A DNA stretch of 64,000 nt. Source: Actinokineospora bangkokensis. GTDB lineage: Bacteria; Actinomycetota; Actinomycetes; Mycobacteriales; Pseudonocardiaceae. The position numbers and the translations under genes were made by a program. The DNA lies in NCBI RefSeq assembly GCF_001940455.1, contig NZ_MKQR01000016.1:31125-95124 (forward strand). The letters are read 5' to 3'. The notes under the pieces are model-generated. The model worked only from the letters and a program-made list of their open reading frames with translations. It made no database searches and was not told the origin of the DNA. Within the stretch, counting starts at the first letter, position 1; each line of letters opens with the position of its first letter. This document shows positions 1 through 64,000 of the stretch, piece after piece.

Positions 1-212
1 GGTGCGGGCAGCGCGGACGGGCTCGGCGGCACCGGGGCGGGGGTCCCGGGCACCGGGCTCGCCTCGACCGGGCTGGGCGCGGCGCTCGCGGGGGTGGGGG
101 CCGGAGCGGGGGTGGGCTCCGGCGCGCCGTCCACAGCGGAGGCGATGACGGGCACCGCCACGGCGGCGGTCACGGCGACCAGGGCGCTGACGACGAACAT
201 GCGGCTCGGCAC
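1..212 (-). CDS. Secreted Pro/Ala-rich protein, N-terminal part only
   Basis: The gene runs off the left edge, so only about 70 codons are visible. The start is GTG at 212, chosen because GGAAGGAG lies 7 nt upstream; an in-frame ATG at 200 is the alternative. The N-terminus (MPSRMFVVSALVAVTAAVAV) is a short basic stretch and a hydrophobic core, then VIASAVDGAPEP, which looks like a Sec signal peptide with cleavage near residue 25. What follows is a low-complexity Pro/Ala/Ser linker of the kind that joins a signal to a wall or extracellular domain. The functional domain lies outside the window, so no activity can be assigned. Confidence 0.6.
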   Translation of the reverse strand, partial: MPSRMFVVSALVAVTAAVAVPVIASAVDGAPEPTPAPAPTPASAAPSPVEASPVPGTPAPVPPSPSALPA

Positions 213-342
213 GTGCGGGCTCCTTCCGGGGGCACCACCGGGCTCGGTGGTGCTGTCACCACTCCCCCACGCGGTGGGCGGGCCGACCGGTTGCCCACGA
301 CTTCGCGGTCCCCCTTGCGGCCCGCGCCGGGCACCGCTAACG

Positions 343-360
343 TACAACCATGTGGTTGTA
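343..360. promoter_or_regulatory. Palindromic operator over the ArsR gene start
   Basis: TACAACCA-TG-TGGTTGTA is a perfect 8-bp dyad with a 2-bp centre, and it overlaps the GTG start codon at 352. An ArsR-family repressor bound here would block transcription of its own operon. There is no Shine-Dalgarno sequence upstream of 352, which fits a leaderless transcript starting inside the dyad. Autoregulation is inferred from family habit. Confidence 0.65.
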
Positions 361-711
361 GATAGCGACCTGAGCAGCGACGAGGTGGACCGGATCTTCC
401 ACGCGCTCGCCGACGCGACCCGGCGCGACATCGTCGCCAGGGTGCTGCGGGAGGAGCAGTCGGTGTCCGGTCTGGCCAGCAGCTACGCGATGAGCTTCGC
501 CGCGGTGCAGAAGCACGTGGCGGTGCTGGAGCGGGCCCGCCTGGTCATGAAGCGGCGGCGCGGGAGGGAGCAGCTCGTGCGCGGCGACCCCGACGTGCTG
601 CGGCGCGCCCGCCTGCTTCTCGACGAGTACGAGCGGCTGTGGCGGCACCGCGCGGCGGCGATCGAGGACATCCTCTCCGAGGACCAACCGGAAGACAGGA
701 GCGAGAAGTGA
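352..711 (+). CDS. ArsR-family transcriptional regulator
   Basis: A 119-aa winged-helix protein. After VDRIFHALADATRRDIVARV, the typical ArsR first helix, comes the recognition region AMSFAAVQKHVAVLERARLV and a basic wing (MKRRRGREQ). No metal-binding CxC motif is visible, so this is the 'HALADxTRR' subgroup that usually pairs with an SRPBCC/AHSA1 protein rather than a metal sensor. GTG 352 was chosen because homologues begin just before DEVDRIFHALADATRR and because the start lies in a dyad operator. The next gene starts inside its stop codon (GTGA overlap at 708-711), which means translational coupling. The longer upstream reading frame has no support. Confidence 0.88.
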   Translation: MVVDSDLSSDEVDRIFHALADATRRDIVARVLREEQSVSGLASSYAMSFAAVQKHVAVLERARLVMKRRRGREQLVRGDPDVLRRARLLLDEYERLWRHRAAAIEDILSEDQPEDRSEK

Positions 712-1193
712 CCGTCATCGACGTGCAGAAGGACCCCGAGGCCCTGACGCTGACCTTCACCGCGGAGTTCACCGCGCCGGTCGAGCGGGTGTGGCAGGTC
801 TGGGAGGACCCGCGCCAGCTGGAGCGCTGGTGGGGCCCGCCGACCTGGCCCGCGACCTTCACCGAGCACAACGTCAAGCCCGGTGGGCGCAGCGCCTACT
901 ACATGACCGGCCCGGAGGGCGAGCGGGCGGGCGGCTGGTGGGAGTTCACCGCCGTCGACGCCCCGCACTCCCTGGCGTTCCGCGACGGCTTCGCCGACGC
1001 CGACGGCAACCCCAACCCCGCGATGCCCACCACGGAGGCCACCGTCGTCCTGGAGGCCACCCCGACCGGCACCCGGATGACCACCACCAGCCGGTTCAGC
1101 TCCCTGGAGCACCTGGAGCAGCTGCTGGAGATGGGCATGCAGGAGGGCATGCGGCTGGCCATGGGCCAGATCGACGAGCTGCTGGCGGCCTGA
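708..1193 (+). CDS. SRPBCC domain protein (AHSA1 family)
   Basis: A 161-aa protein of the START/SRPBCC fold, activator-of-Hsp90-ATPase-homologue group. Hallmarks are the strand-helix start FTAEFTAPVERVWQVWEDPRQLERWWGPPTWP, the central GGWWEFTAVDAP, and the C-terminal long helix LEHLEQLLEMGMQEGMRLAMGQIDELLA. These domains form a deep hydrophobic ligand pocket; the ligand is unknown. The gene is coupled to the ArsR gene by a 4-bp GTGA overlap, so the ArsR protein probably controls it. The family assignment is firm and the physiological role is not. Confidence 0.85.
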   Translation: MTVIDVQKDPEALTLTFTAEFTAPVERVWQVWEDPRQLERWWGPPTWPATFTEHNVKPGGRSAYYMTGPEGERAGGWWEFTAVDAPHSLAFRDGFADADGNPNPAMPTTEATVVLEATPTGTRMTTTSRFSSLEHLEQLLEMGMQEGMRLAMGQIDELLAA

Positions 1194-1326
1194 GCCCCGG
1201 CGGACCCGCCCACCCGCCCCGGCGCGGCGACCTCGACCTTGGTGGAGGTCGCGCACCGGGTGGGCGGGCGCGCGGGCGCGCCCGCTAGCCTCAGCCCGTG
1301 TCGAGGTGGCGGATCAGGGGCGGGCG

Positions 1327-2589
1327 GTGAGCACGTCGACCCGGGACGGGCGGGTGGCGGTGACCAGGTCCGCGCTGGCGCTCGCCGCCTGCTGGGCGGT
1401 GACCAGGGCGGTGCTGGTCGGCATCGTGTTCACCATCGGCGTCGAGGCCTGGCGCGAGGTGACCTACTACCAGCGCTGGCACGACGTGCTCTCCAGCGGC
1501 ACGTTCCCGGTCGACGACGTGACCTGGCAGTACCCGCCGGGTGCCGCGCTGGTGATGCTGCTGCCCAAGCTGCTGCCGTTCGCCGGGTACGTCCCCGCGT
1601 TCGTGGCCTGCGTGGTCGCCGTGGACGCGGTGGTCGCCTGGGCGCTGGCCAGGGCGGTGCTGACCACCGGCGGGCCCACGGCCGCGCCATGGCTGTGGGT
1701 GCTGGGCATCCCGGCGCTGCTGACCACCCCGTTCACCCGATACGACGTGATCGTCACCGGGGTCGTGGTGCTCGGGCTGCTCGCGCTGCGCGGGCGGCCC
1801 CGGCTGGCCGGGGTGCTCGCCGGGCTGGGCGCGTCGGTGAAGGTGTGGCCCGCGGTGGTGCTGCTCGGCGCCCGCTGGCGGTCGTGGTGGTGGGCGCTGG
1901 CGACGGCGGTGGGGCTCTGCGCGGTGCTCGCGCTGACCTCGCACAACGCCTTCGGCTTCCTGTCCGCGCAGAGCAACCGGGGCCTGGAGATCGAGTCCGT
2001 GGGCGGGTCGGTGCTCATGGCGGCCGCGCTGTTCGGCTACCCGGCCCAGGTGGAGTACCGGTACGGGTCGTTCGAGGTGCTGGGCCCGCTGGTGCCGCAG
2101 ATCGCCACCGGGTGCGTGGTGGCCAGCGCGGTCGCGGCGCTGTGGATCGGCGTGTGGCGGCTGCGGACCCGGTCGGTGGGGCCGGTGGTGGCCGCCGACG
2201 CGGCGCTGACCGCGGTGCTGCTGTTCGTGGTGACCAGCCGGGTGATCAGCCCGCAGTACGTGATCTGGCTGGTGGGCCTGGGCGCGGTGTGCCTGGTGTC
2301 GCGGCAGACCACGCAGCGGCCGGTGGTGGCGCTGATCGCGGTGATGGTGCCGCTGACCTCGCTGGAGTTCCCGCTGCTGTTCAACGAGCTGCTGAAGGGG
2401 TCGGCGCCCGCGGTGGTGGCGGTGCTCGTGCGCAACGCCGTGCTGCTGGTCGCCGCGGTGTGGTCGGCAGTGCTGCTGCACCGCGGCTACCGCAGGCGCG
2501 CCGCCGAGCCGGTCGCCGTCCTGCCGCCGCCGCGCGAGGAGCCCGCCGAGGCCGAGCAGGAGCCCTCGGAGCGGTCCGCGGGGCGGTAG
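1327..2589 (+). CDS. Polytopic membrane protein, GT87/DUF2029-like mannosyltransferase
   Basis: About 420 aa with roughly ten hydrophobic segments (for example ALALAACWAVTRAVLVGIVF, GAALVMLLPKLLPFAGYV, VGLCAVLALTS, TAVLLFVVTSRVISPQYV) and a charged, Glu-rich cytoplasmic tail at the end. The extracytoplasmic loop WHDVLSSGTFPVDDVTWQYPPGAALV and the GASVKVWPAVVL segment match the pattern of GT-C glycosyltransferase family 87, which uses polyprenyl-phosphate sugars to build mycobacterial-type lipoglycans. GTG 1327 is preferred because AGGGGCGG lies just upstream; an in-frame GTG at 1306 would add seven residues. There is no neighbouring sugar cluster, so the acceptor is unknown. Confidence 0.68.
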   Translation: MSTSTRDGRVAVTRSALALAACWAVTRAVLVGIVFTIGVEAWREVTYYQRWHDVLSSGTFPVDDVTWQYPPGAALVMLLPKLLPFAGYVPAFVACVVAVDAVVAWALARAVLTTGGPTAAPWLWVLGIPALLTTPFTRYDVIVTGVVVLGLLALRGRPRLAGVLAGLGASVKVWPAVVLLGARWRSWWWALATAVGLCAVLALTSHNAFGFLSAQSNRGLEIESVGGSVLMAAALFGYPAQVEYRYGSFEVLGPLVPQIATGCVVASAVAALWIGVWRLRTRSVGPVVAADAALTAVLLFVVTSRVISPQYVIWLVGLGAVCLVSRQTTQRPVVALIAVMVPLTSLEFPLLFNELLKGSAPAVVAVLVRNAVLLVAAVWSAVLLHRGYRRRAAEPVAVLPPPREEPAEAEQEPSERSAGR

Positions 2590-2692
2590 GGCCGTTCCGG
2601 CAGGGCGGGGGTGCGCGATCGGGCGTGCCGGGACGGGGCCGTGGCACGCTAGCGTCGTCGGCGTCGGTGTTCCAGCGGCCCGGGAGGACAGC

Positions 2693-3706
2693 GTGGGCGG
2701 TCCCATCACCTACCTCGACAGCGCGGACGTCGCCGGGCTCTGCGCCGGGCTGCCGCTGGTCGACCTGGCCAGGGACACCCTGCTGGCGGTGCGGCGGGGC
2801 GAGGCGGGGCTGTTCCCGGAGACCGGGCTGCGCTGGACCAACCCCGCGGGTGCCGCCGCCCGCAGCCTCATCCTGCCCGCGTGGGCGGGCACCAGCTACG
2901 GCTGCAAGATCATCAACGCCTCGCTCGGCAACCAGGCGCTCGGCCTGCCCCGGGCCGCCGGGCTGATCGTCCTCAACGACCCGGAGACCGCCCAGCCGGT
3001 GTGCGTCATGGAGGGCGCGCGGATCAGCGCCCTGCGCACGGCCGCGGTCTCGGTGGCCGCGCTGCGCGCCGCGCGCGACCTCGGCGCCGTCACCAGCGTC
3101 GCGTTCCTGGGCAGCGGGCGGCAGGCCGAGGTGCACCTGGAGCTGCTGGCGCCGCTGTGCCCGCGGCTGGGCGAGGTCGTGCTGCACGACGTGGTGCGCG
3201 GCCAGGCGGAGAAGCTGGCCGAGGCCCTCTCGACCACCCGGCCGGGCGTGCGCGTGGCCGAGGACGCCCGCTCCGCGGTGTCCGGCGCGGACATCACCAT
3301 CGCCGTCACCACCACCACCGAGCCCTACGTGGACCTCGACTGGGTCGCCCCGGGCGCCACGTTCGTCAACGTCTCCCTCGACGACGCCACCGAGGGCCTG
3401 CTGCTCGGCTGCGACCACCTCTTCGTCGACGACTGGGACCTGGTCGTGGACGACGACCACCGCCTGCTCGGCAAGCTCGCCCGCTCGGGCCGGGTCTCCG
3501 CGCCCGGCACCGCGGCCCCCGAGGGCGGCCGGGCCGTCGACGCCGACCTGCCCGCCCTGTTCTCCGGCGAGTACACCCGCCCCATCACCGCGACCGACCG
3601 CGTGGTCGTCAACCCGTTCGGGATGGGCGTGCACGACGTGGCCATCGCCGCCGCCGTGCACGCCACCGCCCTGGAGCGCGGGATCGGGCTCGCGCTCCCC
3701 CGCTGA
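2693..3706 (+). CDS. Ornithine cyclodeaminase / mu-crystallin family protein
   Basis: 337 aa with the family layout: an N-terminal substrate part (GLRWTNPAGAAARSLILPAW; GCKIINASLGNQA carries the expected Lys), MEGARISALRTAAVSVAAL, and a Rossmann dinucleotide site FLGSGRQAEVHLELL at about residues 139-153. The family includes ornithine cyclodeaminase, alanine dehydrogenases and SbnB-type oxidases of 2,3-diaminopropionate synthesis. The GTG start follows GGGAGGACAGC. It converges on a diaminobutyrate-type aminotransferase with a 3-bp gap, which hints at diamino-acid or proline metabolism, but the two are on opposite strands. The exact reaction is not decided by sequence. Confidence 0.8.
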   Translation: MGGPITYLDSADVAGLCAGLPLVDLARDTLLAVRRGEAGLFPETGLRWTNPAGAAARSLILPAWAGTSYGCKIINASLGNQALGLPRAAGLIVLNDPETAQPVCVMEGARISALRTAAVSVAALRAARDLGAVTSVAFLGSGRQAEVHLELLAPLCPRLGEVVLHDVVRGQAEKLAEALSTTRPGVRVAEDARSAVSGADITIAVTTTTEPYVDLDWVAPGATFVNVSLDDATEGLLLGCDHLFVDDWDLVVDDDHRLLGKLARSGRVSAPGTAAPEGGRAVDADLPALFSGEYTRPITATDRVVVNPFGMGVHDVAIAAAVHATALERGIGLALPR

Positions 3707-3709
3707 GCC

Positions 3710-5086
3710 CTACCGGCCCGCCGGGGCGGGCGCGCAGGCGAGCAGGGCCGCCCCGAGCAGGTCGACGGCCTCGTCCAGTTCCGCCTCGGTGATCGTCAGC
3801 GGCGGCAGCAGGCGCAGCACCGCCTCCGCCCGCCCGCCGGTCTCGACGATCAGGCCGCGGTCAAGCGCCGCGCGCTGGGTCGCCGCCGCCAGCTCCGGGG
3901 CCGGGGCCCCGGTCGCCGGGTCGGCCAGCTCCACCGCCCACATCAGGCCCAGGCCGCGGGTGTCGCGCACCCACGGGCAGACCGCGGCCAGCCCGGCCAG
4001 GCGGGCGGCGAGCTGGGCCTCCCTGGCGAGCACGTTGTCCAGGACGCGGTCGCGGGCGATGACGTCGAGCGCCGCCAGGCCCGCGGCGAACGCCAGCTGG
4101 TTGCCGCGGAAGGTGCCGATGTGCGCGCCCGGCGCCCAGGTGTCCAGCGCCCGGTCGTAGAGCAGCATCGACACCGGCAGGCCCACGCCGCTGAGGGCCT
4201 TGGAGGCGACGACGACGTCCGGTTCCACGCCGTAGCGCTCGAAGGCGAACCAGGTGCCGGTGCGCCCGCACCCGGTCTGCACCTCGTCGACCACCAGGGG
4301 CACGCCCAGCTCCCAGGTCACCGCGCGCAGCCTGCGCACGAACTCGGGGGTGGCCGGGATGCCGCCGCCCTCGCCCTGCACCAGCTCGACGATCACCGCC
4401 GCGGGCAGCTCCACCCCGCCCTTGCCGTCGGTGAGCACGTTCTCCAGGTAGGTCGCGCAGTTCGTGTCGCACACCGCCGGGGTCAGCCCCAGCGGGCAGC
4501 GCGCGCAGTACGGGAACGGCATGAACTGCACGCCCGGCACCCCGTTGGCCACCGACTCCTTCGGGTACCGGTTGCCGCTGACCGCCATCGCCCCGGCCGT
4601 GCTGCCGTGGAAGGCGCCGTGGAAGGCCACCACCGCGCCCCGGCCGGTGGCGAGCTTGGCCAGCTTGATCGCCGCCTCGACCCCGTTCGCCCCGGTCGGC
4701 CCGCAGTAGTGCACCTTCATCCGCTCCCGCAGCGGCGCGGGCAGCATGCCCAGCTGCCGCCGGGTGAACTCGTCCTTGACCGCGGTCGGGAAGTCCAGCC
4801 CGTGCGCCAGCTCGCCCAGCTGCGCCGAGGCCGCGGCCACCAGCTCGGGGTGCCCGTGCCCGAGCGAGAGCACCCCCGCCCCGGCCAGCAGGTCCAGGTA
4901 GGTGTTGCCGTCGAGGTCCTGCACGTAGCAGCCGCGCCCCCGGCGCAGCGCGATCGGCAGGCTGCGCGGGTAGGTGCGCGCACCGGACTCCACCCGGTCC
5001 TGCTCGGCCAGAAGCGCGCGGCTGCGCGGCCCGGGGACCTCCGTCCTGCGCACCACCCGCTGGGGTACCTCGTCCGTGCTGGTCAC
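3710..5086 (-). CDS. Class III aminotransferase, diaminobutyrate-2-oxoglutarate type
   Basis: 458 aa fold-type I PLP enzyme. Visible marks are FHGAFHGSTAGAMAVSG, LVVDEVQTGCGRTGTWFAFE, and VVASKALSGVGLPVS with the PLP lysine near residue 293, then GTFRGNQLAFAAG. The Cys-rich insert PYCARCPLGLTPAVCDTNC is typical of the 2,4-diaminobutyrate 4-aminotransferase branch rather than ornithine or GABA aminotransferases. The reading frame is open upstream to 5194, but GTG 5086 has GGAGCGAG upstream and starts just before the conserved region. DABA from aspartate semialdehyde feeds siderophores, ectoine or peptide antibiotics; no such cluster is next door, so the pathway is open. Confidence 0.83.
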   Translation of the reverse strand: MTSTDEVPQRVVRRTEVPGPRSRALLAEQDRVESGARTYPRSLPIALRRGRGCYVQDLDGNTYLDLLAGAGVLSLGHGHPELVAAASAQLGELAHGLDFPTAVKDEFTRRQLGMLPAPLRERMKVHYCGPTGANGVEAAIKLAKLATGRGAVVAFHGAFHGSTAGAMAVSGNRYPKESVANGVPGVQFMPFPYCARCPLGLTPAVCDTNCATYLENVLTDGKGGVELPAAVIVELVQGEGGGIPATPEFVRRLRAVTWELGVPLVVDEVQTGCGRTGTWFAFERYGVEPDVVVASKALSGVGLPVSMLLYDRALDTWAPGAHIGTFRGNQLAFAAGLAALDVIARDRVLDNVLAREAQLAARLAGLAAVCPWVRDTRGLGLMWAVELADPATGAPAPELAAATQRAALDRGLIVETGGRAEAVLRLLPPLTITEAELDEAVDLLGAALLACAPAPAGR

Positions 5087-5238
5087 GCGTGCTCGCTCCG
5101 ATCGGCCGTGGTCGGTGGTCGGCTGCCGGGACCGGCCCGGTGGTGGGCGAGCGGGCGGGGTGACCGGGCAGCGCCTGGGGCCCACGTTGTACACCCTCGG
5201 CCCCGGCCCCCCGATCGGGTGTCGGGGATACTGGCGGG

Positions 5239-5652
5239 GTGGAGCACCGCCGTCCCAGCGTCGACTCGCTGGTCGAGGGACCGCACAACCGCTACCGGCT
5301 GGCCAGCCGCGCGGACGACTTCACCATCTGGGGGCTCGTCGAGACCCTGTTCACCGGGGGGCGTGGCCTGCACGGCGACATCCCGCCGCTGCACCCGAGG
5401 CTGCTGCGCGACCTGCTCTCGCACGCGCCCGACCCGGAGTTCCTCGGGGTGCTGGCGTGGCGGCGGGCGCTGCGCGCCGATGAGATCGCGGTGACCTTCG
5501 GGGACCGGCCACCGGGGCGGGCGGAGTGGTTGCTGCGCGCGGATGAGGTGGCGCGGGCGTGGGGGTGGGGGTTGTTGGGTGAGGACGGGGTGGTGGCGGT
5601 GGTGCTGGGGCCGGACGCTCCTGGGCACCTGCCTGATGCGCCTGGGGTGTGA
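5239..5652 (+). CDS. Hypothetical protein, 137 aa
   Basis: Not recognised. The product is soluble, slightly acidic, with no signal or transmembrane segment; the middle reads HPRLLRDLLSHAPDPEFLGVLAWRRALRADEIAVTF. The GTG start has no clear Shine-Dalgarno sequence, but GGATACT about 8 nt before it resembles a -10 box, so the transcript may be leaderless. It is divergent from the aminotransferase gene with a 152-bp gap. Its end runs into a G-rich, repeat-bearing non-coding stretch. Coding status rests on the long clean frame and GC-biased third positions. Confidence 0.55.
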   Translation: MEHRRPSVDSLVEGPHNRYRLASRADDFTIWGLVETLFTGGRGLHGDIPPLHPRLLRDLLSHAPDPEFLGVLAWRRALRADEIAVTFGDRPPGRAEWLLRADEVARAWGWGLLGEDGVVAVVLGPDAPGHLPDAPGV

Positions 5653-5700
5653 GGGGTCTGCTGGCTTGCCTGGGTGGGGGATCTGCTTGCGCAGATCAAA

Positions 5701-5902
5701 AGAAGCGGGATTTTGTTGGCTTGCCCGGGTGGGTGGTTCTGCTTGACAGGGGCCCCTGCGGCGATCATGTGCTCGGGGTGGGGAAAAGGTGAGGCCTGCG
5801 GCCCCACCCCCCGGCCGTGGGTAGCACATGATCGCCTTCCCCTGTCAAGCAGAACCGCCCACCCGGGCGTTTGCGTAGCCGGGCCGCCGGTTTCGTTGGT
5901 GG
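5701..5902 (+). repeat. Dispersed palindromic element, copy A
   Basis: Two long arms (5723-5773 and 5823-5868) pair almost perfectly over about 46 bp, with one 5-nt bulge (CCCCTGC in the left arm against a shorter TT on the right). The inner 14 bp is GGCGATCATGTGCT and the 49-nt loop is GC-rich. The loop is near identical to that of copy C at 37.3-37.5 kb, which lies in the opposite orientation. A conserved lead (AGCGGGATTTT..TTGGCT) and tail (GTAGCCGGGCCGCCGGTTT) flank the hairpin. A truncated duplicate of the left arm start lies at 5663-5690, with a small hairpin GATCTGC-TTGC-GCAGATC. Non-coding. Confidence 0.85.
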
Positions 5903-5953
5903 CGGCTTCTTTGGGAAGCGGGTTGGGTGGGGTGGCTGGGTACTCGGGGGTGG

Positions 5954-6016
5954 GTGGCGTTGGGAGCGGGGTGGCGTTGGGGGGGAGCGTGGCGTTGGGG
6001 GGGGTGAGGGGGGAGC
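5954..6016. repeat. G-rich short tandem repeat
   Basis: GTGGCGTTGGG occurs at 5954, 5971 and 5989, separated by G-runs of growing length. The tract lies between the palindromic element and the 3' end of the TetR gene. It has several runs of four or more G on the plus strand and could form G-quadruplexes. The 5653-6025 gap holds only this tract and the element. Confidence 0.6.
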
Positions 6017-6025
6017 GGGTGGGGG

Positions 6026-6664
6026 TTAGGACTCGGGTGGGGTGGGCTGGGAATCGGGGTGGGGGGTGGGGCGGGTGAGGCCGTGGGACAGGAGGGCGGT
6101 GAGGGTGTCCAGGACCTCGTCGGCGGGGGTGGGGTCGGGGGTGGTGAGCCAGGCCTCGCACAGGGATTCGGTGAGGGTCGCCATGGCGGCGGCGAGGGTG
6201 GCCGGGGGGCCTGCGAGGGGGGTGCCGCGGGCGGCCAGGTCTTCCAGGTGGGAGGTCCAGGGGGCCAGTTGGGCGGTGCGGATGGCCTGCATGCGGGCGG
6301 CGAGGGTGGCGTCGACCAGGGCCGCTTGGCGCATGGCGGTGATCTCGGGGTGGTGGGTGGTGTAGACCTGCCAGAAGACGGCGAGGTGGCGGCGGAGCTG
6401 GCGGGGGTCGGAGAGGTCGTGGGGGGTGCCGTCCGGGGGGCCGATCAGGGTGTCGGCGGTGGTGGCGAGGTCGGCGGCGAGGGCGTCGAGGAGGTCTTCC
6501 TTGCTGGTGAAGTGGTTGTAGAAGGAGCCTGCTGAGCGGCCCGCGGCGCGGGTGATGTCGGCGATCTTGGTGTTGAGGTAGCCGCGTTCGGCGAACAGGG
6601 TGCGGGCGGCCTGCTTGAGGGCTGCCGCCGTCTGGGCCGCTTGGGCCTGGCGGGATCCGACCAA
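6026..6664 (-). CDS. TetR-family transcriptional regulator
   Basis: 212 aa. The N-terminal HTH reads AARTLFAERGYLNTKIADITRAAGRSAGSFYNHFTSKEDLL, a textbook TetR DNA-binding domain, followed by an all-helical ligand domain and a Pro/Thr-rich tail. The start is TTG 6664, supported by a strong AGGAGGAGG five nt upstream. It is divergent from a zinc-less MDR reductase. Two tandem TGAATYNNGATTCA dyads sit in the 86-bp intergenic region, so the protein most likely represses both itself and the reductase. The ligand is unknown, but it is probably a substrate of the reductase. Confidence 0.88.
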   Translation of the reverse strand: MVGSRQAQAAQTAAALKQAARTLFAERGYLNTKIADITRAAGRSAGSFYNHFTSKEDLLDALAADLATTADTLIGPPDGTPHDLSDPRQLRRHLAVFWQVYTTHHPEITAMRQAALVDATLAARMQAIRTAQLAPWTSHLEDLAARGTPLAGPPATLAAAMATLTESLCEAWLTTPDPTPADEVLDTLTALLSHGLTRPTPHPDSQPTPPES

Positions 6665-6706
6665 CGTGACCTCCTCCTTGACACCAGCATCGCACAGCGA
6701 TCACGA

Positions 6707-6735
6707 TGAATCCAGATTCAGTGAATTGAGATTCA
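6707..6735. promoter_or_regulatory. Tandem TetR operators
   Basis: Two dyads lie head to tail with a 1-bp gap: TGAATC-CA-GATTCA (6707-6720, perfect) and TGAATT-GA-GATTCA (6722-6735, one mismatch). They are in the divergent region between the TetR gene and the reductase, 15 bp before the reductase ATG, so binding would occlude both promoters. Confidence 0.75.
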
Positions 6736-6750
6736 GCGAAAGGGGCGGAC

Positions 6751-7680
6751 ATGAAGGCGGCGGTGCTGCGGGCGTACGGGGTGCCCGGGTTCGAGGAGTT
6801 CCCGGATCCGGAGCCGCGGGAGGGGGCGCAGGTGGTGGCGGTGCGGGCGGCGACGGTCAACGCCGTTGACGTGGCGATCGCCGCGGGGACGCACTACCTG
6901 AGCCCCCGGGAGTTGCCGGTGGTGCCGGGGATCGAGGGGGTGGGGGTGCTGCCGGACGGGCAGCGGGTGTACTTCGGGTGGCCGGTGGCGCCGCACGGGT
7001 CGATGGCGCCGGTGGCGCTGGTGCGCGACGAGCTCAGCACGCCGCTGCCCGACGAGGTGCCCGATGCCGTGGCGGCGACCCTGGGCAACGCCGGGCTGGC
7101 GGCGATGATGCCGATGTCGTGGCGGGCGGGGCTGCGGGCCGGGGAGTCGGTGCTCGTGCTGGGCGCGACCGGGGTGGTCGGGCGGCTGGCGGTGCAGGTG
7201 GCGAAGCTGCTCGGGGCCGGTCGGGTCGTCGCGGCCGGGCGGGACCCGGAGGCGCTGGAGGAGTTGGCCGGGGTCGGGGCGGACGCCGTCGTCCGGCTCA
7301 CCGAGGACGACCTCACGACGCGGTTCACCGAGGCCGCGCAGGGGCGGGTGGACGTCGTCGTCGACTACACCTGGGGCGCCCCCGCCGAGGCGGCGCTGCG
7401 GGCGATCGCGACCAACGGGCGGCTGGCGCAGGTCGGTGACCGGGCGGGCGGCACCATCACCGTGCCGTCGCAGGTCATGCGCAGCACCGGCGCGGCGGTG
7501 TTCGGGTTCATGCCCACCCACGCGGGGCCGCGGGTGATGGCGGAGTCCTACCGGCGGTTGCTCGGGTGGGGCGCCGCCGGGGAGCTGGACGTGCGGGTGG
7601 AGGAGCTGCCGCTGAGCGAGGTGGCCGCGGCGTGGGAGCGGGAGCGGACCTCGCGGCACAAGCTCGTCCTGGTGCCCTGA
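6751..7680 (+). CDS. MDR-family NADPH:quinone oxidoreductase-like protein
   Basis: 309 aa. N-terminal GroES-like fold (MKAAVLRAYGVPGFEEFPDPEPREGAQ; ATVNAVDVAIAAGTHYL; VVPGIEGVGVL) and a Rossmann domain with VLVLGATGVVGRLAVQVAKLLG at about residues 136-153. The structural-zinc cysteines and the catalytic Cys/His set of true alcohol dehydrogenases are absent, which places it in the zinc-independent quinone-reductase branch. The ATG follows AGGGGCGG. It is shorter than typical (about 325 aa) but complete at both ends. The divergent TetR gene and two operators suggest induction by a reactive carbonyl or quinone. Confidence 0.85.
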   Translation: MKAAVLRAYGVPGFEEFPDPEPREGAQVVAVRAATVNAVDVAIAAGTHYLSPRELPVVPGIEGVGVLPDGQRVYFGWPVAPHGSMAPVALVRDELSTPLPDEVPDAVAATLGNAGLAAMMPMSWRAGLRAGESVLVLGATGVVGRLAVQVAKLLGAGRVVAAGRDPEALEELAGVGADAVVRLTEDDLTTRFTEAAQGRVDVVVDYTWGAPAEAALRAIATNGRLAQVGDRAGGTITVPSQVMRSTGAAVFGFMPTHAGPRVMAESYRRLLGWGAAGELDVRVEELPLSEVAAAWERERTSRHKLVLVP

Positions 7681-7699
7681 ACCGCCGCCGGGGCCCGGC

Positions 7700-8389
7700 T
7701 CACCCCGGCGCGACCAGCGGGAGTCCGAACGCGACAGTCGCGGCGAACAGGGTGGTGGCGGGCACCGAGCGCAGCGTGCCGTGCAGCAGGGCCTCGGCGG
7801 CGGGGTGGCCGTCCCGGTGGTGGGTCGGCGGGGTGATGACCGACAGCAGCACCGGCGCCGTGGCCAGCAGCCCCGCGAGGTGGGTGCCGAGGACGTCCGC
7901 GCTGCCCGCGACGGTGACCACGATGCCGACCGAGGTGGCGGCACGGGCGGGCACGTCCCACCACGGCGTGCCGCGCACGGGCACCGCCGCGGGTTCGGCG
8001 GGCAGGGCGGCCAGGGCCGCGCCCACGCCCAGCAGCGCGACGGGCACGGCGGCCCACGTCGGGGGCAGCAAGCTGAGCGCCGCCAGGGTCAGCGCGACGG
8101 CGCCCAGGGTGGCCGCCAGGGCGACCGGCGGGCGGGTGCGGCGGTGCGCGAGGTGGGCGTAGACCAGGCAGAACACGGCCACGCCCACCTGCCCGACCAT
8201 CGACCCGCGGGCGGCGTCGGCGGCGGCGGCCGGGCCGCGGGCGACCACGAGCGCGGCGAGGAACGGGACCATCGTCAGTGGCAACCCGACGACGACACCG
8301 CCCACCCGGTGCCCGAAGCGGCGTTGCACGAGGGCGACCGCGGTGACGGTGAGCAGCGGGAACAGGATGTGGACGACCGTGACTCCCAT
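7700..8389 (-). CDS. Integral membrane protein, 229 aa
   Basis: About six to seven hydrophobic helices, including VVHILFPLLTVTAVALV, VVVGLPLTMVPFLAALVVA, VGVAVFCLVYAHL, LGAVALTLAALSLL and AGLLATAPVLLSVITPPTHH, with short basic loops. I do not recognise the family. It is divergent from an Lrp/AsnC regulator across about 120 bp, an arrangement common for amino-acid exporters under Lrp control. That is the only functional hint, so transport is inferred from context. The ATG at 8389 opens directly into the first helix. Confidence 0.7.
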   Translation of the reverse strand: MGVTVVHILFPLLTVTAVALVQRRFGHRVGGVVVGLPLTMVPFLAALVVARGPAAAADAARGSMVGQVGVAVFCLVYAHLAHRRTRPPVALAATLGAVALTLAALSLLPPTWAAVPVALLGVGAALAALPAEPAAVPVRGTPWWDVPARAATSVGIVVTVAGSADVLGTHLAGLLATAPVLLSVITPPTHHRDGHPAAEALLHGTLRSVPATTLFAATVAFGLPLVAPG

Positions 8390-8509
8390 GCCGTCGACCC
8401 TGCCGCCGATCGCGCCGAAGGTGGCGCGGAGATCACGGCGACACCCCGCGAACCGCCGCGCTTTCCGAGGTGTTTGCCACCGATCACCGAGCTATCCACA
8501 CTGGGGCTC

Positions 8510-8959
8510 GTGGATGACATCGATCGGGAGCTCGTGCGGCTGCTGCACGACGACGGCCGCAGCACCTACCACGAGCTCGGCAAGCGGGTCCGGCTCTCCG
8601 CCAACACCGTGGCCGACCGGGTGCGCAGGCTGCGCGCTTCCGGTGTGGTCAGCGGCGTGCACGCGCGCGTCGACCCCACCGCGCTCGGCCGGACCCTGCA
8701 CATGATCAGCGACGTGCGGCTGCGGGAGTCCACCGACCGGGCCGAGTTCGAGCGGGGCCTGCGCGCCATCCCGCAGGTGGTCTCCGGTGCCCGGCTCACC
8801 GGCGACTACGACTACCAACTGCGCCTGGCGTGCACGACCCCGGCGGAGTTCGAGTCCACGATCGACACCCTCAAGCACAGCCACGGCGTGTTGCAGCTGC
8901 GCAGCAGGCTGGTGCTGCACGACCTGCCCCTGGACGCGACCGGCCTGCTCGGCGCGTGA
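8510..8959 (+). CDS. Lrp/AsnC-family regulator
   Basis: 149 aa. It has the N-terminal HTH (DDIDRELVRLLHDDGRSTYHELGKRVRLSANTVADRVRRLRASGVV) followed by the RAM/ligand domain (DVRLRESTDRAEFERGLRAIPQVVSGARLTGDYDYQLRL), which is the normal domain order and size. GTG 8510 is chosen because MDDIDRELVRLL is the usual Lrp start; the longer open frame to the left overlaps the divergent gene. There is no good Shine-Dalgarno, so a leaderless transcript is possible. It probably senses an amino acid and controls the divergent membrane protein. Its stop codon abuts the convergent MBL pseudogene with no gap. Confidence 0.85.
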   Translation: MDDIDRELVRLLHDDGRSTYHELGKRVRLSANTVADRVRRLRASGVVSGVHARVDPTALGRTLHMISDVRLRESTDRAEFERGLRAIPQVVSGARLTGDYDYQLRLACTTPAEFESTIDTLKHSHGVLQLRSRLVLHDLPLDATGLLGA

Positions 8960-9717
8960 TCAGGGCACGCGCGACAGGGCGGTGATGGCGAACCGGCTGC
9001 CGTCGCGGCGCACCTCGACCACCCCGGGGCCTGCGAAGTGCGCGGGCACCACCAGTTCCCGCCGGTCCGCCGCGCGCTCCAGCACCGCGCGCCGGGTGCG
9101 CGCGGCCTGGTCGAGGTCTTCGCAGAAGCAGCTGTTGTGCACGGGGTCGAGCACCTGCACCGGGCTGTGCACCAGGTCTCCGACGAACACGGCGCGGTCG
9201 GAGCCGGACTCGACGCGCACGAGCGAGGACCCGGGGGTGTGGCCGGGTGCGGGGTCGAGGGTGATCGCGGCGTCGACGCGGTGGTGGCCCTCCCGCAGGA
9301 CCGCCTGCGGGAGAACGGGTTCCACGCTGTCGCGGTAGAGGATCGGACTGGCGGCGTGGCGCTGCCGCTGCGCCTCGTCGCGGCCCGCGGGCATCCGGCC
9401 CGCGTTGGCGGGGTCGTAGAACTCCTTGTCCGCGCGGGGGATCAGGTAGGTGGCGTTCGGGAAGGTGGGCACCCAGGCCGCGCCCTCGGCCCGGGTGTTC
9501 CACCCCACGTGGTCGAGGTGCAGGTGGGTGTTGACGACGACGTCGACGTCCTCTGGCCGCACCCCGGCGGCGGCGAGGCGGTCGAGGTAGTCGGTGTCGA
9601 GGTGGTCGAACCTGGGCAGGGTGGGGCGGTGGGCACGATGGTGGTCAACGGGGCGATCGGGCCCGCCCACTCGGTGACCCGGGTGATCTCCACGTCGCCG
9701 ATGCGCGTGACGTCCAT
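8960..9717 (-). pseudogene. MBL-fold metallo-hydrolase, frameshifted and internally deleted
   Basis: The 5' end (9717 down to about 9630) encodes MDVTRIGDVEITRVTEWAGP, a standard start for this MBL subfamily. Homology then moves to another frame (TLPRFDHLDTDYLDRLAAAGVRPEDVDVVVNTHLHLDHVGW) through to the stop at 8960. The zinc motif HLHLDH and the later GHTPGSSLV and PAHFAGPG segments are intact. The region that normally holds the 'TWLVRTGGRTVLVDTGxGND' strand, about 40-50 residues, is missing at the junction near 9622-9632. A single deletion that is not a multiple of three explains both the gap and the frame change. A 236-aa open frame from 9670 remains, but it lacks the first part of the fold. 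Confidence 0.72.
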
Positions 9718-9790
9718 GTCGACGACGTTAGGCGGGTCCGGTGAGCAGTTCGATGCGGAGCAAGCTCAAGGTGATGCGCGATCGGCTCAC

Positions 9791-10495
9791 GTGACGGGCG
9801 ACTTGGTGCTGATCCCGCGCGGTGACGCGCACGTGCTGGCGGATTCGCCCTCCCCGGCTGGGGCGACGCCGTTCGACGACGCGGTGGACAACCCGGCAGG
9901 CACCACCGACTTCCTGTGCGGCAAGTACCGCGTGGACACCGCCCGCGCGCACCCGCTGCTGAGCGGGTTGCCCGAGGTGGTGCACCTGCCCACCGCCGAC
10001 GGGCAGAACCCCACCCTGCGCACGACGATCGACCTGCTGGGCGCGGAGGTGGCGGCGCAGCGCCCGGGGCACGGCAGCGCGGTCCGGGCCCTGCTCGACC
10101 TGCTGCTGGTGCACGCCCTGCGCGCCTGGCTCGACGCGGACCCGGCGTCGGGGTGGCACCGGGCGCTCACCGACCCGCCGACCGCCGCCGCGCTCTCGGC
10201 CCTGCACGCGGACCCGGGGGCGCCGTGGCGGCTGCCTGACCTGGCCGCGCGCGTCGGGCTCTCGCGGGCGACGCTGGCCCGGCGCTTCGCCGCCTCCACG
10301 GGCCGATCCCCGATGGCCTACCTGGCCTGGTGGCGGCTGGCCACGGCCGCGCACCTGCTGCGCGACAGCGACCTGCCGATGCGGGCCATCGCGCGCCAGG
10401 TCGGCTACACCTCGTCCTACGCGTTCTCCACGGCGTTCAAGCGGCAGTACGGTCAAGCGCCGACGCACTACCGCGCGGACGCCCTCAGCGGGTGA
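9791..10495 (+). CDS. AraC-family regulator, N-terminus shortened
   Basis: About 234 aa from GTG 9791; the frame is open upstream and an ATG at 9716 would give 259 aa. The C-terminal AraC HTH pair is complete (WRLPDLAARVGLSRATLARRFAASTGRSPMAYL ... MRAIARQVGYTSSYAFSTAFKRQYGQAPTHYR). The N-terminal half matches the cupin of the AraC 'cupin_6' group only from GDLVLIPRGDAHVLADSP onward. The preceding 40-60 residues normally seen are absent and the upstream codons show no match. With the deleted MBL gene next door, this looks like a truncation from the same local rearrangement. It may still bind DNA. Confidence 0.7.
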   Translation: MTGDLVLIPRGDAHVLADSPSPAGATPFDDAVDNPAGTTDFLCGKYRVDTARAHPLLSGLPEVVHLPTADGQNPTLRTTIDLLGAEVAAQRPGHGSAVRALLDLLLVHALRAWLDADPASGWHRALTDPPTAAALSALHADPGAPWRLPDLAARVGLSRATLARRFAASTGRSPMAYLAWWRLATAAHLLRDSDLPMRAIARQVGYTSSYAFSTAFKRQYGQAPTHYRADALSG

Positions 10496-11081
10496 GCGCG
10501 CGCACCAGCAGGTCGACGAGCTTGTCCAGGTAGTCGTCCTCCAGCTCGGCTTGGCGCACGCGCACCCGCCAGTACAGGGGCGCGGCGACGAGGTCCATGG
10601 CCAGCTCGACGTCGACGTCGGCGGGCAGCTCGCCGCGGGCGACGGCCCTGGTCAGCACCTCCGCGCCGCGGGCGCGGCGGGGTTCACCGATCATGTCCGC
10701 GATGACCCCGGCCAGCGCCGGGGTGCGGGTGGCCTCGGCGGTGAGGTCGGGCAGGATGCGCGAGAGCAGCGGGTGGGTGATCCACTCGTGCACCCCGGCG
10801 AGCACCGCGCGCAGGTCGCCGCGCAGCGAGCCGGTGTCGGGGACGCGGGCCATCGGCACGCTCAGCTCGGACACCACCGAGACGACCATCTCCCGCTTGG
10901 ACGGCCAGCGCCGGTAGAGCGCGCTCTTGCCCACCCCGGCGCGCTTGGCCACGGCCTCCATCGACAGCCGCCCGTAGCCCGCGTCGGCCAGCTCGGTGAG
11001 CACCGCGTCAGCGATCGCGGTGGTGACCTGGGGTTGCAGGACGGCGGCGCCGGTGGGGGCGCGGCGGGTGCGGTCGGCCAT
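10485..11081 (-). CDS. TetR-family transcriptional regulator
   Basis: 198 aa with N-terminal HTH (IADAVLTELADAGYGRLSMEAVAKRAGVGKSALYRRWPSKREMVVSVV) and a TetR_C_11-like C-terminal region (ATRTPALAGVIADMIGEPRRARGAEVLTRAVARGELPADVDVELAMDLVAAPLYWRV). ATG 11081 is chosen; another in-frame ATG at 11093 would add MLGA. The 3' end overlaps the convergent AraC gene by 11 bp. It is divergent from the SnoaL/NmrA pair, with a perfect 19-bp dyad in the gap, so it probably represses those genes and itself. Confidence 0.87.
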   Translation of the reverse strand: MADRTRRAPTGAAVLQPQVTTAIADAVLTELADAGYGRLSMEAVAKRAGVGKSALYRRWPSKREMVVSVVSELSVPMARVPDTGSLRGDLRAVLAGVHEWITHPLLSRILPDLTAEATRTPALAGVIADMIGEPRRARGAEVLTRAVARGELPADVDVELAMDLVAAPLYWRVRVRQAELEDDYLDKLVDLLVRALTR

Positions 11082-11099
11082 GGCGCCCAGCATACGACT

Positions 11100-11118
11100 G
11101 GACGGGACGGTCCCGTCC
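11100..11118. promoter_or_regulatory. TetR operator
   Basis: GGACGGGACGGTCCCGTCC is a perfect 8-bp dyad around a 3-bp centre, 19 bp upstream of the TetR ATG. A degenerate second site, GGGACGGAACCGTATCGTCC, follows at about 11133-11152, towards the SnoaL gene start at 11169. The layout suits divergent control. Confidence 0.7.
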
Positions 11119-11168
11119 GGCCTACTCTGGTCGGGACGGAACCGTATCGTCCACTTGGAGGGACCCCG

Positions 11169-11591
11169 ATGACCCCGCGCGACCTGCTCGACGAGGCCCT
11201 GCGGCTGCTGCTCGCCAAGGACATGGCCGGGTTCAGCGACCTGTGGGCCGAGGACGGGACCATGGAGTTCCCGTTCGCCCCCGAGGGCTACCCGCGGCTG
11301 GAGGGGCGGGCGGCGGTGGCCGACTACGTGCGCGACTACCCCGACCTGCTCGACATCCACGAGTTCACCGACCTGGTGGTGCACGAGACCGCCGACCCCC
11401 GGACCATCGTGGCCGAGTTCGCCGCCCGGGGCGCCGTGACCGCCACCGGCGCGCCGTACCAGCTGCGCTACATCGCCGTGATCACCGCGGTGGACGGCAA
11501 GATCACCAGCTACCGCGACTACTGGAGCCCCGCCGCCGTCGCGGGCATCACCGGTTCGCTGGACGACTTCGCCGCCGGGGTGCGCTCGTGA
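11169..11591 (+). CDS. SnoaL-like / NTF2-fold protein
   Basis: 140 aa. The pattern ALRLLLAKDMAGFSDLWAEDGTMEFPFAPEGYPRLEGRAAVADYVR ... YIAVITAVDGKITSYRDYWSP is the classic NTF2/SnoaL cone fold (ketosteroid-isomerase-like). Such proteins act as isomerases, cyclases or simple ligand binders, and sequence does not tell which. The ATG follows GGAGGGACCCCG. It is coupled by a GTGA overlap to an NmrA-like NAD(P)-binding protein and divergent from a TetR gene, so the three form one regulated unit, possibly for detoxifying a small organic compound. Confidence 0.85.
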   Translation: MTPRDLLDEALRLLLAKDMAGFSDLWAEDGTMEFPFAPEGYPRLEGRAAVADYVRDYPDLLDIHEFTDLVVHETADPRTIVAEFAARGAVTATGAPYQLRYIAVITAVDGKITSYRDYWSPAAVAGITGSLDDFAAGVRS

Positions 11592-12421
11592 CCACCCTCG
11601 TCACCGGCGGCACCGGCACCACCGGCCGCCGGGTCGCCGCGGCGCTGGCCGCGTTGTCCGAGCCCACCAGGATCGCCACCCGAACCCCGCGGGCACCCGG
11701 GCAGGTCCGGTTCTCCTGGGCCGACGGGTCGACGTTCGCACCAGCGCTGTCCGGAGTGGACAGCGTGTACCTGCTCGCCCCGGCCGGCTCAGCGGAACCG
11801 GCCGAGCTGACCGAGCGCTTCCTCGACGTCGCGCGGGCCGAGGGCGTCCGGCGGGTGGTGCTGCTCAGCTCGTCGGCCGTGCCGGACTCGCCGTCGGGCA
11901 TCGGCGCCCTGCCCGCGCTGGTGCGGCGGATGCCGGAGTGGGCGGTGCTGCGCCCGTCCTGGTTCATGCAGAACTTCACCGGCGACCACCCGGTCGCGGT
12001 GGGCATCCGCGAGCGCGGGGAGGTCCTGACGGCGACGGGTGACGGGCGCGTCGCCTTCGTCGACGCGGGCGACATCGCCGCCGTCGCCGCCCGCGCGCTC
12101 ACCGATGCCGCGCCGCACAACACCGACCACATCATCACCGGCCCGGAGGCGTTGAGCTACGCCGAAGCCGTCGCCATCGTCTCCCGCCACACCGGGCGAC
12201 CCGCGCGCCACCGCGCAGTGACAACGGAAGACCTGGTCGCGCTGCTGGAGTCCTCCGGCATGTCCACGCCCTACGCGCGGATGCTCGCCGCGCTCGACGA
12301 GCACATCCGCGAAGGCGGCGAGGACCGCACCACCTCGGTGGTGGCGGAGGTGACCGGTCGCCCGGCGCGCTCGTTCGAGCGTTTCGCCTCGACGGACCTG
12401 GTGCCTGCGCTGTCCGGCTGA
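11588..12421 (+). CDS. NmrA-like NAD(P)-binding protein
   Basis: 277 aa atypical short-chain dehydrogenase. The N-terminal dinucleotide loop is TLVTGGTGTTGRRVAAAL. The middle reads SVYLLAPAGSAEPAELTERFLDVARAEGVRRVVLLSSSAVP, then WAVLRPSWFMQNFTGDHPVAV and FVDAGDIAAVAARAL, all hallmarks of the NmrA/azoreductase-like family. No Tyr-x-x-x-Lys catalytic pair is evident, so the role may be redox sensing or reductase. The GTG start overlaps the stop of the SnoaL gene by 4 bp. Probably controlled by the divergent TetR protein. Confidence 0.85.
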   Translation: MTTLVTGGTGTTGRRVAAALAALSEPTRIATRTPRAPGQVRFSWADGSTFAPALSGVDSVYLLAPAGSAEPAELTERFLDVARAEGVRRVVLLSSSAVPDSPSGIGALPALVRRMPEWAVLRPSWFMQNFTGDHPVAVGIRERGEVLTATGDGRVAFVDAGDIAAVAARALTDAAPHNTDHIITGPEALSYAEAVAIVSRHTGRPARHRAVTTEDLVALLESSGMSTPYARMLAALDEHIREGGEDRTTSVVAEVTGRPARSFERFASTDLVPALSG

Positions 12422-12503
12422 CGCCTGTCCGGTCGATTGCCCGCGGCGGGCGCAGGCGCCACGATCTCCGCTGTCGGACATTCACCGGGTGGAGGGCGTG
12501 ATC

Positions 12504-13358
12504 GTGATCCGTCGACTGGGCGTGGTGCTGGCGGCCCTGACAACCATGCTGGTGGCCGTCCCCGGTGTCGCGTCCGCGGCGTCCGCGACCGTGGGCCGCA
12601 CCGACGGCGACGGGCTCACGATCCGGACCGGGCCCACCACGGGCAGCGCCTCGCGAGGGCTGGTCTGGGACGGTCAGGTCGTCGACATCTCCTGCCAGGT
12701 GGTCGGCCAGGCGGTGACCAACACCCGGGGCTTCACCAGCGACCTGTGGGACTTCGTACCCGCGCTCGGCGGGTACCTGTCGGACGCCTACATGGCCACC
12801 GGCTACGACTACCGGATCCCCGGGGTGCCCGATTGCGGCGGGGCAGGCGGCGGTTCCCTGGTGCCCGTGTCGCAGTTCCAGGGCCAGCCCAACCAGGGCG
12901 AGGACTGCGGCCCGACCAGCGTCGTCACCGCCCTGCTCGCCTCCGGCCGGGTGCCGAGGGCCTGGAGCGCGGGCACCCCCGTGGCCGCGATCAACCAGGC
13001 GCGCCGGGACATGGGCTTGGACCCGACGTGGAACGACCCGGCGCAGTTCGGCACCAGCGAGACCGACGTGGTGCGCGCCCTGGGCGCCAACGGGGTGTCG
13101 GCGTGGACGTCGTGGGACCTCGCGGCGTCGCTGGCGCACGTGCGCGCGGGCGGGCAGGCGGTGATGGCGGGCAACATGATCAGCCTGCCGTGGTCGGGGA
13201 ACGACGTCGCGCACTTCCTGACCGTCGCCGGGTACGAGGGCGGCCAGTACCTCGTGCTCGACCCGGCGTCGCAGCCGGTCGTCTACCGGGCCACGCAGGC
13301 GACCCTCGCCGCGTACTGGGACCACCAGTACGGGCGGGCGGCCGTCCTGTTCTCCTAG
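12504..13358 (+). CDS. Secreted C39-like peptidase family protein with SH3-like N-domain
   Basis: 284 aa. A Sec signal peptide (MIRRLGVVLAALTTMLVAVPGVASA) is followed by a bacterial SH3-like segment (GLTIRTGPTTGSASRGLVWDGQVVDISCQVVGQ) and, after a Gly/Ser hinge, a papain-like C39_2 domain. The likely catalytic Cys is in QGEDCGPTSVVTALL (about residue 135), His in NDVAHFLTVAGYE (about 236) and Asp/Asn in LVLDPASQP (about 253). GTG 12504 has GGAGGG 7 nt upstream; GTGs at 12489 and 12498 are in frame but poorly spaced. Likely exported; substrate unknown, perhaps peptidoglycan or a peptide. Its last codons are part of a long inverted repeat. Confidence 0.78.
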   Translation: MIRRLGVVLAALTTMLVAVPGVASAASATVGRTDGDGLTIRTGPTTGSASRGLVWDGQVVDISCQVVGQAVTNTRGFTSDLWDFVPALGGYLSDAYMATGYDYRIPGVPDCGGAGGGSLVPVSQFQGQPNQGEDCGPTSVVTALLASGRVPRAWSAGTPVAAINQARRDMGLDPTWNDPAQFGTSETDVVRALGANGVSAWTSWDLAASLAHVRAGGQAVMAGNMISLPWSGNDVAHFLTVAGYEGGQYLVLDPASQPVVYRATQATLAAYWDHQYGRAAVLFS

Positions 13359-13410
13359 GGCCTGTCCTCGGCCGTGTTCCAGGCACGGCCGAGGAGAACA
13401 GGACGGCCGC
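13338..13410. repeat. Inverted duplication over a gene end, possible terminator
   Basis: The last 19 bp of the C39-like gene (13338-13356) plus CGGCCGTG at 13369-13376 reappear inverted and contiguous at 13384-13410. The left arm is interrupted by 12 bp (AGGGCCTGTCCT) that the right arm lacks. The structure can fold into a strong bulged hairpin directly after the stop codon and could terminate both convergent genes. It looks like a small inverted duplication. Confidence 0.65.
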
Positions 13411-13476
13411 CCGGCAGCAGCGCCCCCGACAGCGGTACCTGCTCGGGCGGGTCGAGCACGGCGACGGGCAGCGGGC

Positions 13477-14415
13477 TCACCGGTGCACCTCCCCGGACCT
13501 GGCCGCCGCGGCCAGGTCGGCGCGGGTGGGCAGGCCCTCCCAGTCGCCGGGGACGGTGCAGGCGTAGCCGCCGACGGCGTTGGCGGTGGCCAGGCAGCGC
13601 TCGACGGGTTCGCCGAGGACCAGCTCGGCCAGGTAGCCGCCGACGAAGCCGTCACCCGCGCCCACCGGGTCGACGACCCGCACCGGGGTCGTGGGCGCCG
13701 GGACGAACCGGCCGTCCGCGTGCGCGAGGGCGCCCCGCTCCCCCAGCTTGAGCACCGCCGTCGCCGGGCCGAGCGCGGTGAGCCCGGCCGCCAGCTCCTC
13801 GTCGGTGCCGCCGCGCCCCAGCACCAGCTCGGCTTCCTCGACCCCGGCGAACACCAGGTCGGCCGACGCGACCAGGCGGGCGAGCACCGGCGCGGCCCGG
13901 GAGTCCGCCCACAGCGTGCGGCGGTGGTTGACGTCGAACGACACCGGCACGCCCGCCGCGCGGGCCAGCGCGATGGCCCGCTCGACCGCGCGCAGCGGGC
14001 CGGGGCCGAGCGCGGGGGTGATCCCGGTCAGGTGCAGCACGTCCGCGGCGGCCACCAGCTCCGGGTCCACATCGGACTCCGAGAGCCGGGACGCCGCGCT
14101 GCCCGCCCGGTAGTAGCGCACCGCGCTCGGGTGCCCGCCGCGCACCTCCTTGACCATCAGGCCGGTGGGCGCACCGGGGTCGAGCGGCGCGCGGACGTCG
14201 ACGCCCTCGGCCCGCACCTCCCGGGTGACCGCGCGGCCCAGCGCGTCGTCGCCGACCCGGCTGACCCAGGTGGCCCGGCCGCCGAGGCGGGCCACGGCGA
14301 TGGCGACGTTGGACTCCGCGCCGCCCACCCCGAGCACCGGCGGGCCGGTGGCGACCCCGCTGGCGGGCACGGTCAGCAGGGCCATCGTCTCGCCCAGCGC
14401 GAGCACCCCGCTCAC
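13477..14415 (-). CDS. PfkB-family sugar kinase, 2-dehydro-3-deoxygluconate kinase-like
   Basis: 312 aa ribokinase fold. It starts VLALGETMALLTVPASG, has the first signature region GGAESNVAIAVARLGGRATWVSRVGDDALG, and ends with the anion-hole/catalytic motif VVDPVGAGDGFVGGYLAELV (catalytic Asp in GAGDGF). The overall pattern matches KDG kinases, which phosphorylate 2-keto-3-deoxygluconate in hexuronate or Entner-Doudoroff catabolism. GTG 14415 overlaps the TGA of the upstream dehydrogenase remnant, the usual operonic coupling, which shows that a hexonate operon once stood here. With the dehydrogenase broken, the kinase may be an orphan. Confidence 0.8.
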   Translation of the reverse strand: MSGVLALGETMALLTVPASGVATGPPVLGVGGAESNVAIAVARLGGRATWVSRVGDDALGRAVTREVRAEGVDVRAPLDPGAPTGLMVKEVRGGHPSAVRYYRAGSAASRLSESDVDPELVAAADVLHLTGITPALGPGPLRAVERAIALARAAGVPVSFDVNHRRTLWADSRAAPVLARLVASADLVFAGVEEAELVLGRGGTDEELAAGLTALGPATAVLKLGERGALAHADGRFVPAPTTPVRVVDPVGAGDGFVGGYLAELVLGEPVERCLATANAVGGYACTVPGDWEGLPTRADLAAAARSGEVHR

Positions 14416-14737
14416 GCCGCGCCGCCCAGCCGCAGCACCTCGCCGCCGCCCACCGCGGCGCGCTCCAACACGGGCACGGCGTCGTCGAGGCCGTGCCCAC
14501 CGGCCCCCAGCGGCTCCAGGTCCGGGCCCGCGCTGGCGGTGATCTCGTCGACGAACCGGTAGCGGTCGACCCAGGTGACCTCGCGGGTGACAAGGTCAAC
14601 CAGGGCGGCGGGGACCGGGGTGCAGGGGAGGTTGCCCACCTGCCCAGCGTGCCGCGCTGGGCGGTGGCGCGCAGCACCGGGCCGAGCGCGCCGGAGGCCT
14701 CCAACACCAGCTCCACGTCACTGGCGGTCTGGGATCA
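14412..14737 (-). pseudogene. Remnant of an L-idonate 5-dehydrogenase-like MDR enzyme
   Basis: Only the C-terminal third remains. From about 14737 one frame reads ASDVELVLEASGALGPVLRATAQRG. The homology then passes to another frame, GNLPCTPVPAALVDLVTREVTWVDRYRFVDEI, a motif characteristic of L-idonate 5-dehydrogenases, and ends HGLDDAVPVLERAAVGGGEVLRLGG. A further internal loss follows RFVDEI, where the usual 'AVxLLASGRIDVxPL' stretch is missing. The catalytic zinc domain and most of the Rossmann fold are gone, and the divergent gene begins close by. So this is a decayed gene upstream of, and overlapping, the sugar kinase. Confidence 0.7.
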
Positions 14738-14860
14738 GCCCCGGCGACGACACCGAGTGACCGGATGCCGCTGCGCGGATCACCGACCGGTGGCACCCCC
14801 ACCGCCGCGCTCGGAGCAGGATGGACGGACCTGTCCCCAACCTTCGAGGGGTGGTCGGCG

Positions 14861-15565
14861 GTGACGCCAGGGACCAGTGCGGCGGACCTGCTGCGGGGCG
14901 TGGCCGAGCGGGCCGCGACCGGTGGGGCGCCGTCCGGCGCGGGGCGCTACCACTACGTGCGGACCTGCGGGTGGTACCTGCGGTCGGTGACGCGGATCTC
15001 GCGGCGCGGAGCGGCGCACGGGCCGAGCACCAGCACGGTGGAGCCCTTCGAGCGCGAGCAGTGGATCGCCCCGGACGGGTCGGGGCGGCTGGTGGTCACC
15101 AGCAACGGGCACCCCGTGCGGCCCAGCGGCGAGTTCGGCCCCGGCGGCCTGGGCGCCAGGTTCCTCACCGGGACCGACCGGGCCGCGGTAGCCGAGGTGG
15201 TGCGCGACGGGGACGGCACCGCCGGAGCCCTGCGGGCGATCACCGGGGTGTGGCTGCGGCAAGTGGTCCCGCCCGACCTGCGCCGGGCGCTGCTGCTCGC
15301 CTTGGCCGACCTCGACGGCCTGGAGGTGGTGGGCGAGACCCGCGATCACCTGGGCCGGGCCGGGGTGGCGGTGGCCCACCACGACCGGGAGCGCCGCACC
15401 CGGGTGGTGCTGGTGTTCCACGCCAGGCACGGGTGGTTGCTCGGCCGGGAGGAGATCGCCCTGCCGGGGGCGCGGGTGTCCCTGCCGACGCCGGTGTCGA
15501 CGAGCAACACGCTGGTGACGCTCACCGGCTACACCGAGACGACCACCGAGCAGCCGCAGGCCTAG
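14861..15565 (+). CDS. CU044_5270-like protein lacking the membrane anchor
   Basis: About 234 aa from GTG 14861; the frame is open to 14765 but without a convincing start. The segments SAADLLRGVAERAA ... GRYHYVRTCGWYLRSVTRISRR, EQWIAPDGSGRLVVTSNG and the end VGETRDHLGRAGVAVAHHDRERRTRVVLVFHARHGWLLGREEIAL resemble the extracytoplasmic half of CU044_5270-family proteins. That family usually has an N-terminal cytosolic part and a transmembrane helix, about 100 residues, usually next to a sigma-factor gene. Neither is present, and the dehydrogenase remnant abuts its 5' side. It is probably 5'-truncated, or a variant; function unknown. Confidence 0.5.
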   Translation: MTPGTSAADLLRGVAERAATGGAPSGAGRYHYVRTCGWYLRSVTRISRRGAAHGPSTSTVEPFEREQWIAPDGSGRLVVTSNGHPVRPSGEFGPGGLGARFLTGTDRAAVAEVVRDGDGTAGALRAITGVWLRQVVPPDLRRALLLALADLDGLEVVGETRDHLGRAGVAVAHHDRERRTRVVLVFHARHGWLLGREEIALPGARVSLPTPVSTSNTLVTLTGYTETTTEQPQA

Positions 15566-15653
15566 AGGCTGTCGCGCAAGTGGGGCGGGGTCAGCCCTTG
15601 TGCCGGTGTTGCCTCGAACGGTGCCGGGTGCAGGTTGGGGACGCACAGCCTGA

Positions 15654-16589
15654 CTAGGGCATCGGCGGCACGGCGAAGTACCCGCCGCCCACCGCGAGCA
15701 GGTACGGGTGCAGCGCGTCCGCGGTCAGCCGGGACTGGGCCAGGGCGAACCCGGCGGCGAGGTCTCGCTGGAAGGCCATGAACACCACGCCCTCGTCCTG
15801 CGGCGAGGTGGAGTAGATCCACGAGCGGCGCAGCATCCGGGGTGCCGCGCTGCCGGGCGTGCGCGGGTTCATGGTGCGCACGTGCGAGTCGAGCGGGGTG
15901 GTGGCGCCGTCGGGGTCGGCGGTGAAGTCGGGGGTGGCCCCGGCGGCGGTGCCGTCGAGCCAGGTGCCGTCCGGGTGGCGGCCGATGACGGCGGCCTGGC
16001 GCTCGGGCGGGTCGGCGCGCCACTGCCCGTGCGCCATCCGGATCACCCGCACGGCCAGCAGCGAGGCGCCCGAGGGCAGCAGCACGTCCGGGGTGTTGGT
16101 GTGGCCCTCGACGAAGCCGAACGGGTTGCGCTGCAAGCCCGCGGGCGACCCCTCGCGCGCCACGACCTCGCGCCGCACCGGGCACTGCCAGGCCACGTCG
16201 AGCCCACGCACCACCTCGGCCAGGCGCGCCACCGCGTCGGGCCCCTCGACCTGCACGAACGCCTCGGCGCCGGTGCGCTCGCGCATCAGCACCTCGCCGG
16301 GGAACGGCGGCATCCCCACCAACCCGGCGGCGTACGGGGTGCCCGCCGCGAGCGCGGGCGAGAGGCCCACCAGCACGTCCGGGGCCCGCAGGCCGAGCAG
16401 CTGCGCCGACGACCCGCCCCGCACGAACGCCACGGCCCCGGACGCGTCCGGCGGGCGCAGCGCCGGGTGCGTGGTGGTGTCCTGCGGCGCCTGCTCGCCG
16501 GTGGAGCACGCGCCCAGGCACGCCAGCACCGACAACCCGGCCGCCCCGGACAGCAGCGACCGGCGCGACAGCGCCGTCCCCCCGGTCAC
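15654..16589 (-). CDS. Dyp-type peroxidase, Tat lipoprotein
   Basis: 311 aa. The N-terminus has a twin-arginine motif SRRSLLSGAAGLSVLACLGAC followed by a lipobox-like cysteine, so export by Tat and lipid anchoring are likely. The heme-peroxidase core is recognisable: FGFVEGHTNTPDVLLPSGASLLAVRVIRM and HVRTMNPRTPGSAAPRMLRRSW, carrying the proximal His and distal Arg. The hallmark GxxDG is GFVEG here (about residue 157), so the catalytic Asp is replaced by Glu. It is shorter than EfeB (about 420 aa). GTG 16589 overlaps the stop of the HEAT gene, so it is the third gene of the Rhs operon. Activity is uncertain because of the substitution. Confidence 0.75.
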   Translation of the reverse strand: MTGGTALSRRSLLSGAAGLSVLACLGACSTGEQAPQDTTTHPALRPPDASGAVAFVRGGSSAQLLGLRAPDVLVGLSPALAAGTPYAAGLVGMPPFPGEVLMRERTGAEAFVQVEGPDAVARLAEVVRGLDVAWQCPVRREVVAREGSPAGLQRNPFGFVEGHTNTPDVLLPSGASLLAVRVIRMAHGQWRADPPERQAAVIGRHPDGTWLDGTAAGATPDFTADPDGATTPLDSHVRTMNPRTPGSAAPRMLRRSWIYSTSPQDEGVVFMAFQRDLAAGFALAQSRLTADALHPYLLAVGGGYFAVPPMP

Positions 16590-17206
16590 GGCGCCAGCTT
16601 CCCGAGGGCCTTCTTGGCCTCCCGGCGCACGAGCGGGCGCGGGTCGTCGAGCAGCCGCTCCAGGTCCGCGCGCGCGGCCGGGTCCTTCTGCCTGCCCAGG
16701 GCGATGACGGCGTGCGCGGTGACGGTGTCGTCGTCGAGCAGGCCCCGCAGCAGGCCGACCACGCGCGGGTCCTTGGACTTGCCGAGCGCCTGCACCACCA
16801 TCTGCCGGGCCGGGCCCCACTGCCGCTCGGCGGCGATGGTGGCCAGCCCGTCGTAGTGCTTGTCGTCCGCGACGACCGACAGCGCGTTGCCCACCGCCCA
16901 GCGCAGGCCGAACCCGGTGTCGTCGGCCACCAGCCGGAACTGGCGCAGCAGCTCCGGGGCGGCCCCGGCGCGCTTGGCCGCGGGCACGCTCAGCGCCCGC
17001 ACCAGCCCCTCCCGCAGCGCCTCGCACCGCTCCCCCGGCTCCACCCTGTCCTCCAGGGCGGTGAGCCAGTCGAGCAGCACGGGGACGCCCGCGCGGTAGT
17101 CGTGCCCGCCGTTGACGAGGTCCCACACGCTGGCCACCGGCACCCCGACCCCGGCGAGCGCGGCGAGCAGGTCGGCGGGGGTGTCGGTCGGGGTGTCGGT
17201 GGCCAT
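16586..17206 (-). CDS. HEAT-repeat protein, candidate immunity protein of the Rhs toxin
   Basis: 206 aa, all-helical. Repeats are clear in the second half: DKHYDGLATIAAERQWGPARQMVVQALGKSKDPRVVGLLRGLLDDDTVTAHAVIALGRQKDPAARADLERLLDDPRPLVRREAKKALGKL, the PBS-lyase/HEAT pattern with Asp-Pro turns. ATG 17206 lies 2 bp after the stop codon of the 2713-aa Rhs toxin gene, and the product has no export signal, so it stays in the cytoplasm. Position directly behind a toxin C-terminus is the standard place of an immunity gene, and superhelical repeat proteins can serve as such. The role is inferred only from context. The Dyp gene overlaps its end. Confidence 0.72.
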   Translation of the reverse strand: MATDTPTDTPADLLAALAGVGVPVASVWDLVNGGHDYRAGVPVLLDWLTALEDRVEPGERCEALREGLVRALSVPAAKRAGAAPELLRQFRLVADDTGFGLRWAVGNALSVVADDKHYDGLATIAAERQWGPARQMVVQALGKSKDPRVVGLLRGLLDDDTVTAHAVIALGRQKDPAARADLERLLDDPRPLVRREAKKALGKLAP

Positions 17207-17208
17207 CG

Positions 17209-20200
17209 CTACCTTCGGATCACGTTGATCAAGCCGTTGTTCACGGCGTTCTGCAAGCTGGGCGAGAGGGTCGTGCCCGGTCTGACGTACAGGTCGAACC
17301 GGTACCCGTTGGCCTGAGCATAGGCGACGTAGTCCTTGAGCTGGTTGGTGTAGCCCAGGTTCTTGACGTTCTTGGCCTCGCTGAGGACCTTCGTCGCCGC
17401 GTTGAGCCCGTCGGGGAAGCGGCGGGCCGCCGTGCCGGTCAGCGAAGGGATGGCCTGGCGCGGGCCGCTGAGCCCGAGCGCCTGCTCGAACGCCTTGCCC
17501 GCCGCGGCGTTGGCCCGGATGCCGTTCTGGGCGCCGTTCGCCGCGGTGCCCGCCCGGCCGAGCAGCTTGCCCAGCGCCCCGGACAGCCCCGCCCCGAGCC
17601 CGCCGCGCAGCAGCGCGCCCAGCCCGCCGAACGCGCAGCCCGCGGCCGCCGCCCCGGCCACCTGGCCCCAGTCGACCTTGCGGCCGGACAACCGCTGGCC
17701 CGCGTAGTCGAGCGCGCCACCGGCCAGGCAGCCGAGCAGCACCGGGTTCTCCCCCGAGGGGTCGGAGTAGTTCGCCGGGGAGTTGGCCGCGTAGGTGAAC
17801 AGGTTCGGGCCGCCGGACATGCCGGTCGGGTCCTCGGAGGTGAACCGCTGCGCGGCCGGGCTGTAGTAGCGGCCCCGGTAGTGCAGCAGCCCGGTGCCGT
17901 CGTCCTGCCTGCCGGTGTAGGACAGGTCCGAGCCGCGCGGGTCGCCGGTGGTGGCGGGGACGCCGAACGGGTCGTAGGACTGCGACGCGGCGATGGTGCC
18001 GTCCGCGCGGCCGAGCCCGATCACCGAGCCCTGGGCGTCGGTGAGGACGGTGTCGGTGACGCCTGCCTTCGTCCGCGCCGCCCACTGGTCGGTGCCGACG
18101 CTGAGCAGCGACGCCGTGAGGGTGCCCGCGCCGTCCTGCTCGGCGATGGCGTTGGAGCCGTCCAGGACGAACTTCGTCGTGGTGGCCCCGACCGTGCGGC
18201 TGGTGCGGTCGCCGAGGGCGTCGTAGGTGTAGCTCGCGGACAGGCCCGCCTTGCTGGTGGCGGTGAGCCTGCCCCGGGCGTTCCAGGTGTAGGCGGTGGT
18301 GCCGTCGTTGAGCAGGTTGCCGTCGTCGTCGTAGGTCAGGGTCGTCGACCCGGCCGTGACCAGGCGGTTCGCGTCGTCGTACACCAGGCCGGAGCGGGCG
18401 GCGGGGAGCCGCACCGCGGCCAGGCTGCCGCCCACCGACGACACCCGCCCGCCCGCGTCGTAGGCGTAGGTCAGCTCGCCCTTGGCGGTGCCGCCCTGGG
18501 CGTAGGCGATGCGGGTCAGCTGGTTGGCCGCGTCGTAGGTGCGGGTCTGGGTCCACCCGCCGGGCAGGCTGATCGTGGTCGGCCTGCCCCCGGCGTCGCG
18601 GGTGATGGCCACGGCGTCGGAGCCGCGGGCCACCCCGGTGAGGGCACCGGCGTTGTCGTAGGAGTAGGTGGTCGCGGCCACCCCGGGCGCGGTGGTGCCG
18701 GTCTGCCGGTCGACCGCGTCGTAGGTGTAGCCCACGGTGCCGGTGGGCCGGGTCTCGGTGACCACCCGGTCGCGGCTGTCGTAGGTGAACGACACCGAGC
18801 CGCCCGCGGAGTCGGTCAGCGCGGTGAGCCGGTCGGTGCTGTCGTAGGTGTAGGTCACCTGCGACTGCTGGGCGGTGGTGCTGGTGACCCCGAACCGCAC
18901 CTTGGTGGGCAGGCCGAGGGTGTTGTAGGTGTACTCGGTGCGCTTGCCCGCCTCCGACACCGTGGCCGTGGTGCGCCCGGCGGCGTCGTAGGTGGTGGTG
19001 GCGGTCTTGCCGCGCGGGTCGGTGGTGGACACCGGCAGGTCGGCGCCGTTGTAGGCGTAGGTGGTGACCTTGCCGCGCGGGTCGGTGACCGAGGTCAGGT
19101 TCCCGTTGGCGTCGTAGCCGAGCTGCTGGGTGCCGCCGAGCGGGTCGGTGGTGCTGACCGGGAGGTTCTGCGCGTTGTACTTGGTCAGCGTCACCGCCCC
19201 GGCCGGGTCGGTGGTCGCCACCGGCCTGCCCGCCGCGTCGAAGAACGTGCGCGACACCCGGCCCAGCGGGTCCTTCACCGAGACCGGCGCGCCCGCCTCG
19301 TAGGTGTAGGTGGTGACCCCGCCGGAGGCCGACGTCGCCGTGGCGACCTGCCCGGTGCTGGTGCGGGTGAAGGTGGCCTTGCGGCCCGCGCCGTCGGTGG
19401 AGGTGAGCAGGTTGCCCTTGGCGTCGTAGGTGTTGGTCGTGGTCTTGCCCGCCGCGTCGGTGACGACGAGCGGCTGGTCGAACGGGCCGTAGGTGGTCTG
19501 CGCCGCGGTGTAGGCGCCCGCCGTGCCCGCCAGCTCGGTGACCGCGGTGGGCCTGCCGGAGGCGTCGTAGGTGTACTCGGTGCGCCGCCCGTACGGGTCG
19601 ACCTCGGCGTCGATGCGGTTGTCCTGCCCGCGCACGTAGGTGGTCGTCCTGGCCAGGCTGGTGCCGAACGCCTCGGTGTCGGTGGCCACCATCCGGTTCG
19701 CGTCGAAGGTCACCCGCCGCACCGACCCGCTGGGCTGGGTCACCCGCGTCTCGGTGATGTTCCCCGCCGCGTCGAGGGTGTAGGCGAACTGGTAGCTGCC
19801 GCCGTCGGCGAGGTTCTGCCGCTGCACCCGGCCGTTGGCGTCGTAGACGACGTCGAGGTAGGCCACCCCGCGCGCGTCGGTGATGCGGGTGATCCGGTTG
19901 GCGGTGTCGTAGGTGTAGGTGGAGGTCTTGCCCGCCACGTCGGTGACCGTGGCCAGGCGCCCGGCGGTGTCGTAGGTGTAGGACACCGCGCGGCCGATGT
20001 TGTCCGTCGCCTTGACCACCCGCGCGGAGGCGTCGTACTCCAGGGCGATCCAGCGGCCGTTGGGCGAGACGATCTGGGTGACCTCGCCGTTGGACCCGCC
20101 CGAGCGCACGAACGTCACCTGGTTGCCGTTGCGGTCCTGCATGGCGCGGGCGCGGGAGTACCAGGGGAAGAAGAACTTCGTGCCGTCCCGCAGCGACAGC

Positions 20201-23200
20201 ACCCAGTCGCCGTTGACCTGGGCGATCGTCGAGCCGGTGTAGCGGCCCGGGGAGCCGACGGCGCCGAAGACGGCGTCGCCGTACCCGGTGCCCGGGGAGG
20301 TGCGCACGTAGTGGGCGCGCCCGCCGCCGGGGCTGTAGAGGTCGACCTCCTGGTACTGGTTCTCCGAGGCCAGGAACAGGTTGAAGTCCGAGCCGGAGTT
20401 GAGGCCGAACTCGCGGTTGTGGTTGTCGCCCTGCCAGTACTCGCGGGTCAGCGAGATCGGCACGGTGTCGTCCACGCCGAGGTCGGTGTGGGCGTCGGTG
20501 AGCAGGCCGGTGGACAGGTCCACCGGGTCGCCGGAGAGCTTGTCCAGCAGGTCCTGCCACCACGGCTTGTCCGGCTTGGGGTTGCCGCCGGTGTTGAACA
20601 TCGCGCCGTCGAGGGTCCACAGCTTCGTGGCCTCGTCGGGCACGACCCTGCTGGCGTCGGCGTTGACCTTGCCGTGGCCGTAGACGTACCACTGCTTGTC
20701 GACCGGGTCGTAGTTCCAGAAGTCGACGGTCGTGCCCGCGGGCAGCTTGGTGTAGTTGGGGTACACCACGCTCGCGCCCTGCGGGAAGATCGTCGCCCCG
20801 CCCGGCTGCACGGTGAAGTACGTCGGCACGATCCCGTTGCGCGGCAGCGGGTACGGCGGCCGGTCCAGCGGGATGGCGGTGATCCCCAGTTCGGTGACGA
20901 CCTTGCCGTCGAGGTCGCGCACCACGGTGCCCGCCGGGATGCGCACCTCCAGGCCCGGGATGGCCGGGGTGGACAGCACGGTGTCACCCGTGGTCGGCGC
21001 GGCGAGCTTCACCGTGTGCGCCATGTCCAGCTTGGGCAACCACACCGTCGCGTCGAGCGGGGTCGTCTGCCCCGCCACCACGCGGGCGTGGATGCGGAAC
21101 GTGCCGTAGCGGGTCTTGCCGGTGTCTGCGGCGTACCCGTCCACCACGATCGTCGTGGCGTTGGCGCGGACGCCCGCGAGCAGGAACCGGCCCTGCGCGT
21201 CGGTGGTGGTGCGCACCTGGTCGACGCGCACCGGGATGCCCAGCAGGGGCTTGCCGTCCAGGCCGAGGACGTGCCCGCTGATCGCGGTGACGCCCTGGGG
21301 CGCGGACAGGTCCCGCACCGGCGCCTGCGCGCCGCGCCGGGTGAGCCAGTCGGCGCCGGAGAGGTTGCCCGCGTCCGGGGTCCAGGCCGGGCTCAGCCGG
21401 TCGTCGGGCACCAGGGTGGCGGCGTTGGGCGAGCCGAGGTCGGCGACGCGCTGGGTGCTGTCGTCCGCGCGCGGCTTCTCGGCCGGGCGCTGCACGACCA
21501 CGCGGGGCTCGCGGTCGGCCTTCGCGGGCGCGCTCTGCTGCTGCTGCGCGCCGGGCTCGGCCTTCGGCGCCGCCTGGGTGCGCTCGGGCTGGGTGGTGGC
21601 GCGGTCGGCGGAAGCCGGGGCTGCGGCGAGGCCCGCGGGCTGGGTGATGGTGAAGGTCGAGCCGCCGACGAGGGTGCCGTTGGGCGACATGTACAGCTTG
21701 TAGGAGCCCGCGGCGGGCAGGGTGATGTCCAGCGACTCGTTCGGCCAGCGCGCGCCGCCGACGCGGGTGCCCGCGGAGTCCTGCACCCACCAGTTCATCG
21801 CGCAGCAGCCGAAGGCGGCCGAGGTCGCCGAGGACTGCACGATGAGCCGCTGCCCGGACGACCCGGTGAACGTGGCGAAGGCGTTGCGGCCCGGGTTGCT
21901 GACGCTGAGGGTCTTGGCGGTGCCGGTGGTGATGGCGCCCGCGTCGAGGTCGGCGGGGACGTCGTAGACCTTGAACGTGCCGGAGCCGGTGCTCGCCCCG
22001 CCCGGGTCCATCCACACCTTGTAGGTGCCGGTCTGCGGCAGCTCCAGGGTGTCGATGAGCTCGTTGGGCCAGCGGTTGCCGCCGACGTGGGTGGTGCCGT
22101 CGGGGGCCAGCAGCCACCAGGTCATGCCGCAGCAGCCGAAGGCGGGGCTGGTGCCGCTGGACTCGACGATCACGCGCTGGCCCGCGGTGCCGGGGAAGCT
22201 CGCGAACGCGGCCTGGCCCGGGGTGGTGCTGGTGAGCACCTTGGCCGTGCCGTCGAGCGCCTGCGCGCCCGCGTCGGCGTCGGCGGGCACCGTCCACGCC
22301 TTGAACGTCGTGGCGCCGGTGTTCGCGCCGCTCAGCCCGAAGTGGATCTTGTAGGTACCGGTCTGCGGCAGCGTCGTGGTGTCGACGATGTCATTGATCC
22401 ACTTGTCCGCGAGCCGCGTGCCGTCCGGCGCGAACAGCTGCCAGGACGCACCGCAGCAGCCCAGGTTGGCGGAGCTGTCGGTGGACTGGAGGAACACGCG
22501 CTGGCCGGTGGTGCCCGCGAAGGTGACGTAGCCGTCCTGGCCGATGTTGGCGACGGTCACGGTCTTGGCGGTGCCGTCCAGGGGGAGGGTGCCCGCGTTG
22601 AGGTCGGCGGGGACGGTCCAGGCCTTGAACGTCGTGGAACCGAGGTTGGTGCCGCTCAGCCCGAAGTGGATCTTGTACGTACCGGTCTGCGGCAGCGTCG
22701 TGGTGTCGACGATGTCATTGATCCACTTGTCCGCGAGCCGCGTCCCGTCCGGCGCGAACACCTGCCAGGAGGCGCCGCAGCAGCCGAGGTTCGACGAGCT
22801 GTCGGTGGACTGGAGGAACACGCGCTGGCCCGCGGTGCCGGAGAAGGTCACGTCGGCGTCCTGGCCGACGTTGGTGATCGTGACGACCTTGGCGGTGCCG
22901 TCCAGCGGGAGGGTGCCCGCGTTCAGGTCGGCGGGGACGGTCCACGCCTTGAACGTCGTGGAACCGAGGTTCGTGCCGCTCAGCCCGAACCAGACCTTGT
23001 ACGTGCCCGTCTGCGGCAGCGTCGTCGTGTCGACGATGTCATTGATCCACTTGTCCGCCAACCGCGTGCCGTCCGGCGCGAACACCTGCCAGGAAGCACC
23101 GCAGCAGCCCAGGTTGCCGGAACTCTCGGTGGACTGGAGCAGCACCCGCTGACCCGCGGTGCCGGAGAAGGTGACGAACGCGTCCTGACCGGTGTTGGAG

Positions 23201-25350
23201 ACCGTGACGACCTTGGCCGACCCGTCCAGCGGCAGCGTGCCCGCGTTCAGGTCGGCGGGGACGGTCCAGCCCTTGAAGGTCGTGGAGCCGAGGTTGGTGC
23301 CGCTCAGCCCGAACCAGATCTTGTAGGTACCGGTCTGCGGCAGCGTCGTCGTGTCGACGATGTCGTTGATCCACTTGTCCGCGAGCCGCGTGCCGTCCGG
23401 GGCGAACAGCTGCCACGACGCGCCGCAGCACCCGAGGTTGCCGGAACTGGCCGTCGACTGGAGCAGCACCCGCTGACCCGCGGTGCCGGAGAAGGTGGCG
23501 AACGCGTCCTGACCGGTGTTGGAGACCGTGACGACCTTGGCCGACCCGTCCAGGGGGAGGGTGCCCGCGTCGAGGTCGGCGGGCACCGTCCACGCCTTGA
23601 GCACGACCGACCCGACCAGGGTCGACGACGGGTCGACCACGATCCGGTACGTGCCCGCCTGCGGCAGGGTGGTGGTGTCGAGGGTGTCGTTCGGGTACTT
23701 GGTGCTGCCCACCCGCGTGCCGTCCGGCGCCACCAGCCACCAGTACATCCCGCAGCACCCGAACTGCGACGACGCCTCACTCGACTGGATGATCACCCGC
23801 TGGTTCACCGCACCGGTGAACGTCGTGTAGGCGTTGCGCCCCGGGTTGGTGAGCGAGACGGTCTTGGCCGTGCCGTCGAGCGGCTGCGCGCCCGCGTTGA
23901 GGTCGGCGGGCACCGTCCACGCGCTGAACGTCACCGAGCCGGTGTTGCCGGACCCGGGGTCCATGTAGACCTTGTAGGTGCCCGCCTGGGTGAGCGTGGT
24001 CGTGTCGAGGGTGTCGTTCGGGTACTTGGTGCTCCCCACCCGCGTGCCGTCCGGCGCCACCAACCACCAGTACATCCCGCAGCACCCGAACTGCGACGAC
24101 GCCCCGCTCGACTGGATGATCACCCGCTGGTTCACCGCACCGGTGAACGTCGTGTAGGCGTTCTGCCCGGGGTTGGCGACGGTGACGACCTTGGCGGTAC
24201 CGGTCAGCGACTGCGCCCCGGCGTTGACGTCGGCGGGCACCTTGTGCACGGTGACGTTCGTGGTGCCCGCGGCCCCGGTGCCGTTGTAGAGCAGCAGCGA
24301 CCGCAGCCCCGCGCCGCTCACCGGCCCGGTCTCGATCCACCCGTCGGTACCGACGCACCCGGAGCCACCGGTCTGCTGGTTGCGCTCGTTGTACATCCGC
24401 GAGTCCAGCCCGCAGGACCCGAACGTCCCCCCGCTCAGGGACACCGCGAACCGCTCACCATCGGCAGCGGAGAAGTACCGCATCACCCACTTGCCCGCCG
24501 CCACCGGCACCGAGGTCGCCGTCCCGACCGTGATGGCGCTCGCGGTGTCGATCGACGCCGCGTCGATGCCCGGGGGCGGCACCACGAGCACCGCCGAGCT
24601 CGTCGCCGACCCCGCCGGGGTGCTGAGCTGCACGGTCCCGGTACCCGCGTTCGGCGGCAACTTCACCGCCAAGCTGTTGCCCGACCGGGACGTCACCGCC
24701 GCCAACACCCCGTTGACCCGCACCAGGTTGTTCGCGAACTCCGGGTCGGTGTTGGTCGCCGTGACCGTGATGGTCGCCCCCGCGGCCGCCACCTTCGGCG
24801 TGAAGTCGCTGATCGCGGGCTTGTCGTTGCGCACCACCGTCAACACCGGCCCGGTCGCCGTCCCGGCCCCGCTGGTGATGGTCACCGCCCCGGTCGTGGC
24901 CGACGTCGGCACGGTGAACGTCACCCGGTCAGCCGCGGCCGTCTTGACCGTCGCCCCGACCCCGTTGACCTTGACGGTGTTGCCCGCCACCGTGGTCGCG
25001 AACCCCTTGCCCGCCAGCGCCACCGTGTCCCCCGGCCGCGCCACGCCCGGCACCACCGACAGCACCACCACCGCGGGCGTCCCCACCCGCTCCACCGCCA
25101 ACGGGTTCCCCGCGGCGTCGTACGAGTACTTGGCCACCGACCCGTCGGCGGCCACCGCCCCCACCAACCGCCCCGCGGCATCGTGGGCGTAGCTCATCGC
25201 CCCCGGCACCGGGTCGACCTGCTGCTGGGCCCGAACCACCCCACCACCGACCCGAGACCCCCCGGGCACCGCGTCCGCCACGCTGACGGTGGCCCCGACC
25301 ACCGCCACGACAGCCAGCCCCACCGAGAACAACCGTCGTCGCTGTCGCAC
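17209..25350 (-). CDS. Giant secreted Rhs/YD-repeat polymorphic toxin with nuclease-like C-terminus
   Basis: 2713 aa. GTG 25350 has GAGGAG six nt upstream and opens a Sec signal (RQRRRLFSVGLAVVAVVGA). Then come one isolated YD repeat (YSYDAAGNPLAVERVG), two IPT/TIG domains (about 80-235), eight PPC-like beta-sandwich modules with a GCCG or GCCA pair (about 370-1235), a Pro/Ala/Gln linker, and a carboxypeptidase-regulatory-like domain (about 1350-1425). The Rhs shell (DPVDLSTGLLTDAHTDLGVDDTVPISL, then dozens of YD repeats) runs to the core RYYSPAAQRFTSEDPTG (about 2495). The last 130 residues hold GKAFEQALGL, RFPDGLN, SEAKNVKNLGYTNQLKDYVAYAQANG: an ExK pattern of the Tox-REase-7 type. An exported toxin acting on DNA is inferred. 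Confidence 0.88.
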   Translation of the reverse strand: MRQRRRLFSVGLAVVAVVGATVSVADAVPGGSRVGGGVVRAQQQVDPVPGAMSYAHDAAGRLVGAVAADGSVAKYSYDAAGNPLAVERVGTPAVVVLSVVPGVARPGDTVALAGKGFATTVAGNTVKVNGVGATVKTAAADRVTFTVPTSATTGAVTITSGAGTATGPVLTVVRNDKPAISDFTPKVAAAGATITVTATNTDPEFANNLVRVNGVLAAVTSRSGNSLAVKLPPNAGTGTVQLSTPAGSATSSAVLVVPPPGIDAASIDTASAITVGTATSVPVAAGKWVMRYFSAADGERFAVSLSGGTFGSCGLDSRMYNERNQQTGGSGCVGTDGWIETGPVSGAGLRSLLLYNGTGAAGTTNVTVHKVPADVNAGAQSLTGTAKVVTVANPGQNAYTTFTGAVNQRVIIQSSGASSQFGCCGMYWWLVAPDGTRVGSTKYPNDTLDTTTLTQAGTYKVYMDPGSGNTGSVTFSAWTVPADLNAGAQPLDGTAKTVSLTNPGRNAYTTFTGAVNQRVIIQSSEASSQFGCCGMYWWLVAPDGTRVGSTKYPNDTLDTTTLPQAGTYRIVVDPSSTLVGSVVLKAWTVPADLDAGTLPLDGSAKVVTVSNTGQDAFATFSGTAGQRVLLQSTASSGNLGCCGASWQLFAPDGTRLADKWINDIVDTTTLPQTGTYKIWFGLSGTNLGSTTFKGWTVPADLNAGTLPLDGSAKVVTVSNTGQDAFVTFSGTAGQRVLLQSTESSGNLGCCGASWQVFAPDGTRLADKWINDIVDTTTLPQTGTYKVWFGLSGTNLGSTTFKAWTVPADLNAGTLPLDGTAKVVTITNVGQDADVTFSGTAGQRVFLQSTDSSSNLGCCGASWQVFAPDGTRLADKWINDIVDTTTLPQTGTYKIHFGLSGTNLGSTTFKAWTVPADLNAGTLPLDGTAKTVTVANIGQDGYVTFAGTTGQRVFLQSTDSSANLGCCGASWQLFAPDGTRLADKWINDIVDTTTLPQTGTYKIHFGLSGANTGATTFKAWTVPADADAGAQALDGTAKVLTSTTPGQAAFASFPGTAGQRVIVESSGTSPAFGCCGMTWWLLAPDGTTHVGGNRWPNELIDTLELPQTGTYKVWMDPGGASTGSGTFKVYDVPADLDAGAITTGTAKTLSVSNPGRNAFATFTGSSGQRLIVQSSATSAAFGCCAMNWWVQDSAGTRVGGARWPNESLDITLPAAGSYKLYMSPNGTLVGGSTFTITQPAGLAAAPASADRATTQPERTQAAPKAEPGAQQQQSAPAKADREPRVVVQRPAEKPRADDSTQRVADLGSPNAATLVPDDRLSPAWTPDAGNLSGADWLTRRGAQAPVRDLSAPQGVTAISGHVLGLDGKPLLGIPVRVDQVRTTTDAQGRFLLAGVRANATTIVVDGYAADTGKTRYGTFRIHARVVAGQTTPLDATVWLPKLDMAHTVKLAAPTTGDTVLSTPAIPGLEVRIPAGTVVRDLDGKVVTELGITAIPLDRPPYPLPRNGIVPTYFTVQPGGATIFPQGASVVYPNYTKLPAGTTVDFWNYDPVDKQWYVYGHGKVNADASRVVPDEATKLWTLDGAMFNTGGNPKPDKPWWQDLLDKLSGDPVDLSTGLLTDAHTDLGVDDTVPISLTREYWQGDNHNREFGLNSGSDFNLFLASENQYQEVDLYSPGGGRAHYVRTSPGTGYGDAVFGAVGSPGRYTGSTIAQVNGDWVLSLRDGTKFFFPWYSRARAMQDRNGNQVTFVRSGGSNGEVTQIVSPNGRWIALEYDASARVVKATDNIGRAVSYTYDTAGRLATVTDVAGKTSTYTYDTANRITRITDARGVAYLDVVYDANGRVQRQNLADGGSYQFAYTLDAAGNITETRVTQPSGSVRRVTFDANRMVATDTEAFGTSLARTTTYVRGQDNRIDAEVDPYGRRTEYTYDASGRPTAVTELAGTAGAYTAAQTTYGPFDQPLVVTDAAGKTTTNTYDAKGNLLTSTDGAGRKATFTRTSTGQVATATSASGGVTTYTYEAGAPVSVKDPLGRVSRTFFDAAGRPVATTDPAGAVTLTKYNAQNLPVSTTDPLGGTQQLGYDANGNLTSVTDPRGKVTTYAYNGADLPVSTTDPRGKTATTTYDAAGRTTATVSEAGKRTEYTYNTLGLPTKVRFGVTSTTAQQSQVTYTYDSTDRLTALTDSAGGSVSFTYDSRDRVVTETRPTGTVGYTYDAVDRQTGTTAPGVAATTYSYDNAGALTGVARGSDAVAITRDAGGRPTTISLPGGWTQTRTYDAANQLTRIAYAQGGTAKGELTYAYDAGGRVSSVGGSLAAVRLPAARSGLVYDDANRLVTAGSTTLTYDDDGNLLNDGTTAYTWNARGRLTATSKAGLSASYTYDALGDRTSRTVGATTTKFVLDGSNAIAEQDGAGTLTASLLSVGTDQWAARTKAGVTDTVLTDAQGSVIGLGRADGTIAASQSYDPFGVPATTGDPRGSDLSYTGRQDDGTGLLHYRGRYYSPAAQRFTSEDPTGMSGGPNLFTYAANSPANYSDPSGENPVLLGCLAGGALDYAGQRLSGRKVDWGQVAGAAAAGCAFGGLGALLRGGLGAGLSGALGKLLGRAGTAANGAQNGIRANAAAGKAFEQALGLSGPRQAIPSLTGTAARRFPDGLNAATKVLSEAKNVKNLGYTNQLKDYVAYAQANGYRFDLYVRPGTTLSPSLQNAVNNGLINVIRR
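21650..24240 (-). repeat. Eight intragenic repeats of about 330 bp in the Rhs gene
   Basis: The DNA encodes eight successive modules of about 105-115 residues, each with AWTVPAD(L)NAG..PLDG(T/S)AK, TGQRV..QS, a GCCG(A/M) pair, APDGTR, a short loop and TLPQTGTYK. The four central copies are nearly identical at DNA level and two outer copies form a second near-identical pair, so recent unequal crossing-over or gene conversion is likely. Copy number may vary between strains, and assemblies may collapse it. Confidence 0.8.
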
Positions 25351-26030
25351 AGGACTCTCCTCAAGCGGCGTAGCGGACACCGCCCACGCCATCGACCCCC
25401 GAACCCCCCGCGTAACACCAAACCGGAATGTTCGGACAACTGCCGCAGCCCACCCCCGCAACCGGCTCACCCACCCCACCCCGAAAGGCCCTATCTCCCG
25501 CTCATCGAGACACCCACCCCCTCCTTCCCCCTCCCTCTCCCCTCCCTCTCCTTCTCTCCCCTCCCCCCACCCCCGACCCTCCCCCCACCCCCACGACGCC
25601 GAAGGCGAGCCCCCTGGTCCCTAAAGCCGTCGTTCGGCCAACGCACCCGCTCCCCGCAACCCACCGCGCCCAGCCCCACCAACCCCCCGGCACACCCAAC
25701 ACCGCTCAACTGACCAACCAGTCACGGCGTTGCTCAGACCCCCCGGCCTGACCCAGTCCCGGCCGCTCGTAACTCGGTGGAGGCGGTGTCCAGGGTGGGC
25801 GAAGCCCATCGCGAAGCGACGCCGAAGGCGCCCTTGACTCCGCCTCCACCGAGTTACACACTCGCGGCCCCCGAGGACAGGCCCCCACGCGAGCGGCCCC
25901 TCAAGCGAGCCCACGAAGACACACCCACACGCGCCCGATGTGCGCGAATGCGCCACTTCTGTCGCCCCCCACCCGTATCTTGGCCACGTCGTCCACCCCC
26001 GGACGGCGGTCGGTGCGGCAGGAGCACGTC
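25351..26030. other. 680-bp divergent intergenic region between two toxin operons
   Basis: No gene is supported. It should hold the promoters of both Rhs operons; no clear -35/-10 pair was identified. It contains a homopyrimidine-rich tract (about 25508-25600, plus strand almost only C and T, with CCCTCCC-type runs) and a long inverted repeat at 25769-25857. Short open frames here are C-rich and have no ribosome-binding site. Confidence 0.6.
25769..25857. repeat. Long inverted repeat
   Basis: 27-bp arms (25769-25795 and 25831-25857) match over an 18-bp perfect outer part, GTAACTCGGTGGAGGCGG, and over most of the inner 9 bp. The 35-nt loop contains smaller dyads (GGGCGAAGCCC; CGCGAAGCG). No T-run follows it. 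It could be a terminator, a cruciform, or a remnant of a small mobile repeat. Confidence 0.7.
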
Positions 26031-26492
26031 ATGTCGGATCCTTTGGCCAACGTCCAGCGCCTGGTGGACGAGTGGGAGCGGGACGCGGTGGAGAAGGCCG
26101 CGCGCTACGAGGCGATGCGGCAGGAGGTGGAGCGCATCTCGCTGACCGGGTCGGCCGCGGAGGGGGCGGTGCGGGTGACCGTGGGGTCGAACGGCATCCC
26201 GAGCGGGGTGGAGATGACCGACCGGGTGTCGCGGATGCAGCCGCAGGAGATCGCCGCGGCGGTGCTGGCGGCGATGCGGGACGCGCAGTCGCGGTACCCG
26301 GCGGAGCTGGCGCGGGTGGTCGGGGAGACGGTCGGGGACACCGAGGCCGGGCGCCACATCGTGGCGACGGCGGAGCGCAACTTCCCGCCGCCGGAGGACC
26401 CGGGTGGGGAACTGGGCGGCGCTGGGCCGCGTCCACGACGGGACGGGCCGGACGACGACGGCGACTTCAGCGATCGGAGCTTCATGCGATGA
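26031..26492 (+). CDS. YbaB/EbfC-family protein of a type VII-linked operon
   Basis: 153 aa. ATG 26031 has AGGAG upstream. The helix-strand pattern VQRLVDEWERDAVEKAARYEAMRQEVERISLTGSAAEGAVRVTVGSNGIPSGVEMTDRV is the YbaB/EbfC fold, and the tail is acidic and disordered (RRDGPDDDGDFSDRSFMR). In actinomycetes such proteins often head operons with WXG-like and EspC-like genes and large effectors, perhaps as a chaperone or adaptor; DNA binding is known for some YbaB members. It overlaps the next start by ATGA, so the operon is tightly coupled. Confidence 0.8.
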   Translation: MSDPLANVQRLVDEWERDAVEKAARYEAMRQEVERISLTGSAAEGAVRVTVGSNGIPSGVEMTDRVSRMQPQEIAAAVLAAMRDAQSRYPAELARVVGETVGDTEAGRHIVATAERNFPPPEDPGGELGGAGPRPRRDGPDDDGDFSDRSFMR

Positions 26493-26803
26493 CCGCCCCC
26501 GACGGCTACGGCGTCCTCACCGGGGAGTTGGACGCCCTCGCGGGCCGGGTCGACGGCCTGGCCGACCGGCTGCGCACGGCCACCGACGCCGCCCGGTCGG
26601 TGGCCATGAACGACAGCGCCTACGGCGTGGTGTGCCAGCCGTTCGCCGCGCTGCTGCAACCGTTCGAGCAGCTGGGCGTGGACGCGCTCGCCCAGGCGGG
26701 CGAGACGGTCACCGAGCACGCGGCGAAGGTGCGCGGCGCGGCGCGGGCCTACGACGCCAACGAGGTGTCCGAGGCGAGCCGGTTCGACGGGATGGTCCGA
26801 TGA
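26489..26803 (+). CDS. EspC-like (DUF2580) type VII secretion-associated protein
   Basis: 104 aa, helical hairpin size, with VLTGELDALAGRVDGLADRLRTATDAARSVAMNDSAYGVVCQPFAALLQPFEQLGVDALAQAGETVTEHAAKVRGAARAYDANE. The pattern (two long helices, central YGVVCQPF) is that of the ESX-1 secretion-associated EspC / DUF2580 family. Such proteins act as secretion partners for larger substrates. It overlaps both neighbours by 4 bp (ATGA), so the three proteins are probably made in matched amounts. The downstream Rhs protein is the presumed co-substrate. Confidence 0.78.
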   Translation: MTAPDGYGVLTGELDALAGRVDGLADRLRTATDAARSVAMNDSAYGVVCQPFAALLQPFEQLGVDALAQAGETVTEHAAKVRGAARAYDANEVSEASRFDGMVR

Positions 26804-29800
26804 CGAACCCGCTGGTGGCCGCCCCGAAGTCCGACACCACCGCCGTGACCGGCATCGGCATCGCCGAGGCGTGCACCGACCTGGCCTCGGGCATCAGCAG
26901 CGGCGACTGGGTCGAGGCGGGCATCGGCGCGGTCGGCGTGGGCCTGGAAGTGCTGTCCATGGTGATCGACCCGGTCGGCACCGTGGCCTCCTACGGGGTG
27001 TCCTGGCTGATCGAGCACGTGCAGCCGCTCAAGGACGCCCTGGACTGGTTCGCGGGCGACCCGCCGGTCATCCGCTCGTTCTCCGAGACCTGGGCCAACA
27101 TCGCCGCCGAGGTCGGCGGGGTGGCGGGCGACCTCGGCGGCGAGGGCGGCGGCGGTGCCCAGCAGTGGCGCGGGGAGGCCGCCGACGCCTTCCGCCGCGG
27201 CAGCGCCGAGGCCGCCGACGCGATCTCCGGGGCGGGCGCGCTGGCCGACGGCGTCTCCGCCGGTGTGATGATCATGGGCGAGGTCGTCGCCGCGGTCCGC
27301 GAGCTGATCAGGGACCTGGTCGCCGAGGTGGTCGGCAAGCTCATCACCTGGGCGCTGGAGGCGGTGGCCACCCTGGGCCTGGCCACCCCGGTGATCGTCG
27401 CGCAGGCCTCGGCCACCGTCGCCAGGGTCACCAACCGGATCGCGGACCTGGTGCGCAAGCTGGTCAAGACGATCGGCAACGTCACGCCGCGGCTGCGCAA
27501 GGTCGTCGACAAGCTCGGCGAGATCATGGAGAAGCTGCGCGGCCTGGCCCGCCGCGCCGACGCCCCCGGCGGCACCACCCCGTCGAGCGCCGCCCCCAGC
27601 GCCCCGCACGCCGACGCCCCCACCGTGCGCGGCGGCGACGCCCCCACCAGCCCGTCCGGCGCGGGTCCGGACGCCGTCACCCCCTCGGGCAGCACGTCGC
27701 CGTCCGGGTCGAGCAGCCCCGGCAGCTCCCCGGACACCAGCCCGAACCGCCCCGCCGACCCGAACGACACCCGCACCCCCGAACCGGACCGGGTGTGCGA
27801 GAACGACCCCATCGACGTCATCACCGGCGAGATGGTGCTCGCCCAGACCGACGTCGACCTGCCGGGCGTGCTGCCGCTGGTGCTCAACCGCACGCACGTG
27901 TCCTCCTACCGCGCGGGCCGGGTGTTCGGGCCGTCCTGGGCGTCCACGCTGGACCAGCGGCTGGAGTTCGACGCCCGCGGCGTGCTGCTGCTGGCCGACG
28001 ACGGCGTGGTGCTGGTGTACCCGTCGCCGCCCGTCGAGGGGTCGGTGCTGCCCGAGGTGGGCCCGCGCTGGCCGCTGTCGCGCACCGCGGACGGGTACGC
28101 CGTGCGCCTGCGCGGGTCGGGCCGCACCCTGCGCTTCGCGCCATCGGGCCTGCTCAGCGCCCTGGTCGACGACAACGGCAACCGGGTGGAGTTCGACCGC
28201 GACGCGGCGGGCACGCCCACCGCGGTGCGGCACAGCGGCGGCTACCACGTCGAGGTGCGCAGCGACCGCGGCCGGGTCACCGCGCTGCGGCTGCGCGGCG
28301 CCGACGCCACCATCGCCCGTTTCGGCTACGACGGCGACCGGCTCACCGAGGTGCACAACTCCTCGGGCAGGCCGATGCGCTTCGCCTACGACCACGCGGG
28401 CCGGATCACCCAGTGGACCGACCGCAACGGCGAGTGGTACCGCTACCGCTACGACGCCGAGGGCCGCTGCGTCGGCAACGAGGGCTCCGGCGGCTTCCTC
28501 GACGGCACCTTCACCTACGACGGCGACCGCACCACCTTCACCGACGCGCTCGGCGCCACCACCACCTACACCCACGACGCGCGCCGCCGCCTGGTCTCGC
28601 GCACCGACCCCCTCGGCGGCACCGTGCGCCAGGAGTGGGACGAGCAGGACCGGCTGGTGGCCCGCACCGACGAGCTCGGCGGGGTCACCCGGTTCGAGTA
28701 CGGCGAGTCCGGCGACCTGGTGGCCACCACCCGCCCGGACGGCGCCCGCGCGCTGGCCGAGCACGACGCCGAGGGCCGGGTCACCGCGTTCGTCGCCCCG
28801 GACGGCGGGGTGTGGCGGCAGCGCTTCGACGAGCGCGGCAACCTCGTCGCCGCCACCGACCCGGCGGGCGCGGTCACCTCCTACGGCTATGACGAGCGCG
28901 GCCACCGCCGCTCGGTGGTCGACGCGCTCGGCGGGGTGCGCCGGATCGAGACCGACGGGGCGGGCCTGCCCGTCGCGGTCACCGACCCGACCGGCGCCAC
29001 CACCCGCTACCTGCGCGACCCGTTCGGCCGGGCCGCGGCGGTGGTCGACCCGGTGGGCGGGCGCACCGAGTACACCTGGACGGTCGAGGGCAGCCCGCTC
29101 ACCCGCACCCGCCCGGACGGCGGCACCGAGCGCTGGGGCTACGACGCCGAGGGCAACGAGGTCGAGCACGTCGACGCCGCGGGCCGCACCCGCCGGGTCA
29201 GCAGCACGCACTTCAACCTGCCCGCCGCCGAGGTGCGCCCGGACGGCACCACCGTGCGCTTCGGCTACGACCGCGCCCTGCGGCTGACCTCGGTCACCAA
29301 CGGCGAGGGCCTGGTCTGGCACTACGAGTACGACGCCGCGGGCAGGCTGGTGCGCGAGGTCGACTTCAACGGCAGGGTGCTGGCCTACCGGCACGACGCC
29401 GCGGGCAGGCTCGTCGAGCGGGTCAACGGCGCCGGGCAGGTCACCACCTTCACCCGCGACGCGCTGGGCAACGTCGTCGAGCGGCGCAGCGGCGACGCGG
29501 TCACCACCTACGAGCACGACGAGCTGGGCAGGCTCACCCGGGCCCGCAACGGCGACGCCGAGCTGGTCATGACGCACGACGCGCTGGGCCGGGTGCTCAC
29601 CGAGACCGTCAACGGCCGCACCGTGACCTCCGCCTACGACCCGCTCGGCCGCCGGGTGCTGCGCCGCACGCCCACCGGCGCGCAGGCGTCGTGGTCCTAC
29701 GACGCCGCGGGGCGCCCGGTGGCGCTGGGCACCGGGGGCCGGTCGGTGGAGTTCGCCTACGACCCGGCGGGTCAGGAGGTGAGCCGGTCGGTGGGCGCCG

Positions 29801-31206
29801 TGCAGCTCACCCAGGCCTGGGACGCCAACCACCGGCTCGTCGCCAGGACCACCCGGGTCGGCGGGCGGGAGCTGCGCCGCAGGCAGTTCGCCTACCTGCC
29901 CGACGACACCCTCGCCGCCGTCCGCGACACCGCGGGCCCGTCCCGCGACTACCAGGTCGACCCGATGGGCCGGGTCACCGCCGTCGACGGCCCCGGCTGG
30001 CAGGAGCGCTACGCCTACGACGCGGCGGGCAACGTCGTCACCGGGGACTCGTCCTACACCGGCACCCTGGTGCGCACCGCGGGCGACGCCCGCTACGAGC
30101 ACGACGGGCAGGGCCGGGTGGTGCTGCGGCAGCGCAAGCGGCTGTCCCGCAAGCCCGACACCTGGCACTACCAGTGGGACGCCGACGACCGGCTGGTGGG
30201 CGTGCGCACCCCGGACGGCACCCGCTGGTCGTACCTGCACGACCCGCTGGGCCGCCGGATCGCCAAGCTGCGGTGGGGCCCCGACAGCACCGGCGGCCCC
30301 GACAGCTCCGATAGCACCGGCAGCACCGGCAGCACCGTCGTCGAGCGCACCGACTTCACCTGGGACGGGTCGGTGCTCGCCGAGCAGGTGCACTCCGGTG
30401 GCCGCGCGACCACCTGGGAGTTCGAGCAGGACAGCTTCCGCCCGATCACCCAGCTCGACCGCGCCGACACCGGGCAGGGCTGGGTCGACCAGCGGTTCTA
30501 CGCGATCGTCACCGACCTGGTGGGCACCCCGACCGAGCTGCTCGACGACACCGGCGCGCAGGCGTGGCGGGCGGAGTCGACGCTGTGGGGCGTGCCCGCG
30601 GCCCGGTCGGGCACCGCCGACACCCCGCTGCGCTTCCCCGGCCAGTACCACGACGCCGAGACCGGGCTGCACTACAACTACCTGCGCTACTACGACCCGC
30701 TGGCCGCCCGCTACACCAGCCCGGACCCGCTGGGCCTGTTCGGCGGCCCGTCCCCGCACGGCTACGTGCACAACCCGACCGGCTGGACCGACGCGCTCGG
30801 CCTCACCGAGACCTCCGACATCGAGTTCCTGGACCCGAACACCATCAACTTCTCCCAGCGCACCATCACAGCCAACGAGTACGCCGAGGCCATGCGCAAC
30901 GGCGACTGGCGCTGGGACGAGTCCCCGGTGCGGGTCATGGAGGTCGACGGGCAGCTGGTCAGCTACGACAACCGCAGGCTCGACGCGGCCCGCGAGGCCG
31001 GGGTGCCGGTGGGGGTGCAGCGGGTCGACCCCAACGCCCCGCACCCGGACTCCACCACCGGCAAGACCTGGGCGGACAAGTTCCGCGAGCGCTTCAACGA
31101 CCCCCGCAACCGGCTCAACGGCGAACCGGTGCCCAACACCGGGCTCAACGACAGACCCACGTCCCTGCCCCCCGGGTGCGGCGGCGGCAGGCGGAGGCGG
31201 CGGTGA
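26800..31206 (+). CDS. Type VII-linked Rhs polymorphic toxin with ParB-like C-terminus
   Basis: 1468 aa. There is no Sec signal. The N-terminal 250 residues are a helical WXG-type module (WANIAAEVGGVAGDL ... QQWRGEAADAFRRG, W-x-G near residue 122) with hydrophobic helices, then a Pro/Ser/Thr linker (about 255-327). DUF6531 follows (DPIDVITGEMVLAQTDVDLPGVLPLVLNRTHVSSY), then YD repeats (about 490-1150) and the Rhs core NYLRYYDPLAARYTSPDPLGLFGG (about 1295-1318). The 135-residue toxin tip reads NFSQRTITANEYAEAMRNGDW, SPVRVMEVDGQLVSYDNRRLDAAREAG: a ParB/sulfiredoxin-like fold as in Tox-ParBL1 nucleases. The end is cationic (GGGRRRRR). Target is probably nucleic acid or nucleotide; this is inferred. 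Confidence 0.87.
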   Translation: MTNPLVAAPKSDTTAVTGIGIAEACTDLASGISSGDWVEAGIGAVGVGLEVLSMVIDPVGTVASYGVSWLIEHVQPLKDALDWFAGDPPVIRSFSETWANIAAEVGGVAGDLGGEGGGGAQQWRGEAADAFRRGSAEAADAISGAGALADGVSAGVMIMGEVVAAVRELIRDLVAEVVGKLITWALEAVATLGLATPVIVAQASATVARVTNRIADLVRKLVKTIGNVTPRLRKVVDKLGEIMEKLRGLARRADAPGGTTPSSAAPSAPHADAPTVRGGDAPTSPSGAGPDAVTPSGSTSPSGSSSPGSSPDTSPNRPADPNDTRTPEPDRVCENDPIDVITGEMVLAQTDVDLPGVLPLVLNRTHVSSYRAGRVFGPSWASTLDQRLEFDARGVLLLADDGVVLVYPSPPVEGSVLPEVGPRWPLSRTADGYAVRLRGSGRTLRFAPSGLLSALVDDNGNRVEFDRDAAGTPTAVRHSGGYHVEVRSDRGRVTALRLRGADATIARFGYDGDRLTEVHNSSGRPMRFAYDHAGRITQWTDRNGEWYRYRYDAEGRCVGNEGSGGFLDGTFTYDGDRTTFTDALGATTTYTHDARRRLVSRTDPLGGTVRQEWDEQDRLVARTDELGGVTRFEYGESGDLVATTRPDGARALAEHDAEGRVTAFVAPDGGVWRQRFDERGNLVAATDPAGAVTSYGYDERGHRRSVVDALGGVRRIETDGAGLPVAVTDPTGATTRYLRDPFGRAAAVVDPVGGRTEYTWTVEGSPLTRTRPDGGTERWGYDAEGNEVEHVDAAGRTRRVSSTHFNLPAAEVRPDGTTVRFGYDRALRLTSVTNGEGLVWHYEYDAAGRLVREVDFNGRVLAYRHDAAGRLVERVNGAGQVTTFTRDALGNVVERRSGDAVTTYEHDELGRLTRARNGDAELVMTHDALGRVLTETVNGRTVTSAYDPLGRRVLRRTPTGAQASWSYDAAGRPVALGTGGRSVEFAYDPAGQEVSRSVGAVQLTQAWDANHRLVARTTRVGGRELRRRQFAYLPDDTLAAVRDTAGPSRDYQVDPMGRVTAVDGPGWQERYAYDAAGNVVTGDSSYTGTLVRTAGDARYEHDGQGRVVLRQRKRLSRKPDTWHYQWDADDRLVGVRTPDGTRWSYLHDPLGRRIAKLRWGPDSTGGPDSSDSTGSTGSTVVERTDFTWDGSVLAEQVHSGGRATTWEFEQDSFRPITQLDRADTGQGWVDQRFYAIVTDLVGTPTELLDDTGAQAWRAESTLWGVPAARSGTADTPLRFPGQYHDAETGLHYNYLRYYDPLAARYTSPDPLGLFGGPSPHGYVHNPTGWTDALGLTETSDIEFLDPNTINFSQRTITANEYAEAMRNGDWRWDESPVRVMEVDGQLVSYDNRRLDAAREAGVPVGVQRVDPNAPHPDSTTGKTWADKFRERFNDPRNRLNGEPVPNTGLNDRPTSLPPGCGGGRRRRR

Positions 31207-31646
31207 CCTCGATGACCCCGATGACCCCGGTGACCCCGATCCAGCGGCTGTGGGCCGAGGGCAGGCTGCCCATCGAGGACGGCGTCTTCTTCGCCGACGG
31301 CCGCTCCTACGCCGCCGACGTGGTCGACGGCGGCCTGGCGGTGGTCGAGGAGCTCGACCTCGCGCAGGTGCTGGCCGAGGACCCGGACTGGGTCACCGCC
31401 GTCGACGTCCAGCGCGAGGTCCCGATCCCCGGCGGCCTCGTGGTCGGCGGCGAGGGCGCGCACGGCTCCGAGGGCTTCTTCGCCCGCCTCACGGCGGACC
31501 GGTCGCTGGTGTGGGTCTGCTACTTCGCCGAGCACAACCCGTTCCTGGACCTGGTGGTCGACGGCCCCGACCTGGTCGCCACCTCCACCTCGGGGGTCGT
31601 GGTGCGCGTCGCCCTCGACGCCCCGGTGAGCGGCACCGCCGCGTAG
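31203..31646 (+). CDS. Candidate immunity protein for the ParB-like Rhs toxin
   Basis: 147 aa, acidic (pattern VEELDLAQVLAEDPDWVTAVDVQREV), soluble, with no signal. I do not recognise a family; the middle FFARLTADRSLVWVCYFAEHNPFLDLVVDGPDLVATSTSGVVVRVAL looks like a beta-rich sheet, as in several small Imm families. The GTG start overlaps the Rhs stop (GTGA), and an ATG at 31212 is a possible alternative. The position immediately behind the toxin tip and the opposite charge to the basic toxin tail support an immunity role. A hairpin follows its stop codon. Confidence 0.65.
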   Translation: MTSMTPMTPVTPIQRLWAEGRLPIEDGVFFADGRSYAADVVDGGLAVVEELDLAQVLAEDPDWVTAVDVQREVPIPGGLVVGGEGAHGSEGFFARLTADRSLVWVCYFAEHNPFLDLVVDGPDLVATSTSGVVVRVALDAPVSGTAA

Positions 31647-31652
31647 GGGTCG

Positions 31653-31678
31653 GCCTGCGGGTTCCCCTGGCCGCAGGC
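31653..31678 (+). terminator. Hairpin after the toxin-immunity operon
   Basis: GCCTGCGG (31653-31660) and CCGCAGGC (31671-31678) form an 8-bp perfect stem with a 10-nt loop, 7 bp past the stop codon of the immunity gene. No U-tract follows, as is usual in actinomycetes. Confidence 0.55.
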
Positions 31679-31769
31679 GCGTCACGGCTGAACCCGCGCG
31701 GGGCTTCCGGCGGGCGACGCGTGGCTCGGCCGCGGCGGTTCGGTCGTGGGTCGGAGTGGACGACGGCGG

Positions 31770-32960
31770 TCAGGTGCGGGCGTGCCAGGCTTCGTGGGCC
31801 GCGCGGGCGTCGTGGGTCTGGGGGTGGTCGGGGCCCAGCAGGCGCTCGGTGTCGTCGGCCAGGTCCGCGAACGCCTTGGCCGCGGCCGCCGCGTCGCCGG
31901 TGGCGCCGCGGGCCAGGGCGAGGTCGCCGCGGGTCCGCAGGGTCCGGGGGTGGTCCGCGCCCAGGACGCGGGTGTGGGCGGCGAGCAGGGTCTCGTAGGT
32001 GCGGGTCGCCCCGGGGTCGTGGGCGCGCAGTTGCCAGAAGCCGAGCTTGGCGAGGGTGTCGAGGGTGTGGGGGTGCTCGGGGCCGCTGAGGCGGGTGCGG
32101 TCGTCGAGGAGCGCCGCGAGGGCGCTGACGGCCTCGACCGGGGTGGTGAGGCCGCGCTGGTGGGCCAGTTGGGCGCGGGTCTCCAGGGTGTCCGGGTGGT
32201 CGGGGCCCGCCGTGGCGGTGTGGTGGGCCACCAGGGACTCCAGGATGGCGGTGGCCTGGGCGTGGTGGCCCGCCGCGCCCGCCGCCGCGGCGAGGTTGGC
32301 CTGGGTGACCAGCGTGCGCGGGTGCTGGGGGCCCAGGACCTCCACGCAGTCGGTGACCAGCGCGGAGTAGGCCGCCAGCGCCGCGTCCGTCTCGCCCGCC
32401 GCGGTGAGCCAGCGCGCGAGGTTGTTCCGGGTGCCCAGGACCGCCGGGTGGTCCCGGGCCAGCAACCGCAGGGAGTCCTCCAGCAGGGCGCCGGTCAGCG
32501 CGGCCGCCCCCGCCGGGTCGCCCGCCTCCCCCGTCCACGTGGCGACGTTGCTGCGCGCGGCGAGGGTGTGGGCGTGCTCGGGGCCCAGCAGGCGGGTGCA
32601 GGTGGCCAGCAGGTCCTCGAACGCCAGCAGCGCGCCCGCGGCGTCCCCGGCCTCGCCGCGCCAGTACCCCAGGTTGCCCAGCGTGGCGACGGTGGTGGGG
32701 TGGTCGGGGCCGAGCGCCCGCGCGCAGTCGGCGGCCAACCGCTCGAACTCCCCGCGCGCACCGGGGACGTCACCGGTGTTGCCGCGCCACCGGGCGGCCT
32801 CGCCCCGGGTCTGGAGCGCGTCCGGGTGCTCGGCGCCCAGGTCGCGCGCGCACTCGTCGGCCAGCAGCCGGTACGCCCGCGCCGCCTCGGCGTGCCTGCC
32901 GGTGGCGCCCAGCACCGAGGCCGCCGCCAACCGGGCCGTGAACTCCGCTTCGGTCGTCAT
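31770..32960 (-). CDS. Tetratricopeptide-repeat protein, kinesin-light-chain type
   Basis: 396 aa made almost entirely of about nine 42-residue repeats (consensus ..LLGPDHPxTLxTRxNLAxWxGEAGDxAxAxxxFExLLxxCxRV), the TPR_10/TPR_12 style common in actinomycete regulators and NB-ARC proteins. There is no attached ATPase or enzymatic domain, so it is a stand-alone scaffold. ATG 32960 opens MTTEAEFTARLAAASVLGATGRHAEAARAY, itself the first repeat. It is convergent with the toxin-immunity operon. A partner cannot be named. Confidence 0.8.
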   Translation of the reverse strand: MTTEAEFTARLAAASVLGATGRHAEAARAYRLLADECARDLGAEHPDALQTRGEAARWRGNTGDVPGARGEFERLAADCARALGPDHPTTVATLGNLGYWRGEAGDAAGALLAFEDLLATCTRLLGPEHAHTLAARSNVATWTGEAGDPAGAAALTGALLEDSLRLLARDHPAVLGTRNNLARWLTAAGETDAALAAYSALVTDCVEVLGPQHPRTLVTQANLAAAAGAAGHHAQATAILESLVAHHTATAGPDHPDTLETRAQLAHQRGLTTPVEAVSALAALLDDRTRLSGPEHPHTLDTLAKLGFWQLRAHDPGATRTYETLLAAHTRVLGADHPRTLRTRGDLALARGATGDAAAAAKAFADLADDTERLLGPDHPQTHDARAAHEAWHART

Positions 32961-33125
32961 CCCCACCAGGATGCCCGGCCACCGCAGGTGGGTCCGCGGC
33001 GCGCCTGTCGGGCGGGGCGGATGCCCGCTTTGTTTGCCCCTTCGACGTCCCTGTGGACGTCCGCACGAGCTTCCCCCGTCAGTCCACACTGCCCAGCGAG
33101 ACGACCGCGGGGACCTGGCGGGCGG

Positions 33126-34142
33126 TCACGTCGAGGCGCGGACGACCAGGACGGGGTCGAACAGCAGGGCCCGGGACGGGGGTTCGCCCAGCAGGGTGAC
33201 CATCGCGGCGGCCATGTCCTCGACCGGCTGGCGGATGGTGGTCAGGGGCGGGCTGGTGGTGCGGGCGGTCGCGCTGTCGTCGAAGCCGATGACGGCGACG
33301 TCCTCCGGGACGCGCCTGCCCGCGGCCGCCAGGGTGCGCAGTGCCCCCTCGGCCATGACGTCGTTGGCCGCGAAGACGCCGTCCAGCCCCGGGTGGTCCA
33401 GCAGCAGGCGGGCCATCGCCGCCTCGCCGCTGGCCGGGGTGAACCCGCCCTCGGTCACCGCGCAGGCACCCGCGACGCCCTGGAAGCCGCGCAGGCGCTC
33501 CCGACTGGCCCGCACGTCCAGCGGGCCGGTGATCGTGGCGAGCCCGCGGCGGCCGCGCGCCAGCAGGTGCTCGGCCGCGAGCGCCCCGCCCCGCGCGTGG
33601 TCGAGGTCCACGTGCGGGAGCGCGGCGCCCCGGGCCGGGCGGGCGAAGGTCACCGCGGGCAGGCCCGCCTCGGCGCAGGCCACCGGCAGCGGGTCCGCCG
33701 GGTGGGTGGACACGATCAGCGCGCCGCCGAGGGAGCCCTCGGCCAGCGCGGTGAGCACGTCGGAGCGGGCGGCGCCGGTGTCGGCGTGCACGAGCAGCGG
33801 GTAGCGGCCCGTCTCGCCCAGCGCCGCCACCACCCCGCCCGCCGCCCGGCCGAAGAACGGGTCGGCGAACACCTGCGCCGGGGTCGCGTCGTGGGCCCCG
33901 GAGAGCACCAGGGCGACCGCGTCGGTGCGCTTGGTGACCAGGGCCCGCGCCGCCTGGTTGGGGCGGTAGCCGGTGGCGAGCACGGCCTCGTCGACCCGGC
34001 TCCGCAGGTGCGGGTCGACGTTGCGGGTGCCGTTGACGACCCGCGACGCCGTCGCCCGGGAGACCCCCGCCGCCCTGGCGACGTCCTCCAGGGTGGGTTG
34101 CCGCTTCGCGGTTCCCGCCCGCGACGGCGCCGCGCGCCCCAC
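33126..34142 (-). CDS. LacI-family regulator of the glycosidase genes
   Basis: 338 aa. The N-terminal HTH reads PTLEDVARAAGVSRATASRVVNGTRNVDPHLRSRVDEAVLATGYRPNQAARAL, followed by a periplasmic-binding-protein-like sensor domain ending VIGFDDSATARTTSPPLTTIRQPVEDMAAAMVTLLGEP. GTG 34142 shares one base with the TAG stop of the secreted glycosidase gene (TAGTG), so the two are co-transcribed. Two matching palindromes (GGGAGAGCGCTCTCCC) lie before the glycosidase and before the divergent DUF1996 gene and fit the LacI-family operator pattern with a central CG. A sugar inducer released by the glycosidase is likely. Confidence 0.88.
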   Translation of the reverse strand: MGRAAPSRAGTAKRQPTLEDVARAAGVSRATASRVVNGTRNVDPHLRSRVDEAVLATGYRPNQAARALVTKRTDAVALVLSGAHDATPAQVFADPFFGRAAGGVVAALGETGRYPLLVHADTGAARSDVLTALAEGSLGGALIVSTHPADPLPVACAEAGLPAVTFARPARGAALPHVDLDHARGGALAAEHLLARGRRGLATITGPLDVRASRERLRGFQGVAGACAVTEGGFTPASGEAAMARLLLDHPGLDGVFAANDVMAEGALRTLAAAGRRVPEDVAVIGFDDSATARTTSPPLTTIRQPVEDMAAAMVTLLGEPPSRALLFDPVLVVRAST

Positions 34143-35905
34143 TACCGGTACACGCCGAACTCGTAGAGGGCGTAGCCCCACGCCGTGCCGCGCTGGGTGG
34201 CCAGCACGCGCACGTACCGGCCGGACGCGGACACGTCGACGTCGTCGGCGCCGCCGTCACCGGTCGTGGTGGCGTGCACGTCGCGCCAGTCGGTGCCGTT
34301 GTCGGAGGCCTGGATGCGGTACGCCTTGCCGTAGGCGGTCTCCCAGATCAGCTGCACGTGCCGGAACGCCTGCACCTGGCCGAGGTCGACCTGGATCCAC
34401 TGCGGGTCGCTCCAGTCGCTCGCCCAGCGGGTCGCGGCGATGCCGTCGGTGGCGTTGGACGGCGGGTAGGGGGCGCCGTCGCCCTGCTGCTGGTAGCTCG
34501 ACGCGGTGGTGGGCTTGCCCTTGGCGAGGTTCGTGCCCGGCACCTGCGGTGCGACGACGCGGATCGAGCGGGCCTCGATGCCGGTGTTGCCCTTGCCGTC
34601 GCGGGCGTAGAGGTAGAGCTTCCACACCCCCAGCGCCTGCGGCGCGGTGACGGTGAACGAGCCGCTGCCGGTGAAAGCGGCGGAGATGATCCCGCCGGAG
34701 CCGTTGATGTACTTGCTGTTGTACCCCATGGTGTAGGAGATGGGGTCACCGTCCGAATCGGACACCGAGGCGTTCACCGCGAACGTGCCACCGGCGGGCA
34801 CGGTGGTCTGCGGCAGTGCCATGGACGAGATCACCGGCGGGGTGTTCGCCGCGCCCTGACCGCCGTAGATGCCGCGGACGGCGTAGTAGGACAGCCGCTT
34901 CTCGTTGTTGGGCAACAGGTTGAACCACACGCCGCCGAAGTCGCCCTCGGTGCCGTAGTGGAACAGCGTGGCGCCGAGCGCGACACCGGTGTGGCCGGTG
35001 ATGCAGCGCCACGCGTCCCGGTAGCCCTGCGCCTTGGCGAGGTCGGTGGGCTCGCCGGGCACGCCGTTGACGTCGGCTGCGGCCTCCCACTCCCCCAGCG
35101 GCCCGCCCTCGGTGACGATGTAGGGCTTGGTGTAGCCGCCCGCCTGCCAGTCGGCCTTGACGTTGCAGACCGCGCCGTAGGCGTTGACGGCGTACAGGTC
35201 GAGGTCGGGCGCGTTCGCCTTCAGGTAGGGCCAGGCCCCCGTCCAGGCGTCGGTGGAGGTCACGGGGTGGTTGGGGTCGATGCCGTGGATCGTGCGCGCG
35301 GCCTCGTTGACGAACTTCGCATAGGCGGTGCGCTGGGCCTCCAACTGGCTGCCGGAGAAGCAGTTCTGCATGCCCAGGATCGACTCGTTGCCGACGTCCC
35401 ACAGCAGCACGCCGGGGTGGCCGCGGTACTGGGTGACCCACTTGGTGATCTCGCCCAGCATGGTCGACTTGTAGGTGGTGTCGGTGACGTAGTCGACGCA
35501 CCCGCCGCTGCCCGGACCACCGCCGGGTTGCAGCCAGAAGCCTGCGACGACGCGGACCCCGTTGGCGGCGGCGGCGTCGAACAGCGGCTGGGACGTGGCG
35601 TCGGTGCCCCAGGTGCGGATGGTGTTGACGCCCATCGCGCGCAGGTCGGGCATCCGGGACGCCGCTTCGGACACCGCCGGGCCCCAGGTCAGGCCCTTGA
35701 CCTGCCAGGGGCGGCCGTTGACGGTGAGCTGCCAGGCGCCGGGACCGCCGGTGACGGCGACCTTGTCCGCGGCGGCGGCGGTGGGGACGGGCTGGGCGTC
35801 GGCTGGGCTGGTGGCGGCGGTCAGCAGGCCTGCGGCGAGCAGGGTGGTGGCGAGCAGACCGGTGGCGAGCAGGGTGGGCGGGCGCGTGCGGGCACCACGG
35901 GACAT
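34142..35905 (-). CDS. Secreted glycoside hydrolase with F5/8-type C-terminal module
   Basis: 587 aa. ATG 35905 has GAGGAG upstream and a Sec signal (about 1-37). Residues 45-345 form a TIM barrel of the GH2/GH5 clan: VNTIRTWGTDATSQPLFDAAAANGVRVVAGFWL, WDVGNESILGMQ (probable acid/base Glu near 175) and YIVTEGGPLGEWE (probable nucleophile Glu near 262). An Ig-like domain (PPVISSMALPQTTVPAGGTFAV) follows. A discoidin/CBM32-like module (NLAKGKPTTASSYQ ... WIQVDLGQVQAFRHVQLIWETAYGKAYRIQASDNG) completes it. Likely cleaves an external beta-glucan or mannan; exact specificity is unknown. Probably repressed by the LacI protein at the operator at 35937. Confidence 0.83.
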   Translation of the reverse strand: MSRGARTRPPTLLATGLLATTLLAAGLLTAATSPADAQPVPTAAAADKVAVTGGPGAWQLTVNGRPWQVKGLTWGPAVSEAASRMPDLRAMGVNTIRTWGTDATSQPLFDAAAANGVRVVAGFWLQPGGGPGSGGCVDYVTDTTYKSTMLGEITKWVTQYRGHPGVLLWDVGNESILGMQNCFSGSQLEAQRTAYAKFVNEAARTIHGIDPNHPVTSTDAWTGAWPYLKANAPDLDLYAVNAYGAVCNVKADWQAGGYTKPYIVTEGGPLGEWEAAADVNGVPGEPTDLAKAQGYRDAWRCITGHTGVALGATLFHYGTEGDFGGVWFNLLPNNEKRLSYYAVRGIYGGQGAANTPPVISSMALPQTTVPAGGTFAVNASVSDSDGDPISYTMGYNSKYINGSGGIISAAFTGSGSFTVTAPQALGVWKLYLYARDGKGNTGIEARSIRVVAPQVPGTNLAKGKPTTASSYQQQGDGAPYPPSNATDGIAATRWASDWSDPQWIQVDLGQVQAFRHVQLIWETAYGKAYRIQASDNGTDWRDVHATTTGDGGADDVDVSASGRYVRVLATQRGTAWGYALYEFGVYR

Positions 35906-35936
35906 GGCGACTCCTCGCGGGGTGGGGGGAGATCGT

Positions 35937-35952
35937 GGGAGAGCGCTCTCCC
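35937..35952. promoter_or_regulatory. LacI operator, glycosidase side
   Basis: GGGAGAGCGCTCTCCC is a perfect 16-bp palindrome, 31 bp upstream of the glycosidase ATG on the minus strand. A TTGACA on the minus strand (35991-35986) could be the -35 element, which would put the operator near the transcription start. Confidence 0.8.
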
Positions 35953-36042
35953 GCCGCATCGAGTGTTGCGGCCACGTTGCGCCGGTGTCAACCCCTCACC
36001 AACAGCGGCTTGACATGGTGGCCCGCGGCGGCCCACGCTGGA

Positions 36043-36060
36043 TGGGAGAGCGCTCTCCCA
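36043..36060. promoter_or_regulatory. LacI operator, DUF1996 side
   Basis: TGGGAGAGCGCTCTCCCA is a perfect 18-bp palindrome with the same core as the site at 35937. TTGACA lies at 36009-36014 on the plus strand, so the operator would cover the -10/start region of the DUF1996 gene promoter. Confidence 0.8.
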
Positions 36061-36113
36061 GGTTGGCCCGGTCGCCGCCCGGCGGCCGGGTGTCCCACAC
36101 CCTGGAGGACCCC

Positions 36114-37031
36114 GTGCCCGCAACACGCACCCTGGTGCTCGCCGCCGTCGGCGCGGCCGCCGCCGCCGCGCTGGTGGCGGTCGGCCCGGCCGCCGCCGAC
36201 GACCTGGTCACCCACCACGAGTTCCAGGTCAACTGCCTGGTCACCCAGCACAAGGCCGACGACCCGATCGTCTACCCCGGCAAGCCCGGCGCGTCGCACG
36301 ACCACACCTTCGTCGGCAACACCTCGACGAACGCGAACAGCACCCTGGACTCGCTGCGCGCGGCGGGCGTGGGCGCCACCTCCTGCCTCAACCCCGACGA
36401 CTTGTCCGCCTACTGGTTCCCCACGGTGTCCAAGGGCGGCGTCCCCGTCCTGTCGACGTGGCGGCAGACCATCTACTACAAGTCCGGCGTGCAGGACTAC
36501 ACCACCGTGCGCCCCTTCCCACCGGGCCTGCGCTACGTCGTCGGCGACATGATGGCCACCCAGGACCAGTTCCGCACCGCACCCGGCGCCGTCGAGGGCT
36601 GGGAGTGCGGCGACAGCTTCCACAACTGGGACATCCCCGCCACCTGCCCGGCGGGCACCCAGCTCAACATCCGCTACCAGGCCCCGAGCTGCTGGGACGG
36701 GCTGCACCTGGACTCCGCCGACCACAGGTCGCACATGGCCTACCCGGTGGGCGGCGCCTGCCCGGCGACCCACCCGCGGCCGGTGCCGATGCTGGAGTTC
36801 AAGATCGCGTTCCCGGTCGACGGCGACATGTCCTCGGTGCGGTTGGCCAGCGGCCGCGGCTACTCCTGGCACTACGACTTCTTCAACGCCTGGGACGAGC
36901 CCACCCTGGCGGCCCTGGTGTCGCACTGCATCAACGGCGGTTTGCAGTGCGACAGCCGCGGCTTCGACCTGTACAAGCCCGACCGCGGTGCGGTGCTGGG
37001 CGCGAACTACCGCCTGCCTGGCAGGCCGTGA
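36114..37031 (+). CDS. Secreted DUF1996 protein
   Basis: 305 aa. GTG 36114 follows GGAGG and a Sec signal (ATRTLVLAAVGAAAAAALVA, cleaved near AAA-DD). The mature part begins FQVNCLVTQHKADDPIVYPGKPGASHDHTFVGNTSTNANSTLDSL and has the His/Cys-rich conserved blocks of DUF1996 (SHDHTFVGN, WECGDSFHNWDIPATCPAGTQL, CWDGLHLDSADHRSHMAYP, HYDFFNAWDE). The several conserved His/Asp suggest a metal or polysaccharide-binding enzyme; no reaction is established that I know. Shared operators with the glycosidase argue for a role in the same polysaccharide breakdown. Confidence 0.85.
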   Translation: MPATRTLVLAAVGAAAAAALVAVGPAAADDLVTHHEFQVNCLVTQHKADDPIVYPGKPGASHDHTFVGNTSTNANSTLDSLRAAGVGATSCLNPDDLSAYWFPTVSKGGVPVLSTWRQTIYYKSGVQDYTTVRPFPPGLRYVVGDMMATQDQFRTAPGAVEGWECGDSFHNWDIPATCPAGTQLNIRYQAPSCWDGLHLDSADHRSHMAYPVGGACPATHPRPVPMLEFKIAFPVDGDMSSVRLASGRGYSWHYDFFNAWDEPTLAALVSHCINGGLQCDSRGFDLYKPDRGAVLGANYRLPGRP

Positions 37032-37067
37032 GACCCGGTTGCCGCTGAGGAGTTCCGCGGGGGTGAA

Positions 37068-37272
37068 AGAGCGCGGGACTTCGTGGCCGGCTCGATGCGG
37101 TGGACCCGTTTGGGTGGGGCCCCTACGGCGATCATGAGCTGAGAGAGCGGGAAAAGCTGGGGCCAAAAGAGCCCCGCTCAACCCGGACAGGGTAGCTCAT
37201 GATCGCCTACCCCACCCAAACAAGTCCACCGCATCGAGCACCCCCGTAGCCGGGCCGCCGGTTGGCCGGTGG
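37068..37272 (+). repeat. Dispersed palindromic element, copy B
   Basis: Arms 37090-37140 and 37194-37239 pair over about 46 bp, with the same CCCCTAC bulge as copy A. The stem sequence differs from A (GTTTGGGTGGGG instead of CTTGACAGGGG), yet both arms changed together, so pairing is kept. The inner block is GGCGATCATGAGCT and the loop is unrelated to A and C. The lead AGAGCGCGGGACTT and tail GTAGCCGGGCCGCCGGTT are shared with the other copies. Confidence 0.82.
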
Positions 37273-37302
37273 TTGCCCTGTGTGCAAACCAAAAGCAGCG
37301 CG

Positions 37303-37509
37303 CCCACCCACGGAACCGCCGGCCCGGCTACGGCCCTGCTCGATGCGGTGGTTGTGCTTGACCGGGGAAGGCGATCATGTGCTACCCACGGCGGGGGGGT
37401 GGGGCCGCAGGCCTCACCTTTTCCCCACCCCGAGCACATGATCGCCGCAGGGGCCCCGGTCAAGCGCAACCACCACATCGAGCCAGCAAAGAAAATCCCG
37501 CGCTCTTCC
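37303..37509 (-). repeat. Dispersed palindromic element, copy C
   Basis: Opposite orientation to A and B; its tail faces the tail of B. Arms 37338-37383 and 37434-37484 pair fully, bulge included. Its loop is the near-exact reverse complement of the loop of copy A, 32 kb away. The lead (GAGCGCGGGATTTTC, read on the minus strand) is conserved. Together B and C fill the 37032-37538 gap, which holds no gene. Confidence 0.85.
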
Positions 37510-37538
37510 AACGCCGAAGCCGAAGGCGAGGCGACCCC

Positions 37539-38108
37539 TCACACCCTACTCTCAGCCGCCACCCGCCGCCGAGCGCGCCACAAAGACACCCCCGCAGCAG
37601 CAACAACCACAGCCGCCAGCGACACAACAAGCACCAAGACGTTCCCAGACTCACCCTCCTCGCCGCTGGCAGCGTTGTGCGGACCATCCTCCGCCCCAGG
37701 AACCTGGTTCGTATCGGTCGCGCACAACACCCGCACATGCTCACGCACCACACACGCCGAAGCGGCCAGTCCCGTCGCCCCCGGGCGCGGTGGGCCGGGG
37801 ACGAACGTGGCCGCCACCGTCATCGCGCCGCCGGCCGGGACGTCGAGCGCCCACATGGCGAGCCACGGCTCGGGGCTCGTGCCGCCGTCCTGCACCCCGG
37901 TCAGGCGCACGCCCACCGGCAGGGTCAGTTCGACGTCGGCGGTGGCCGGGGCGTCCGACGGGTTGCGGACGGTGACGCGGTAGGTCGCCGGGCTGTCGGC
38001 GGCGACGGTGGTCGAATCGTCCGTCACGGCGATCTCGAACGCCGGTTGCGCCGACGCGGGTGGTGCGCAGAGCAGGAAGCAGGCCACGAAGGCGAGGAGG
38101 ACACGCAC
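37539..38108 (-). CDS. Secreted membrane-anchored DUF11-like protein
   Basis: 189 aa. GTG 38108 has AGGAG upstream. A signal peptide (MRVLLAFVACFLLCAPPASA) precedes one beta-sandwich domain of DUF11/CARDB type (FEIAVTDDSTTVAADSPATYRVTVRNPSDAPATADVELTLPVGVRL). A short acidic linker follows, then a single transmembrane helix (NVLVLVVSLAAVVVAAAGVSL) and a basic cytoplasmic tail. The topology is outside domain, one helix, inside tail. It stands alone between the palindromic elements and a divergent transglycosylase gene. Function unknown; surface adhesion or scaffold is possible. Confidence 0.7.
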   Translation of the reverse strand: MRVLLAFVACFLLCAPPASAQPAFEIAVTDDSTTVAADSPATYRVTVRNPSDAPATADVELTLPVGVRLTGVQDGGTSPEPWLAMWALDVPAGGAMTVAATFVPGPPRPGATGLAASACVVREHVRVLCATDTNQVPGAEDGPHNAASGEEGESGNVLVLVVSLAAVVVAAAGVSLWRARRRVAAESRV

Positions 38109-38303
38109 GGCATCTCCTTCCGGTGCCCGCGCATCGGGCGCGATCAACGCTAAGCGCCTCGGCCCACGCCCCGACTGCCCTCGCGGACAGCGGTGTGGGC
38201 GGTCTGGACGGTCCGAGCCGCCCTCGGCCCCCGGGTGCGCCAAGCGCTGCCCATCGGGGCAGCGGGCATCCCAGCGGGCCGTGGCGCTGCTCTACTGCTT
38301 GCC

Positions 38304-39533
38304 ATGACTGGGAATCCGCAGAGCTGGGCACATGCCCGCGGGGTCGTCGGCCGGGCCGCGCGAGTGGGGGCGGCGCTGGTGGCGCTGTCGGCCGTCGGGC
38401 TCGCCGCAGCGCCCGACCGGCAGTCCACCGTGGCCGCGGCCCCCCTGTCGCCGCGCCAGGGGGTCCCGGAACGCGGTGCGGCCGTCGACCCGCCCGCGGG
38501 GCCGCGCCCCGTGGGGGCCGATGGTGACGCGCCGGTCGCGCAGGGCACGTCGGCGGGACCGGTGGTGCGGGCCGGGTTCGTGGCGCGGGCGCCGGTGGTC
38601 GGCGGGGAGGTGGCGGGCATCCCGGCCTCGGTGCTGGCCGCCTACCAGCGCGCGGTCGCGGGGTCGGCGTGGGAGCAGCCGCGGTGCGGTCTGCCGGTGG
38701 CGCTGCTGGCCGCCATCGGCAAGGTCGAGTCGGGGCACGCGCGCGGCGGGCGGGTGGACGCCACGGGGCGCACGGTGCGGCCGATCCTGGGGCCGGTGCT
38801 CGCCGGGCAGCCCGGGGTGGCGGCGATCCGGGACACCGACGGCGGGCTGCTCGACGGCGACAGCACCTGGGACCGCGCGGTGGGGCCGATGCAGTTCATC
38901 CCCGGCACGTGGCGCCGGTGGCGCACCGACGGCAACGGCGACGGCGCCGCCGACCCGCACAACGTCTTCGACGCCGCCGCCGCGGCGGGCCGCTACCTCT
39001 GCGCGGGCGGGCGCGACCTCACCACCGCGGGCGGGTTGCGGTCGGCGATCCTGAGCTACAACCGCTCGGAGTCCTACCTCGCGCTCGTGCTGTCGTGGAT
39101 GTCCCGCTACGCGGGCGCCACACCGATCCCGGACGCCACGGGTCCCTTCCCCACTGGCACAACGGACATCCCGGCCGACGACGGCACGACCCCCGCGGGC
39201 GCACCCGCCCCCGGGACGCCGCCGGGCGCCGAGACCCCTCCGCCCGCGACGCAGGTGCCACCGCCCACGAGCACCCCCGCGCCGCCGACCACCACGACCC
39301 CGCCGCCGAGCCCACTGCCCCCGCTGTTCCCGCCCACCACCACTCCCCCGCCCGGCACGGTCCCACCGGGAACGCCTGCGCCGACCACCCCGCAGGCACC
39401 GGACCCGCTCGGCACCGTCGCGTGCACCGTGGGCGGTGTGCTCGACGCGGGTCTGGGCCTGGTCGGCGGGCTGGTGGGCGGCCTGGTCGGCGGGCCACCG
39501 CCGGAGCAGGCGGACCAGACCTGCGCCGGGTGA
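38304..39533 (+). CDS. Lytic transglycosylase-like protein with Pro-rich tail
   Basis: 409 aa. It has an N-terminal hydrophobic segment (VVGRAARVGAALVALSAVGLAAA), a linker, and an SLT_2-type muramidase fold: GLPVALLAAIGKVESGHARGG with the catalytic Glu near 142, WDRAVGPMQFIPGTWRRWRTDGNGDGAADPHNVFDAAAAAGRYLC, and ILSYNRSESYLALVLSWM. A Pro/Thr-rich wall-spanning tail of about 110 residues ends in a Gly-rich helix and a Cys. It should cleave peptidoglycan glycan strands, producing anhydro-muropeptides. The upstream reading frame is open, but ATG 38304 is the natural start. Confidence 0.83.
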   Translation: MTGNPQSWAHARGVVGRAARVGAALVALSAVGLAAAPDRQSTVAAAPLSPRQGVPERGAAVDPPAGPRPVGADGDAPVAQGTSAGPVVRAGFVARAPVVGGEVAGIPASVLAAYQRAVAGSAWEQPRCGLPVALLAAIGKVESGHARGGRVDATGRTVRPILGPVLAGQPGVAAIRDTDGGLLDGDSTWDRAVGPMQFIPGTWRRWRTDGNGDGAADPHNVFDAAAAAGRYLCAGGRDLTTAGGLRSAILSYNRSESYLALVLSWMSRYAGATPIPDATGPFPTGTTDIPADDGTTPAGAPAPGTPPGAETPPPATQVPPPTSTPAPPTTTTPPPSPLPPLFPPTTTPPPGTVPPGTPAPTTPQAPDPLGTVACTVGGVLDAGLGLVGGLVGGLVGGPPPEQADQTCAG

Positions 39534-39534
39534 C

Positions 39535-39575
39535 GCCGCGGCCGGGTCGGGCACGGCGCCCGACCCGGCCGCGGC
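39535..39575. terminator. Bidirectional terminator hairpin
   Basis: An 18-bp perfect stem (39535-39552 and 39558-39575) with a 5-nt loop sits exactly between the convergent transglycosylase and PucR-type genes, 2 bp after one stop and 5 bp before the other. It should end transcription from both sides. Confidence 0.8.
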
Positions 39576-39579
39576 CGTC

Positions 39580-41181
39580 TCACCCCGCCTGCCGCGCCCG
39601 GTCGGCCTCCGGTGACCCGACCTGCACCAACCGCACCGCCAGGTGCAGCGCCAGGCGGACGTCCGGGTCGGAGAACTCCACCGACAGCAGCGAGCGGATC
39701 CGGTCGAGCCGCTGGAGCACGGTGTTGCGGTGCACCCCCAGCGCGCCCGCCGTCGCGGTGGCCGACGACTCGTTGTCCAGGTAGCAGGCCAGGGTCAGCA
39801 CCAGCTGCCCGCCCGCGTCCGCGGTCAGCAGCGGCCTGAGCAGCTGCGCGGCCAGTTCGTGCTGGACACCGGTGGTGAAGCGGTCCGCCAGCAGCCGCTT
39901 GACGTTGTCCTCGCCCAGTTGCTCCACCGCGCCCTCGGTGTCGCGCGCCGCGGCGACGAGGCTGGCCTGGCGGGCCTCCTCCAGCGACCGCCGCAGCCCC
40001 GGCACGCCTTCCCCGGGCGTGCCGACGCCAGCGCACAGCCGCAGGCCGGGGTGCTCCCGCTCGACGGCGAGCAGCGCCGCCCGCACCCGGCGCAGCAGCG
40101 CGGTGGTGTCGGGGGCGCCGTCCGGTGCGGTCGTCCACAGCGACCAACCCGGCCGGTGCGCGATGGGGTCGACGCCGATGCCGTGCTCGACCAGGCAGTC
40201 GCGCAGCAGCCCGCCCACCACCGCGGGGTGCGCGGTGGCGCTGGAGCGGCGGGTGGTGACGTGCACGGCGGTGTGCGTGCCCGCCAGCCGCCAGCCCAGC
40301 GCGGTCGCGCGCTCCAGCACCCGCCGCCGGGGCGCCTCGGCCTCGTCGACCAACCGGTCGAGCAGCACCTCCTGGCGGCGCCCGCGGCGCTCGAACTCCA
40401 CCGCCGTGGTGGCCAGGTGCGCGGTGAACGCCCAGGCCAGCACACCGAGGGAGAGCGCGGCGGTGTGCGCGCGGGTGGAGTCGCCCGCGGGCACGACCGC
40501 CACCAGCCACAGGTTCGCCGGGCCCGCGGGGGTGAGCTGGACCGGTTGGGCCACCAGCAGTTCCTCCCCGGCCGCGCGCACCCACGGCGCCGGGCGGGCG
40601 GCGCGCAGGCGCGCCCGGGCGTCGGGCACCGAGCGCGGGACGTCCGGGGCGACGTCGCCCGCCAGCACCCGGCCGGTCGGGTCGACCAGGCCGACCGGGT
40701 GGTGCAGGGTCGCCGACACCACGTGCAGCATCTGCTCGGGGTCGGTGCCCGCGGCGCGCAGCCGGTGCGCGATGAGCCCGAGCGGTCCGGTGCCGGAGGT
40801 GTCGGGGGTGCGCACGTAGCGGTCCATCGCGGGCACCAGCCGGTCGGTCTCGACGTGGTCGACCAGCACCAGGGGGACGCCGCTCTTCTCGGCCAGCGCC
40901 CGGGTGGACAGCGGCAGGGGGTGGGGTGGTCGTTGCAGCACCAGGCCCGCCACCGAGCGCTGGGCCCCCGCCCGGATGGCCAGGTCGGTGCCGACGTCCT
41001 CGGCGTGCAGCGCGGCGCGCGGGAACACCACCAGCGCCGCGGGGGCGGCGTCGGCCAGCGCCCGGGGGGTGGCCGCGGCGACCACCGAGCCGACGACGGT
41101 GCGCAGGGCGGACTCGGCCCCGACGAGGGTGTGGTCGGCGAAGAAGCCGACGGAGAGCAGGTGACTCAGCATGACGGACAT
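39580..41181 (-). CDS. PucR-family transcriptional regulator
   Basis: 533 aa. The N-terminal purine-catabolism regulator domain (VGFFADHTLVGAESALRTVVGSV ... ALVVFPRAALHAEDVGTDLAIRAGAQRSVAGLVLQ) is followed by a central GGDEF-like/CdaR region (LDRLVDEAEAPRRRVLERATALGW). The C-terminal HTH_30 reads LTLACYLDNESSATATAGALGVHRNTVLQRLDRIRSLL. ATG 41181 has AGGAG upstream. PucR proteins usually activate purine or related nitrogen-ring catabolism. The next gene in the same direction upstream is a DUF917 protein of thiohydantoin/hydantoin metabolism, a frequent partner. Confidence 0.87.
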   Translation of the reverse strand: MSVMLSHLLSVGFFADHTLVGAESALRTVVGSVVAAATPRALADAAPAALVVFPRAALHAEDVGTDLAIRAGAQRSVAGLVLQRPPHPLPLSTRALAEKSGVPLVLVDHVETDRLVPAMDRYVRTPDTSGTGPLGLIAHRLRAAGTDPEQMLHVVSATLHHPVGLVDPTGRVLAGDVAPDVPRSVPDARARLRAARPAPWVRAAGEELLVAQPVQLTPAGPANLWLVAVVPAGDSTRAHTAALSLGVLAWAFTAHLATTAVEFERRGRRQEVLLDRLVDEAEAPRRRVLERATALGWRLAGTHTAVHVTTRRSSATAHPAVVGGLLRDCLVEHGIGVDPIAHRPGWSLWTTAPDGAPDTTALLRRVRAALLAVEREHPGLRLCAGVGTPGEGVPGLRRSLEEARQASLVAAARDTEGAVEQLGEDNVKRLLADRFTTGVQHELAAQLLRPLLTADAGGQLVLTLACYLDNESSATATAGALGVHRNTVLQRLDRIRSLLSVEFSDPDVRLALHLAVRLVQVGSPEADRARQAG

Positions 41182-41211
41182 TGCCCCGCTCCTTCGGTTG
41201 CGCGTGCGGTC

Positions 41212-41306
41212 TGCGGTCCGGGGACCGCACCGGGCGCCCGACGGGCGCCGACCGCGGGCGGGGACCGCGTCGTCCCCACCGGTTTGTCGTACCTGCACCC
41301 GGTGCA
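41212..41306. promoter_or_regulatory. Cluster of dyads upstream of the PucR gene
   Basis: Three perfect dyads lie in the 194-bp gap before PucR: TGCGGTCC-GG-GGACCGCA (41212-41229), GGCGCCC-GAC-GGGCGCC (about 41233-41249) and TGCACC-C-GGTGCA (41294-41306). One may be the PucR binding site; which one cannot be told. No other gene is in this gap. Confidence 0.45.
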
Positions 41307-41375
41307 ACGACGCGACCGCGCCCGAATGACGATCTTTGTTCGCGTTATCGGGCAACCGGAAGCCCGCCGATCGGG

Positions 41376-42410
41376 TCAGATCGCGCCCGGCGGGTCGAGG
41401 TCGTAGCCGAAGGCGCGCGGGCCCGCCGCGGCGAGGCCGACCGCGGTGCGCCAGCGGCGGTCCGCCGCGGCGGTGACCACGTGCACGCGCGGGCCCTGGG
41501 CCAACCGGGTGGCCGGCAGCGGGGTCCCGGTGTCGGCGTCGACGACGCACAGCAGGTCGGGGACCCCGGCGCGCGGCACACCGTCCTCTGTGGCCAGTAT
41601 CAGGCCGGTGGGCACGAAGTCCAGGCGCAGCGCGCGCCCGGGGGTGCCGGGGTCGAGGACCGTGGCCGTCCCGCGGCCCGCGGCGCCCCCCACGTCGGCG
41701 AGCAGGCCGGTGAACAGCGGTCGGATGCCGGTGCCCGCCCAGCGGTCCGCGCGGTCGCGGGCCAGCCGGGCGCCCAGGTCGAGGCAGCCGCTCACGGAGC
41801 GGTCCACGGTGCCCGCCGCGCACCGGGCGGCCGCGACCGGGTAGGTGGCCACCACCGCGCCGCCGCCGAGGGTGTCGGCGGCGGCCGCCGCCAGCGCCCG
41901 CGCGCGCTGCGGGTCCGCGGTGCTGATCAGCACCAGGTCGCCGCCCGGCCCGGCCAGCGCGACCGGGGTGGGGGCCACGCCCGCCAGGGCCAGCAGGCTC
42001 ACGTCCCAGCGCCCGAAGCCGCGCCCGGCGCCGTCGGCGTCCACGCACGGCACCCCGAGCACGGCGGCGGCGTGCACCGCGGCCAGCGCCGACGCGCCGC
42101 CGATCTCCAGCGGCAGCACCGCGGCGCAGCGCGCGCCGACCCGCTGCTCCACCGCCCGGACCGCGGTTCGGGCGGCCACGTCGGCGCCGGGACCGGCGCG
42201 CGGGCCGGGCCCGGCGGCGCCGACGGCGACGACCAGCGCCTCCGGCGGCAGGTCCGCGGCGGCCACCAGCGGCACCGGGCCGCGCTCGCCCAGCGCGGCG
42301 CGCAGCGGACCGGCCGCCGCGGCGGGCGAGGCGCCGCCCGCCGCGAGCAGCGCGGCACCGCGGGTGAGGTCGTCGACCAGGTCGGCGCTGATCCGGTCCG
42401 GCCGGGCCAC
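41376..42410 (-). CDS. DUF917-family protein (S-methyl-thiohydantoin desulfurase type)
   Basis: 344 aa. It starts with a helical segment (ISADLVDDLTRGAALLAAGGASPAAAAGPLRAAL), then VPLVAAADLPPEALVVAVGAAG. Next is VLPLEIGGASALAAVHAAAVLGVPCVDADGAGRGFGRWDV, the conserved DUF917 core, and a C-terminal domain with PDLLCVVDADTGTPLPATRLAQGPRVHVV. DUF917 proteins are linked to thiohydantoin/hydantoin ring metabolism. GTG 42410 lies 4 bp after the stop of the LuxR-type gene. The expected hydantoinase partners are not in the window, and the usual GGGG loop near the N-terminus is reduced to AAGG. Confidence 0.78.
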   Translation of the reverse strand: MARPDRISADLVDDLTRGAALLAAGGASPAAAAGPLRAALGERGPVPLVAAADLPPEALVVAVGAAGPGPRAGPGADVAARTAVRAVEQRVGARCAAVLPLEIGGASALAAVHAAAVLGVPCVDADGAGRGFGRWDVSLLALAGVAPTPVALAGPGGDLVLISTADPQRARALAAAAADTLGGGAVVATYPVAAARCAAGTVDRSVSGCLDLGARLARDRADRWAGTGIRPLFTGLLADVGGAAGRGTATVLDPGTPGRALRLDFVPTGLILATEDGVPRAGVPDLLCVVDADTGTPLPATRLAQGPRVHVVTAAADRRWRTAVGLAAAGPRAFGYDLDPPGAI

Positions 42411-42414
42411 GGGC

Positions 42415-43047
42415 TCAGATCATCCCTTCGCGCATGGCGAAGGCGACCGCGTGCGTGCGGTTGCGCAGCTGGAACCGGGTCACCACGTCGTGCACGGTGT
42501 TCTTGATGGTCCGCTCGGAGTAGCACAGCTCGCGGGCGATCTCGCGCACCTCCATGCCCTGCGCCACCATCCGCAGCACCGCGGCCTCGCGGTCGGAGAG
42601 CCCGGTGAAGCGCAGGCCCTTGGGCGCGAGCACCTGGTTCTGCAACCGGTTGACCTGCCCGAGGAGCCTGCCGAGCAGCCGGGGCGAGAGCACCCCGCCC
42701 ATCGCCGCGGCCTGGCGCACCGCCTCGACCAGCCGCTCCGGGGACGCCTCGGCGCGCAGGACCAGCCCGCACACGCCCACCTCGATCGCCGCCAGCAGCG
42801 CGCCGTCGTCGACCGCGGAGAGCACCAGCACCACCTGGCGCAGGCCGCGGCCGCGCAGCTCGCGCACCAGGCGCAGCGCGGCGTCGTCGACCACGTCGCT
42901 GACCACCACGCACACCGCCGCCGGGTCCACGTCCTCGCGCGGCACCGGCAGCAGCGCCACCTCGGGCCTGCCGCGCAGCTGCGAGGCGACCCCGGTCTCC
43001 AGGATCGGGTCGGTTGCGGTGACGTGCACTGCGGTCCTCGCTTGCAT
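42415..43047 (-). CDS. LuxR/NarL-type response regulator with atypical receiver
   Basis: 210 aa. The C-terminal LuxR HTH is complete (GLSDREAAVLRMVAQGMEVREIARELCYSERTIKNTVHDVVTRFQLRNRTHAVAFAMREGMI). The receiver-like N-domain keeps the fold (VVLVLSAVDDGALLAAIEVGVCGLVLRAEASPERLVEAVRQAA). The phosphoacceptor strand is VCVVVSDVVDDA and the acidic pocket at the start is reduced (HVTATDP), so phosphorylation may not be used. No kinase gene is nearby. It sits beside the CIS locus and may belong to its control, or to the DUF917 operon with which it is nearly contiguous. Confidence 0.8.
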   Translation of the reverse strand: MQARTAVHVTATDPILETGVASQLRGRPEVALLPVPREDVDPAAVCVVVSDVVDDAALRLVRELRGRGLRQVVLVLSAVDDGALLAAIEVGVCGLVLRAEASPERLVEAVRQAAAMGGVLSPRLLGRLLGQVNRLQNQVLAPKGLRFTGLSDREAAVLRMVAQGMEVREIARELCYSERTIKNTVHDVVTRFQLRNRTHAVAFAMREGMI

Positions 43048-43126
43048 CTGGTGCCCCCTTCGAGCGGTCCCTGACCCTGCGCCGCCAGTCTGGGCAGCGG
43101 CGCTCAACAGGGGCTCAAACCGCTCG

Positions 43127-44413
43127 TCACCGCACCAGCGCGGTCGTCGCCACCGCCTGCGGGGTGCACAGCTCGCGGGGGTTGGCGCACTCCACCGCGA
43201 GGGTGACGACGTCGCCGGGGGACAGCAGCGGCGCGGGGTCCGGGCGCAGCTGCTGGCCCGCCCCGGTGAGGGCGGCGAGCGGGTAGTCCCCGAGCGGGGT
43301 GTCGCCGTGGAGGACCTGGAGGTGCCCGGAATCGCCCGCGGGACCGGACAGCCGCAGCGACAGCAGGCGCTGGCGGGCCCCGTCGGGGACCACGTAGGAG
43401 AACAGCTGTGGTCCACCCTGGACGCCCGGCGCGGCGCTCGCCCGGATCGTGAACCCGCCCGTCACCGGAACGGCGGTGGTGGTGCGCGGCACCCGTGTGC
43501 TGCCACCGCTGCCGCCCACCGGCAGTGGGTCCGAGCCGACCGGTTGCGCCGCGGGCGGAGCAGTGGGTTGCGCCGATGGCGGCGCGGGTGTGGTGGTGGC
43601 CGGTGGGGTGGTGGGGGGTGAGGCGCTCGTCGACGTCGCCTTGGCGGTGGGGGCCGGGCCCGCGATGGAGGTGGGTTGCTGGCGCAGCAGGGCGAGCACC
43701 AGCACCGCGACGATGATGATGAGCGCCATCAGCAGGGAGAACAGCCAGAAGAACCGGCGCGGCACCAGCGGTTGCTGGGTGTGGGCCGCCTCGACCTCCA
43801 CCGGCGCCCCGTCCGGCACCAGCACCGTCAGGCCGAACGGGTGCGAGCGGTCCGGGCCCTTCCAGAAGTACTTGCGCGGCTTGGCCTTGACCCGGACGAA
43901 CGTCGCGGTGCCCGGCTCCAGCCGAGGCGATCTCGGCTTGACCCGGAAGGTGAGCTTGGCGTCGGGGTCGGCGGCGGTGACCTCCACCCCGTGCGCGTGG
44001 TTGCCCAGGTTGTCCACCGCCAGGGTGTGCCTGCCGCGCCTGCGCCCGGTGGAGGTGACCGGCACGACCTGGGCGACCACCTCGGTGAACCGCTCGACCG
44101 AGACCACGCCCTCCTGCACCACCGACCCGCCGGGGTCCTCCCGGGAGGCCACCCGCAGCGCGAACGGGTGCGGGCCCGCCAGCACCTGCGGCGAGCGCGG
44201 CGGGGAGAAGGTCAGCTCGACGCCGACCTCCTGGTTGGGCATCAGGTTCACCCGCTCGGGCTTGACCTGGGTCCACTCCGCCACGTCGCCGCGCACCGAG
44301 AAGGCGAACTGGTCGACCACGGCGGAGTTGTTGCGGATCAGCACGTGGCAGCGGCCCGCGCCGCCGGGGGCCACGGTGACCTCGGTGGTGCGGAGCAGCG
44401 CGCTGACGGCCAT
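43127..44413 (-). CDS. CIS-linked membrane protein with CARDB-like domains
   Basis: 428 aa without signal peptide. Residues 1-210 form two Ig/CARDB-like domains (VTVAPGGAGRCHVLIRNNSAVVDQFAFSVRGDVAEWTQVKPERVNLMPNQEVGVELTFSPPRSPQVLAGPHPF, then VTSTGRRRGRHTLAVDNLGNHAHGVEVTAADPDAKL). One transmembrane helix follows (FFWLFSLLMALIIIVAVLVLALL, about 225-247), then a Pro/Thr/Ala linker and an outer beta-domain (TGGFTIRASAAPGVQGGPQLFSYVV). So a cytosolic scaffold is tied to an extracytoplasmic domain. A gene of this sort next to actinobacterial CIS loci suggests membrane docking of the particle; this is inference. It is divergent from the BTAD regulator. Confidence 0.72.
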   Translation of the reverse strand: MAVSALLRTTEVTVAPGGAGRCHVLIRNNSAVVDQFAFSVRGDVAEWTQVKPERVNLMPNQEVGVELTFSPPRSPQVLAGPHPFALRVASREDPGGSVVQEGVVSVERFTEVVAQVVPVTSTGRRRGRHTLAVDNLGNHAHGVEVTAADPDAKLTFRVKPRSPRLEPGTATFVRVKAKPRKYFWKGPDRSHPFGLTVLVPDGAPVEVEAAHTQQPLVPRRFFWLFSLLMALIIIVAVLVLALLRQQPTSIAGPAPTAKATSTSASPPTTPPATTTPAPPSAQPTAPPAAQPVGSDPLPVGGSGGSTRVPRTTTAVPVTGGFTIRASAAPGVQGGPQLFSYVVPDGARQRLLSLRLSGPAGDSGHLQVLHGDTPLGDYPLAALTGAGQQLRPDPAPLLSPGDVVTLAVECANPRELCTPQAVATTALVR

Positions 44414-44489
44414 GCCGCCATGCTCCGCCGCCGCGGTGGCGCGGGCAGCCGGGCTGCGGCCAGACGGGGGGCCGCCGCTCGGGTGACGC

Positions 44490-44518
44490 GGGGGCAAGCC
44501 GGGGGTGCCCTGGGGGCA
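44490..44518 (+). promoter_or_regulatory. Heptamer repeats at 11-bp spacing, candidate BTAD-regulator site
   Basis: GGGGGCA (44490-44496), GGGGGTG (44501-44507) and GGGGGCA (44512-44518) repeat with exact 11-bp periodicity, one DNA turn, as in SARP/BTAD regulator sites. They lie 64-92 bp before the regulator ATG and 77-105 bp before the divergent membrane-protein gene. No other gene lies in 44414-44581. Confidence 0.6.
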
Positions 44519-44581
44519 ACGCGCGGTGCTCCGGTTGTGCGAGTTGCCCACGCGCACGTGCCCCGGTGGGCGAAGTGCCCC

Positions 44582-47506
44582 ATGACAGGACGCCCCGCGC
44601 TCACCAGACTGCGCGGTGTGATCGTGCCTGCCGCCCCCGCCCGGACGACCGGGCTCCTGCGACGCGACGACCTGGTGGCCAAAGTGGAGGCGGCGGCGGC
44701 CGCGCGGGTGCGGGTGGTGGTCGGACCACCGGGCTCGGGCAAGACGGTGCTGCTGCGGCTGCTGGCCGGGCAGCCGGGCGGCGCGGACGTGGTGCGCGGG
44801 TGCGCGCTGGACGCCGCGGCGGGCACCGAGGCGGGCCTGGTGGCGGCGGTGGCCGCGGCGTTCGGGCTGCGGGTGCCCGGCGAGGTCGACGCGCTGTGCG
44901 AGGCCCTGGACTCGCCGCTGGCGCTGGCGGGCCCGCGCACCCCGCTCAGCGGCGGCCCCGGCGCGCGGGTGCCGGTGGCGGTGTCGCGGGTGGTGCTGCA
45001 CGTCGACGACGCGCACGTGCTCGTGGGCACCCCCGGCGGCGCCGCGCTCACCCGGTTGGTCGCCCAGGCCCCGCCCGGGATGCGGTTCGTGCTGGCCGGG
45101 CGCGACGACCGGGTGGCCGACCTGGTGCGCCCCGGCCCCCGCTTCGACCAGGCCGACCTGCGGCTGCGCACCTGGGAGGTCGAGGAGCTGTTCGCCCGGT
45201 CGCACCGCGCGCCGCTGGACCCGGAGACCGCGGCGGCGCTGTGCGCCAGGGCCGAGGGGCTGGTGGGCCCGGTGCGGCTGCTGCACCTGGACACCGCCCG
45301 GCTGCCGCCCGCCGAGCGCGCCGCGGCGCTGGCCGCCCCGCTGGCGCACTCGCCCCGGCTGGAGCGCTTCCTCGACCGCGAGGTGCTGGGCCCGCTGCCC
45401 GCGCCGCTGCGCGAGTTCGTGCTGGCCGCGGCGCCGCTGGGGGTGCTCGACGGGGCGCTGTGCGACGTCGCGCTGGACCGGGCCGACAGCCACGCGGTGC
45501 TCACCGAGCTGACCGCGCGCAACGCGCTGACCACCCGCGTGCCCGGTGGCCGCCTGCACCGCTTCCACGTGCTGCTCCAGCAGCACGCCGAGCAGCGGAT
45601 GGCCGAGCGCGGCGGCCCGCACCTGACCCGCCGCGCCTACCGCACCGCCGCGGCGCACCTGGCCGACGCGGGCCACTGGGCCGCGGCGCACCGCTGCCAC
45701 TCCCGCGCGGGCGACTGGGTGGCCGCCGCGGCGGTGCTGCACCGCTTCGGCGCCCACCCCGGCGCGCTGCGCGCGGGCAGCGCCCTGCCGGACGTGCTGC
45801 TCGCCGACGACCCGTGGGTGGCCCTGGCCGACGCCCGCAGGCTGCGCGCCGAGGGCCGCCTGGCCGAGGCGCACGACACCTACGCCAGGGCCGAGGCGCT
45901 GCTGCCCGACCCGCGGCTGCGCTGGCGCTGCTCGCTGGAGCGCTCCGCGGTGGCCCGCTGGCTGGGCCACCCCGGCGACCCGCTGGTCGACGACGTCTGC
46001 GGGCGGGTCGCCGACGCCCTGCGCGAGCGCCCGGCGAAGCTGCTGACCACCGCGGTGCCCACGCAGAGCCCGGGGTGGACGCTGGGGCGCGCGGTGGCCG
46101 CGCTGCTCGACGGCCGCCCGGACCGGGCGGTGGAGCTGGCCTCGGAGCTGCCCGACGGCGCGGGGTTCGTGCCGCTGGCGGGCCGGGTGGTGGTGGCCGT
46201 CGTGCACGCGGTCACCGCCCGCACCGGCCCGGTGGGCCGCTTCGCCCGGCTCGCCGCCGAGTGCGAGGCGGCGGGCTGGCTGTGGCTGGCCAGGCTGTGC
46301 CGGGCCGCGCCCGCGGTGCTCGACCCCGACCACTGCGCCGACGCCGCAGCCGTGGTGGACGAGTGCGTCGAGGTCGACGACCCGTGGGGGGCGGTGCTGG
46401 CGGGCTGGCTGCTCTCGGTCGGGCTGGTGCGCGCGGGCCGCGACCCGGTGGCCGCCGTCGAGGCCGCCATCGCCCGCGCGGACGCGCTGGGGGCACGGGT
46501 GCCCGCGGCGTGGCAGCGGTTGCTGCGCGCGGAGGCCTTGCGCGAGCAGGGCGACGAGCGCGCCGAGGCCGCGGCGGCGGAGCTGGGCGCGGAGCTGGCG
46601 GGGACGGCGCTGGACCGGGCCGCCGCCCTGCGCGGGCGCTTCCTGGACGGCTTGCGCGCGCCCGCGCCCAGGCCGGTGCTGGTGGCAGCGGACCCGGCCG
46701 TCGAGGCAGCCGCCACCGTCGTGCTCCCGACAGCGGCGGACGAGCACGTCGACGCGCGCGTCCGCACGGCACTGGCCCCGCCGCCCGGCGCGGCGCTCCC
46801 CGCGGAGGCGCACGTGCAGATCCGGTGCTTCGGCCGCTACGCGCTGACCGTCGACGGCGTCCCCGTGCCGCTCGACGGCCTGCGCACCCACCCCCGCAGG
46901 CTCCTGCACATGCTGTCCATCCACTGTGGACAACCGTTGCACGACGAGCGGCTGATGACGGCCCTGTGGCCCGACGCGCCGGTGAAGCGGGCCAAGCACC
47001 GCCTGCAGGTGGCGATCTCCACCCTGCGCGCGCACCTGCGCGGGCACCTGCCGCCCGACCACGGCGTCGTCCGGCAGGGCACCGCCTACCTGCTGCGCCT
47101 GCCGGGGACCGGCGGGGTCGACCTCGTGGCGTTCGAGTCCACCGCGCGCCGGTGGCGCACCGCCCACCGCCAGGGCGACCACCGCGAGGCCATCGCCCTG
47201 GGCCGCGCGGCGCTGGAGCTCTACCGGGGCGAACTGCTCACCGAGGAGGGCCCGGCGGAGTGGCTGCTGGCCCGGCGCGAGGCCCTGCGCGGTGAGGCCG
47301 CCGCGATCGCCGCCGCCGTCGCCACCGCCGAGCTGACCCGCGGCGACCCCGAGGCGGCCATCGCCACCTGCGAGCGCGGGATCACCATCGACGAGCTCGA
47401 CCACCGGCTGTGGGCGCTGCTGGCCGAGGCGCGCAGCCGCACCGGCAACCACGCCGCCGCCCTGCGCACCCGCCGCGCCTACCAGGACCTGCTGGCCCAG
47501 GCGTGA
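44582..47506 (+). CDS. Large ATPase/BTAD-domain transcriptional regulator of the CIS region
   Basis: 974 aa. Near the N-terminus is a STAND-type NTPase: Walker A VVVGPPGSGKTVLLRLLAGQPGG (about 48-56), Walker B-like VVLHVDDAHVLVG, and MalT-like helical repeats through the middle. The C-terminal 240 residues are an OmpR-like winged helix plus BTAD bundle (HVQIRCFGRYALTVDGVPVPLDGLRTHPRRLLHMLSIHCGQPLHDERLMTALWPDAPVKRAKHRLQVAISTLRAHL). This is the reverse of AfsR order, with DNA binding last. ATG 44582 is chosen; GTG 44618 is possible. Large regulators of this kind flank Streptomyces-type CIS loci, so control of the CIS genes is likely. Confidence 0.83.
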   Translation: MTGRPALTRLRGVIVPAAPARTTGLLRRDDLVAKVEAAAAARVRVVVGPPGSGKTVLLRLLAGQPGGADVVRGCALDAAAGTEAGLVAAVAAAFGLRVPGEVDALCEALDSPLALAGPRTPLSGGPGARVPVAVSRVVLHVDDAHVLVGTPGGAALTRLVAQAPPGMRFVLAGRDDRVADLVRPGPRFDQADLRLRTWEVEELFARSHRAPLDPETAAALCARAEGLVGPVRLLHLDTARLPPAERAAALAAPLAHSPRLERFLDREVLGPLPAPLREFVLAAAPLGVLDGALCDVALDRADSHAVLTELTARNALTTRVPGGRLHRFHVLLQQHAEQRMAERGGPHLTRRAYRTAAAHLADAGHWAAAHRCHSRAGDWVAAAAVLHRFGAHPGALRAGSALPDVLLADDPWVALADARRLRAEGRLAEAHDTYARAEALLPDPRLRWRCSLERSAVARWLGHPGDPLVDDVCGRVADALRERPAKLLTTAVPTQSPGWTLGRAVAALLDGRPDRAVELASELPDGAGFVPLAGRVVVAVVHAVTARTGPVGRFARLAAECEAAGWLWLARLCRAAPAVLDPDHCADAAAVVDECVEVDDPWGAVLAGWLLSVGLVRAGRDPVAAVEAAIARADALGARVPAAWQRLLRAEALREQGDERAEAAAAELGAELAGTALDRAAALRGRFLDGLRAPAPRPVLVAADPAVEAAATVVLPTAADEHVDARVRTALAPPPGAALPAEAHVQIRCFGRYALTVDGVPVPLDGLRTHPRRLLHMLSIHCGQPLHDERLMTALWPDAPVKRAKHRLQVAISTLRAHLRGHLPPDHGVVRQGTAYLLRLPGTGGVDLVAFESTARRWRTAHRQGDHREAIALGRAALELYRGELLTEEGPAEWLLARREALRGEAAAIAAAVATAELTRGDPEAAIATCERGITIDELDHRLWALLAEARSRTGNHAAALRTRRAYQDLLAQA

Positions 47507-47508
47507 GC

Positions 47509-47541
47509 GCGCGGGGGCCGGTGCGGCACCGGCCCCCGCGC
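47509..47541. terminator. Bidirectional terminator hairpin
   Basis: A perfect 15-bp stem (47509-47523 and 47527-47541) with a 3-nt CGG loop lies between the convergent BTAD regulator and the last gene of the minus-strand CIS operon, overlapping neither stop codon. Confidence 0.8.
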
Positions 47542-47545
47542 GGGG

Positions 47546-49141
47546 TCACTTGAGGGCGAAGAACTCCACTTCGCAGATGGCGACGGTCGGCTGCTCCGAG
47601 CCGGTGTAGACGTCGAGCACCTCCATGGTGATCGAGGAGACCAGCGTGGTGTTCTTCAGCTCGATCGTCTGCTGGCGCGAGGTGTCCTGCGGCAGGACGT
47701 TCTCGGTGCGCCCGGTGTTGTAGGTGAGCTTGATGATCGACGGGCGGCCGTTGGCGGTGAACGCGTCGTCGGCGCCGGAGTACATGATGATGCTGCGGAC
47801 GAGGTAGCTGTCGTCGAACCGGAAGGTGACCTTGGGCCGGGTCGCGCCCATCGTCGCCGACCAGTAGGTGTTGTTGTAGGTGTCCCACATCTTCTCGGGC
47901 TCGTGGTCGGGCAGCCCCGCCGCCGAGGTGACCGCGATGGGGCGCACGGGTTCCAGCCGCGGCGCGACCTTGCGGTAGAGCGCGACGGCGTTGTCGCGGA
48001 CGGTGGCGCGCAGCGGCGGGTAGACCGCGAAGGCGACCGTGAGCAGGATCGCCAGCACCAGGGCGACCGCGCGGATCCGCCGGAACGACAGCGCGGTCAG
48101 CCAGGCGCGGTGCTCCCTGGTGCCCTTCTGCCCGGGGCGGGTGCCCGCCGCGTGGCGCTTGCGGCTGCGGAACAGCCTGCGCCACCACTTCTCCCGCACG
48201 ACGCCCGCGTCGGCCAACCCCTCGCCGCAGCGGCTGCAGAAGTTGCGGGTGGGGGCGTTGCCCTCGCCGCAGACCGCGCACACCAGGTCGCCGGGTTCCA
48301 GCCGCCGGGTGGGCTTGGTGCGCACGACCGCCCGCGTCTTCTTGACCTGCTGCGCGGGCTTGACCTCCGGGGGCACCTCGTCGAGCCGGTTCTCCGCCTT
48401 GCCCGCGACGGGCGCGGCCAGGGCCGCCACCAGTTCCGGGTCAGGCCCGTCCACCACCGCCACGGCCGCGGGCTCCTCGACGGGCTTCGCGGCGGGCGGC
48501 GGAGGCGGGGTCTTCGCGCCCGGCGGTGGGGGCGGGGCCTTCGCGCCCGGCGGTGGGGGCGGTGTCTTGGCGCCCGGGGGCGGGGGCGGGGTCTTCGCAC
48601 CGGGAGGGGGCGGGGGCGTCTTGGCCCCGGGTGGGGGCGGCGGGGCCTTCGCACCCGGGGGTGGCGGCGGGGTCTTGGCACCGGGCGGGGGCGGCGGCGC
48701 CTTCGCGCCCGGTGGCGGAGGTGGCGGTTTCGCCCCGGGCGGCGGGGGCGGCGGTTTGGCCCCGGGTGGGGGCGGGGGCGGCTTCGCGCCCGGCGGCGGG
48801 GGTGGGGGCGGCTTGGCGCCGGGGGGCGCGGGGGCCTCGGCGGCGGGCGGCGGAGGGGGCGGGGTGCTCTCCGACGCCCACGCCGCCACCGCCGTCGCGC
48901 CGCTGCCCGCGCGCGGTTCGACGTAGGTGCGGGACGGCAGCTTCGCGGCGATCCTCGCCCGCAGCCGCCGCCACCAGCTCCCGCGCTCCTCGGGCGGGGG
49001 CGGTGGTGGTTCCTCCACCACGACCACCACCTCCGGCGGCGGGGCCAGCTTCTCCCCGTTCCACTCCAGGAACCGGCCGCAGTCGCCGCAGAAGGCGGCC
49101 GCGACGTCGTTGTGGTTGCCGCACATGGTGCACACGATCAC
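47546..49141 (-). CDS. CIS-linked zinc-ribbon, proline-repeat, transmembrane protein
   Basis: 531 aa. Domain order: an N-terminal zinc ribbon (CTMCGNHNDVAAAFCGDCG); a Pro tract with 12 copies of GAK-(P/A/T)-PPPPP (about 105-215); a second zinc ribbon (CAVCGEGNAPTRNFCSRCG, about 295); a basic region; one transmembrane helix (AVALVLAILLTVAFAVYPPL, about 365); and a C-terminal discoidin-like beta domain (TYNNTYWSATMGATRPKVTFRFDDSYLVRSIIMYSG) predicted outside the cell. It is the last gene of the CIS operon, its GTG overlapping the tail-protein-I stop. The layout recalls, from memory, the Streptomyces CIS membrane factor CisA, so a tether between particle and membrane is proposed, not shown. Confidence 0.76.
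   Translation of the reverse strand: MIVCTMCGNHNDVAAAFCGDCGRFLEWNGEKLAPPPEVVVVVEEPPPPPPEERGSWWRRLRARIAAKLPSRTYVEPRAGSGATAVAAWASESTPPPPPPAAEAPAPPGAKPPPPPPPGAKPPPPPPGAKPPPPPPGAKPPPPPPGAKAPPPPPGAKTPPPPPGAKAPPPPPGAKTPPPPPGAKTPPPPPGAKTPPPPPGAKAPPPPPGAKTPPPPPAAKPVEEPAAVAVVDGPDPELVAALAAPVAGKAENRLDEVPPEVKPAQQVKKTRAVVRTKPTRRLEPGDLVCAVCGEGNAPTRNFCSRCGEGLADAGVVREKWWRRLFRSRKRHAAGTRPGQKGTREHRAWLTALSFRRIRAVALVLAILLTVAFAVYPPLRATVRDNAVALYRKVAPRLEPVRPIAVTSAAGLPDHEPEKMWDTYNNTYWSATMGATRPKVTFRFDDSYLVRSIIMYSGADDAFTANGRPSIIKLTYNTGRTENVLPQDTSRQQTIELKNTTLVSSITMEVLDVYTGSEQPTVAICEVEFFALK
48490..48835 (-). repeat. 27-bp tandem repeat coding GAK-Pro6 units
   Basis: Twelve successive units encode the nonapeptide GAK(P/A/T)PPPPP, one of them with an extra Pro. 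The DNA units are similar but not identical (CCG/CCC/CCA mixed). Copy number is likely to vary by slippage, which would change linker length between the two zinc ribbons. Confidence 0.8.
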
Positions 49142-49689
49142 GCGATGACCTCCAGGCTGTGCAGGACGTGCACCGGCTTGGCGGCGCGGATGACCGCCTC
49201 CAGCGCGCCCTCGGACACCGCGCCGGGGTGGCTGGGGCGCACCTGCACGCGCACCCAGTGCTCGACGTCGGTGGGCGGGTCCGGCCGCGGCCGGGTCGAG
49301 ACCGAGGTCCCGCCGCTCTCGGTGATGGCGACCTCGCCGTCGACCACCACCGCCAGGTGCCTGCGCAGCCCGGCCATGGTGCCGCGCATGCGGAACAGGT
49401 CGACCGCCTCGGACACCACCGCCCGCTGCGCCCGCAGCGGCCACTGCTCGTCGAGCAGGACGCCGAACCAGCCCGCCAGCCAGCGGACGAACCCCGGCGG
49501 GGCCAGCAGCGGGTCGACGTAGGCGCCGATGCAGTCGATCGGGTTGATCAGGCTGGCCAGCACGTCGTCGAAGGCCGCGGTGAACCGCTGGGCGAAGCGG
49601 TCCTCGGCGAACACGGCGGGCAGGTGGTCGATGAGCGGGTACGGCGAGGGCAGCGGGGCGGGCTCCGGCCGGGGCGCGAGCGCGGTCAC
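49138..49689 (-). CDS. CIS baseplate protein, phage tail protein I-like
   Basis: 183 aa. PYPLIDHLPAVFAEDRFAQRFTAAFDDVLASLINPIDCIGAYVDPLLAPPGFVRWLAGWFGVLLDEQWPLRAQRAVVSEAVDLFRMRGTMAGLRRHLAVVV is the typical tail-protein-I/gp7-like N-terminal pattern found in eCIS baseplates (Afp12 position). It is shorter than many eCIS homologues, which carry large C-terminal extensions. GTG 49689 and the stop at 49138 both overlap neighbours by 4 bp. It should sit in the baseplate wedge beside the baseplate-J protein. Confidence 0.83.
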   Translation of the reverse strand: MTALAPRPEPAPLPSPYPLIDHLPAVFAEDRFAQRFTAAFDDVLASLINPIDCIGAYVDPLLAPPGFVRWLAGWFGVLLDEQWPLRAQRAVVSEAVDLFRMRGTMAGLRRHLAVVVDGEVAITESGGTSVSTRPRPDPPTDVEHWVRVQVRPSHPGAVSEGALEAVIRAAKPVHVLHSLEVIA

Positions 49690-51638
49690 GACCGCTCCAC
49701 CCGCACCTGGTGGTCGAAGGAGAACGCCAGCCCGCCCGGGCCCACCGGCAGCCGGTCGACCTCGGCGCCGCGCTCGCCGGTGACCGGGTTCGCCCCGAAG
49801 ATCCGCAGGTCCTCGACCACGTCCACGCCGCGCACGGACTGGAGCAGGGCGAACACCTCGCCGTGGCCGACCCGCCTGCCGAAGGGCCAGCCGGTGCCGT
49901 CCTCGCCGCCGGTGAGCGGGTTGAGGTAGGCGTAGAGGGCGCCCAGAGCGCGGGCGCGGACCTCCTCGGGGTCGAGCCGGGTGCGGGCGACGAGCCGGGC
50001 GACGACGGTGACGCCGCGGTAGCGGGGCGGTTCGACGAGCACCCGGGTGCCGACCAGGCGGACGTCGTCGAGGCGCTCGGCGATGCGCTCCAGGGTGCCC
50101 GCGGCGGGCACCAGGTCGGCGAACGGGATGCGGTGGTCGCGCTGGGCGGCGGCGGGCACGACCAGCACCTTGACCGCCCCGTGCGCCACGTCGTCCTCGC
50201 CCGCGGTGAGGCAGTGGATCCTGGCGACCTCGGGGGCGGCCTCGCGGGAGATGGCCTCGTAGTCCTCCGCGGTGACCGCGCGGCTGCGGGTGCGCAGCAC
50301 GATCGGGCCGCGCGCCTTGGCCTCGGCCAGGGTCTCCCCGTCCACCCCGCCGTGCGCGGGCTGGAGGTTGGTCACCCCCGCCACGAACGGGATGGACGAC
50401 TTGAGCGTGTCCACCGCGTGCCGGGCGACGTTGCCGAGCACGCCGCCGCCGCTGTAGTAGCGGCGCATCCGCAGCGGGGCGCCCGGCGGCGGCACCGCCC
50501 CGTACTGGCGCAGCGCCCGGTCCTCCAGCCGGACCGCCGGGCCCAGCTCGACCTCGCCCGCCACGCCGTCGAGGACGAAGTGCCGGTCGCCCGCCTCGCT
50601 GCCCGCGAAGTCGGCCACCCGCTGCCAGGTCTGCCACCCGTCGTCGGTGCCGACCTCCAGCACGGCCTCGTGCGCGCCCGCGAGCACCGGGGTGGCGGCG
50701 AGCCGGAACCGCTGCCCCGGCACGCCCTCGGACTCGCCCAGCTCCTCGAACTCGACGATCCGCGCGTGCACGGCGGTGGTGGTGGCGCCGACGGTGCCCG
50801 CGACGAGCCTGCGCACCCGGGGCGAGGCGCTGTAGGGCGGCTGGCCGGGCAGCGGCTCGACCACCCGCACCCGCAGCCACCCCGCGCGCTGCTCGTCGAT
50901 GACGCTGGCCTCGTGGCCCGCGGGCAGGTGCACCACGGTGCGCCCCGGCCGGTTGAACCCGCCGGTCTCGTCGGTGGTGACCGCGCAGTCCGACCAGCCC
51001 TCCCCCGTCCAGGCCTCCCACACCAGCGGCGGGTGCTTGGGGTTGACGCCGACGCCCTCGGTCTCGCCGTCGAAGTCCAGCCGCACCGCGCACGCGGGCG
51101 CCGGGTCGGCCAGGCCGATGAGCAGCGCGTCGTCGACCTGCGGCGGCTCGCCGAAGGCGGAGAACGGCTCGCCCAGCTCGAAGGCGGTGGTCTGGTCCTC
51201 GCTGCTGACCCCGGAGCCGACGACCCGGCGCACGGCGACGACCTCGGTGGGCAGCACGGGCAGGTCGGCCAGGGTGGAGAACACCACCGACTCGTCGCCC
51301 TCGGTGCGGGTGGTGGCCACCTTCGTGCCGCCGCGGATGACCAGCGGGGCGCGGGCGGGGGTGGACAGCCAGAACGTCACCGGCACCCGCGCCGGGGTGG
51401 GCGGCAGCATGCGCACCCCCAGCAGCTCCAGGAACTTGACGTAGAGCCGGTCGGGGACGCGGTTGAGCCGGTAGCACAGCTGCTCGGCCATGAACGCGAA
51501 CACCTCGACGAGGGTGACCCCGGGGTCGGAGACGTTGTGGTCGGTCCACTCCGGGCAGCGGCGCTGGATGTAGCGCTTGGCCTCGTCGACGAACTCCTGG
51601 AACCGCCGGTCGTCGAGCTCGGGGGCGGGCAGCACCAT
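49686..51638 (-). CDS. CIS baseplate J-like wedge protein
   Basis: 650 aa. It opens LDDRRFQEFVDEAKRYIQRRCPEWTDHNVSDPGVTLVEVFAFMAEQLCYRLNRVPDRLYVKFLELLG, the classic start of gp6/baseplate-J proteins of contractile injection systems (Afp11). The later AVTAEDYEAISREAAPEVARIHCL block is the conserved J domain, and the C-terminus LDPEEVRARALGALYAYLNPLTGGEDGTGWPFGRRV is also standard. ATG 51638 shares one base with the gp25 stop (TGATG). It forms the wedge ring that triggers sheath contraction. Confidence 0.9.
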   Translation of the reverse strand: MVLPAPELDDRRFQEFVDEAKRYIQRRCPEWTDHNVSDPGVTLVEVFAFMAEQLCYRLNRVPDRLYVKFLELLGVRMLPPTPARVPVTFWLSTPARAPLVIRGGTKVATTRTEGDESVVFSTLADLPVLPTEVVAVRRVVGSGVSSEDQTTAFELGEPFSAFGEPPQVDDALLIGLADPAPACAVRLDFDGETEGVGVNPKHPPLVWEAWTGEGWSDCAVTTDETGGFNRPGRTVVHLPAGHEASVIDEQRAGWLRVRVVEPLPGQPPYSASPRVRRLVAGTVGATTTAVHARIVEFEELGESEGVPGQRFRLAATPVLAGAHEAVLEVGTDDGWQTWQRVADFAGSEAGDRHFVLDGVAGEVELGPAVRLEDRALRQYGAVPPPGAPLRMRRYYSGGGVLGNVARHAVDTLKSSIPFVAGVTNLQPAHGGVDGETLAEAKARGPIVLRTRSRAVTAEDYEAISREAAPEVARIHCLTAGEDDVAHGAVKVLVVPAAAQRDHRIPFADLVPAAGTLERIAERLDDVRLVGTRVLVEPPRYRGVTVVARLVARTRLDPEEVRARALGALYAYLNPLTGGEDGTGWPFGRRVGHGEVFALLQSVRGVDVVEDLRIFGANPVTGERGAEVDRLPVGPGGLAFSFDHQVRVERS

Positions 51639-52042
51639 CAGTCGCTCCCTTCGTCGGGGATGGTGTAGAAGGGGTGGACCAGGTTGCGCGGGTCGTTCTC
51701 GCCCTTGACCACGTAGGCGATGTCGATGTGCAGCAGGTGGTCCTGGTCGGGTGAGGGGTAGACGGTGACGGAGCGGACCTCGGTGCGCGGTTCCCACAGG
51801 GTCAGCGCGTCGCGCACCTCCTGCTCGATGCGCGCGAACACCACCGCCGAGGCGCTCTCGTAGACGAAGTCGCGCAGCCGGGACCCGAACCGCGGCCGGA
51901 ACGGCCGCTCCCCCGGGTAGGTCGACAGCACGAGGGTCATGGCCTGCTCCAGCTTGCGGGCGCCGCTGACCGCGGCGATGGTGCCGTTGGCGGTGACGCC
52001 CAGCGGGAACGCCCAGCCGCGGCCGACGAAGTCGTGCTCCAC
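51638..52042 (-). CDS. CIS baseplate gp25-like protein
   Basis: 134 aa of the GPW/gp25 family: GRGWAFPLGVTANGTIAAVSGARKLEQAMTLVLSTYPGERPFRPRFGSRLRDFVYESASAVVFARIEQEVRDALTLWEPRTEVRSVTV. The E-x-R pattern of gp25 (here GERPFRPRFG) that contacts the first sheath ring is present. GTG 52042 is preceded by AGGAGGT, the strongest ribosome-binding site in the operon. It is the sheath-initiation subunit (Afp9 position). A 55-bp gap separates it from the spike gene. Confidence 0.92.
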   Translation of the reverse strand: MEHDFVGRGWAFPLGVTANGTIAAVSGARKLEQAMTLVLSTYPGERPFRPRFGSRLRDFVYESASAVVFARIEQEVRDALTLWEPRTEVRSVTVYPSPDQDHLLHIDIAYVVKGENDPRNLVHPFYTIPDEGSD

Positions 52043-52097
52043 CGCGCACCTCCTGCCTGGTTCGCTCGGTTCTGCCGCGCCCGGGACCGGTGCGCGG

Positions 52098-54482
52098 CTA
52101 CAGCGGGATGGGGATGCCGTTGACCAGCGGCACGCCGAGGATGTTGACCGCGGGTGCTTCCAGGGTGATCGCGGTCGCGGCGCGGATGAGCAGGTTCGCG
52201 CCGCCGTCGACCATCATCGTCCCGGTGGGCCCGGCGGCGATGTTGATGAACCCGTTGAGCGCGCTGATGTTGATGTTCGGCAGCGGCACGGTGGTGACCC
52301 CGAGCACGGGCGCGGCGCTGATGTTCACCCCGCAGTTGACCTGGTCGACGGTGACGCCGACCTCGCCGCGCTGCGAGCCCAGCCGCACCGCCGAGGCCAG
52401 CGGCGGCACCCCCAGCTCGACCCCCGCCGCCTCGGTGCCGCCCCCGGCGTCGACCCCCACGTCGATGCCGGTCTCGGCGGTGACCTGCTCCAGCGGCGCG
52501 GCGACCTCGCTGGCCGTCGGCGGTTGCAGCGGGGCGGGGATGTCGTAGAACACCAGGGAGTTGCCGGTGTTGGACACGATGCCGCGGTGGTGGATCTCGC
52601 TGACCATGCCCGGGGCGAGCGCCGCCCCGGAGGCGACCTCCACGCCCTCGTTGAGCGCGCTGGTGGCCACCTGCGACCCGACCGCGCCGCCGACGATGCC
52701 GCCCAGCGGCCCGGCGACGGCACCGCCGAGGGCGGCCCCGCCCAGCTGCCCGGCCAGCGCGGCGCCCCCGGAGGCCAGGCCGAGCAGACCGCCCGCGGCG
52801 ATCGGGCCGGAGGTCGCGACGCTCCACCCGGTGTGGTCGTTCATCATCGCGCCGATGACGTAGGGCCTGCGCGGGTCGCCGAACTCGAAGGCCACCAGCA
52901 CCTCGTCGCCCACCTCGGGCATGAACATCGCACCGCCGCGCGGGCCGGAGCAGAACTGGACGTTGGGCGCCCAGTCGGTGTCGAAGTCCGGGGCCAGCCA
53001 CGGCAGGGTGACCTTGACCCGCCCCTTGGCCAGCGGGTCCGCCAGGTCGCTGACCACCCCGCACACCACGCCGTCGAGCACCGAGCGCGGGCCAGCCGAG
53101 CGGGTGCCGCCCTTGGTGAGGCCGGTGAACGTGCGGTCCTGCCTGCCGTGGACGTTGAACACCGTGCGGTAGCCGTGCTCGCTGTCGTCGAAGACGTGCC
53201 GGGCGCGCGAGACCCGCCAAGTGCCCGCGAACGGCGACGGCACGCCCACCACGGACAGCTCGGTGCCGGGCTGGATCGCGGGGTCGCCCTTGGCGGTGCC
53301 CTCGGCCTCGGCGACGGTGCCGCCGACGGTGGACCCGAGCGCGCCCGCGGTGAGCGGGCCGGTGGTGGCCATGTCGACCGCGGCGGCGACGGGGTGGTCG
53401 ACCAGGACCCGGGCGGTGGGGCTCGGCGGCGGGCCGAGGTACCCCACCGGGGAGCCCAGCAGCCCGCCCGCGACGTCGCTGAGCCCGCCGGTGGCCTCCG
53501 ACAGCGCCCGGCCCGCCTCGTCGCCCGCGAGGTCCAGACCGCGCCGCACACCACCGACGTCGAGTGACGTGGCGGCGTCCACGGCAGCGCTCAGCCCCCC
53601 GCTGAGCCCGGACAGCGCGCCGGGGGCGAACTGCCCGCCGAGCCCGGCGGCGCTGGGGTAGGGCCCCGAGGGCGTGCTGTTGTTCTGGGCGAAGGCCTGC
53701 CGCGCCATCGGGTCCCACACCCGCACCTCGACGTCCGGGGTGAGGTTGCCCGCGCTGATCCGCGGCCGGAACGACAGCAGCGCCTCCGGGAAGCTCACCC
53801 GGGCGCTCCTGGTCGACGACAGCACCGAGTTGGCCGCGCTGCGCACCATGCCCTCCAGGCCCCCGCCCGCCGACGACGCGGTGTTGAGCAGCGGGCGGAA
53901 GTGGAACTTGGCGTCGGTGACCTCCACCTTGTAGCCGATCTCCAGCGCCCGCGCGGTCAGGAACTCCCAGTCGGTCTGGTTGACCTGCGGCAGGTAGGCG
54001 TGGGTGGTGCTGGTGGGCACGACGGTGCCGATGGCCAGCCCCACCTCGGCGGCGAGCTGGCGGGCCACGTCGGCGTCGGTGACGTTGAGGAAGCTGCGGC
54101 TGCGCTTGGCCCGCTGCAACCGGTGCGCCGCGGTGTACCCGCGCACCACCGTCTTCACCGTCAGCCCGGCGATCAGCCCCTCGATCGCGGTGACCTCCCC
54201 GACGATCAGCGTGGCCGACGGGCCGGGCACCCCGGTGGTGCCGTCGGCCACCCCGGAGCTGACCGCCACGTCGGTGCCGATGCGGATGCCCGCCCTGGGC
54301 AGGGTGTCCCCGTCGACGTCGAGGAAGGTCAGCTCGAACATGCCGGGCAGGTTCACGTCGTTGTCCACCACCACCCGCAGCAGCCTGCTGTCCAGGGTGG
54401 GCGGCAGCGGCGTCCCGTCGAGGAACACCGTGGGCCGCACCGACGGTTCGGCGTTGGCGATCGGGTTGTCCGCGGAGATCAC
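52098..54482 (-). CDS. CIS spike protein, VgrG/gpD-gpV-like
   Basis: 794 aa. It has a gpD/VgrG-type hub (TVVRGYTAAHRLQRAKRSRSFLNVTDADVARQLAAEVGL ... WEFLTARALEIGYKVEV), a linker, and the OB-fold/gpV domain (VVSDLADPLAKGRVKVTLPWLAPDFDTDWAPNVQFCSGPRGGAMFMPEVGDEVLVAFEFGDPRRPYVIGAMMN). The C-terminal beta-helix needle (TVDQVNCGVNISAAPVLGVTTVPLPNINISALNGFINIAAGPTGTMMVDGG) follows. Between the OB-fold and the needle lies a Gly/Ala-rich apolar run (ALAGQLGGAALGGAVAGPLG, about 570-600) like a glycine zipper. GTG 54482 overlaps the LysM stop. It tips the tube and pierces the target. Confidence 0.88.
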   Translation of the reverse strand: MISADNPIANAEPSVRPTVFLDGTPLPPTLDSRLLRVVVDNDVNLPGMFELTFLDVDGDTLPRAGIRIGTDVAVSSGVADGTTGVPGPSATLIVGEVTAIEGLIAGLTVKTVVRGYTAAHRLQRAKRSRSFLNVTDADVARQLAAEVGLAIGTVVPTSTTHAYLPQVNQTDWEFLTARALEIGYKVEVTDAKFHFRPLLNTASSAGGGLEGMVRSAANSVLSSTRSARVSFPEALLSFRPRISAGNLTPDVEVRVWDPMARQAFAQNNSTPSGPYPSAAGLGGQFAPGALSGLSGGLSAAVDAATSLDVGGVRRGLDLAGDEAGRALSEATGGLSDVAGGLLGSPVGYLGPPPSPTARVLVDHPVAAAVDMATTGPLTAGALGSTVGGTVAEAEGTAKGDPAIQPGTELSVVGVPSPFAGTWRVSRARHVFDDSEHGYRTVFNVHGRQDRTFTGLTKGGTRSAGPRSVLDGVVCGVVSDLADPLAKGRVKVTLPWLAPDFDTDWAPNVQFCSGPRGGAMFMPEVGDEVLVAFEFGDPRRPYVIGAMMNDHTGWSVATSGPIAAGGLLGLASGGAALAGQLGGAALGGAVAGPLGGIVGGAVGSQVATSALNEGVEVASGAALAPGMVSEIHHRGIVSNTGNSLVFYDIPAPLQPPTASEVAAPLEQVTAETGIDVGVDAGGGTEAAGVELGVPPLASAVRLGSQRGEVGVTVDQVNCGVNISAAPVLGVTTVPLPNINISALNGFINIAAGPTGTMMVDGGANLLIRAATAITLEAPAVNILGVPLVNGIPIPL

Positions 54483-55396
54483 GTCGGCACCTCCTGGCCG
54501 AGCTCGGTGGGGGCGGGCAGGTGCAGCACGCGGCCGGGCCGCACGCGCAGCGGGTCGTCGATCCCGTTGGCCTCGGCCACCGCCCGCCACGCGGCGGGGG
54601 TGCCGTAGGCCTGCGTGGCCACCCGCACCACGTCCTCGCCCTGGGTCAGCACGTGCTTGCCGCGACCGGGGATGCCCCCGGAGGACGGGTTGGTGCCGGG
54701 CAGCTCGGCCTGGTGCACCTGCAACGTCATGTTGACCTTGGCCATCACCGGGATGCCGGTCCAGTCGAAGCGCTGGTAGTCCACCGAGACGGCGGTGAGC
54801 TGGACCTTGGTGCCGTTGCCCAGCGGCCCGCCCACGCCCCACATGAACAGCAGCACCGGCAGCTGGTAGGACTTGCTCGACGTGCTGCCGGGGCTGGGCA
54901 CGAACGTGGGCGGCTCGTCGACGGCGGTGATGCCGTTGCGGCCCGCGCTGAACCGGTTGAACTGCCCGGTGACGAGGTCGCTGACCTGGCGGCCGGCGTC
55001 GCGGACGGTGTCCATGGCCCGGCCGGGGTTGCGCAGCGCGTTCTGCACCTCGTGCAGCGCCCGCCCCACGCGGTTGGCCAGCCCGATCGTGGGCCGCGGC
55101 TGGCACCAGTCGAGCAGCTGGTCGACCGCGGCCTGGGTCACCACGGCGCCGGTGAGCCGGGCGCCGTTGAGGGTGATGGTGACCGGGCTGGTCTCCTTGG
55201 CCGACATCGACAGCGAGTCGCCCACGGTGGTGCCGCTGCCCTGGTTCTTCGCCGTGCGCGAGACCTGCACCTGCTCGGGGTTGAAGCTGAACTGCACCGG
55301 CACCCCGATGCCCTCGGGGATGAGCATGGCCTTGGCGTTGCCGTTGAGCAGCTGGCCCGCGCGCAGCAGCTCGCCGGTGAACCGGGAGAAGTCCAT
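54479..55396 (-). CDS. CIS tube-baseplate connector with LysM
   Basis: 305 aa. The N-terminal CIS-tube domain (KAMLIPEGIGVPVQFSFNPEQVQVSRTAKNQGSGTTVGDSLSMSAKETSPVTITLNGARLTG ... QLPVLLFMWGVGGPLGNGTKVQLTAVSVDYQRFD) resembles Afp7/gp53. The C-terminal LysM reads HVLTQGEDVVRVATQAYGTPAAWRAVAEANGIDDPLRVRPGRVLHLPAP. The LysM probably acts as an assembly joint, as in T4 gp53, not for wall binding. ATG 55396 overlaps the stop of the gp19-like gene (TGATG). Confidence 0.87.
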   Translation of the reverse strand: MDFSRFTGELLRAGQLLNGNAKAMLIPEGIGVPVQFSFNPEQVQVSRTAKNQGSGTTVGDSLSMSAKETSPVTITLNGARLTGAVVTQAAVDQLLDWCQPRPTIGLANRVGRALHEVQNALRNPGRAMDTVRDAGRQVSDLVTGQFNRFSAGRNGITAVDEPPTFVPSPGSTSSKSYQLPVLLFMWGVGGPLGNGTKVQLTAVSVDYQRFDWTGIPVMAKVNMTLQVHQAELPGTNPSSGGIPGRGKHVLTQGEDVVRVATQAYGTPAAWRAVAEANGIDDPLRVRPGRVLHLPAPTELGQEVPT

Positions 55397-55869
55397 CACA
55401 GGAACCCCTCGTGCACCAGCTCCAGCCGCTCGATGGCGACCCGGCTCTCCTTGGCGCTGAGCTGCGGGCCGGTCCACCCGGAGGGGAACGGGTTGCGCAG
55501 CGTCCACGAGCACACCTCGGCCCACCGCGCGTCGAGCAGGGTGATGGTGGCCGTGGTGCCGCCGGTGACGATGCTGAGCAGCTCCGGCATGACCCCGGGC
55601 TGGCTCCAGGGGGAGAACCGCTCGGCCAGCCACGACCGCAGCACCGGCGAGGACGTCGCGTCCACCGCCCGCTCCAGCTTGACCACCTCGTAGTCCACGT
55701 CGGCGAACAGGATGCGCTTGTGGCTGTAGTCGCCGGGGTCGTAGATGCGCTCGACCTTGGCCTTGATGTCCAGGCCCTTGCACGAGGACCAGGCGCCGAG
55801 GTCGAGCCCGTCGATCTGCACGTGGAACCGCATGGCCAGGCCGTGCGCGCCGGTGCCGGGTGGGGTCAC
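55396..55869 (-). CDS. CIS gp19-like tube-initiator protein
   Basis: 157 aa, tail-tube fold: MRFHVQIDGLDLGAWSSCKGLDIKAKVERIYDPGDYSHKRILFADVDYEVVKLERAVDATSSPVLRSWLAERF ... ATITLLDARWAEVCSWTLRNPFPSGWTGPQLSAKESRVAIERLELVHEGFL. GTG 55869 is chosen because GGAGGAG lies 6 nt upstream; the ATG two codons earlier sits right against it. It has the same length as the next gene, with which it is clearly paralogous. By order it corresponds to the Afp5-type subunits that start the inner tube on the spike. Confidence 0.85.
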   Translation of the reverse strand: MTPPGTGAHGLAMRFHVQIDGLDLGAWSSCKGLDIKAKVERIYDPGDYSHKRILFADVDYEVVKLERAVDATSSPVLRSWLAERFSPWSQPGVMPELLSIVTGGTTATITLLDARWAEVCSWTLRNPFPSGWTGPQLSAKESRVAIERLELVHEGFL

Positions 55870-55883
55870 TGCCATCTCCTCCG

Positions 55884-56357
55884 CTACGGGCCGTACTGCG
55901 ATCCGGGGGCCAGGAACCCGGAGTAGACGACCTCCAGGGTCTCCACGGCCACCTTGGACGCGGCGGCGTCGAACTCGCTGATCTGCCAGGCGATCGGGAA
56001 CATCTCGCGCAGCGTCCAGGTGAGCACCTGCTCGCCGGAGGAGGTGAGCATGGCGATCGCCCCCTCCTCCGGGGTGCCCCCGGAGGCCTTGACCTCCTCC
56101 AGCCACGCCTTCACCGCCGCGGTGGCGGTGCGGTCGGCGGCCCGGCTCAGCTTGAGCTTGTCGAACTTGGGCACCCCGGCGTACTTGGTGTACTGGTCGG
56201 AGTCGCCGACCCAGTGCTCGGCCAGGTCCCAGCGCACCGACAGGCCGGACACCTTGGACCAGGCGCCCAGGTCGCGCGACCCGGCCGACACCACGAACCG
56301 GTGCGCCATGGCCAGGTCCAGCGGCGCGGCCTGCGGACGGGGCAGGGGTGGGCTCAT
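55884..56357 (-). CDS. CIS gp19-like tube-initiator protein
   Basis: 157 aa, second tail-tube-fold paralogue: MAHRFVVSAGSRDLGAWSKVSGLSVRWDLAEHWVGDSDQYTKYAGVPKFDKLKLSRAADRTATAAVKAWLEEV ... AIAMLTSSGEQVLTWTLREMFPIAWQISEFDAAASKVAVETLEVVYSGFL. ATG 56357 has GGAGGAA upstream. It is 14 bp ahead of its paralogue, and the pair probably forms two adaptor rings between spike and tube. Tandem 17-bp repeats lie in the 60-bp gap before it. Confidence 0.85.
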   Translation of the reverse strand: MSPPLPRPQAAPLDLAMAHRFVVSAGSRDLGAWSKVSGLSVRWDLAEHWVGDSDQYTKYAGVPKFDKLKLSRAADRTATAAVKAWLEEVKASGGTPEEGAIAMLTSSGEQVLTWTLREMFPIAWQISEFDAAASKVAVETLEVVYSGFLAPGSQYGP

Positions 56358-56377
56358 CGCGGGTTCCTCCTTCCCGT

Positions 56378-56428
56378 GCTCGGTCGTCCCCAGTGCTCAG
56401 TCATCCCCGGTAACCGGTCATCCCCAGT
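56378..56428 (-). repeat. Three 17-bp tandem repeats across a stop codon
   Basis: On the minus strand the units are ACTGGGGATGACCGGTT, ACCGGGGATGACTGAGC and ACTGGGGACGACCGAGC. The TGA stop of the 1489-aa gene lies in the first unit (GGGGATGA). Because 17 is not a multiple of three, copy changes would shift the end of the reading frame. Confidence 0.7.
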
Positions 56429-59400
56429 CAGACAGCGACCCGGACCGCTCGCGCTCGACGAGCAGGTCGAACCGCAACCGGCACAGCAGCTCCTGGTAGA
56501 GCCGGTTCCCCAGCTCCTCCACCGACCCGGAGTCGTCGAGGTCCACCCACCGCCGCGGCGGGCGCTCCCCCACGACCCGCACGACCTCGTCCACCGACAG
56601 CGGCTCGGGCCGGTCCTCGGGCTCGTCGTCGTCCTCGTCCTCCACAGCGGAGGAGCTGTCCTCCTCCTGCTCCCTGGCCAGTTGCAGCAGCAGCTCCACC
56701 CCGTCCGGGGCCTCGGACCGCTCCCGCACGACGATGCTGCCGGGCTGCGGCTCTGCTGCCCTGGGGGCGAGCTGCACCTCGGGGTGGCGCACCGGGTTGG
56801 CGGGCGGCGCCCACGGCAGCTCAGCGGCCGGTCCGTCCCCGGCGAACCACTGCTCGACGGCGACGGCCTCGGCCTCCAGCACCCGCCCCTCGGGGGTGTC
56901 GGGAGCAGGGAGCGCGCCACCGAGCAGGCGCTGCTGCACGGCGTGGGTGAGTTCGTGGGCCAGCACGGGAGCGGCCATCGCGCCGTCGAGGACGCCCAGG
57001 GAGTCGGGCAGGTGGACCACCCCGGCCGCGGTGAACCCCCGCGCGTCGAACCGCTGCGCCAACCCGGTTGCCACCGCGCCCCGCCGGACCTGCACGTCGG
57101 ACACGTCTACGCCGAGCACACGGCGGAGCGGGGCGGTGATCGTGGTGGGGGCGGTGGAGGTGATGGTGGTGGTGGTGGCGTTCATGGGCCGGGCTGGCAC
57201 TGCGGGGGCTTGTCGTCCCGGCTCTTGCTGAACGGCTTGGAGCGTTGGAGTGCGTCCTGATTGGACCGGAAGCCGCGCGACCCCTGCCGGTGGCGGTTCG
57301 ATGCTGGTAGTGGCGTCCGGTGCGATTGACGCGGCAGGAACGCTGTCGGCGCCCCGGGTCGTCCCCAGCGGATCGGGCTGTGCTTCAGGGGGCGGCTCAA
57401 ATTCAGGCTCGACCGGTTCACCAGGCACGAAGACCGCCCCCAGCGGCTCACCCTCCGCTCGCCCGCTAGGCACTTCACGCTCGACCCGGACGTCCGGCTC
57501 CTGGAGCGAAGTCGACTCCCGGCGGGCGGGCGCATCCACCAACTCCGGTGCCACGCCCTCGGCCACCCGCGGCAGATTTGCCTGCGCGCCCTGCGTCACG
57601 GGAGCCTCGGCAACCAGCCCACCCGACGCACGCTCAACGGCGGTGACCGCCTCTCGACGGCTCGGCGCAGCGGGTTCGGCGTGCACGAGCAGGGCATCCG
57701 CGCGGACACGCACCGCGGAGGGCTCGACAGCCGTTACCGTCTCCACGGCATCGTCGCGATCCCGTACCCCGGAGACCTCGCCAACTGCCCCCGGTGAAGC
57801 CTGGGCAACCGTGCGGACAGGCGCCGAAACGATGTCCGCGGCCGGCCTGTCATCCGAGCCAGCCTGCGTCGCCTGATCAGCAACGTGTACCGAAGCCTCA
57901 GCCACGACAACGGGCGCACTCGGCACCTCGCCCGGTGCCACGTCCTCCACCGACGCGGCCTCACTGGGCGCCGACTGCTCCGGCCGCTCGATCAGCGCAG
58001 GCCGCTCGGCTTCCTCCGCAGCAGCGGGCGAAACCACCACCGACGCGGTCGACTCGACGGGGTCCCGCACCAGGACAGCCTCAACCCGAGGTCCCTCCAC
58101 AGCCTCATCCGCTGCCGCCCCAGGCTCAGCAGCCGCACTCTCTCCGACAACAGCCACACCCCTGGGTGCGTCCACCCCTGGTGCAACTGCCACGTCTCCG
58201 GGCGAGTCCACCCCTAGGAAAGTCGTGGTCTCCCCAATCGCCGCCACCTCCGGCACAGCTGCGGTCTCCTCCTCAGCGGCCATCCCGGGTCTATCGACGA
58301 CACGCCCAACCAAGGACACGTCAGGACCCACAGCGGCATCCTGAACCGGCACCACACCAGTCACGGCCGGGACGTCCTCGCCCGGCACTACTTCACGGGC
58401 AGCCGAAAGCCCCACGGTCGACGGCGGCTCAACCTCAGCCGTCACAACCTCCGCCGACGCCACCCCAGGCGAAGCCGTGGCACCATCAGGACCCGGCACT
58501 CCGGGATCGGCCGTCACACCCTCCACCGCAGGCGGAGTCGCAGGACCCCGCAGCGACGGCGCCGCAAGCCCGTCCGGCACAGGTTCAGACGAAACCGTGG
58601 AACGCGGCAGCACCGGCGTCCCGATCCCGGTCTCGACCCGTTCCACCGCAGGAGAAGCCGCAGCCCCCTGCGGCAGCGGCGGCCGAGGCGCGTTCTCCAG
58701 CGGTTCCACCGACGCCACGTCAGGCCCAGTCGCCACCCCCGGAGGCGTCGGCGCACCAATCCCGGCAGCCGTTCTTTCCACAGATGCCGTCGCAGCCGGG
58801 GGTGCCACATCCCCGGGTGGTACCGTCCCGCGCCCAGAAGCCACGCCCTCCATCGGAGCGGGTTCAATCTGCGGCCCGACAAGCTCGACAGGTTGGCCCA
58901 CAGGCGATACCGCCTGAGCCGCGACGACCACATCATCCGTGGCCACCACCCTGAACTCAGCCGCACCTTCATGGGACGACACCCGAAGCGCAGCCGCAGG
59001 ACTCTCCGAGGGTGCAGCTCCACGCGCAGCAGGCATGTCCTCGTCCGACACCACGGAGGTCGCCACCCGAGCGTCCCTCGCCAACTCGGTGGAGCGCGTC
59101 GCTGGCTCAGACTCGACCGCCGCGTCCACGGACACCGAAGATTCAGCTACCCGGCCATCGTCCGGCGCACCGCTGGACGGCGCCGGAGCGATCACCCCAA
59201 CCGCACCGCGCCCAGCCGCATTCGCTTCGTCCTGCGGTGACTCAGGCCTCTGCGCCTCAGCGACGTTCACCGCTCCGGTCTGCGCCACATCCTCGGGCTC
59301 GACGACCCGCGACACCTCGGGCCGCGTGACCGCCTCTGCCACCGGTACAGGGGCCTCAGCAGCAGAAGGCACCCCGACTTCCCCTGCCGCATCATCCTCG

Positions 59401-60887
59401 GCCAAGTCGGGCTCAGCAGCACTCGGCTCACCGAACTCAGCCGCCTGCTCACGCTCCCCCGGCTCATCGCCCGGCACCGGTTCGACCGTCCGCGCACCCG
59501 TGATCGGCCGATCCACCAACACCCCACCGCTGGCCTCGACATCCTCCACCCGTGTCGACGCGGCCACCGCGCCCTCGCCGGACGCCTCAGCCGCAGGCAG
59601 CACACTGTCTCCCGCCGACACAGCCCCATCCGCCAGGACAGCCCTAGGCGTCACAACCTCACCCGACGACACGTCAGCCTCACCCACGGAAGCAGCCGCA
59701 CGCGCTACGACCGCTGGCACAGCCTCAGGCGCAGCACCCCGGCTCTCTGGCACTACCGCGGGCACGACAGCCTGATCGACCAGGGAAGGCACGGCGTCGT
59801 TGGCCGGCGCGGGCCCGAAAACCGGGTCCTCCCCTGCCGGAGCAGGCTCGGCGATCCCAGCTCCGGCCGCAGGCGCCCGGTCCACCAAAACGGGGGCAGG
59901 CACGGCAGCAGAACCGGGAACAGTCCCATCCGCCGAGCCAGGCTCAGGCACCTGCGCCACAGCCTCGCTCACCCGAGCGGCTTCGGGCACCCCCATCGCA
60001 CCCACCTGCGCCGAAGCCGAAACCCCTTCTACCACCGCAGCCGCCTGGGGCCTCTCGTCCTGCTCCCCCTCAGCAACCCCGGCGTCACCCGTCGGAGCCA
60101 CCTCAGCCGCACCGCTGGGCGGCGGCGCGTCGCTCACCCGAGCAGGTTCCGCACTGTCCTGTCGAGATGGTTCAGCCGGGGTGGCGCGCAGTCCACGCCT
60201 GCGGCTCTCCGCCAGGCTCGCCCGCCGCGGGACCGGTGGTGCCTGCGGCACGTCGGCCACGGGCGCCGGCGCGGCCGGCGGCACCGGCGGCACCGGCGGC
60301 GCGGGGGCCGGGTCCGGTCGGGTGCCCGGTTCCCGCATCGAGTCCATCATGCGGTCCTTCTCCAGGTAGGCCTGGTGCAGGAACGCGGGCGCCCGCCACG
60401 GGACGGCGGCGACCCGGGGTTCGGCCACGAACTCCTCGGTCGCCTCGGTCAGCCCCGCGAGCCGCGCCGGGACGGCCGCCCGCGTCGTCGGGAGGCGGCG
60501 GGGGCGGTGCGGCAGCTCGACGGGCTCGGGCGCGGCGGCCTCGACCGGGGGTTCGGGCAGGGTCGGCACGACCTGCACGAGACCGCCTACCCGGCCGGGC
60601 GACCCGGCGGTCACCAGCTGCGGCGCCCCGCCGAGGTCCCGGCCCACCGCCGTGATCGCCGTGTCCAGGTCGACGACCGGGTGCAGCGGCGGCGTGGTGC
60701 GCAGCGGCGGCAACCGGAGCCAGGCCGCGCGACGCCGACCCTCGCCCCCCTCCCCCGCCGCGGGTCCGGCGTGGACAGTTGACCCGTCCTGGTCGACGGT
60801 GTCCGCCCGCGGGCCGGGGGGAGCGGGCTCGGGCGGCGCGGCGGGCGCGGGTGGGGCGCTGCGGCGGCGGAAGGGCCAGCGGGGCAC
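56418..60887 (-). CDS. Giant DUF4157 (eCIS-core) protein with about 1000-residue disordered region
   Basis: 1489 aa. The first 240 residues mix Pro-rich linkers with a conserved patch (LRLPPLRTTPPLHPVVDLDTAITAVGRDLGGAPQL; VPWRAPAFLHQAYLEKDRMMDSMREPG). Residues about 240-1210 are low-complexity Ala/Val/Pro/Glu/Ser with no aromatic core. The DUF4157 domain follows: DVQVRRGAVATGLAQRFDARGFTAAGVVHLPDS ... VLAHELTHAVQQRL, with an HExxH zinc-protease motif near 1309. The C-terminus is acidic (SSSAVEDEDDDEPEDRPEP). The disordered part has visibly more A/T at third codon positions than its neighbours. GTG 60887 has GGAGG in the previous gene's end. DUF4157 marks eCIS loci and is often fused to cargo; here it may be scaffold, protease or cargo loader. 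Confidence 0.82.
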   Translation of the reverse strand: MPRWPFRRRSAPPAPAAPPEPAPPGPRADTVDQDGSTVHAGPAAGEGGEGRRRAAWLRLPPLRTTPPLHPVVDLDTAITAVGRDLGGAPQLVTAGSPGRVGGLVQVVPTLPEPPVEAAAPEPVELPHRPRRLPTTRAAVPARLAGLTEATEEFVAEPRVAAVPWRAPAFLHQAYLEKDRMMDSMREPGTRPDPAPAPPVPPVPPAAPAPVADVPQAPPVPRRASLAESRRRGLRATPAEPSRQDSAEPARVSDAPPPSGAAEVAPTGDAGVAEGEQDERPQAAAVVEGVSASAQVGAMGVPEAARVSEAVAQVPEPGSADGTVPGSAAVPAPVLVDRAPAAGAGIAEPAPAGEDPVFGPAPANDAVPSLVDQAVVPAVVPESRGAAPEAVPAVVARAAASVGEADVSSGEVVTPRAVLADGAVSAGDSVLPAAEASGEGAVAASTRVEDVEASGGVLVDRPITGARTVEPVPGDEPGEREQAAEFGEPSAAEPDLAEDDAAGEVGVPSAAEAPVPVAEAVTRPEVSRVVEPEDVAQTGAVNVAEAQRPESPQDEANAAGRGAVGVIAPAPSSGAPDDGRVAESSVSVDAAVESEPATRSTELARDARVATSVVSDEDMPAARGAAPSESPAAALRVSSHEGAAEFRVVATDDVVVAAQAVSPVGQPVELVGPQIEPAPMEGVASGRGTVPPGDVAPPAATASVERTAAGIGAPTPPGVATGPDVASVEPLENAPRPPLPQGAAASPAVERVETGIGTPVLPRSTVSSEPVPDGLAAPSLRGPATPPAVEGVTADPGVPGPDGATASPGVASAEVVTAEVEPPSTVGLSAAREVVPGEDVPAVTGVVPVQDAAVGPDVSLVGRVVDRPGMAAEEETAAVPEVAAIGETTTFLGVDSPGDVAVAPGVDAPRGVAVVGESAAAEPGAAADEAVEGPRVEAVLVRDPVESTASVVVSPAAAEEAERPALIERPEQSAPSEAASVEDVAPGEVPSAPVVVAEASVHVADQATQAGSDDRPAADIVSAPVRTVAQASPGAVGEVSGVRDRDDAVETVTAVEPSAVRVRADALLVHAEPAAPSRREAVTAVERASGGLVAEAPVTQGAQANLPRVAEGVAPELVDAPARRESTSLQEPDVRVEREVPSGRAEGEPLGAVFVPGEPVEPEFEPPPEAQPDPLGTTRGADSVPAASIAPDATTSIEPPPAGVARLPVQSGRTPTLQAVQQEPGRQAPAVPARPMNATTTTITSTAPTTITAPLRRVLGVDVSDVQVRRGAVATGLAQRFDARGFTAAGVVHLPDSLGVLDGAMAAPVLAHELTHAVQQRLLGGALPAPDTPEGRVLEAEAVAVEQWFAGDGPAAELPWAPPANPVRHPEVQLAPRAAEPQPGSIVVRERSEAPDGVELLLQLAREQEEDSSSAVEDEDDDEPEDRPEPLSVDEVVRVVGERPPRRWVDLDDSGSVEELGNRLYQELLCRLRFDLLVERERSGSLSDWG

Positions 60888-60890
60888 GGG

Positions 60891-61067
60891 TCAGGCCTCC
60901 CAACCTTCTCGCGCGGACATGCGGGTGTGGATCGCACCGATCTCCTCGATGACGCGGGCCCGGGTGGGGTGGTCGAGTTCGAGGATGGAGTCGAAGGACC
61001 AGTGCAGGTAGTAGGCGATGAACACGACCTCGGCCCACAGGCGGTCGGTCGGGTCGGCGGTGGTCAC
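60891..61067 (-). CDS. DUF6760-like small CIS protein
   Basis: 58 aa: TTADPTDRLWAEVVFIAYYL, then HWSFDSILELDHPTRARVIEEIGAIHTRMSAREGWEA. The pattern (aromatic YYLHWSFD, then RARVIEEIGAI) is that of the short DUF6760 proteins coded between tail chaperone and DUF4157 genes in actinobacterial and cyanobacterial CIS loci. GTG 61067 overlaps the chaperone stop (GTGA), and its end is 3 bp from the DUF4157 start. It is by position like the translational partner of tail-assembly chaperones in phages. Confidence 0.82.
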   Translation of the reverse strand: MTTADPTDRLWAEVVFIAYYLHWSFDSILELDHPTRARVIEEIGAIHTRMSAREGWEA

Positions 61068-61459
61068 GGGGTGCCCGCCACGTCCACCAGGAACTCGTGG
61101 CCGCAGCCGGGGCAGCTGACCTCGGCCTCGGTGTGGCCCTGCTGGTTGACCCGGCGGTAGAGGTCCTGGAGGAAGGCCAGGTCGGAGGCGAACAGGTGCT
61201 CGACGACGAACCGGTCCACCGAGGCCAGGGTGCCCAGCCGCACCAGGGTGCGCATGAGCAGGAAGATCGACAGGTAGGCGGCGTTCTGCCGGACCATGGG
61301 CTCGGAGTGCGCGGTGAGCTCATCCTTGGCCGTGGCCAGGCGCAGGACCCCGGCCCGGTGGACCCGGCCCTGCTCGTCGACGTAGCCGCGGGGCAGGGTG
61401 AAGGGGTACTCGGTGCGCAGCCCCGCGGTCGGCGCACCGGGCTCCGCCACGGCCGTCAC
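61064..61459 (-). CDS. CIS tail-assembly chaperone-like protein with zinc-binding tail
   Basis: 131 aa. RTEYPFTLPRGYVDEQGRVHRAGVLRLATAKDELTAHSEPMVRQNAAYLSIFLLMRTLVRLGTLASVDRFVVEHLFASDLAFLQDLYRRVNQ is the pattern of the phage tail-assembly (gp14/DUF-type) chaperones found after the tube gene. It ends with EVSCPGCGHEFLVDV, a single CxxC knuckle that may bind zinc in a dimer. Start and stop overlap both neighbours by 4 bp, so output is linked to the tube protein. Confidence 0.82.
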   Translation of the reverse strand: MTAVAEPGAPTAGLRTEYPFTLPRGYVDEQGRVHRAGVLRLATAKDELTAHSEPMVRQNAAYLSIFLLMRTLVRLGTLASVDRFVVEHLFASDLAFLQDLYRRVNQQGHTEAEVSCPGCGHEFLVDVAGTP

Positions 61460-61944
61460 GCCGGGCCGCCGCCGGACTTGAGGTCGATCTGCTCGCAGGT
61501 CAGGGTGACCGTGGCGATCACGGCCTCGCTGCCGCCCGCCTTGAGCCCGCCGATCTCCAGCTTCGACGGCCAGGCGTTGGTCAGCCGGTAGACCTGCTTG
61601 TTGACCCCGACGGTGTCCTGGAGCAGCAGCGAGCAGCCGCGCCGGGCGCTGGGCTGGCCCGCGAGCACCTCCTGGTGCCAGGTCCACAGCGCGTAGTCCT
61701 GGTCGACGCCGCGCTTGAGCACGACGGTGGCGGGCTTGGTCTTGCCGAACTGCTTGCTCATGGTGACGCCGAGGGTGCCGCTGCTCATGTACTCCGAGAC
61801 CTCCACCTCGGAGGTGATGCCGGTCATCTCGGAGAAGGTGATCTCGCCGCCGCCGAGGTCGAACTGCACGACGAAGCGGGCGGCGTTGACGAGGCTGTCG
61901 GTGTTGGTGCTGGCGTTGGACGTGCGGCCGAAGGGCGGGGTCAT
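61456..61944 (-). CDS. CIS inner tube protein (gp19/Hcp-like)
   Basis: 162 aa. NAARFVVQFDLGGGEITFSEMTGITSEVEVSEYMSSGTLGVTMSKQFGKTKPATVVLKRGVDQDYALWTWHQEVLAGQPSARRGCSLLLQDTVGVNKQVYRLTNAWPSKLEIGGLKAGGSEAVIATVTLTCEQIDL is a full tail-tube subunit, the main tube of the particle (Afp1 position, just after the sheath). ATG 61944 has GGAG upstream. The 48-bp gap after the sheath gene is free of clear hairpins. Confidence 0.92.
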   Translation of the reverse strand: MTPPFGRTSNASTNTDSLVNAARFVVQFDLGGGEITFSEMTGITSEVEVSEYMSSGTLGVTMSKQFGKTKPATVVLKRGVDQDYALWTWHQEVLAGQPSARRGCSLLLQDTVGVNKQVYRLTNAWPSKLEIGGLKAGGSEAVIATVTLTCEQIDLKSGGGPA

Positions 61945-61992
61945 GGCTCACTCCAGGGGTGTCGGGTCCGGCGGTGGGGCGGGGCGGCTGGC

Positions 61993-63519
61993 TCACTCCT
62001 CCAGCGCGGCGCCCTGGGGCAGCTGGGAGATGCGGAAGACGACGAACTCGGCGGGCTTGACCGGCGCCACCCCGATCTCGATGATCAGGTTGCCCGCGTC
62101 CCGGCTCTCCGGCGGGTTGTTCTCGGCGTCGCACTTGACGAAGTAGGCCTCCGCCGCCGAGCGGCCGACGAGCGCGCCGCTGCGCCACACCCGCTGCAGG
62201 AACGCGCCGACGACGCGCTGCACGCTCTCCCACAGGTACTCGTCGTTGGGCTCGAACACCACCCAGTTCGTGCCGTTGAGGATGGACTCCTCGATGAAGT
62301 TGAACAGCCTGCGCACGTTGACGTAGCGCCACTCCGGGTCGCTGGAGAGGGTGCGCGCGCCCCACACCCGGATGCCCTGGCCGGGGAAGGCGCGCAGGCA
62401 GTTGACCCCGAGCGGGTTGAGCAGCTCCTGCTCCGAGCGGCTGATCACCGTCTGCAGGGCGACGACGCCGCGGATGACCTCGTTGGCGGGGGCCTTGTGC
62501 ACCCCGCGCGTCTCGTCGCTGCGCGCCCACACCCCGGCCAGGTGGCCGCTGGGCGGCAGGCTCACCCGGTTGCCGGTGATCGGGTCCATCGCCTGCACCC
62601 ACGGCCAGTACAGGGCGGCGTACTTGCTGTCGTAGCCCGCGAACTCGGTGCGCCAGTCGCGGACCTGCTGGGAGTTGAGCCCGGGCGGCGGGTCCAGGAT
62701 GGCGACCCGGTCCGACATCAGCTCGCAGTGGGCCATCAGCGCCTGCTGCACGGCCTTGACGCCCTCGGCGTCGAGCAGGCCGCGCTGGTAGGCCGACATC
62801 AGGTCGGGGACGGCGACCATGGTGATCTCGTCGATGGCCTCGAACCCGCCCAGGCCGGTGCGCTCCACCGGGTCCCCGACGTACTCGGCGGGGCTGAGCG
62901 AGCGGGGCGCGGGGGCGCTGCCCGCGAGCGCGGTGGTGGTGTCCTTGCGCGGGGCCAGGGCGGCGGACTTGGTGTCCTCCAGCTCGACGAGCTTGGACTG
63001 GCGGGCCAGGACGGTGGCGACGTTGGCGGGGCCGCGCTTGGTGGTGAGGTTGTCGAAGGACTCCTCGACCTTGCCGTCGCGCAGCACGTCGAGGCGGAAG
63101 GCGTCCTCGCCGGGCTGGCCCGCCTCGGCGACCACGACGCTGAGCTCACCGGGCCCGGCCGAGGGCAGGGCGCGCACGGCGAAGGCGGCGCGCTTGTCGT
63201 CGGCCGCGGCGGGGACGGTGGCGCGCAGGTCGCGGCGGCCGTCGCCCGCGGCCTCGGTGTCGGGCAGGCGCAGCACGTAGGCGGCGCCACCGCCGTTGAG
63301 GAAGAACCCGTAGACCGAGTGCGGCAGGTAGGCGCCCTCGGTGAACCCGCCGAACACCCGGGTGAAGTGGGTCCAGTTGGTGATCAGGGTCGGCTCGGAC
63401 ACCGGCCCCCTCTCGGCGAAGCCGACGAAACCCGCCACGGCGGTGCCGACGCCCTCGATGGGCCGGGAGCCGGACGACACCTCCTCGACGTAGACGCCGG
63501 GGGCGAGGTAGTTGGGCAT
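61993..63519 (-). CDS. CIS contractile sheath protein
   Basis: 508 aa. The N-terminus PNYLAPGVYVEEVSSGSRPIEGVGTAVAGFVGFAERGPVSEPTLITNWTHFTRVFGGFTEGAYLPHSVYGFFLNGGGAAYVLRL and the C-terminus (LIIEIGVAPVKPAEFVVFRISQ) are the two inter-subunit arms of a tail sheath. The central domain has LLDAEGVKAVQQALMAHCELMSDRVAILDPPPGLNSQQVRDWR and GVNCLRAFPGQGIRVWGARTLSSDPEWRYVNVRRLFNFIEESI. ATG 63519 fits the family start; the open frame to 63909 has no support. Only one sheath gene is seen, unlike the three of Afp/PVC. It is first in the operon. Confidence 0.95.
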   Translation of the reverse strand: MPNYLAPGVYVEEVSSGSRPIEGVGTAVAGFVGFAERGPVSEPTLITNWTHFTRVFGGFTEGAYLPHSVYGFFLNGGGAAYVLRLPDTEAAGDGRRDLRATVPAAADDKRAAFAVRALPSAGPGELSVVVAEAGQPGEDAFRLDVLRDGKVEESFDNLTTKRGPANVATVLARQSKLVELEDTKSAALAPRKDTTTALAGSAPAPRSLSPAEYVGDPVERTGLGGFEAIDEITMVAVPDLMSAYQRGLLDAEGVKAVQQALMAHCELMSDRVAILDPPPGLNSQQVRDWRTEFAGYDSKYAALYWPWVQAMDPITGNRVSLPPSGHLAGVWARSDETRGVHKAPANEVIRGVVALQTVISRSEQELLNPLGVNCLRAFPGQGIRVWGARTLSSDPEWRYVNVRRLFNFIEESILNGTNWVVFEPNDEYLWESVQRVVGAFLQRVWRSGALVGRSAAEAYFVKCDAENNPPESRDAGNLIIEIGVAPVKPAEFVVFRISQLPQGAALEE

Positions 63520-63617
63520 CGGGTGTCCCCTTCCGGTGCAGGGCGGCGTGACCTCGACCAGGCTGGCACCCCGCGGCGGCCGGGCGGGGTGTCGCCGGTG
63601 CGGCGCGGTGGACCGGC

Positions 63618-63636
63618 GGGGGTGCCCCCGGGGGCA
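63618..63636. promoter_or_regulatory. GGGGGTG/GGGGGCA motif upstream of the sheath operon
   Basis: GGGGGTGCCCCCGGGGGCA contains the palindrome TGCCCCCGGGGGCA and the same two heptamers (GGGGGTG, GGGGGCA) as the 44490-44518 site, here 12 bp apart. It lies about 99-117 bp before the sheath ATG and 71-89 bp before the divergent DUF4255 gene. Confidence 0.45.
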
Positions 63637-63706
63637 GCGGGTCCGGGCCGCGCGGCGGTCCCCCGCGCGGCTGCCCCGGGGCCGCCGGGTGCGCAGACTC
63701 CGGGGT

Positions 63707-64000
63707 GTGCTGGCAGACGTCGACTCCTCCCTCCGGGCCTGGCTCACCGACGAGCTCGCGCCCGGCACCGAGATCGGGTTCGACCCGCCCGGGCTGCTCA
63801 CCGGCATCCCGCGCAGACCGCGGCGGGCGGGCATCGTGAACCTGTTCCTGCACGCGGTCACCGAGAACCTCGACGGGCTCCCGGCGGGCCGGGTGCGGGT
63901 GCGCGACACCGAGGGCCGGGTGACCGGCAGCCACGTGGCGCACCGCAGCTACCACCTGTCCTACCTGGTGACGGCGTGGGCGGCGGACACCACCGAGGAG
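63707..64000 (+). CDS. DUF4255 protein (CIS terminator/cap type), 5' part
   Basis: The gene runs off the right edge; 98 codons are visible. The start is GTG 63707 (LADVDSSLRAWLTDELAPGTEIGFDPPGLLTGIPRRPRRAGIVNLFLHAVTENLDG, then SYHLSYLVTAWAADTTEE). The opening helix plus 'INLFLY-like' strand and YYLxYLVTAW are hallmarks of DUF4255 (Pvc16_N), the protein that caps tube and sheath in extracellular CIS. It is divergent from the sheath, so the remaining CIS genes probably follow on the plus strand outside the window. Confidence 0.85.
   Translation, partial: MLADVDSSLRAWLTDELAPGTEIGFDPPGLLTGIPRRPRRAGIVNLFLHAVTENLDGLPAGRVRVRDTEGRVTGSHVAHRSYHLSYLVTAWAADTTEE

Follow-up and report, generated by a model that had tools for sequence, protein, structure and literature searches.

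What a protein made up largely of a thousand-residue low-complexity arm could do inside a contractile injection system (CIS) is the question raised by a gene in the window, by which we mean the whole 64,000-nucleotide stretch of Actinokineospora bangkokensis DNA analysed here. The initial annotation described the product as a DUF4157 protein with an arm attached, in an extracellular CIS (eCIS) context, and the CIS structural genes found around it (Table 1) confirm that context. On the minus strand these run in the order sheath, tube, chaperone-like gene, DUF6760, the gene in question, tube initiators, LysM-like gene, hub, gp25, Baseplate_J and Tail_P2_I. In P2-like phages, the tape measure gene lies between the tail assembly chaperones and the tube initiator or hub, and the genes for phage tape measure proteins and Afp14 follow the tail assembly chaperone and precede the tube initiator or hub. 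The window gene stands where these genes stand; it occupies the phage tape-measure position and is called the slot gene below. Among the roles proposed at the outset for the arm, a tape-measure-like or lumenal one gains support from this position. The scan of the cluster genes brought up no second candidate of tape-measure type, though two neighbours (720 and 361 aa) are without a Pfam match. The chaperone-like protein likewise has no Pfam match, and no match to phage records at E 0.01. A further CIS cluster of this genome, on contig 14, has a paralogue of 996 aa in its slot. The paralogue can be aligned with the window protein at DUF4157 (50% over 117 aa) and, weakly, in the N-terminal part (E 0.015).

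Table 1. The slot gene, its parts and the surrounding CIS genes, in window coordinates
Feature	Position	Strand	Remarks
Pvc16_N tail terminator gene	63707..64000, continuing beyond the window end (L006:9832-10458)	plus	profile match; faces the cluster
Sheath	61993..63519	minus	relative of PDB chain 8bky_A (S. coelicolor CIS)
Tube protein, Phage_T4_gp19	61456..61944	minus	Pfam match
Tail assembly chaperone-like protein, 131 aa	61064..61459	minus	PHROG 508, E 1.4e-4
DUF6760 gene, 58 aa	60891..61067	minus	E 3.3e-10; directly upstream of slot gene
Slot protein gene	56418..60887	minus	1489 aa: N-terminal motifs, low-complexity arm, DUF4157, C-terminal helix
N-terminal region, residues 1-235	60183..60887	minus	short conserved motifs
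Low-complexity arm, residues 236-1240	57168..60182	minus	GC3 0.69, no K/C/W/Y
DUF4157/eCIS_core, residues 1247-1320	56928..57149	minus	Pfam match; predicted fold possibly metallopeptidase-like
HELTH, residues 1311-1315	56943-56957	minus	HExxH zinc motif in DUF4157
Conserved C-terminal helix, residues 1453-1482	56442..56531	minus	family consensus RLYxxLxxRLRxELxxDRERxG; predicted
gp19-like tube initiator	55884..56357	minus	directly downstream of slot gene
Second tube initiator	55396..55869	minus	gp19-like
Afp7-like protein	54479..55396	minus	CIS_tube below cut-off; LysM-like C-terminus (by eye and weak PHROG matches)
Spike hub with Phage_base_V	52098..54482	minus	Pfam match
gp25 baseplate protein	51638..52042	minus	profile match
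Baseplate_J, Afp11-like	49686..51638	minus	Pfam match
Tail_P2_I, Afp12-like	49138..49689	minus	profile match

The arm is coding. Its reading frame holds 0 stops per 1000 codons (17, 50, 5, 5 and 7 in the remaining five frames), against a mean of 19.4 and a minimum of 8 in 500 order-1 Markov sequences, a result that rules out non-coding DNA. The plus strand at 56418-60887 is interrupted by stops. The start codon of the 1489-aa frame is GTG, with a GGAGG-like site upstream as judged by eye, and the MPRWPF start resembles the MRWPF start of relatives. A gene caller relying on codon usage alone called only the last 255 aa of the frame.

The HELTH zinc motif was correctly read as part of a C-terminal DUF4157, which scores 43.5 bits against a Pfam cut-off of 22 (E 3.7e-11); the HE and H of HExxH are invariant across 31 aligned relatives. 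Correct too was the long arm before it, rich in Ala (20%), Val (16%), Pro (13%) and Glu (10%), with 9% Gly, 3% Leu and no Cys, Trp, Lys or Tyr. The short conserved N-terminal patch proved to be a larger affair: conserved motifs are present (MPRWPFRRR, W.RLPPL, GRVGGL, LTEATEEFV..PR...RAP and RRASLAESRRRGL), and they extend over about 235 residues. The last 45 or so residues form a second conserved element that had been missed.

The lower GC bias of arm codons was borne out, GC3 being 0.69 in the arm and 0.91-0.96 in the rest of the gene. This is not an amino-acid effect, since Ala codons alone show the drop (60% end in G or C in the arm, 97% in the N-terminus and 77% in the C-terminus). Comparison of the two closest relatives, L062 and L063 (open frames of 1633 and 1692 aa), gives a dN/dS of 0.67 for the arm, 0.33 for DUF4157 and 0.21 for the last 46 aa, with identities of 63% in the arm, 93% in DUF4157 and 96% in the C-terminal motif. 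The suggestion of fast drift or relaxed selection in the arm is fair as far as relaxed constraint goes; it fails as a distinguishing mark, equally high values of dN/dS being found for the N-terminal motifs (0.66) and for the residues that follow DUF4157 (0.77). What sets the arm apart is divergence at both kinds of site, with dN at 0.249 against 0.076 in the N-terminal region and dS at 0.372 against 0.09-0.20 elsewhere, both read from an arm alignment that is itself unsure. The loss of complexity is modest, mean entropy in 45-residue windows being 3.16 bits in the arm, 3.37 in DUF4157 and 3.49-3.76 in eight neighbour proteins. Tandem Repeats Finder listed nothing within 57181-60182, which rules out a ruler built of tandem repeats. 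The best pattern in the window arm is E.VT, with 6 occurrences against 0.6 expected, a figure uncorrected for the many patterns tried.

From its composition, the arm is likely to be disordered. The mean TOP-IDP value is 0.249 in the arm and 0.083-0.120 in the eight neighbour proteins, and the share of FWYILMC residues is 5% against 19-24%. These two measures disagree with the charge-hydropathy test, which classes the arm as folded (+0.043, close to gp25 at +0.042) together with 88 of 92 slot-protein regions, only four of the 92 falling on the disordered side; it is because of this disagreement that disorder is graded no higher than likely. Ala/Val-rich chains push hydropathy up in this test. 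Two loci with odd frames, L196 and L214, were omitted from the charge-hydropathy, slot-length and charge counts. No folded domain outside DUF4157 was matched in the window protein by Pfam, PHROG or NCBIfam at the limits used; a folded domain running throughout the arm, named at the outset as a finding that would tell against the reading, did not appear among these matches. AlphaFold2 models of the C-terminal 264 residues predict DUF4157 with pLDDT 95-98, then a low-confidence linker, then the terminal helix (residues 1453-1482) with pLDDT of about 79-91; the N-terminal 240 residues average 61, with one confident helix at residues 168-185. Zinc peptidases rank first when the DUF4157 model is aligned by VIA, with low Z-scores (best 6.3), and Foldseek gave no match at E 0.001.

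Which parts of the protein matter was judged from its relatives. Within the genus, the comparison covers 13 loci, this genome's two and eleven of 15 genus stretches; the four excluded (L071, L072, L073 and L075) have a DUF4157 gene without the slot. Gene order is conserved in all 13, the open frames between DUF6760 and the tube initiator range from 730 to 1692 aa, and the low-complexity stretches, compared by eye, differ in place between the same short motifs. In L074 and L076, two of these loci, the slot protein lacks DUF4157 but retains both N-terminal patch and C-terminal motif. A wider set consists of the best 80 of 233 relatives found with the chaperone-like protein as bait. DUF6760 is present in 79 of these 80, and after removal of the one without it and of seven slots cut by a contig end, 72 closed slots remain. 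The C-terminal motif of about 40 aa occurs in 70 of the 72 (absent from L101 and L147); six of the 72 (L077, L078, L091, L104, L105 and L111) also served to train the profile. The N-terminal aromatic-basic patch was matched in 55 of these slots, and a W..LPP-type motif in 53, against 5% in shuffles. DUF4157 itself is found in 30 of the same 72, and 20 of the 42 slots without it have a DUF4157 in another gene of the fetched stretch. As DUF4157 is present in only 30 slots and the C-terminal motif in 70, the domain is an optional insert. What stays constant in the family is a long, variable, low-complexity chain together with the C-terminal helix, most members having N-terminal motifs as well, and the framing of a DUF4157 protein bearing an arm has to be reversed.

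A quick sheath tree, in which L082 has a very long branch, accounts for the distribution of slot DUF4157 with two changes, a number as low being reached in 0 of 500 shuffles; one of the two is L081, labelled as lacking a DUF4157 that it in fact holds (HELMH), and correcting the label by hand leaves a single change. All 98 slot proteins counted, six loci being counted twice, have open frames of at least 503 aa, and those bearing DUF4157 range from 676 to 1692 aa. Long slot-like chains recur across Actinobacteria and Chloroflexi. The AT-rich locus L217 also has a long chain, like the slot proteins by eye; the C-terminal profile did not report it at E 0.1. The DUF4157 protein of the initial annotation thus becomes a DUF4157-bearing member of a conserved, probably disordered family in the tape-measure slot, for which a mechanism is plausible.

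The Streptomyces CISs give this family its interest. According to PMC10066040 and PMC12237407, the S. coelicolor CIS lacks a typical tape measure gene, and PMC10286715 states the same for S. lividans; two of these three papers describe particles of uniform length, and those of S. coelicolor have a single length of 60 tube layers (PMC12237407). A haloarchaeal CIS reported without a tape measure has sheaths of heterogeneous length (PMC11566945), in agreement with a need for a ruler where particles are uniform. Four genomes match chain 8bky, deposited with PMC10066040, at 100% identity over a sheath fragment. In each of them a slot gene encoding the C-terminal motif lies after DUF6760 and before the tube initiator, with open frames of 1379, 1407, 1358 and 1301 aa. 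By gene order, the S. coelicolor member would be SCO4249. It shares the slot, the low-complexity chain and the C-terminal motif with the window protein, from which it differs in having no DUF4157 and, in three of the four genomes, about 20 copies of [VI]QR (21, 20 and 19; 3 in L196), the window protein being the opposite in both respects. The 1407-aa frame, that of L196, may include a wrong frame, and its motif counts are odd. The S. coelicolor models described in PMC12237407 comprise SCO4243-4248, 4252-4253 and 4260, with SCO4249-4251 not among them. The slot family is a conserved, unmodelled candidate for the tape measure reported missing from Streptomyces CISs. In the literature searched, the tag SCO4249 turned up in one paper, as the name of a phosphate regulator.

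The reading that we prefer, tentatively and as possible rather than probable, is that the slot protein is a lumenal, C-terminally anchored, mostly disordered tape measure or scaffold in a class of actinobacterial CISs. The C-terminal helix of about 30 residues, together with the DUF4157 fused before it in the window clade, would anchor the chain to the tube initiator or spike hub. Such an anchor is suggested by analogy, because a DUF4157 protein of S. lividans binds the tube initiator, Sle2 co-eluting with SlpT2 (PMC13277306). The helix may trimerise in the spike cavity as a known plug does. From the anchor the arm would extend through the lumen of the tube; the basic-aromatic N-terminal tag would lie at its distal end or serve in loading, and the chain would act during tube growth as a disordered tape measure or lumenal scaffold. 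The lumenal location, the disorder itself and the control of length are all putative. Known tape measures are helical. Those of phages differ in this from the window arm, which with 13% Pro, 9% Gly and 3% Leu is not helical by composition, and searches of Pfam, PHROG and PDB, among them searches with the C-terminal motif, matched it to none of the known tape measures or solved plug proteins. If the reading is right, helicity is no requirement for a ruler or lumen scaffold, and DUF4157 can belong to the particle core and not to cargo alone.

Several observations count against it. Slot lengths of 1301-1407 aa beside an identical sheath fragment speak against a strict ruler, which should give differences in particle length. 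Deletion of sco4256-4258 leaves wild-type-like assembly with about 85% of lumens (n 73) looking mostly empty (PMC10066040). Mass spectrometry of purified S. coelicolor particles names the unknowns SCO4242, SCO4256 and SCO4251 and not SCO4249 in the text of PMC10020575, supplementary lists aside. A fixed tape-measure slot is also at odds with the gene orders of L217, whose long protein comes after the tube initiator, between it and the hub, and of L215 and L216, where DUF6760 is followed by a gene that by eye resembles a second sheath.

An eCIS cargo or effector, unlikely but the most serious of the competing accounts, would be loaded into the lumen by DUF4157 and the N-terminal tag and ejected on contraction, the arm being a linker or an active part. 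DUF4157 is an effector marker found with linkers of more than 1000 aa (PMC8213781), and the window N-terminus fits by eye, without a score, the loading signal described in PMC11297309. The S. davawensis protein Tme, about 70% disordered and with a DUF4157, co-purifies with CIS baseplate proteins (PMC11126660). Tme is like the window protein in being long, largely disordered and linked to the tube initiator; it differs in that its DUF4157 is N-terminal, in having predicted transmembrane helices, and in ending with a nuclease domain, of which Pfam and NCBIfam show no trace in the window protein, eCIS_core being the only match. Pfam and NCBIfam show no toxin domain either, and the position of DUF4157 near the C-terminus reverses the published effector layout (PMC8213781). 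Members without DUF4157 persist at a fixed place inside the structural genes, whereas published effectors tend to lie toward the operon 3' end or up to ten genes off (PMC8213781, PMC11297309). Proteins with eCIS_core (PF13699) share the domain, HExxH and an eCIS locus with the window protein, and differ in its setting: the window domain lies toward the C-terminal end of a protein that occupies a structural slot, where 42 of the 72 relatives (from the best 80 of 233) lack it. The Sle1/Sle2 pair, a small DUF4157 protein and a coiled-coil partner upstream of the sheath, was not found in the window genome, whose two eCIS_core matches are both slot proteins, 1489 and 996 aa long, with genes located downstream of those for sheath and tube. 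The Tme-like locus L219 gave no match to DUF6760, the chaperone or the C-terminal helix, and the distant CIS L220 only a non-significant chaperone match (0.96).

Were the C-terminal helix (with DUF4157) all that matters, the protein would be an assembly adaptor or oversized spike plug, an assembly nucleus like Alg6 or Cis6 with the arm as filler of little function; we consider this rather improbable. Alg6 is a trimer with its C-terminal helix in the spike cavity and is required for assembly (PMC8894135), and Alg6/Afp6/Cis6 (PMC8894135, PMC8894136) have a baseplate gene neighbourhood and a C-terminal helix, predicted in the window protein, in common with it. The window has no gene fitting between the tube initiators, the LysM-like gene and the hub, the long protein of L217 lies where numbering places Cis6 genes, and few parts are as well conserved as the C-terminal motif (96% identity against 63% in the arm). 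The plug is, however, called small (PMC8894135), whereas the window protein has 1489 aa, and the 47-position C-terminal profile found chance-level matches only among solved chains up to E 10, with no plug chain listed. That every slot protein counted reaches at least 503 aa, and that [VI]QR or L[VI]H is enriched in many of them, argues against the arm as pure filler. Least credible is an arm that plays no part in the particle and consists of decaying or runaway low-complexity sequence, an account that would suit the arm dN/dS of 0.67, its raised dS and low GC3, and frames varying from 676 to 1692 aa among DUF4157-bearing relatives. Against it stand a frame open over 1000 codons, a dN/dS below 1, which means that some constraint remains, and similar long chains in Actinobacteria, Chloroflexi and the AT-rich L217.

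The enriched motifs were counted in 67 of the 72 closed slots (best 80 of 233 relatives), 27 with and 40 without DUF4157. Slot proteins without the domain average 5.75 copies of [VI]QR, with two or more in 35 of 40, against 0.48 and a maximum of two in those with it. L[VI]H shows the reverse, with at least two copies in 14 of 27 bearing DUF4157 and any copy in 3 of 40 lacking it; the window protein has zero [VI]QR and one L[VI]H. Separate, non-slot DUF4157 proteins have two or more [VI]QR in 17 of 22 rows, L083, L102 and L103 being excluded because their matches belong to slots. The two slot groups are separate lineages, so descent alone could explain the split. Charge per residue is -0.046 in DUF4157-bearing slot arms and -0.002 in the others, and tube net charge -1.7 and -0.1, respectively; arms and tubes of DUF4157-bearing loci are thus both slightly more acidic, and charge matching between arm and tube was discarded for want of complementarity.

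A bolder proposal, which we regard as distinctly unlikely, is that tube length in actinobacterial, Chloroflexi and perhaps cyanobacteria-like CISs is set by a widespread tape-measure family, unannotated and intrinsically disordered, with repeats of [VI]QR (one branch, shared with the separate DUF4157 proteins) or L[VI]H (the other branch) docking the chain in the lumen, and one lineage having DUF4157 fused into a ruler without QR repeats. If so, and if the S. coelicolor ratio of about 1379 aa per 60 rings held, the window protein would give about 65 rings (about 250 nm) and the contig 14 paralogue about 43 rings in the same cell. Of four matches in a viral collection, three resemble CIS clusters and one, L218, resembles noise.

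A second contractile injection system (CIS) cluster is carried by contig 14 of the A. bangkokensis genome (L003), and its components include a 996-aa paralogue of the slot protein, the product encoded at the tape-measure position between the DUF6760 and tube initiator genes. The low-complexity arm of this paralogue contains the short motif L[VI]H seven times, against 0.1 expected. Another motif, [VI]QR, is enriched at loci with separate DUF4157 genes (L114, L127, L132, L136 and others among the fetched relatives), in their slot proteins and separate DUF4157 proteins alike. On L217, an AT-rich contig from a viral collection, the gene after the tube initiator encodes a repeat-rich protein whose C-terminus, by eye, is similar to that of the slot family.

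Both A. bangkokensis clusters are adjoined by genes for LuxR-family regulators, and close to both are proteins with weak Ig-like matches. The zinc-ribbon gene at the end of the window CIS operon occupies a position that is a frequent site of fibre genes. Shortly past the window end (L006), two adjacent genes lie beside the tail terminator gene, and searches of Pfam and NCBIfam gave no match for either. Elsewhere in the window, a large RHS-repeat protein with a weakly WXG100-like N-terminus has an opposite-strand neighbour in which YD-repeat-like sequence was recognized by eye.

Features in and around the CIS clusters and on related contigs
Location	Strand	Feature
Window 17209-25197	-	2662-aa protein, YD-repeat-like
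Window 26800-31206	+	RHS-repeat protein
Window 42415-43029	-	LuxR-family (GerE) regulator
Window 43127-44413	-	Weak Ig-like (Cep192/HYDIN-type) match
Window 47546-48463	-	Zinc-ribbon and NADase-type glycan-binding (discoidin-like) domain
L003:388-17383		Second CIS cluster: sheath, tube genes, Pvc16_N, PAAR, slot paralogue
L003:12993-13619	+	LuxR-family (GerE) regulator
L003:17469-18848	+	Weak Ig-like (Cep192/HYDIN-type) match
L006:10690-13951		Gene pair, 720 and 361 aa
L217:4175-7384		1070-aa repeat-rich protein
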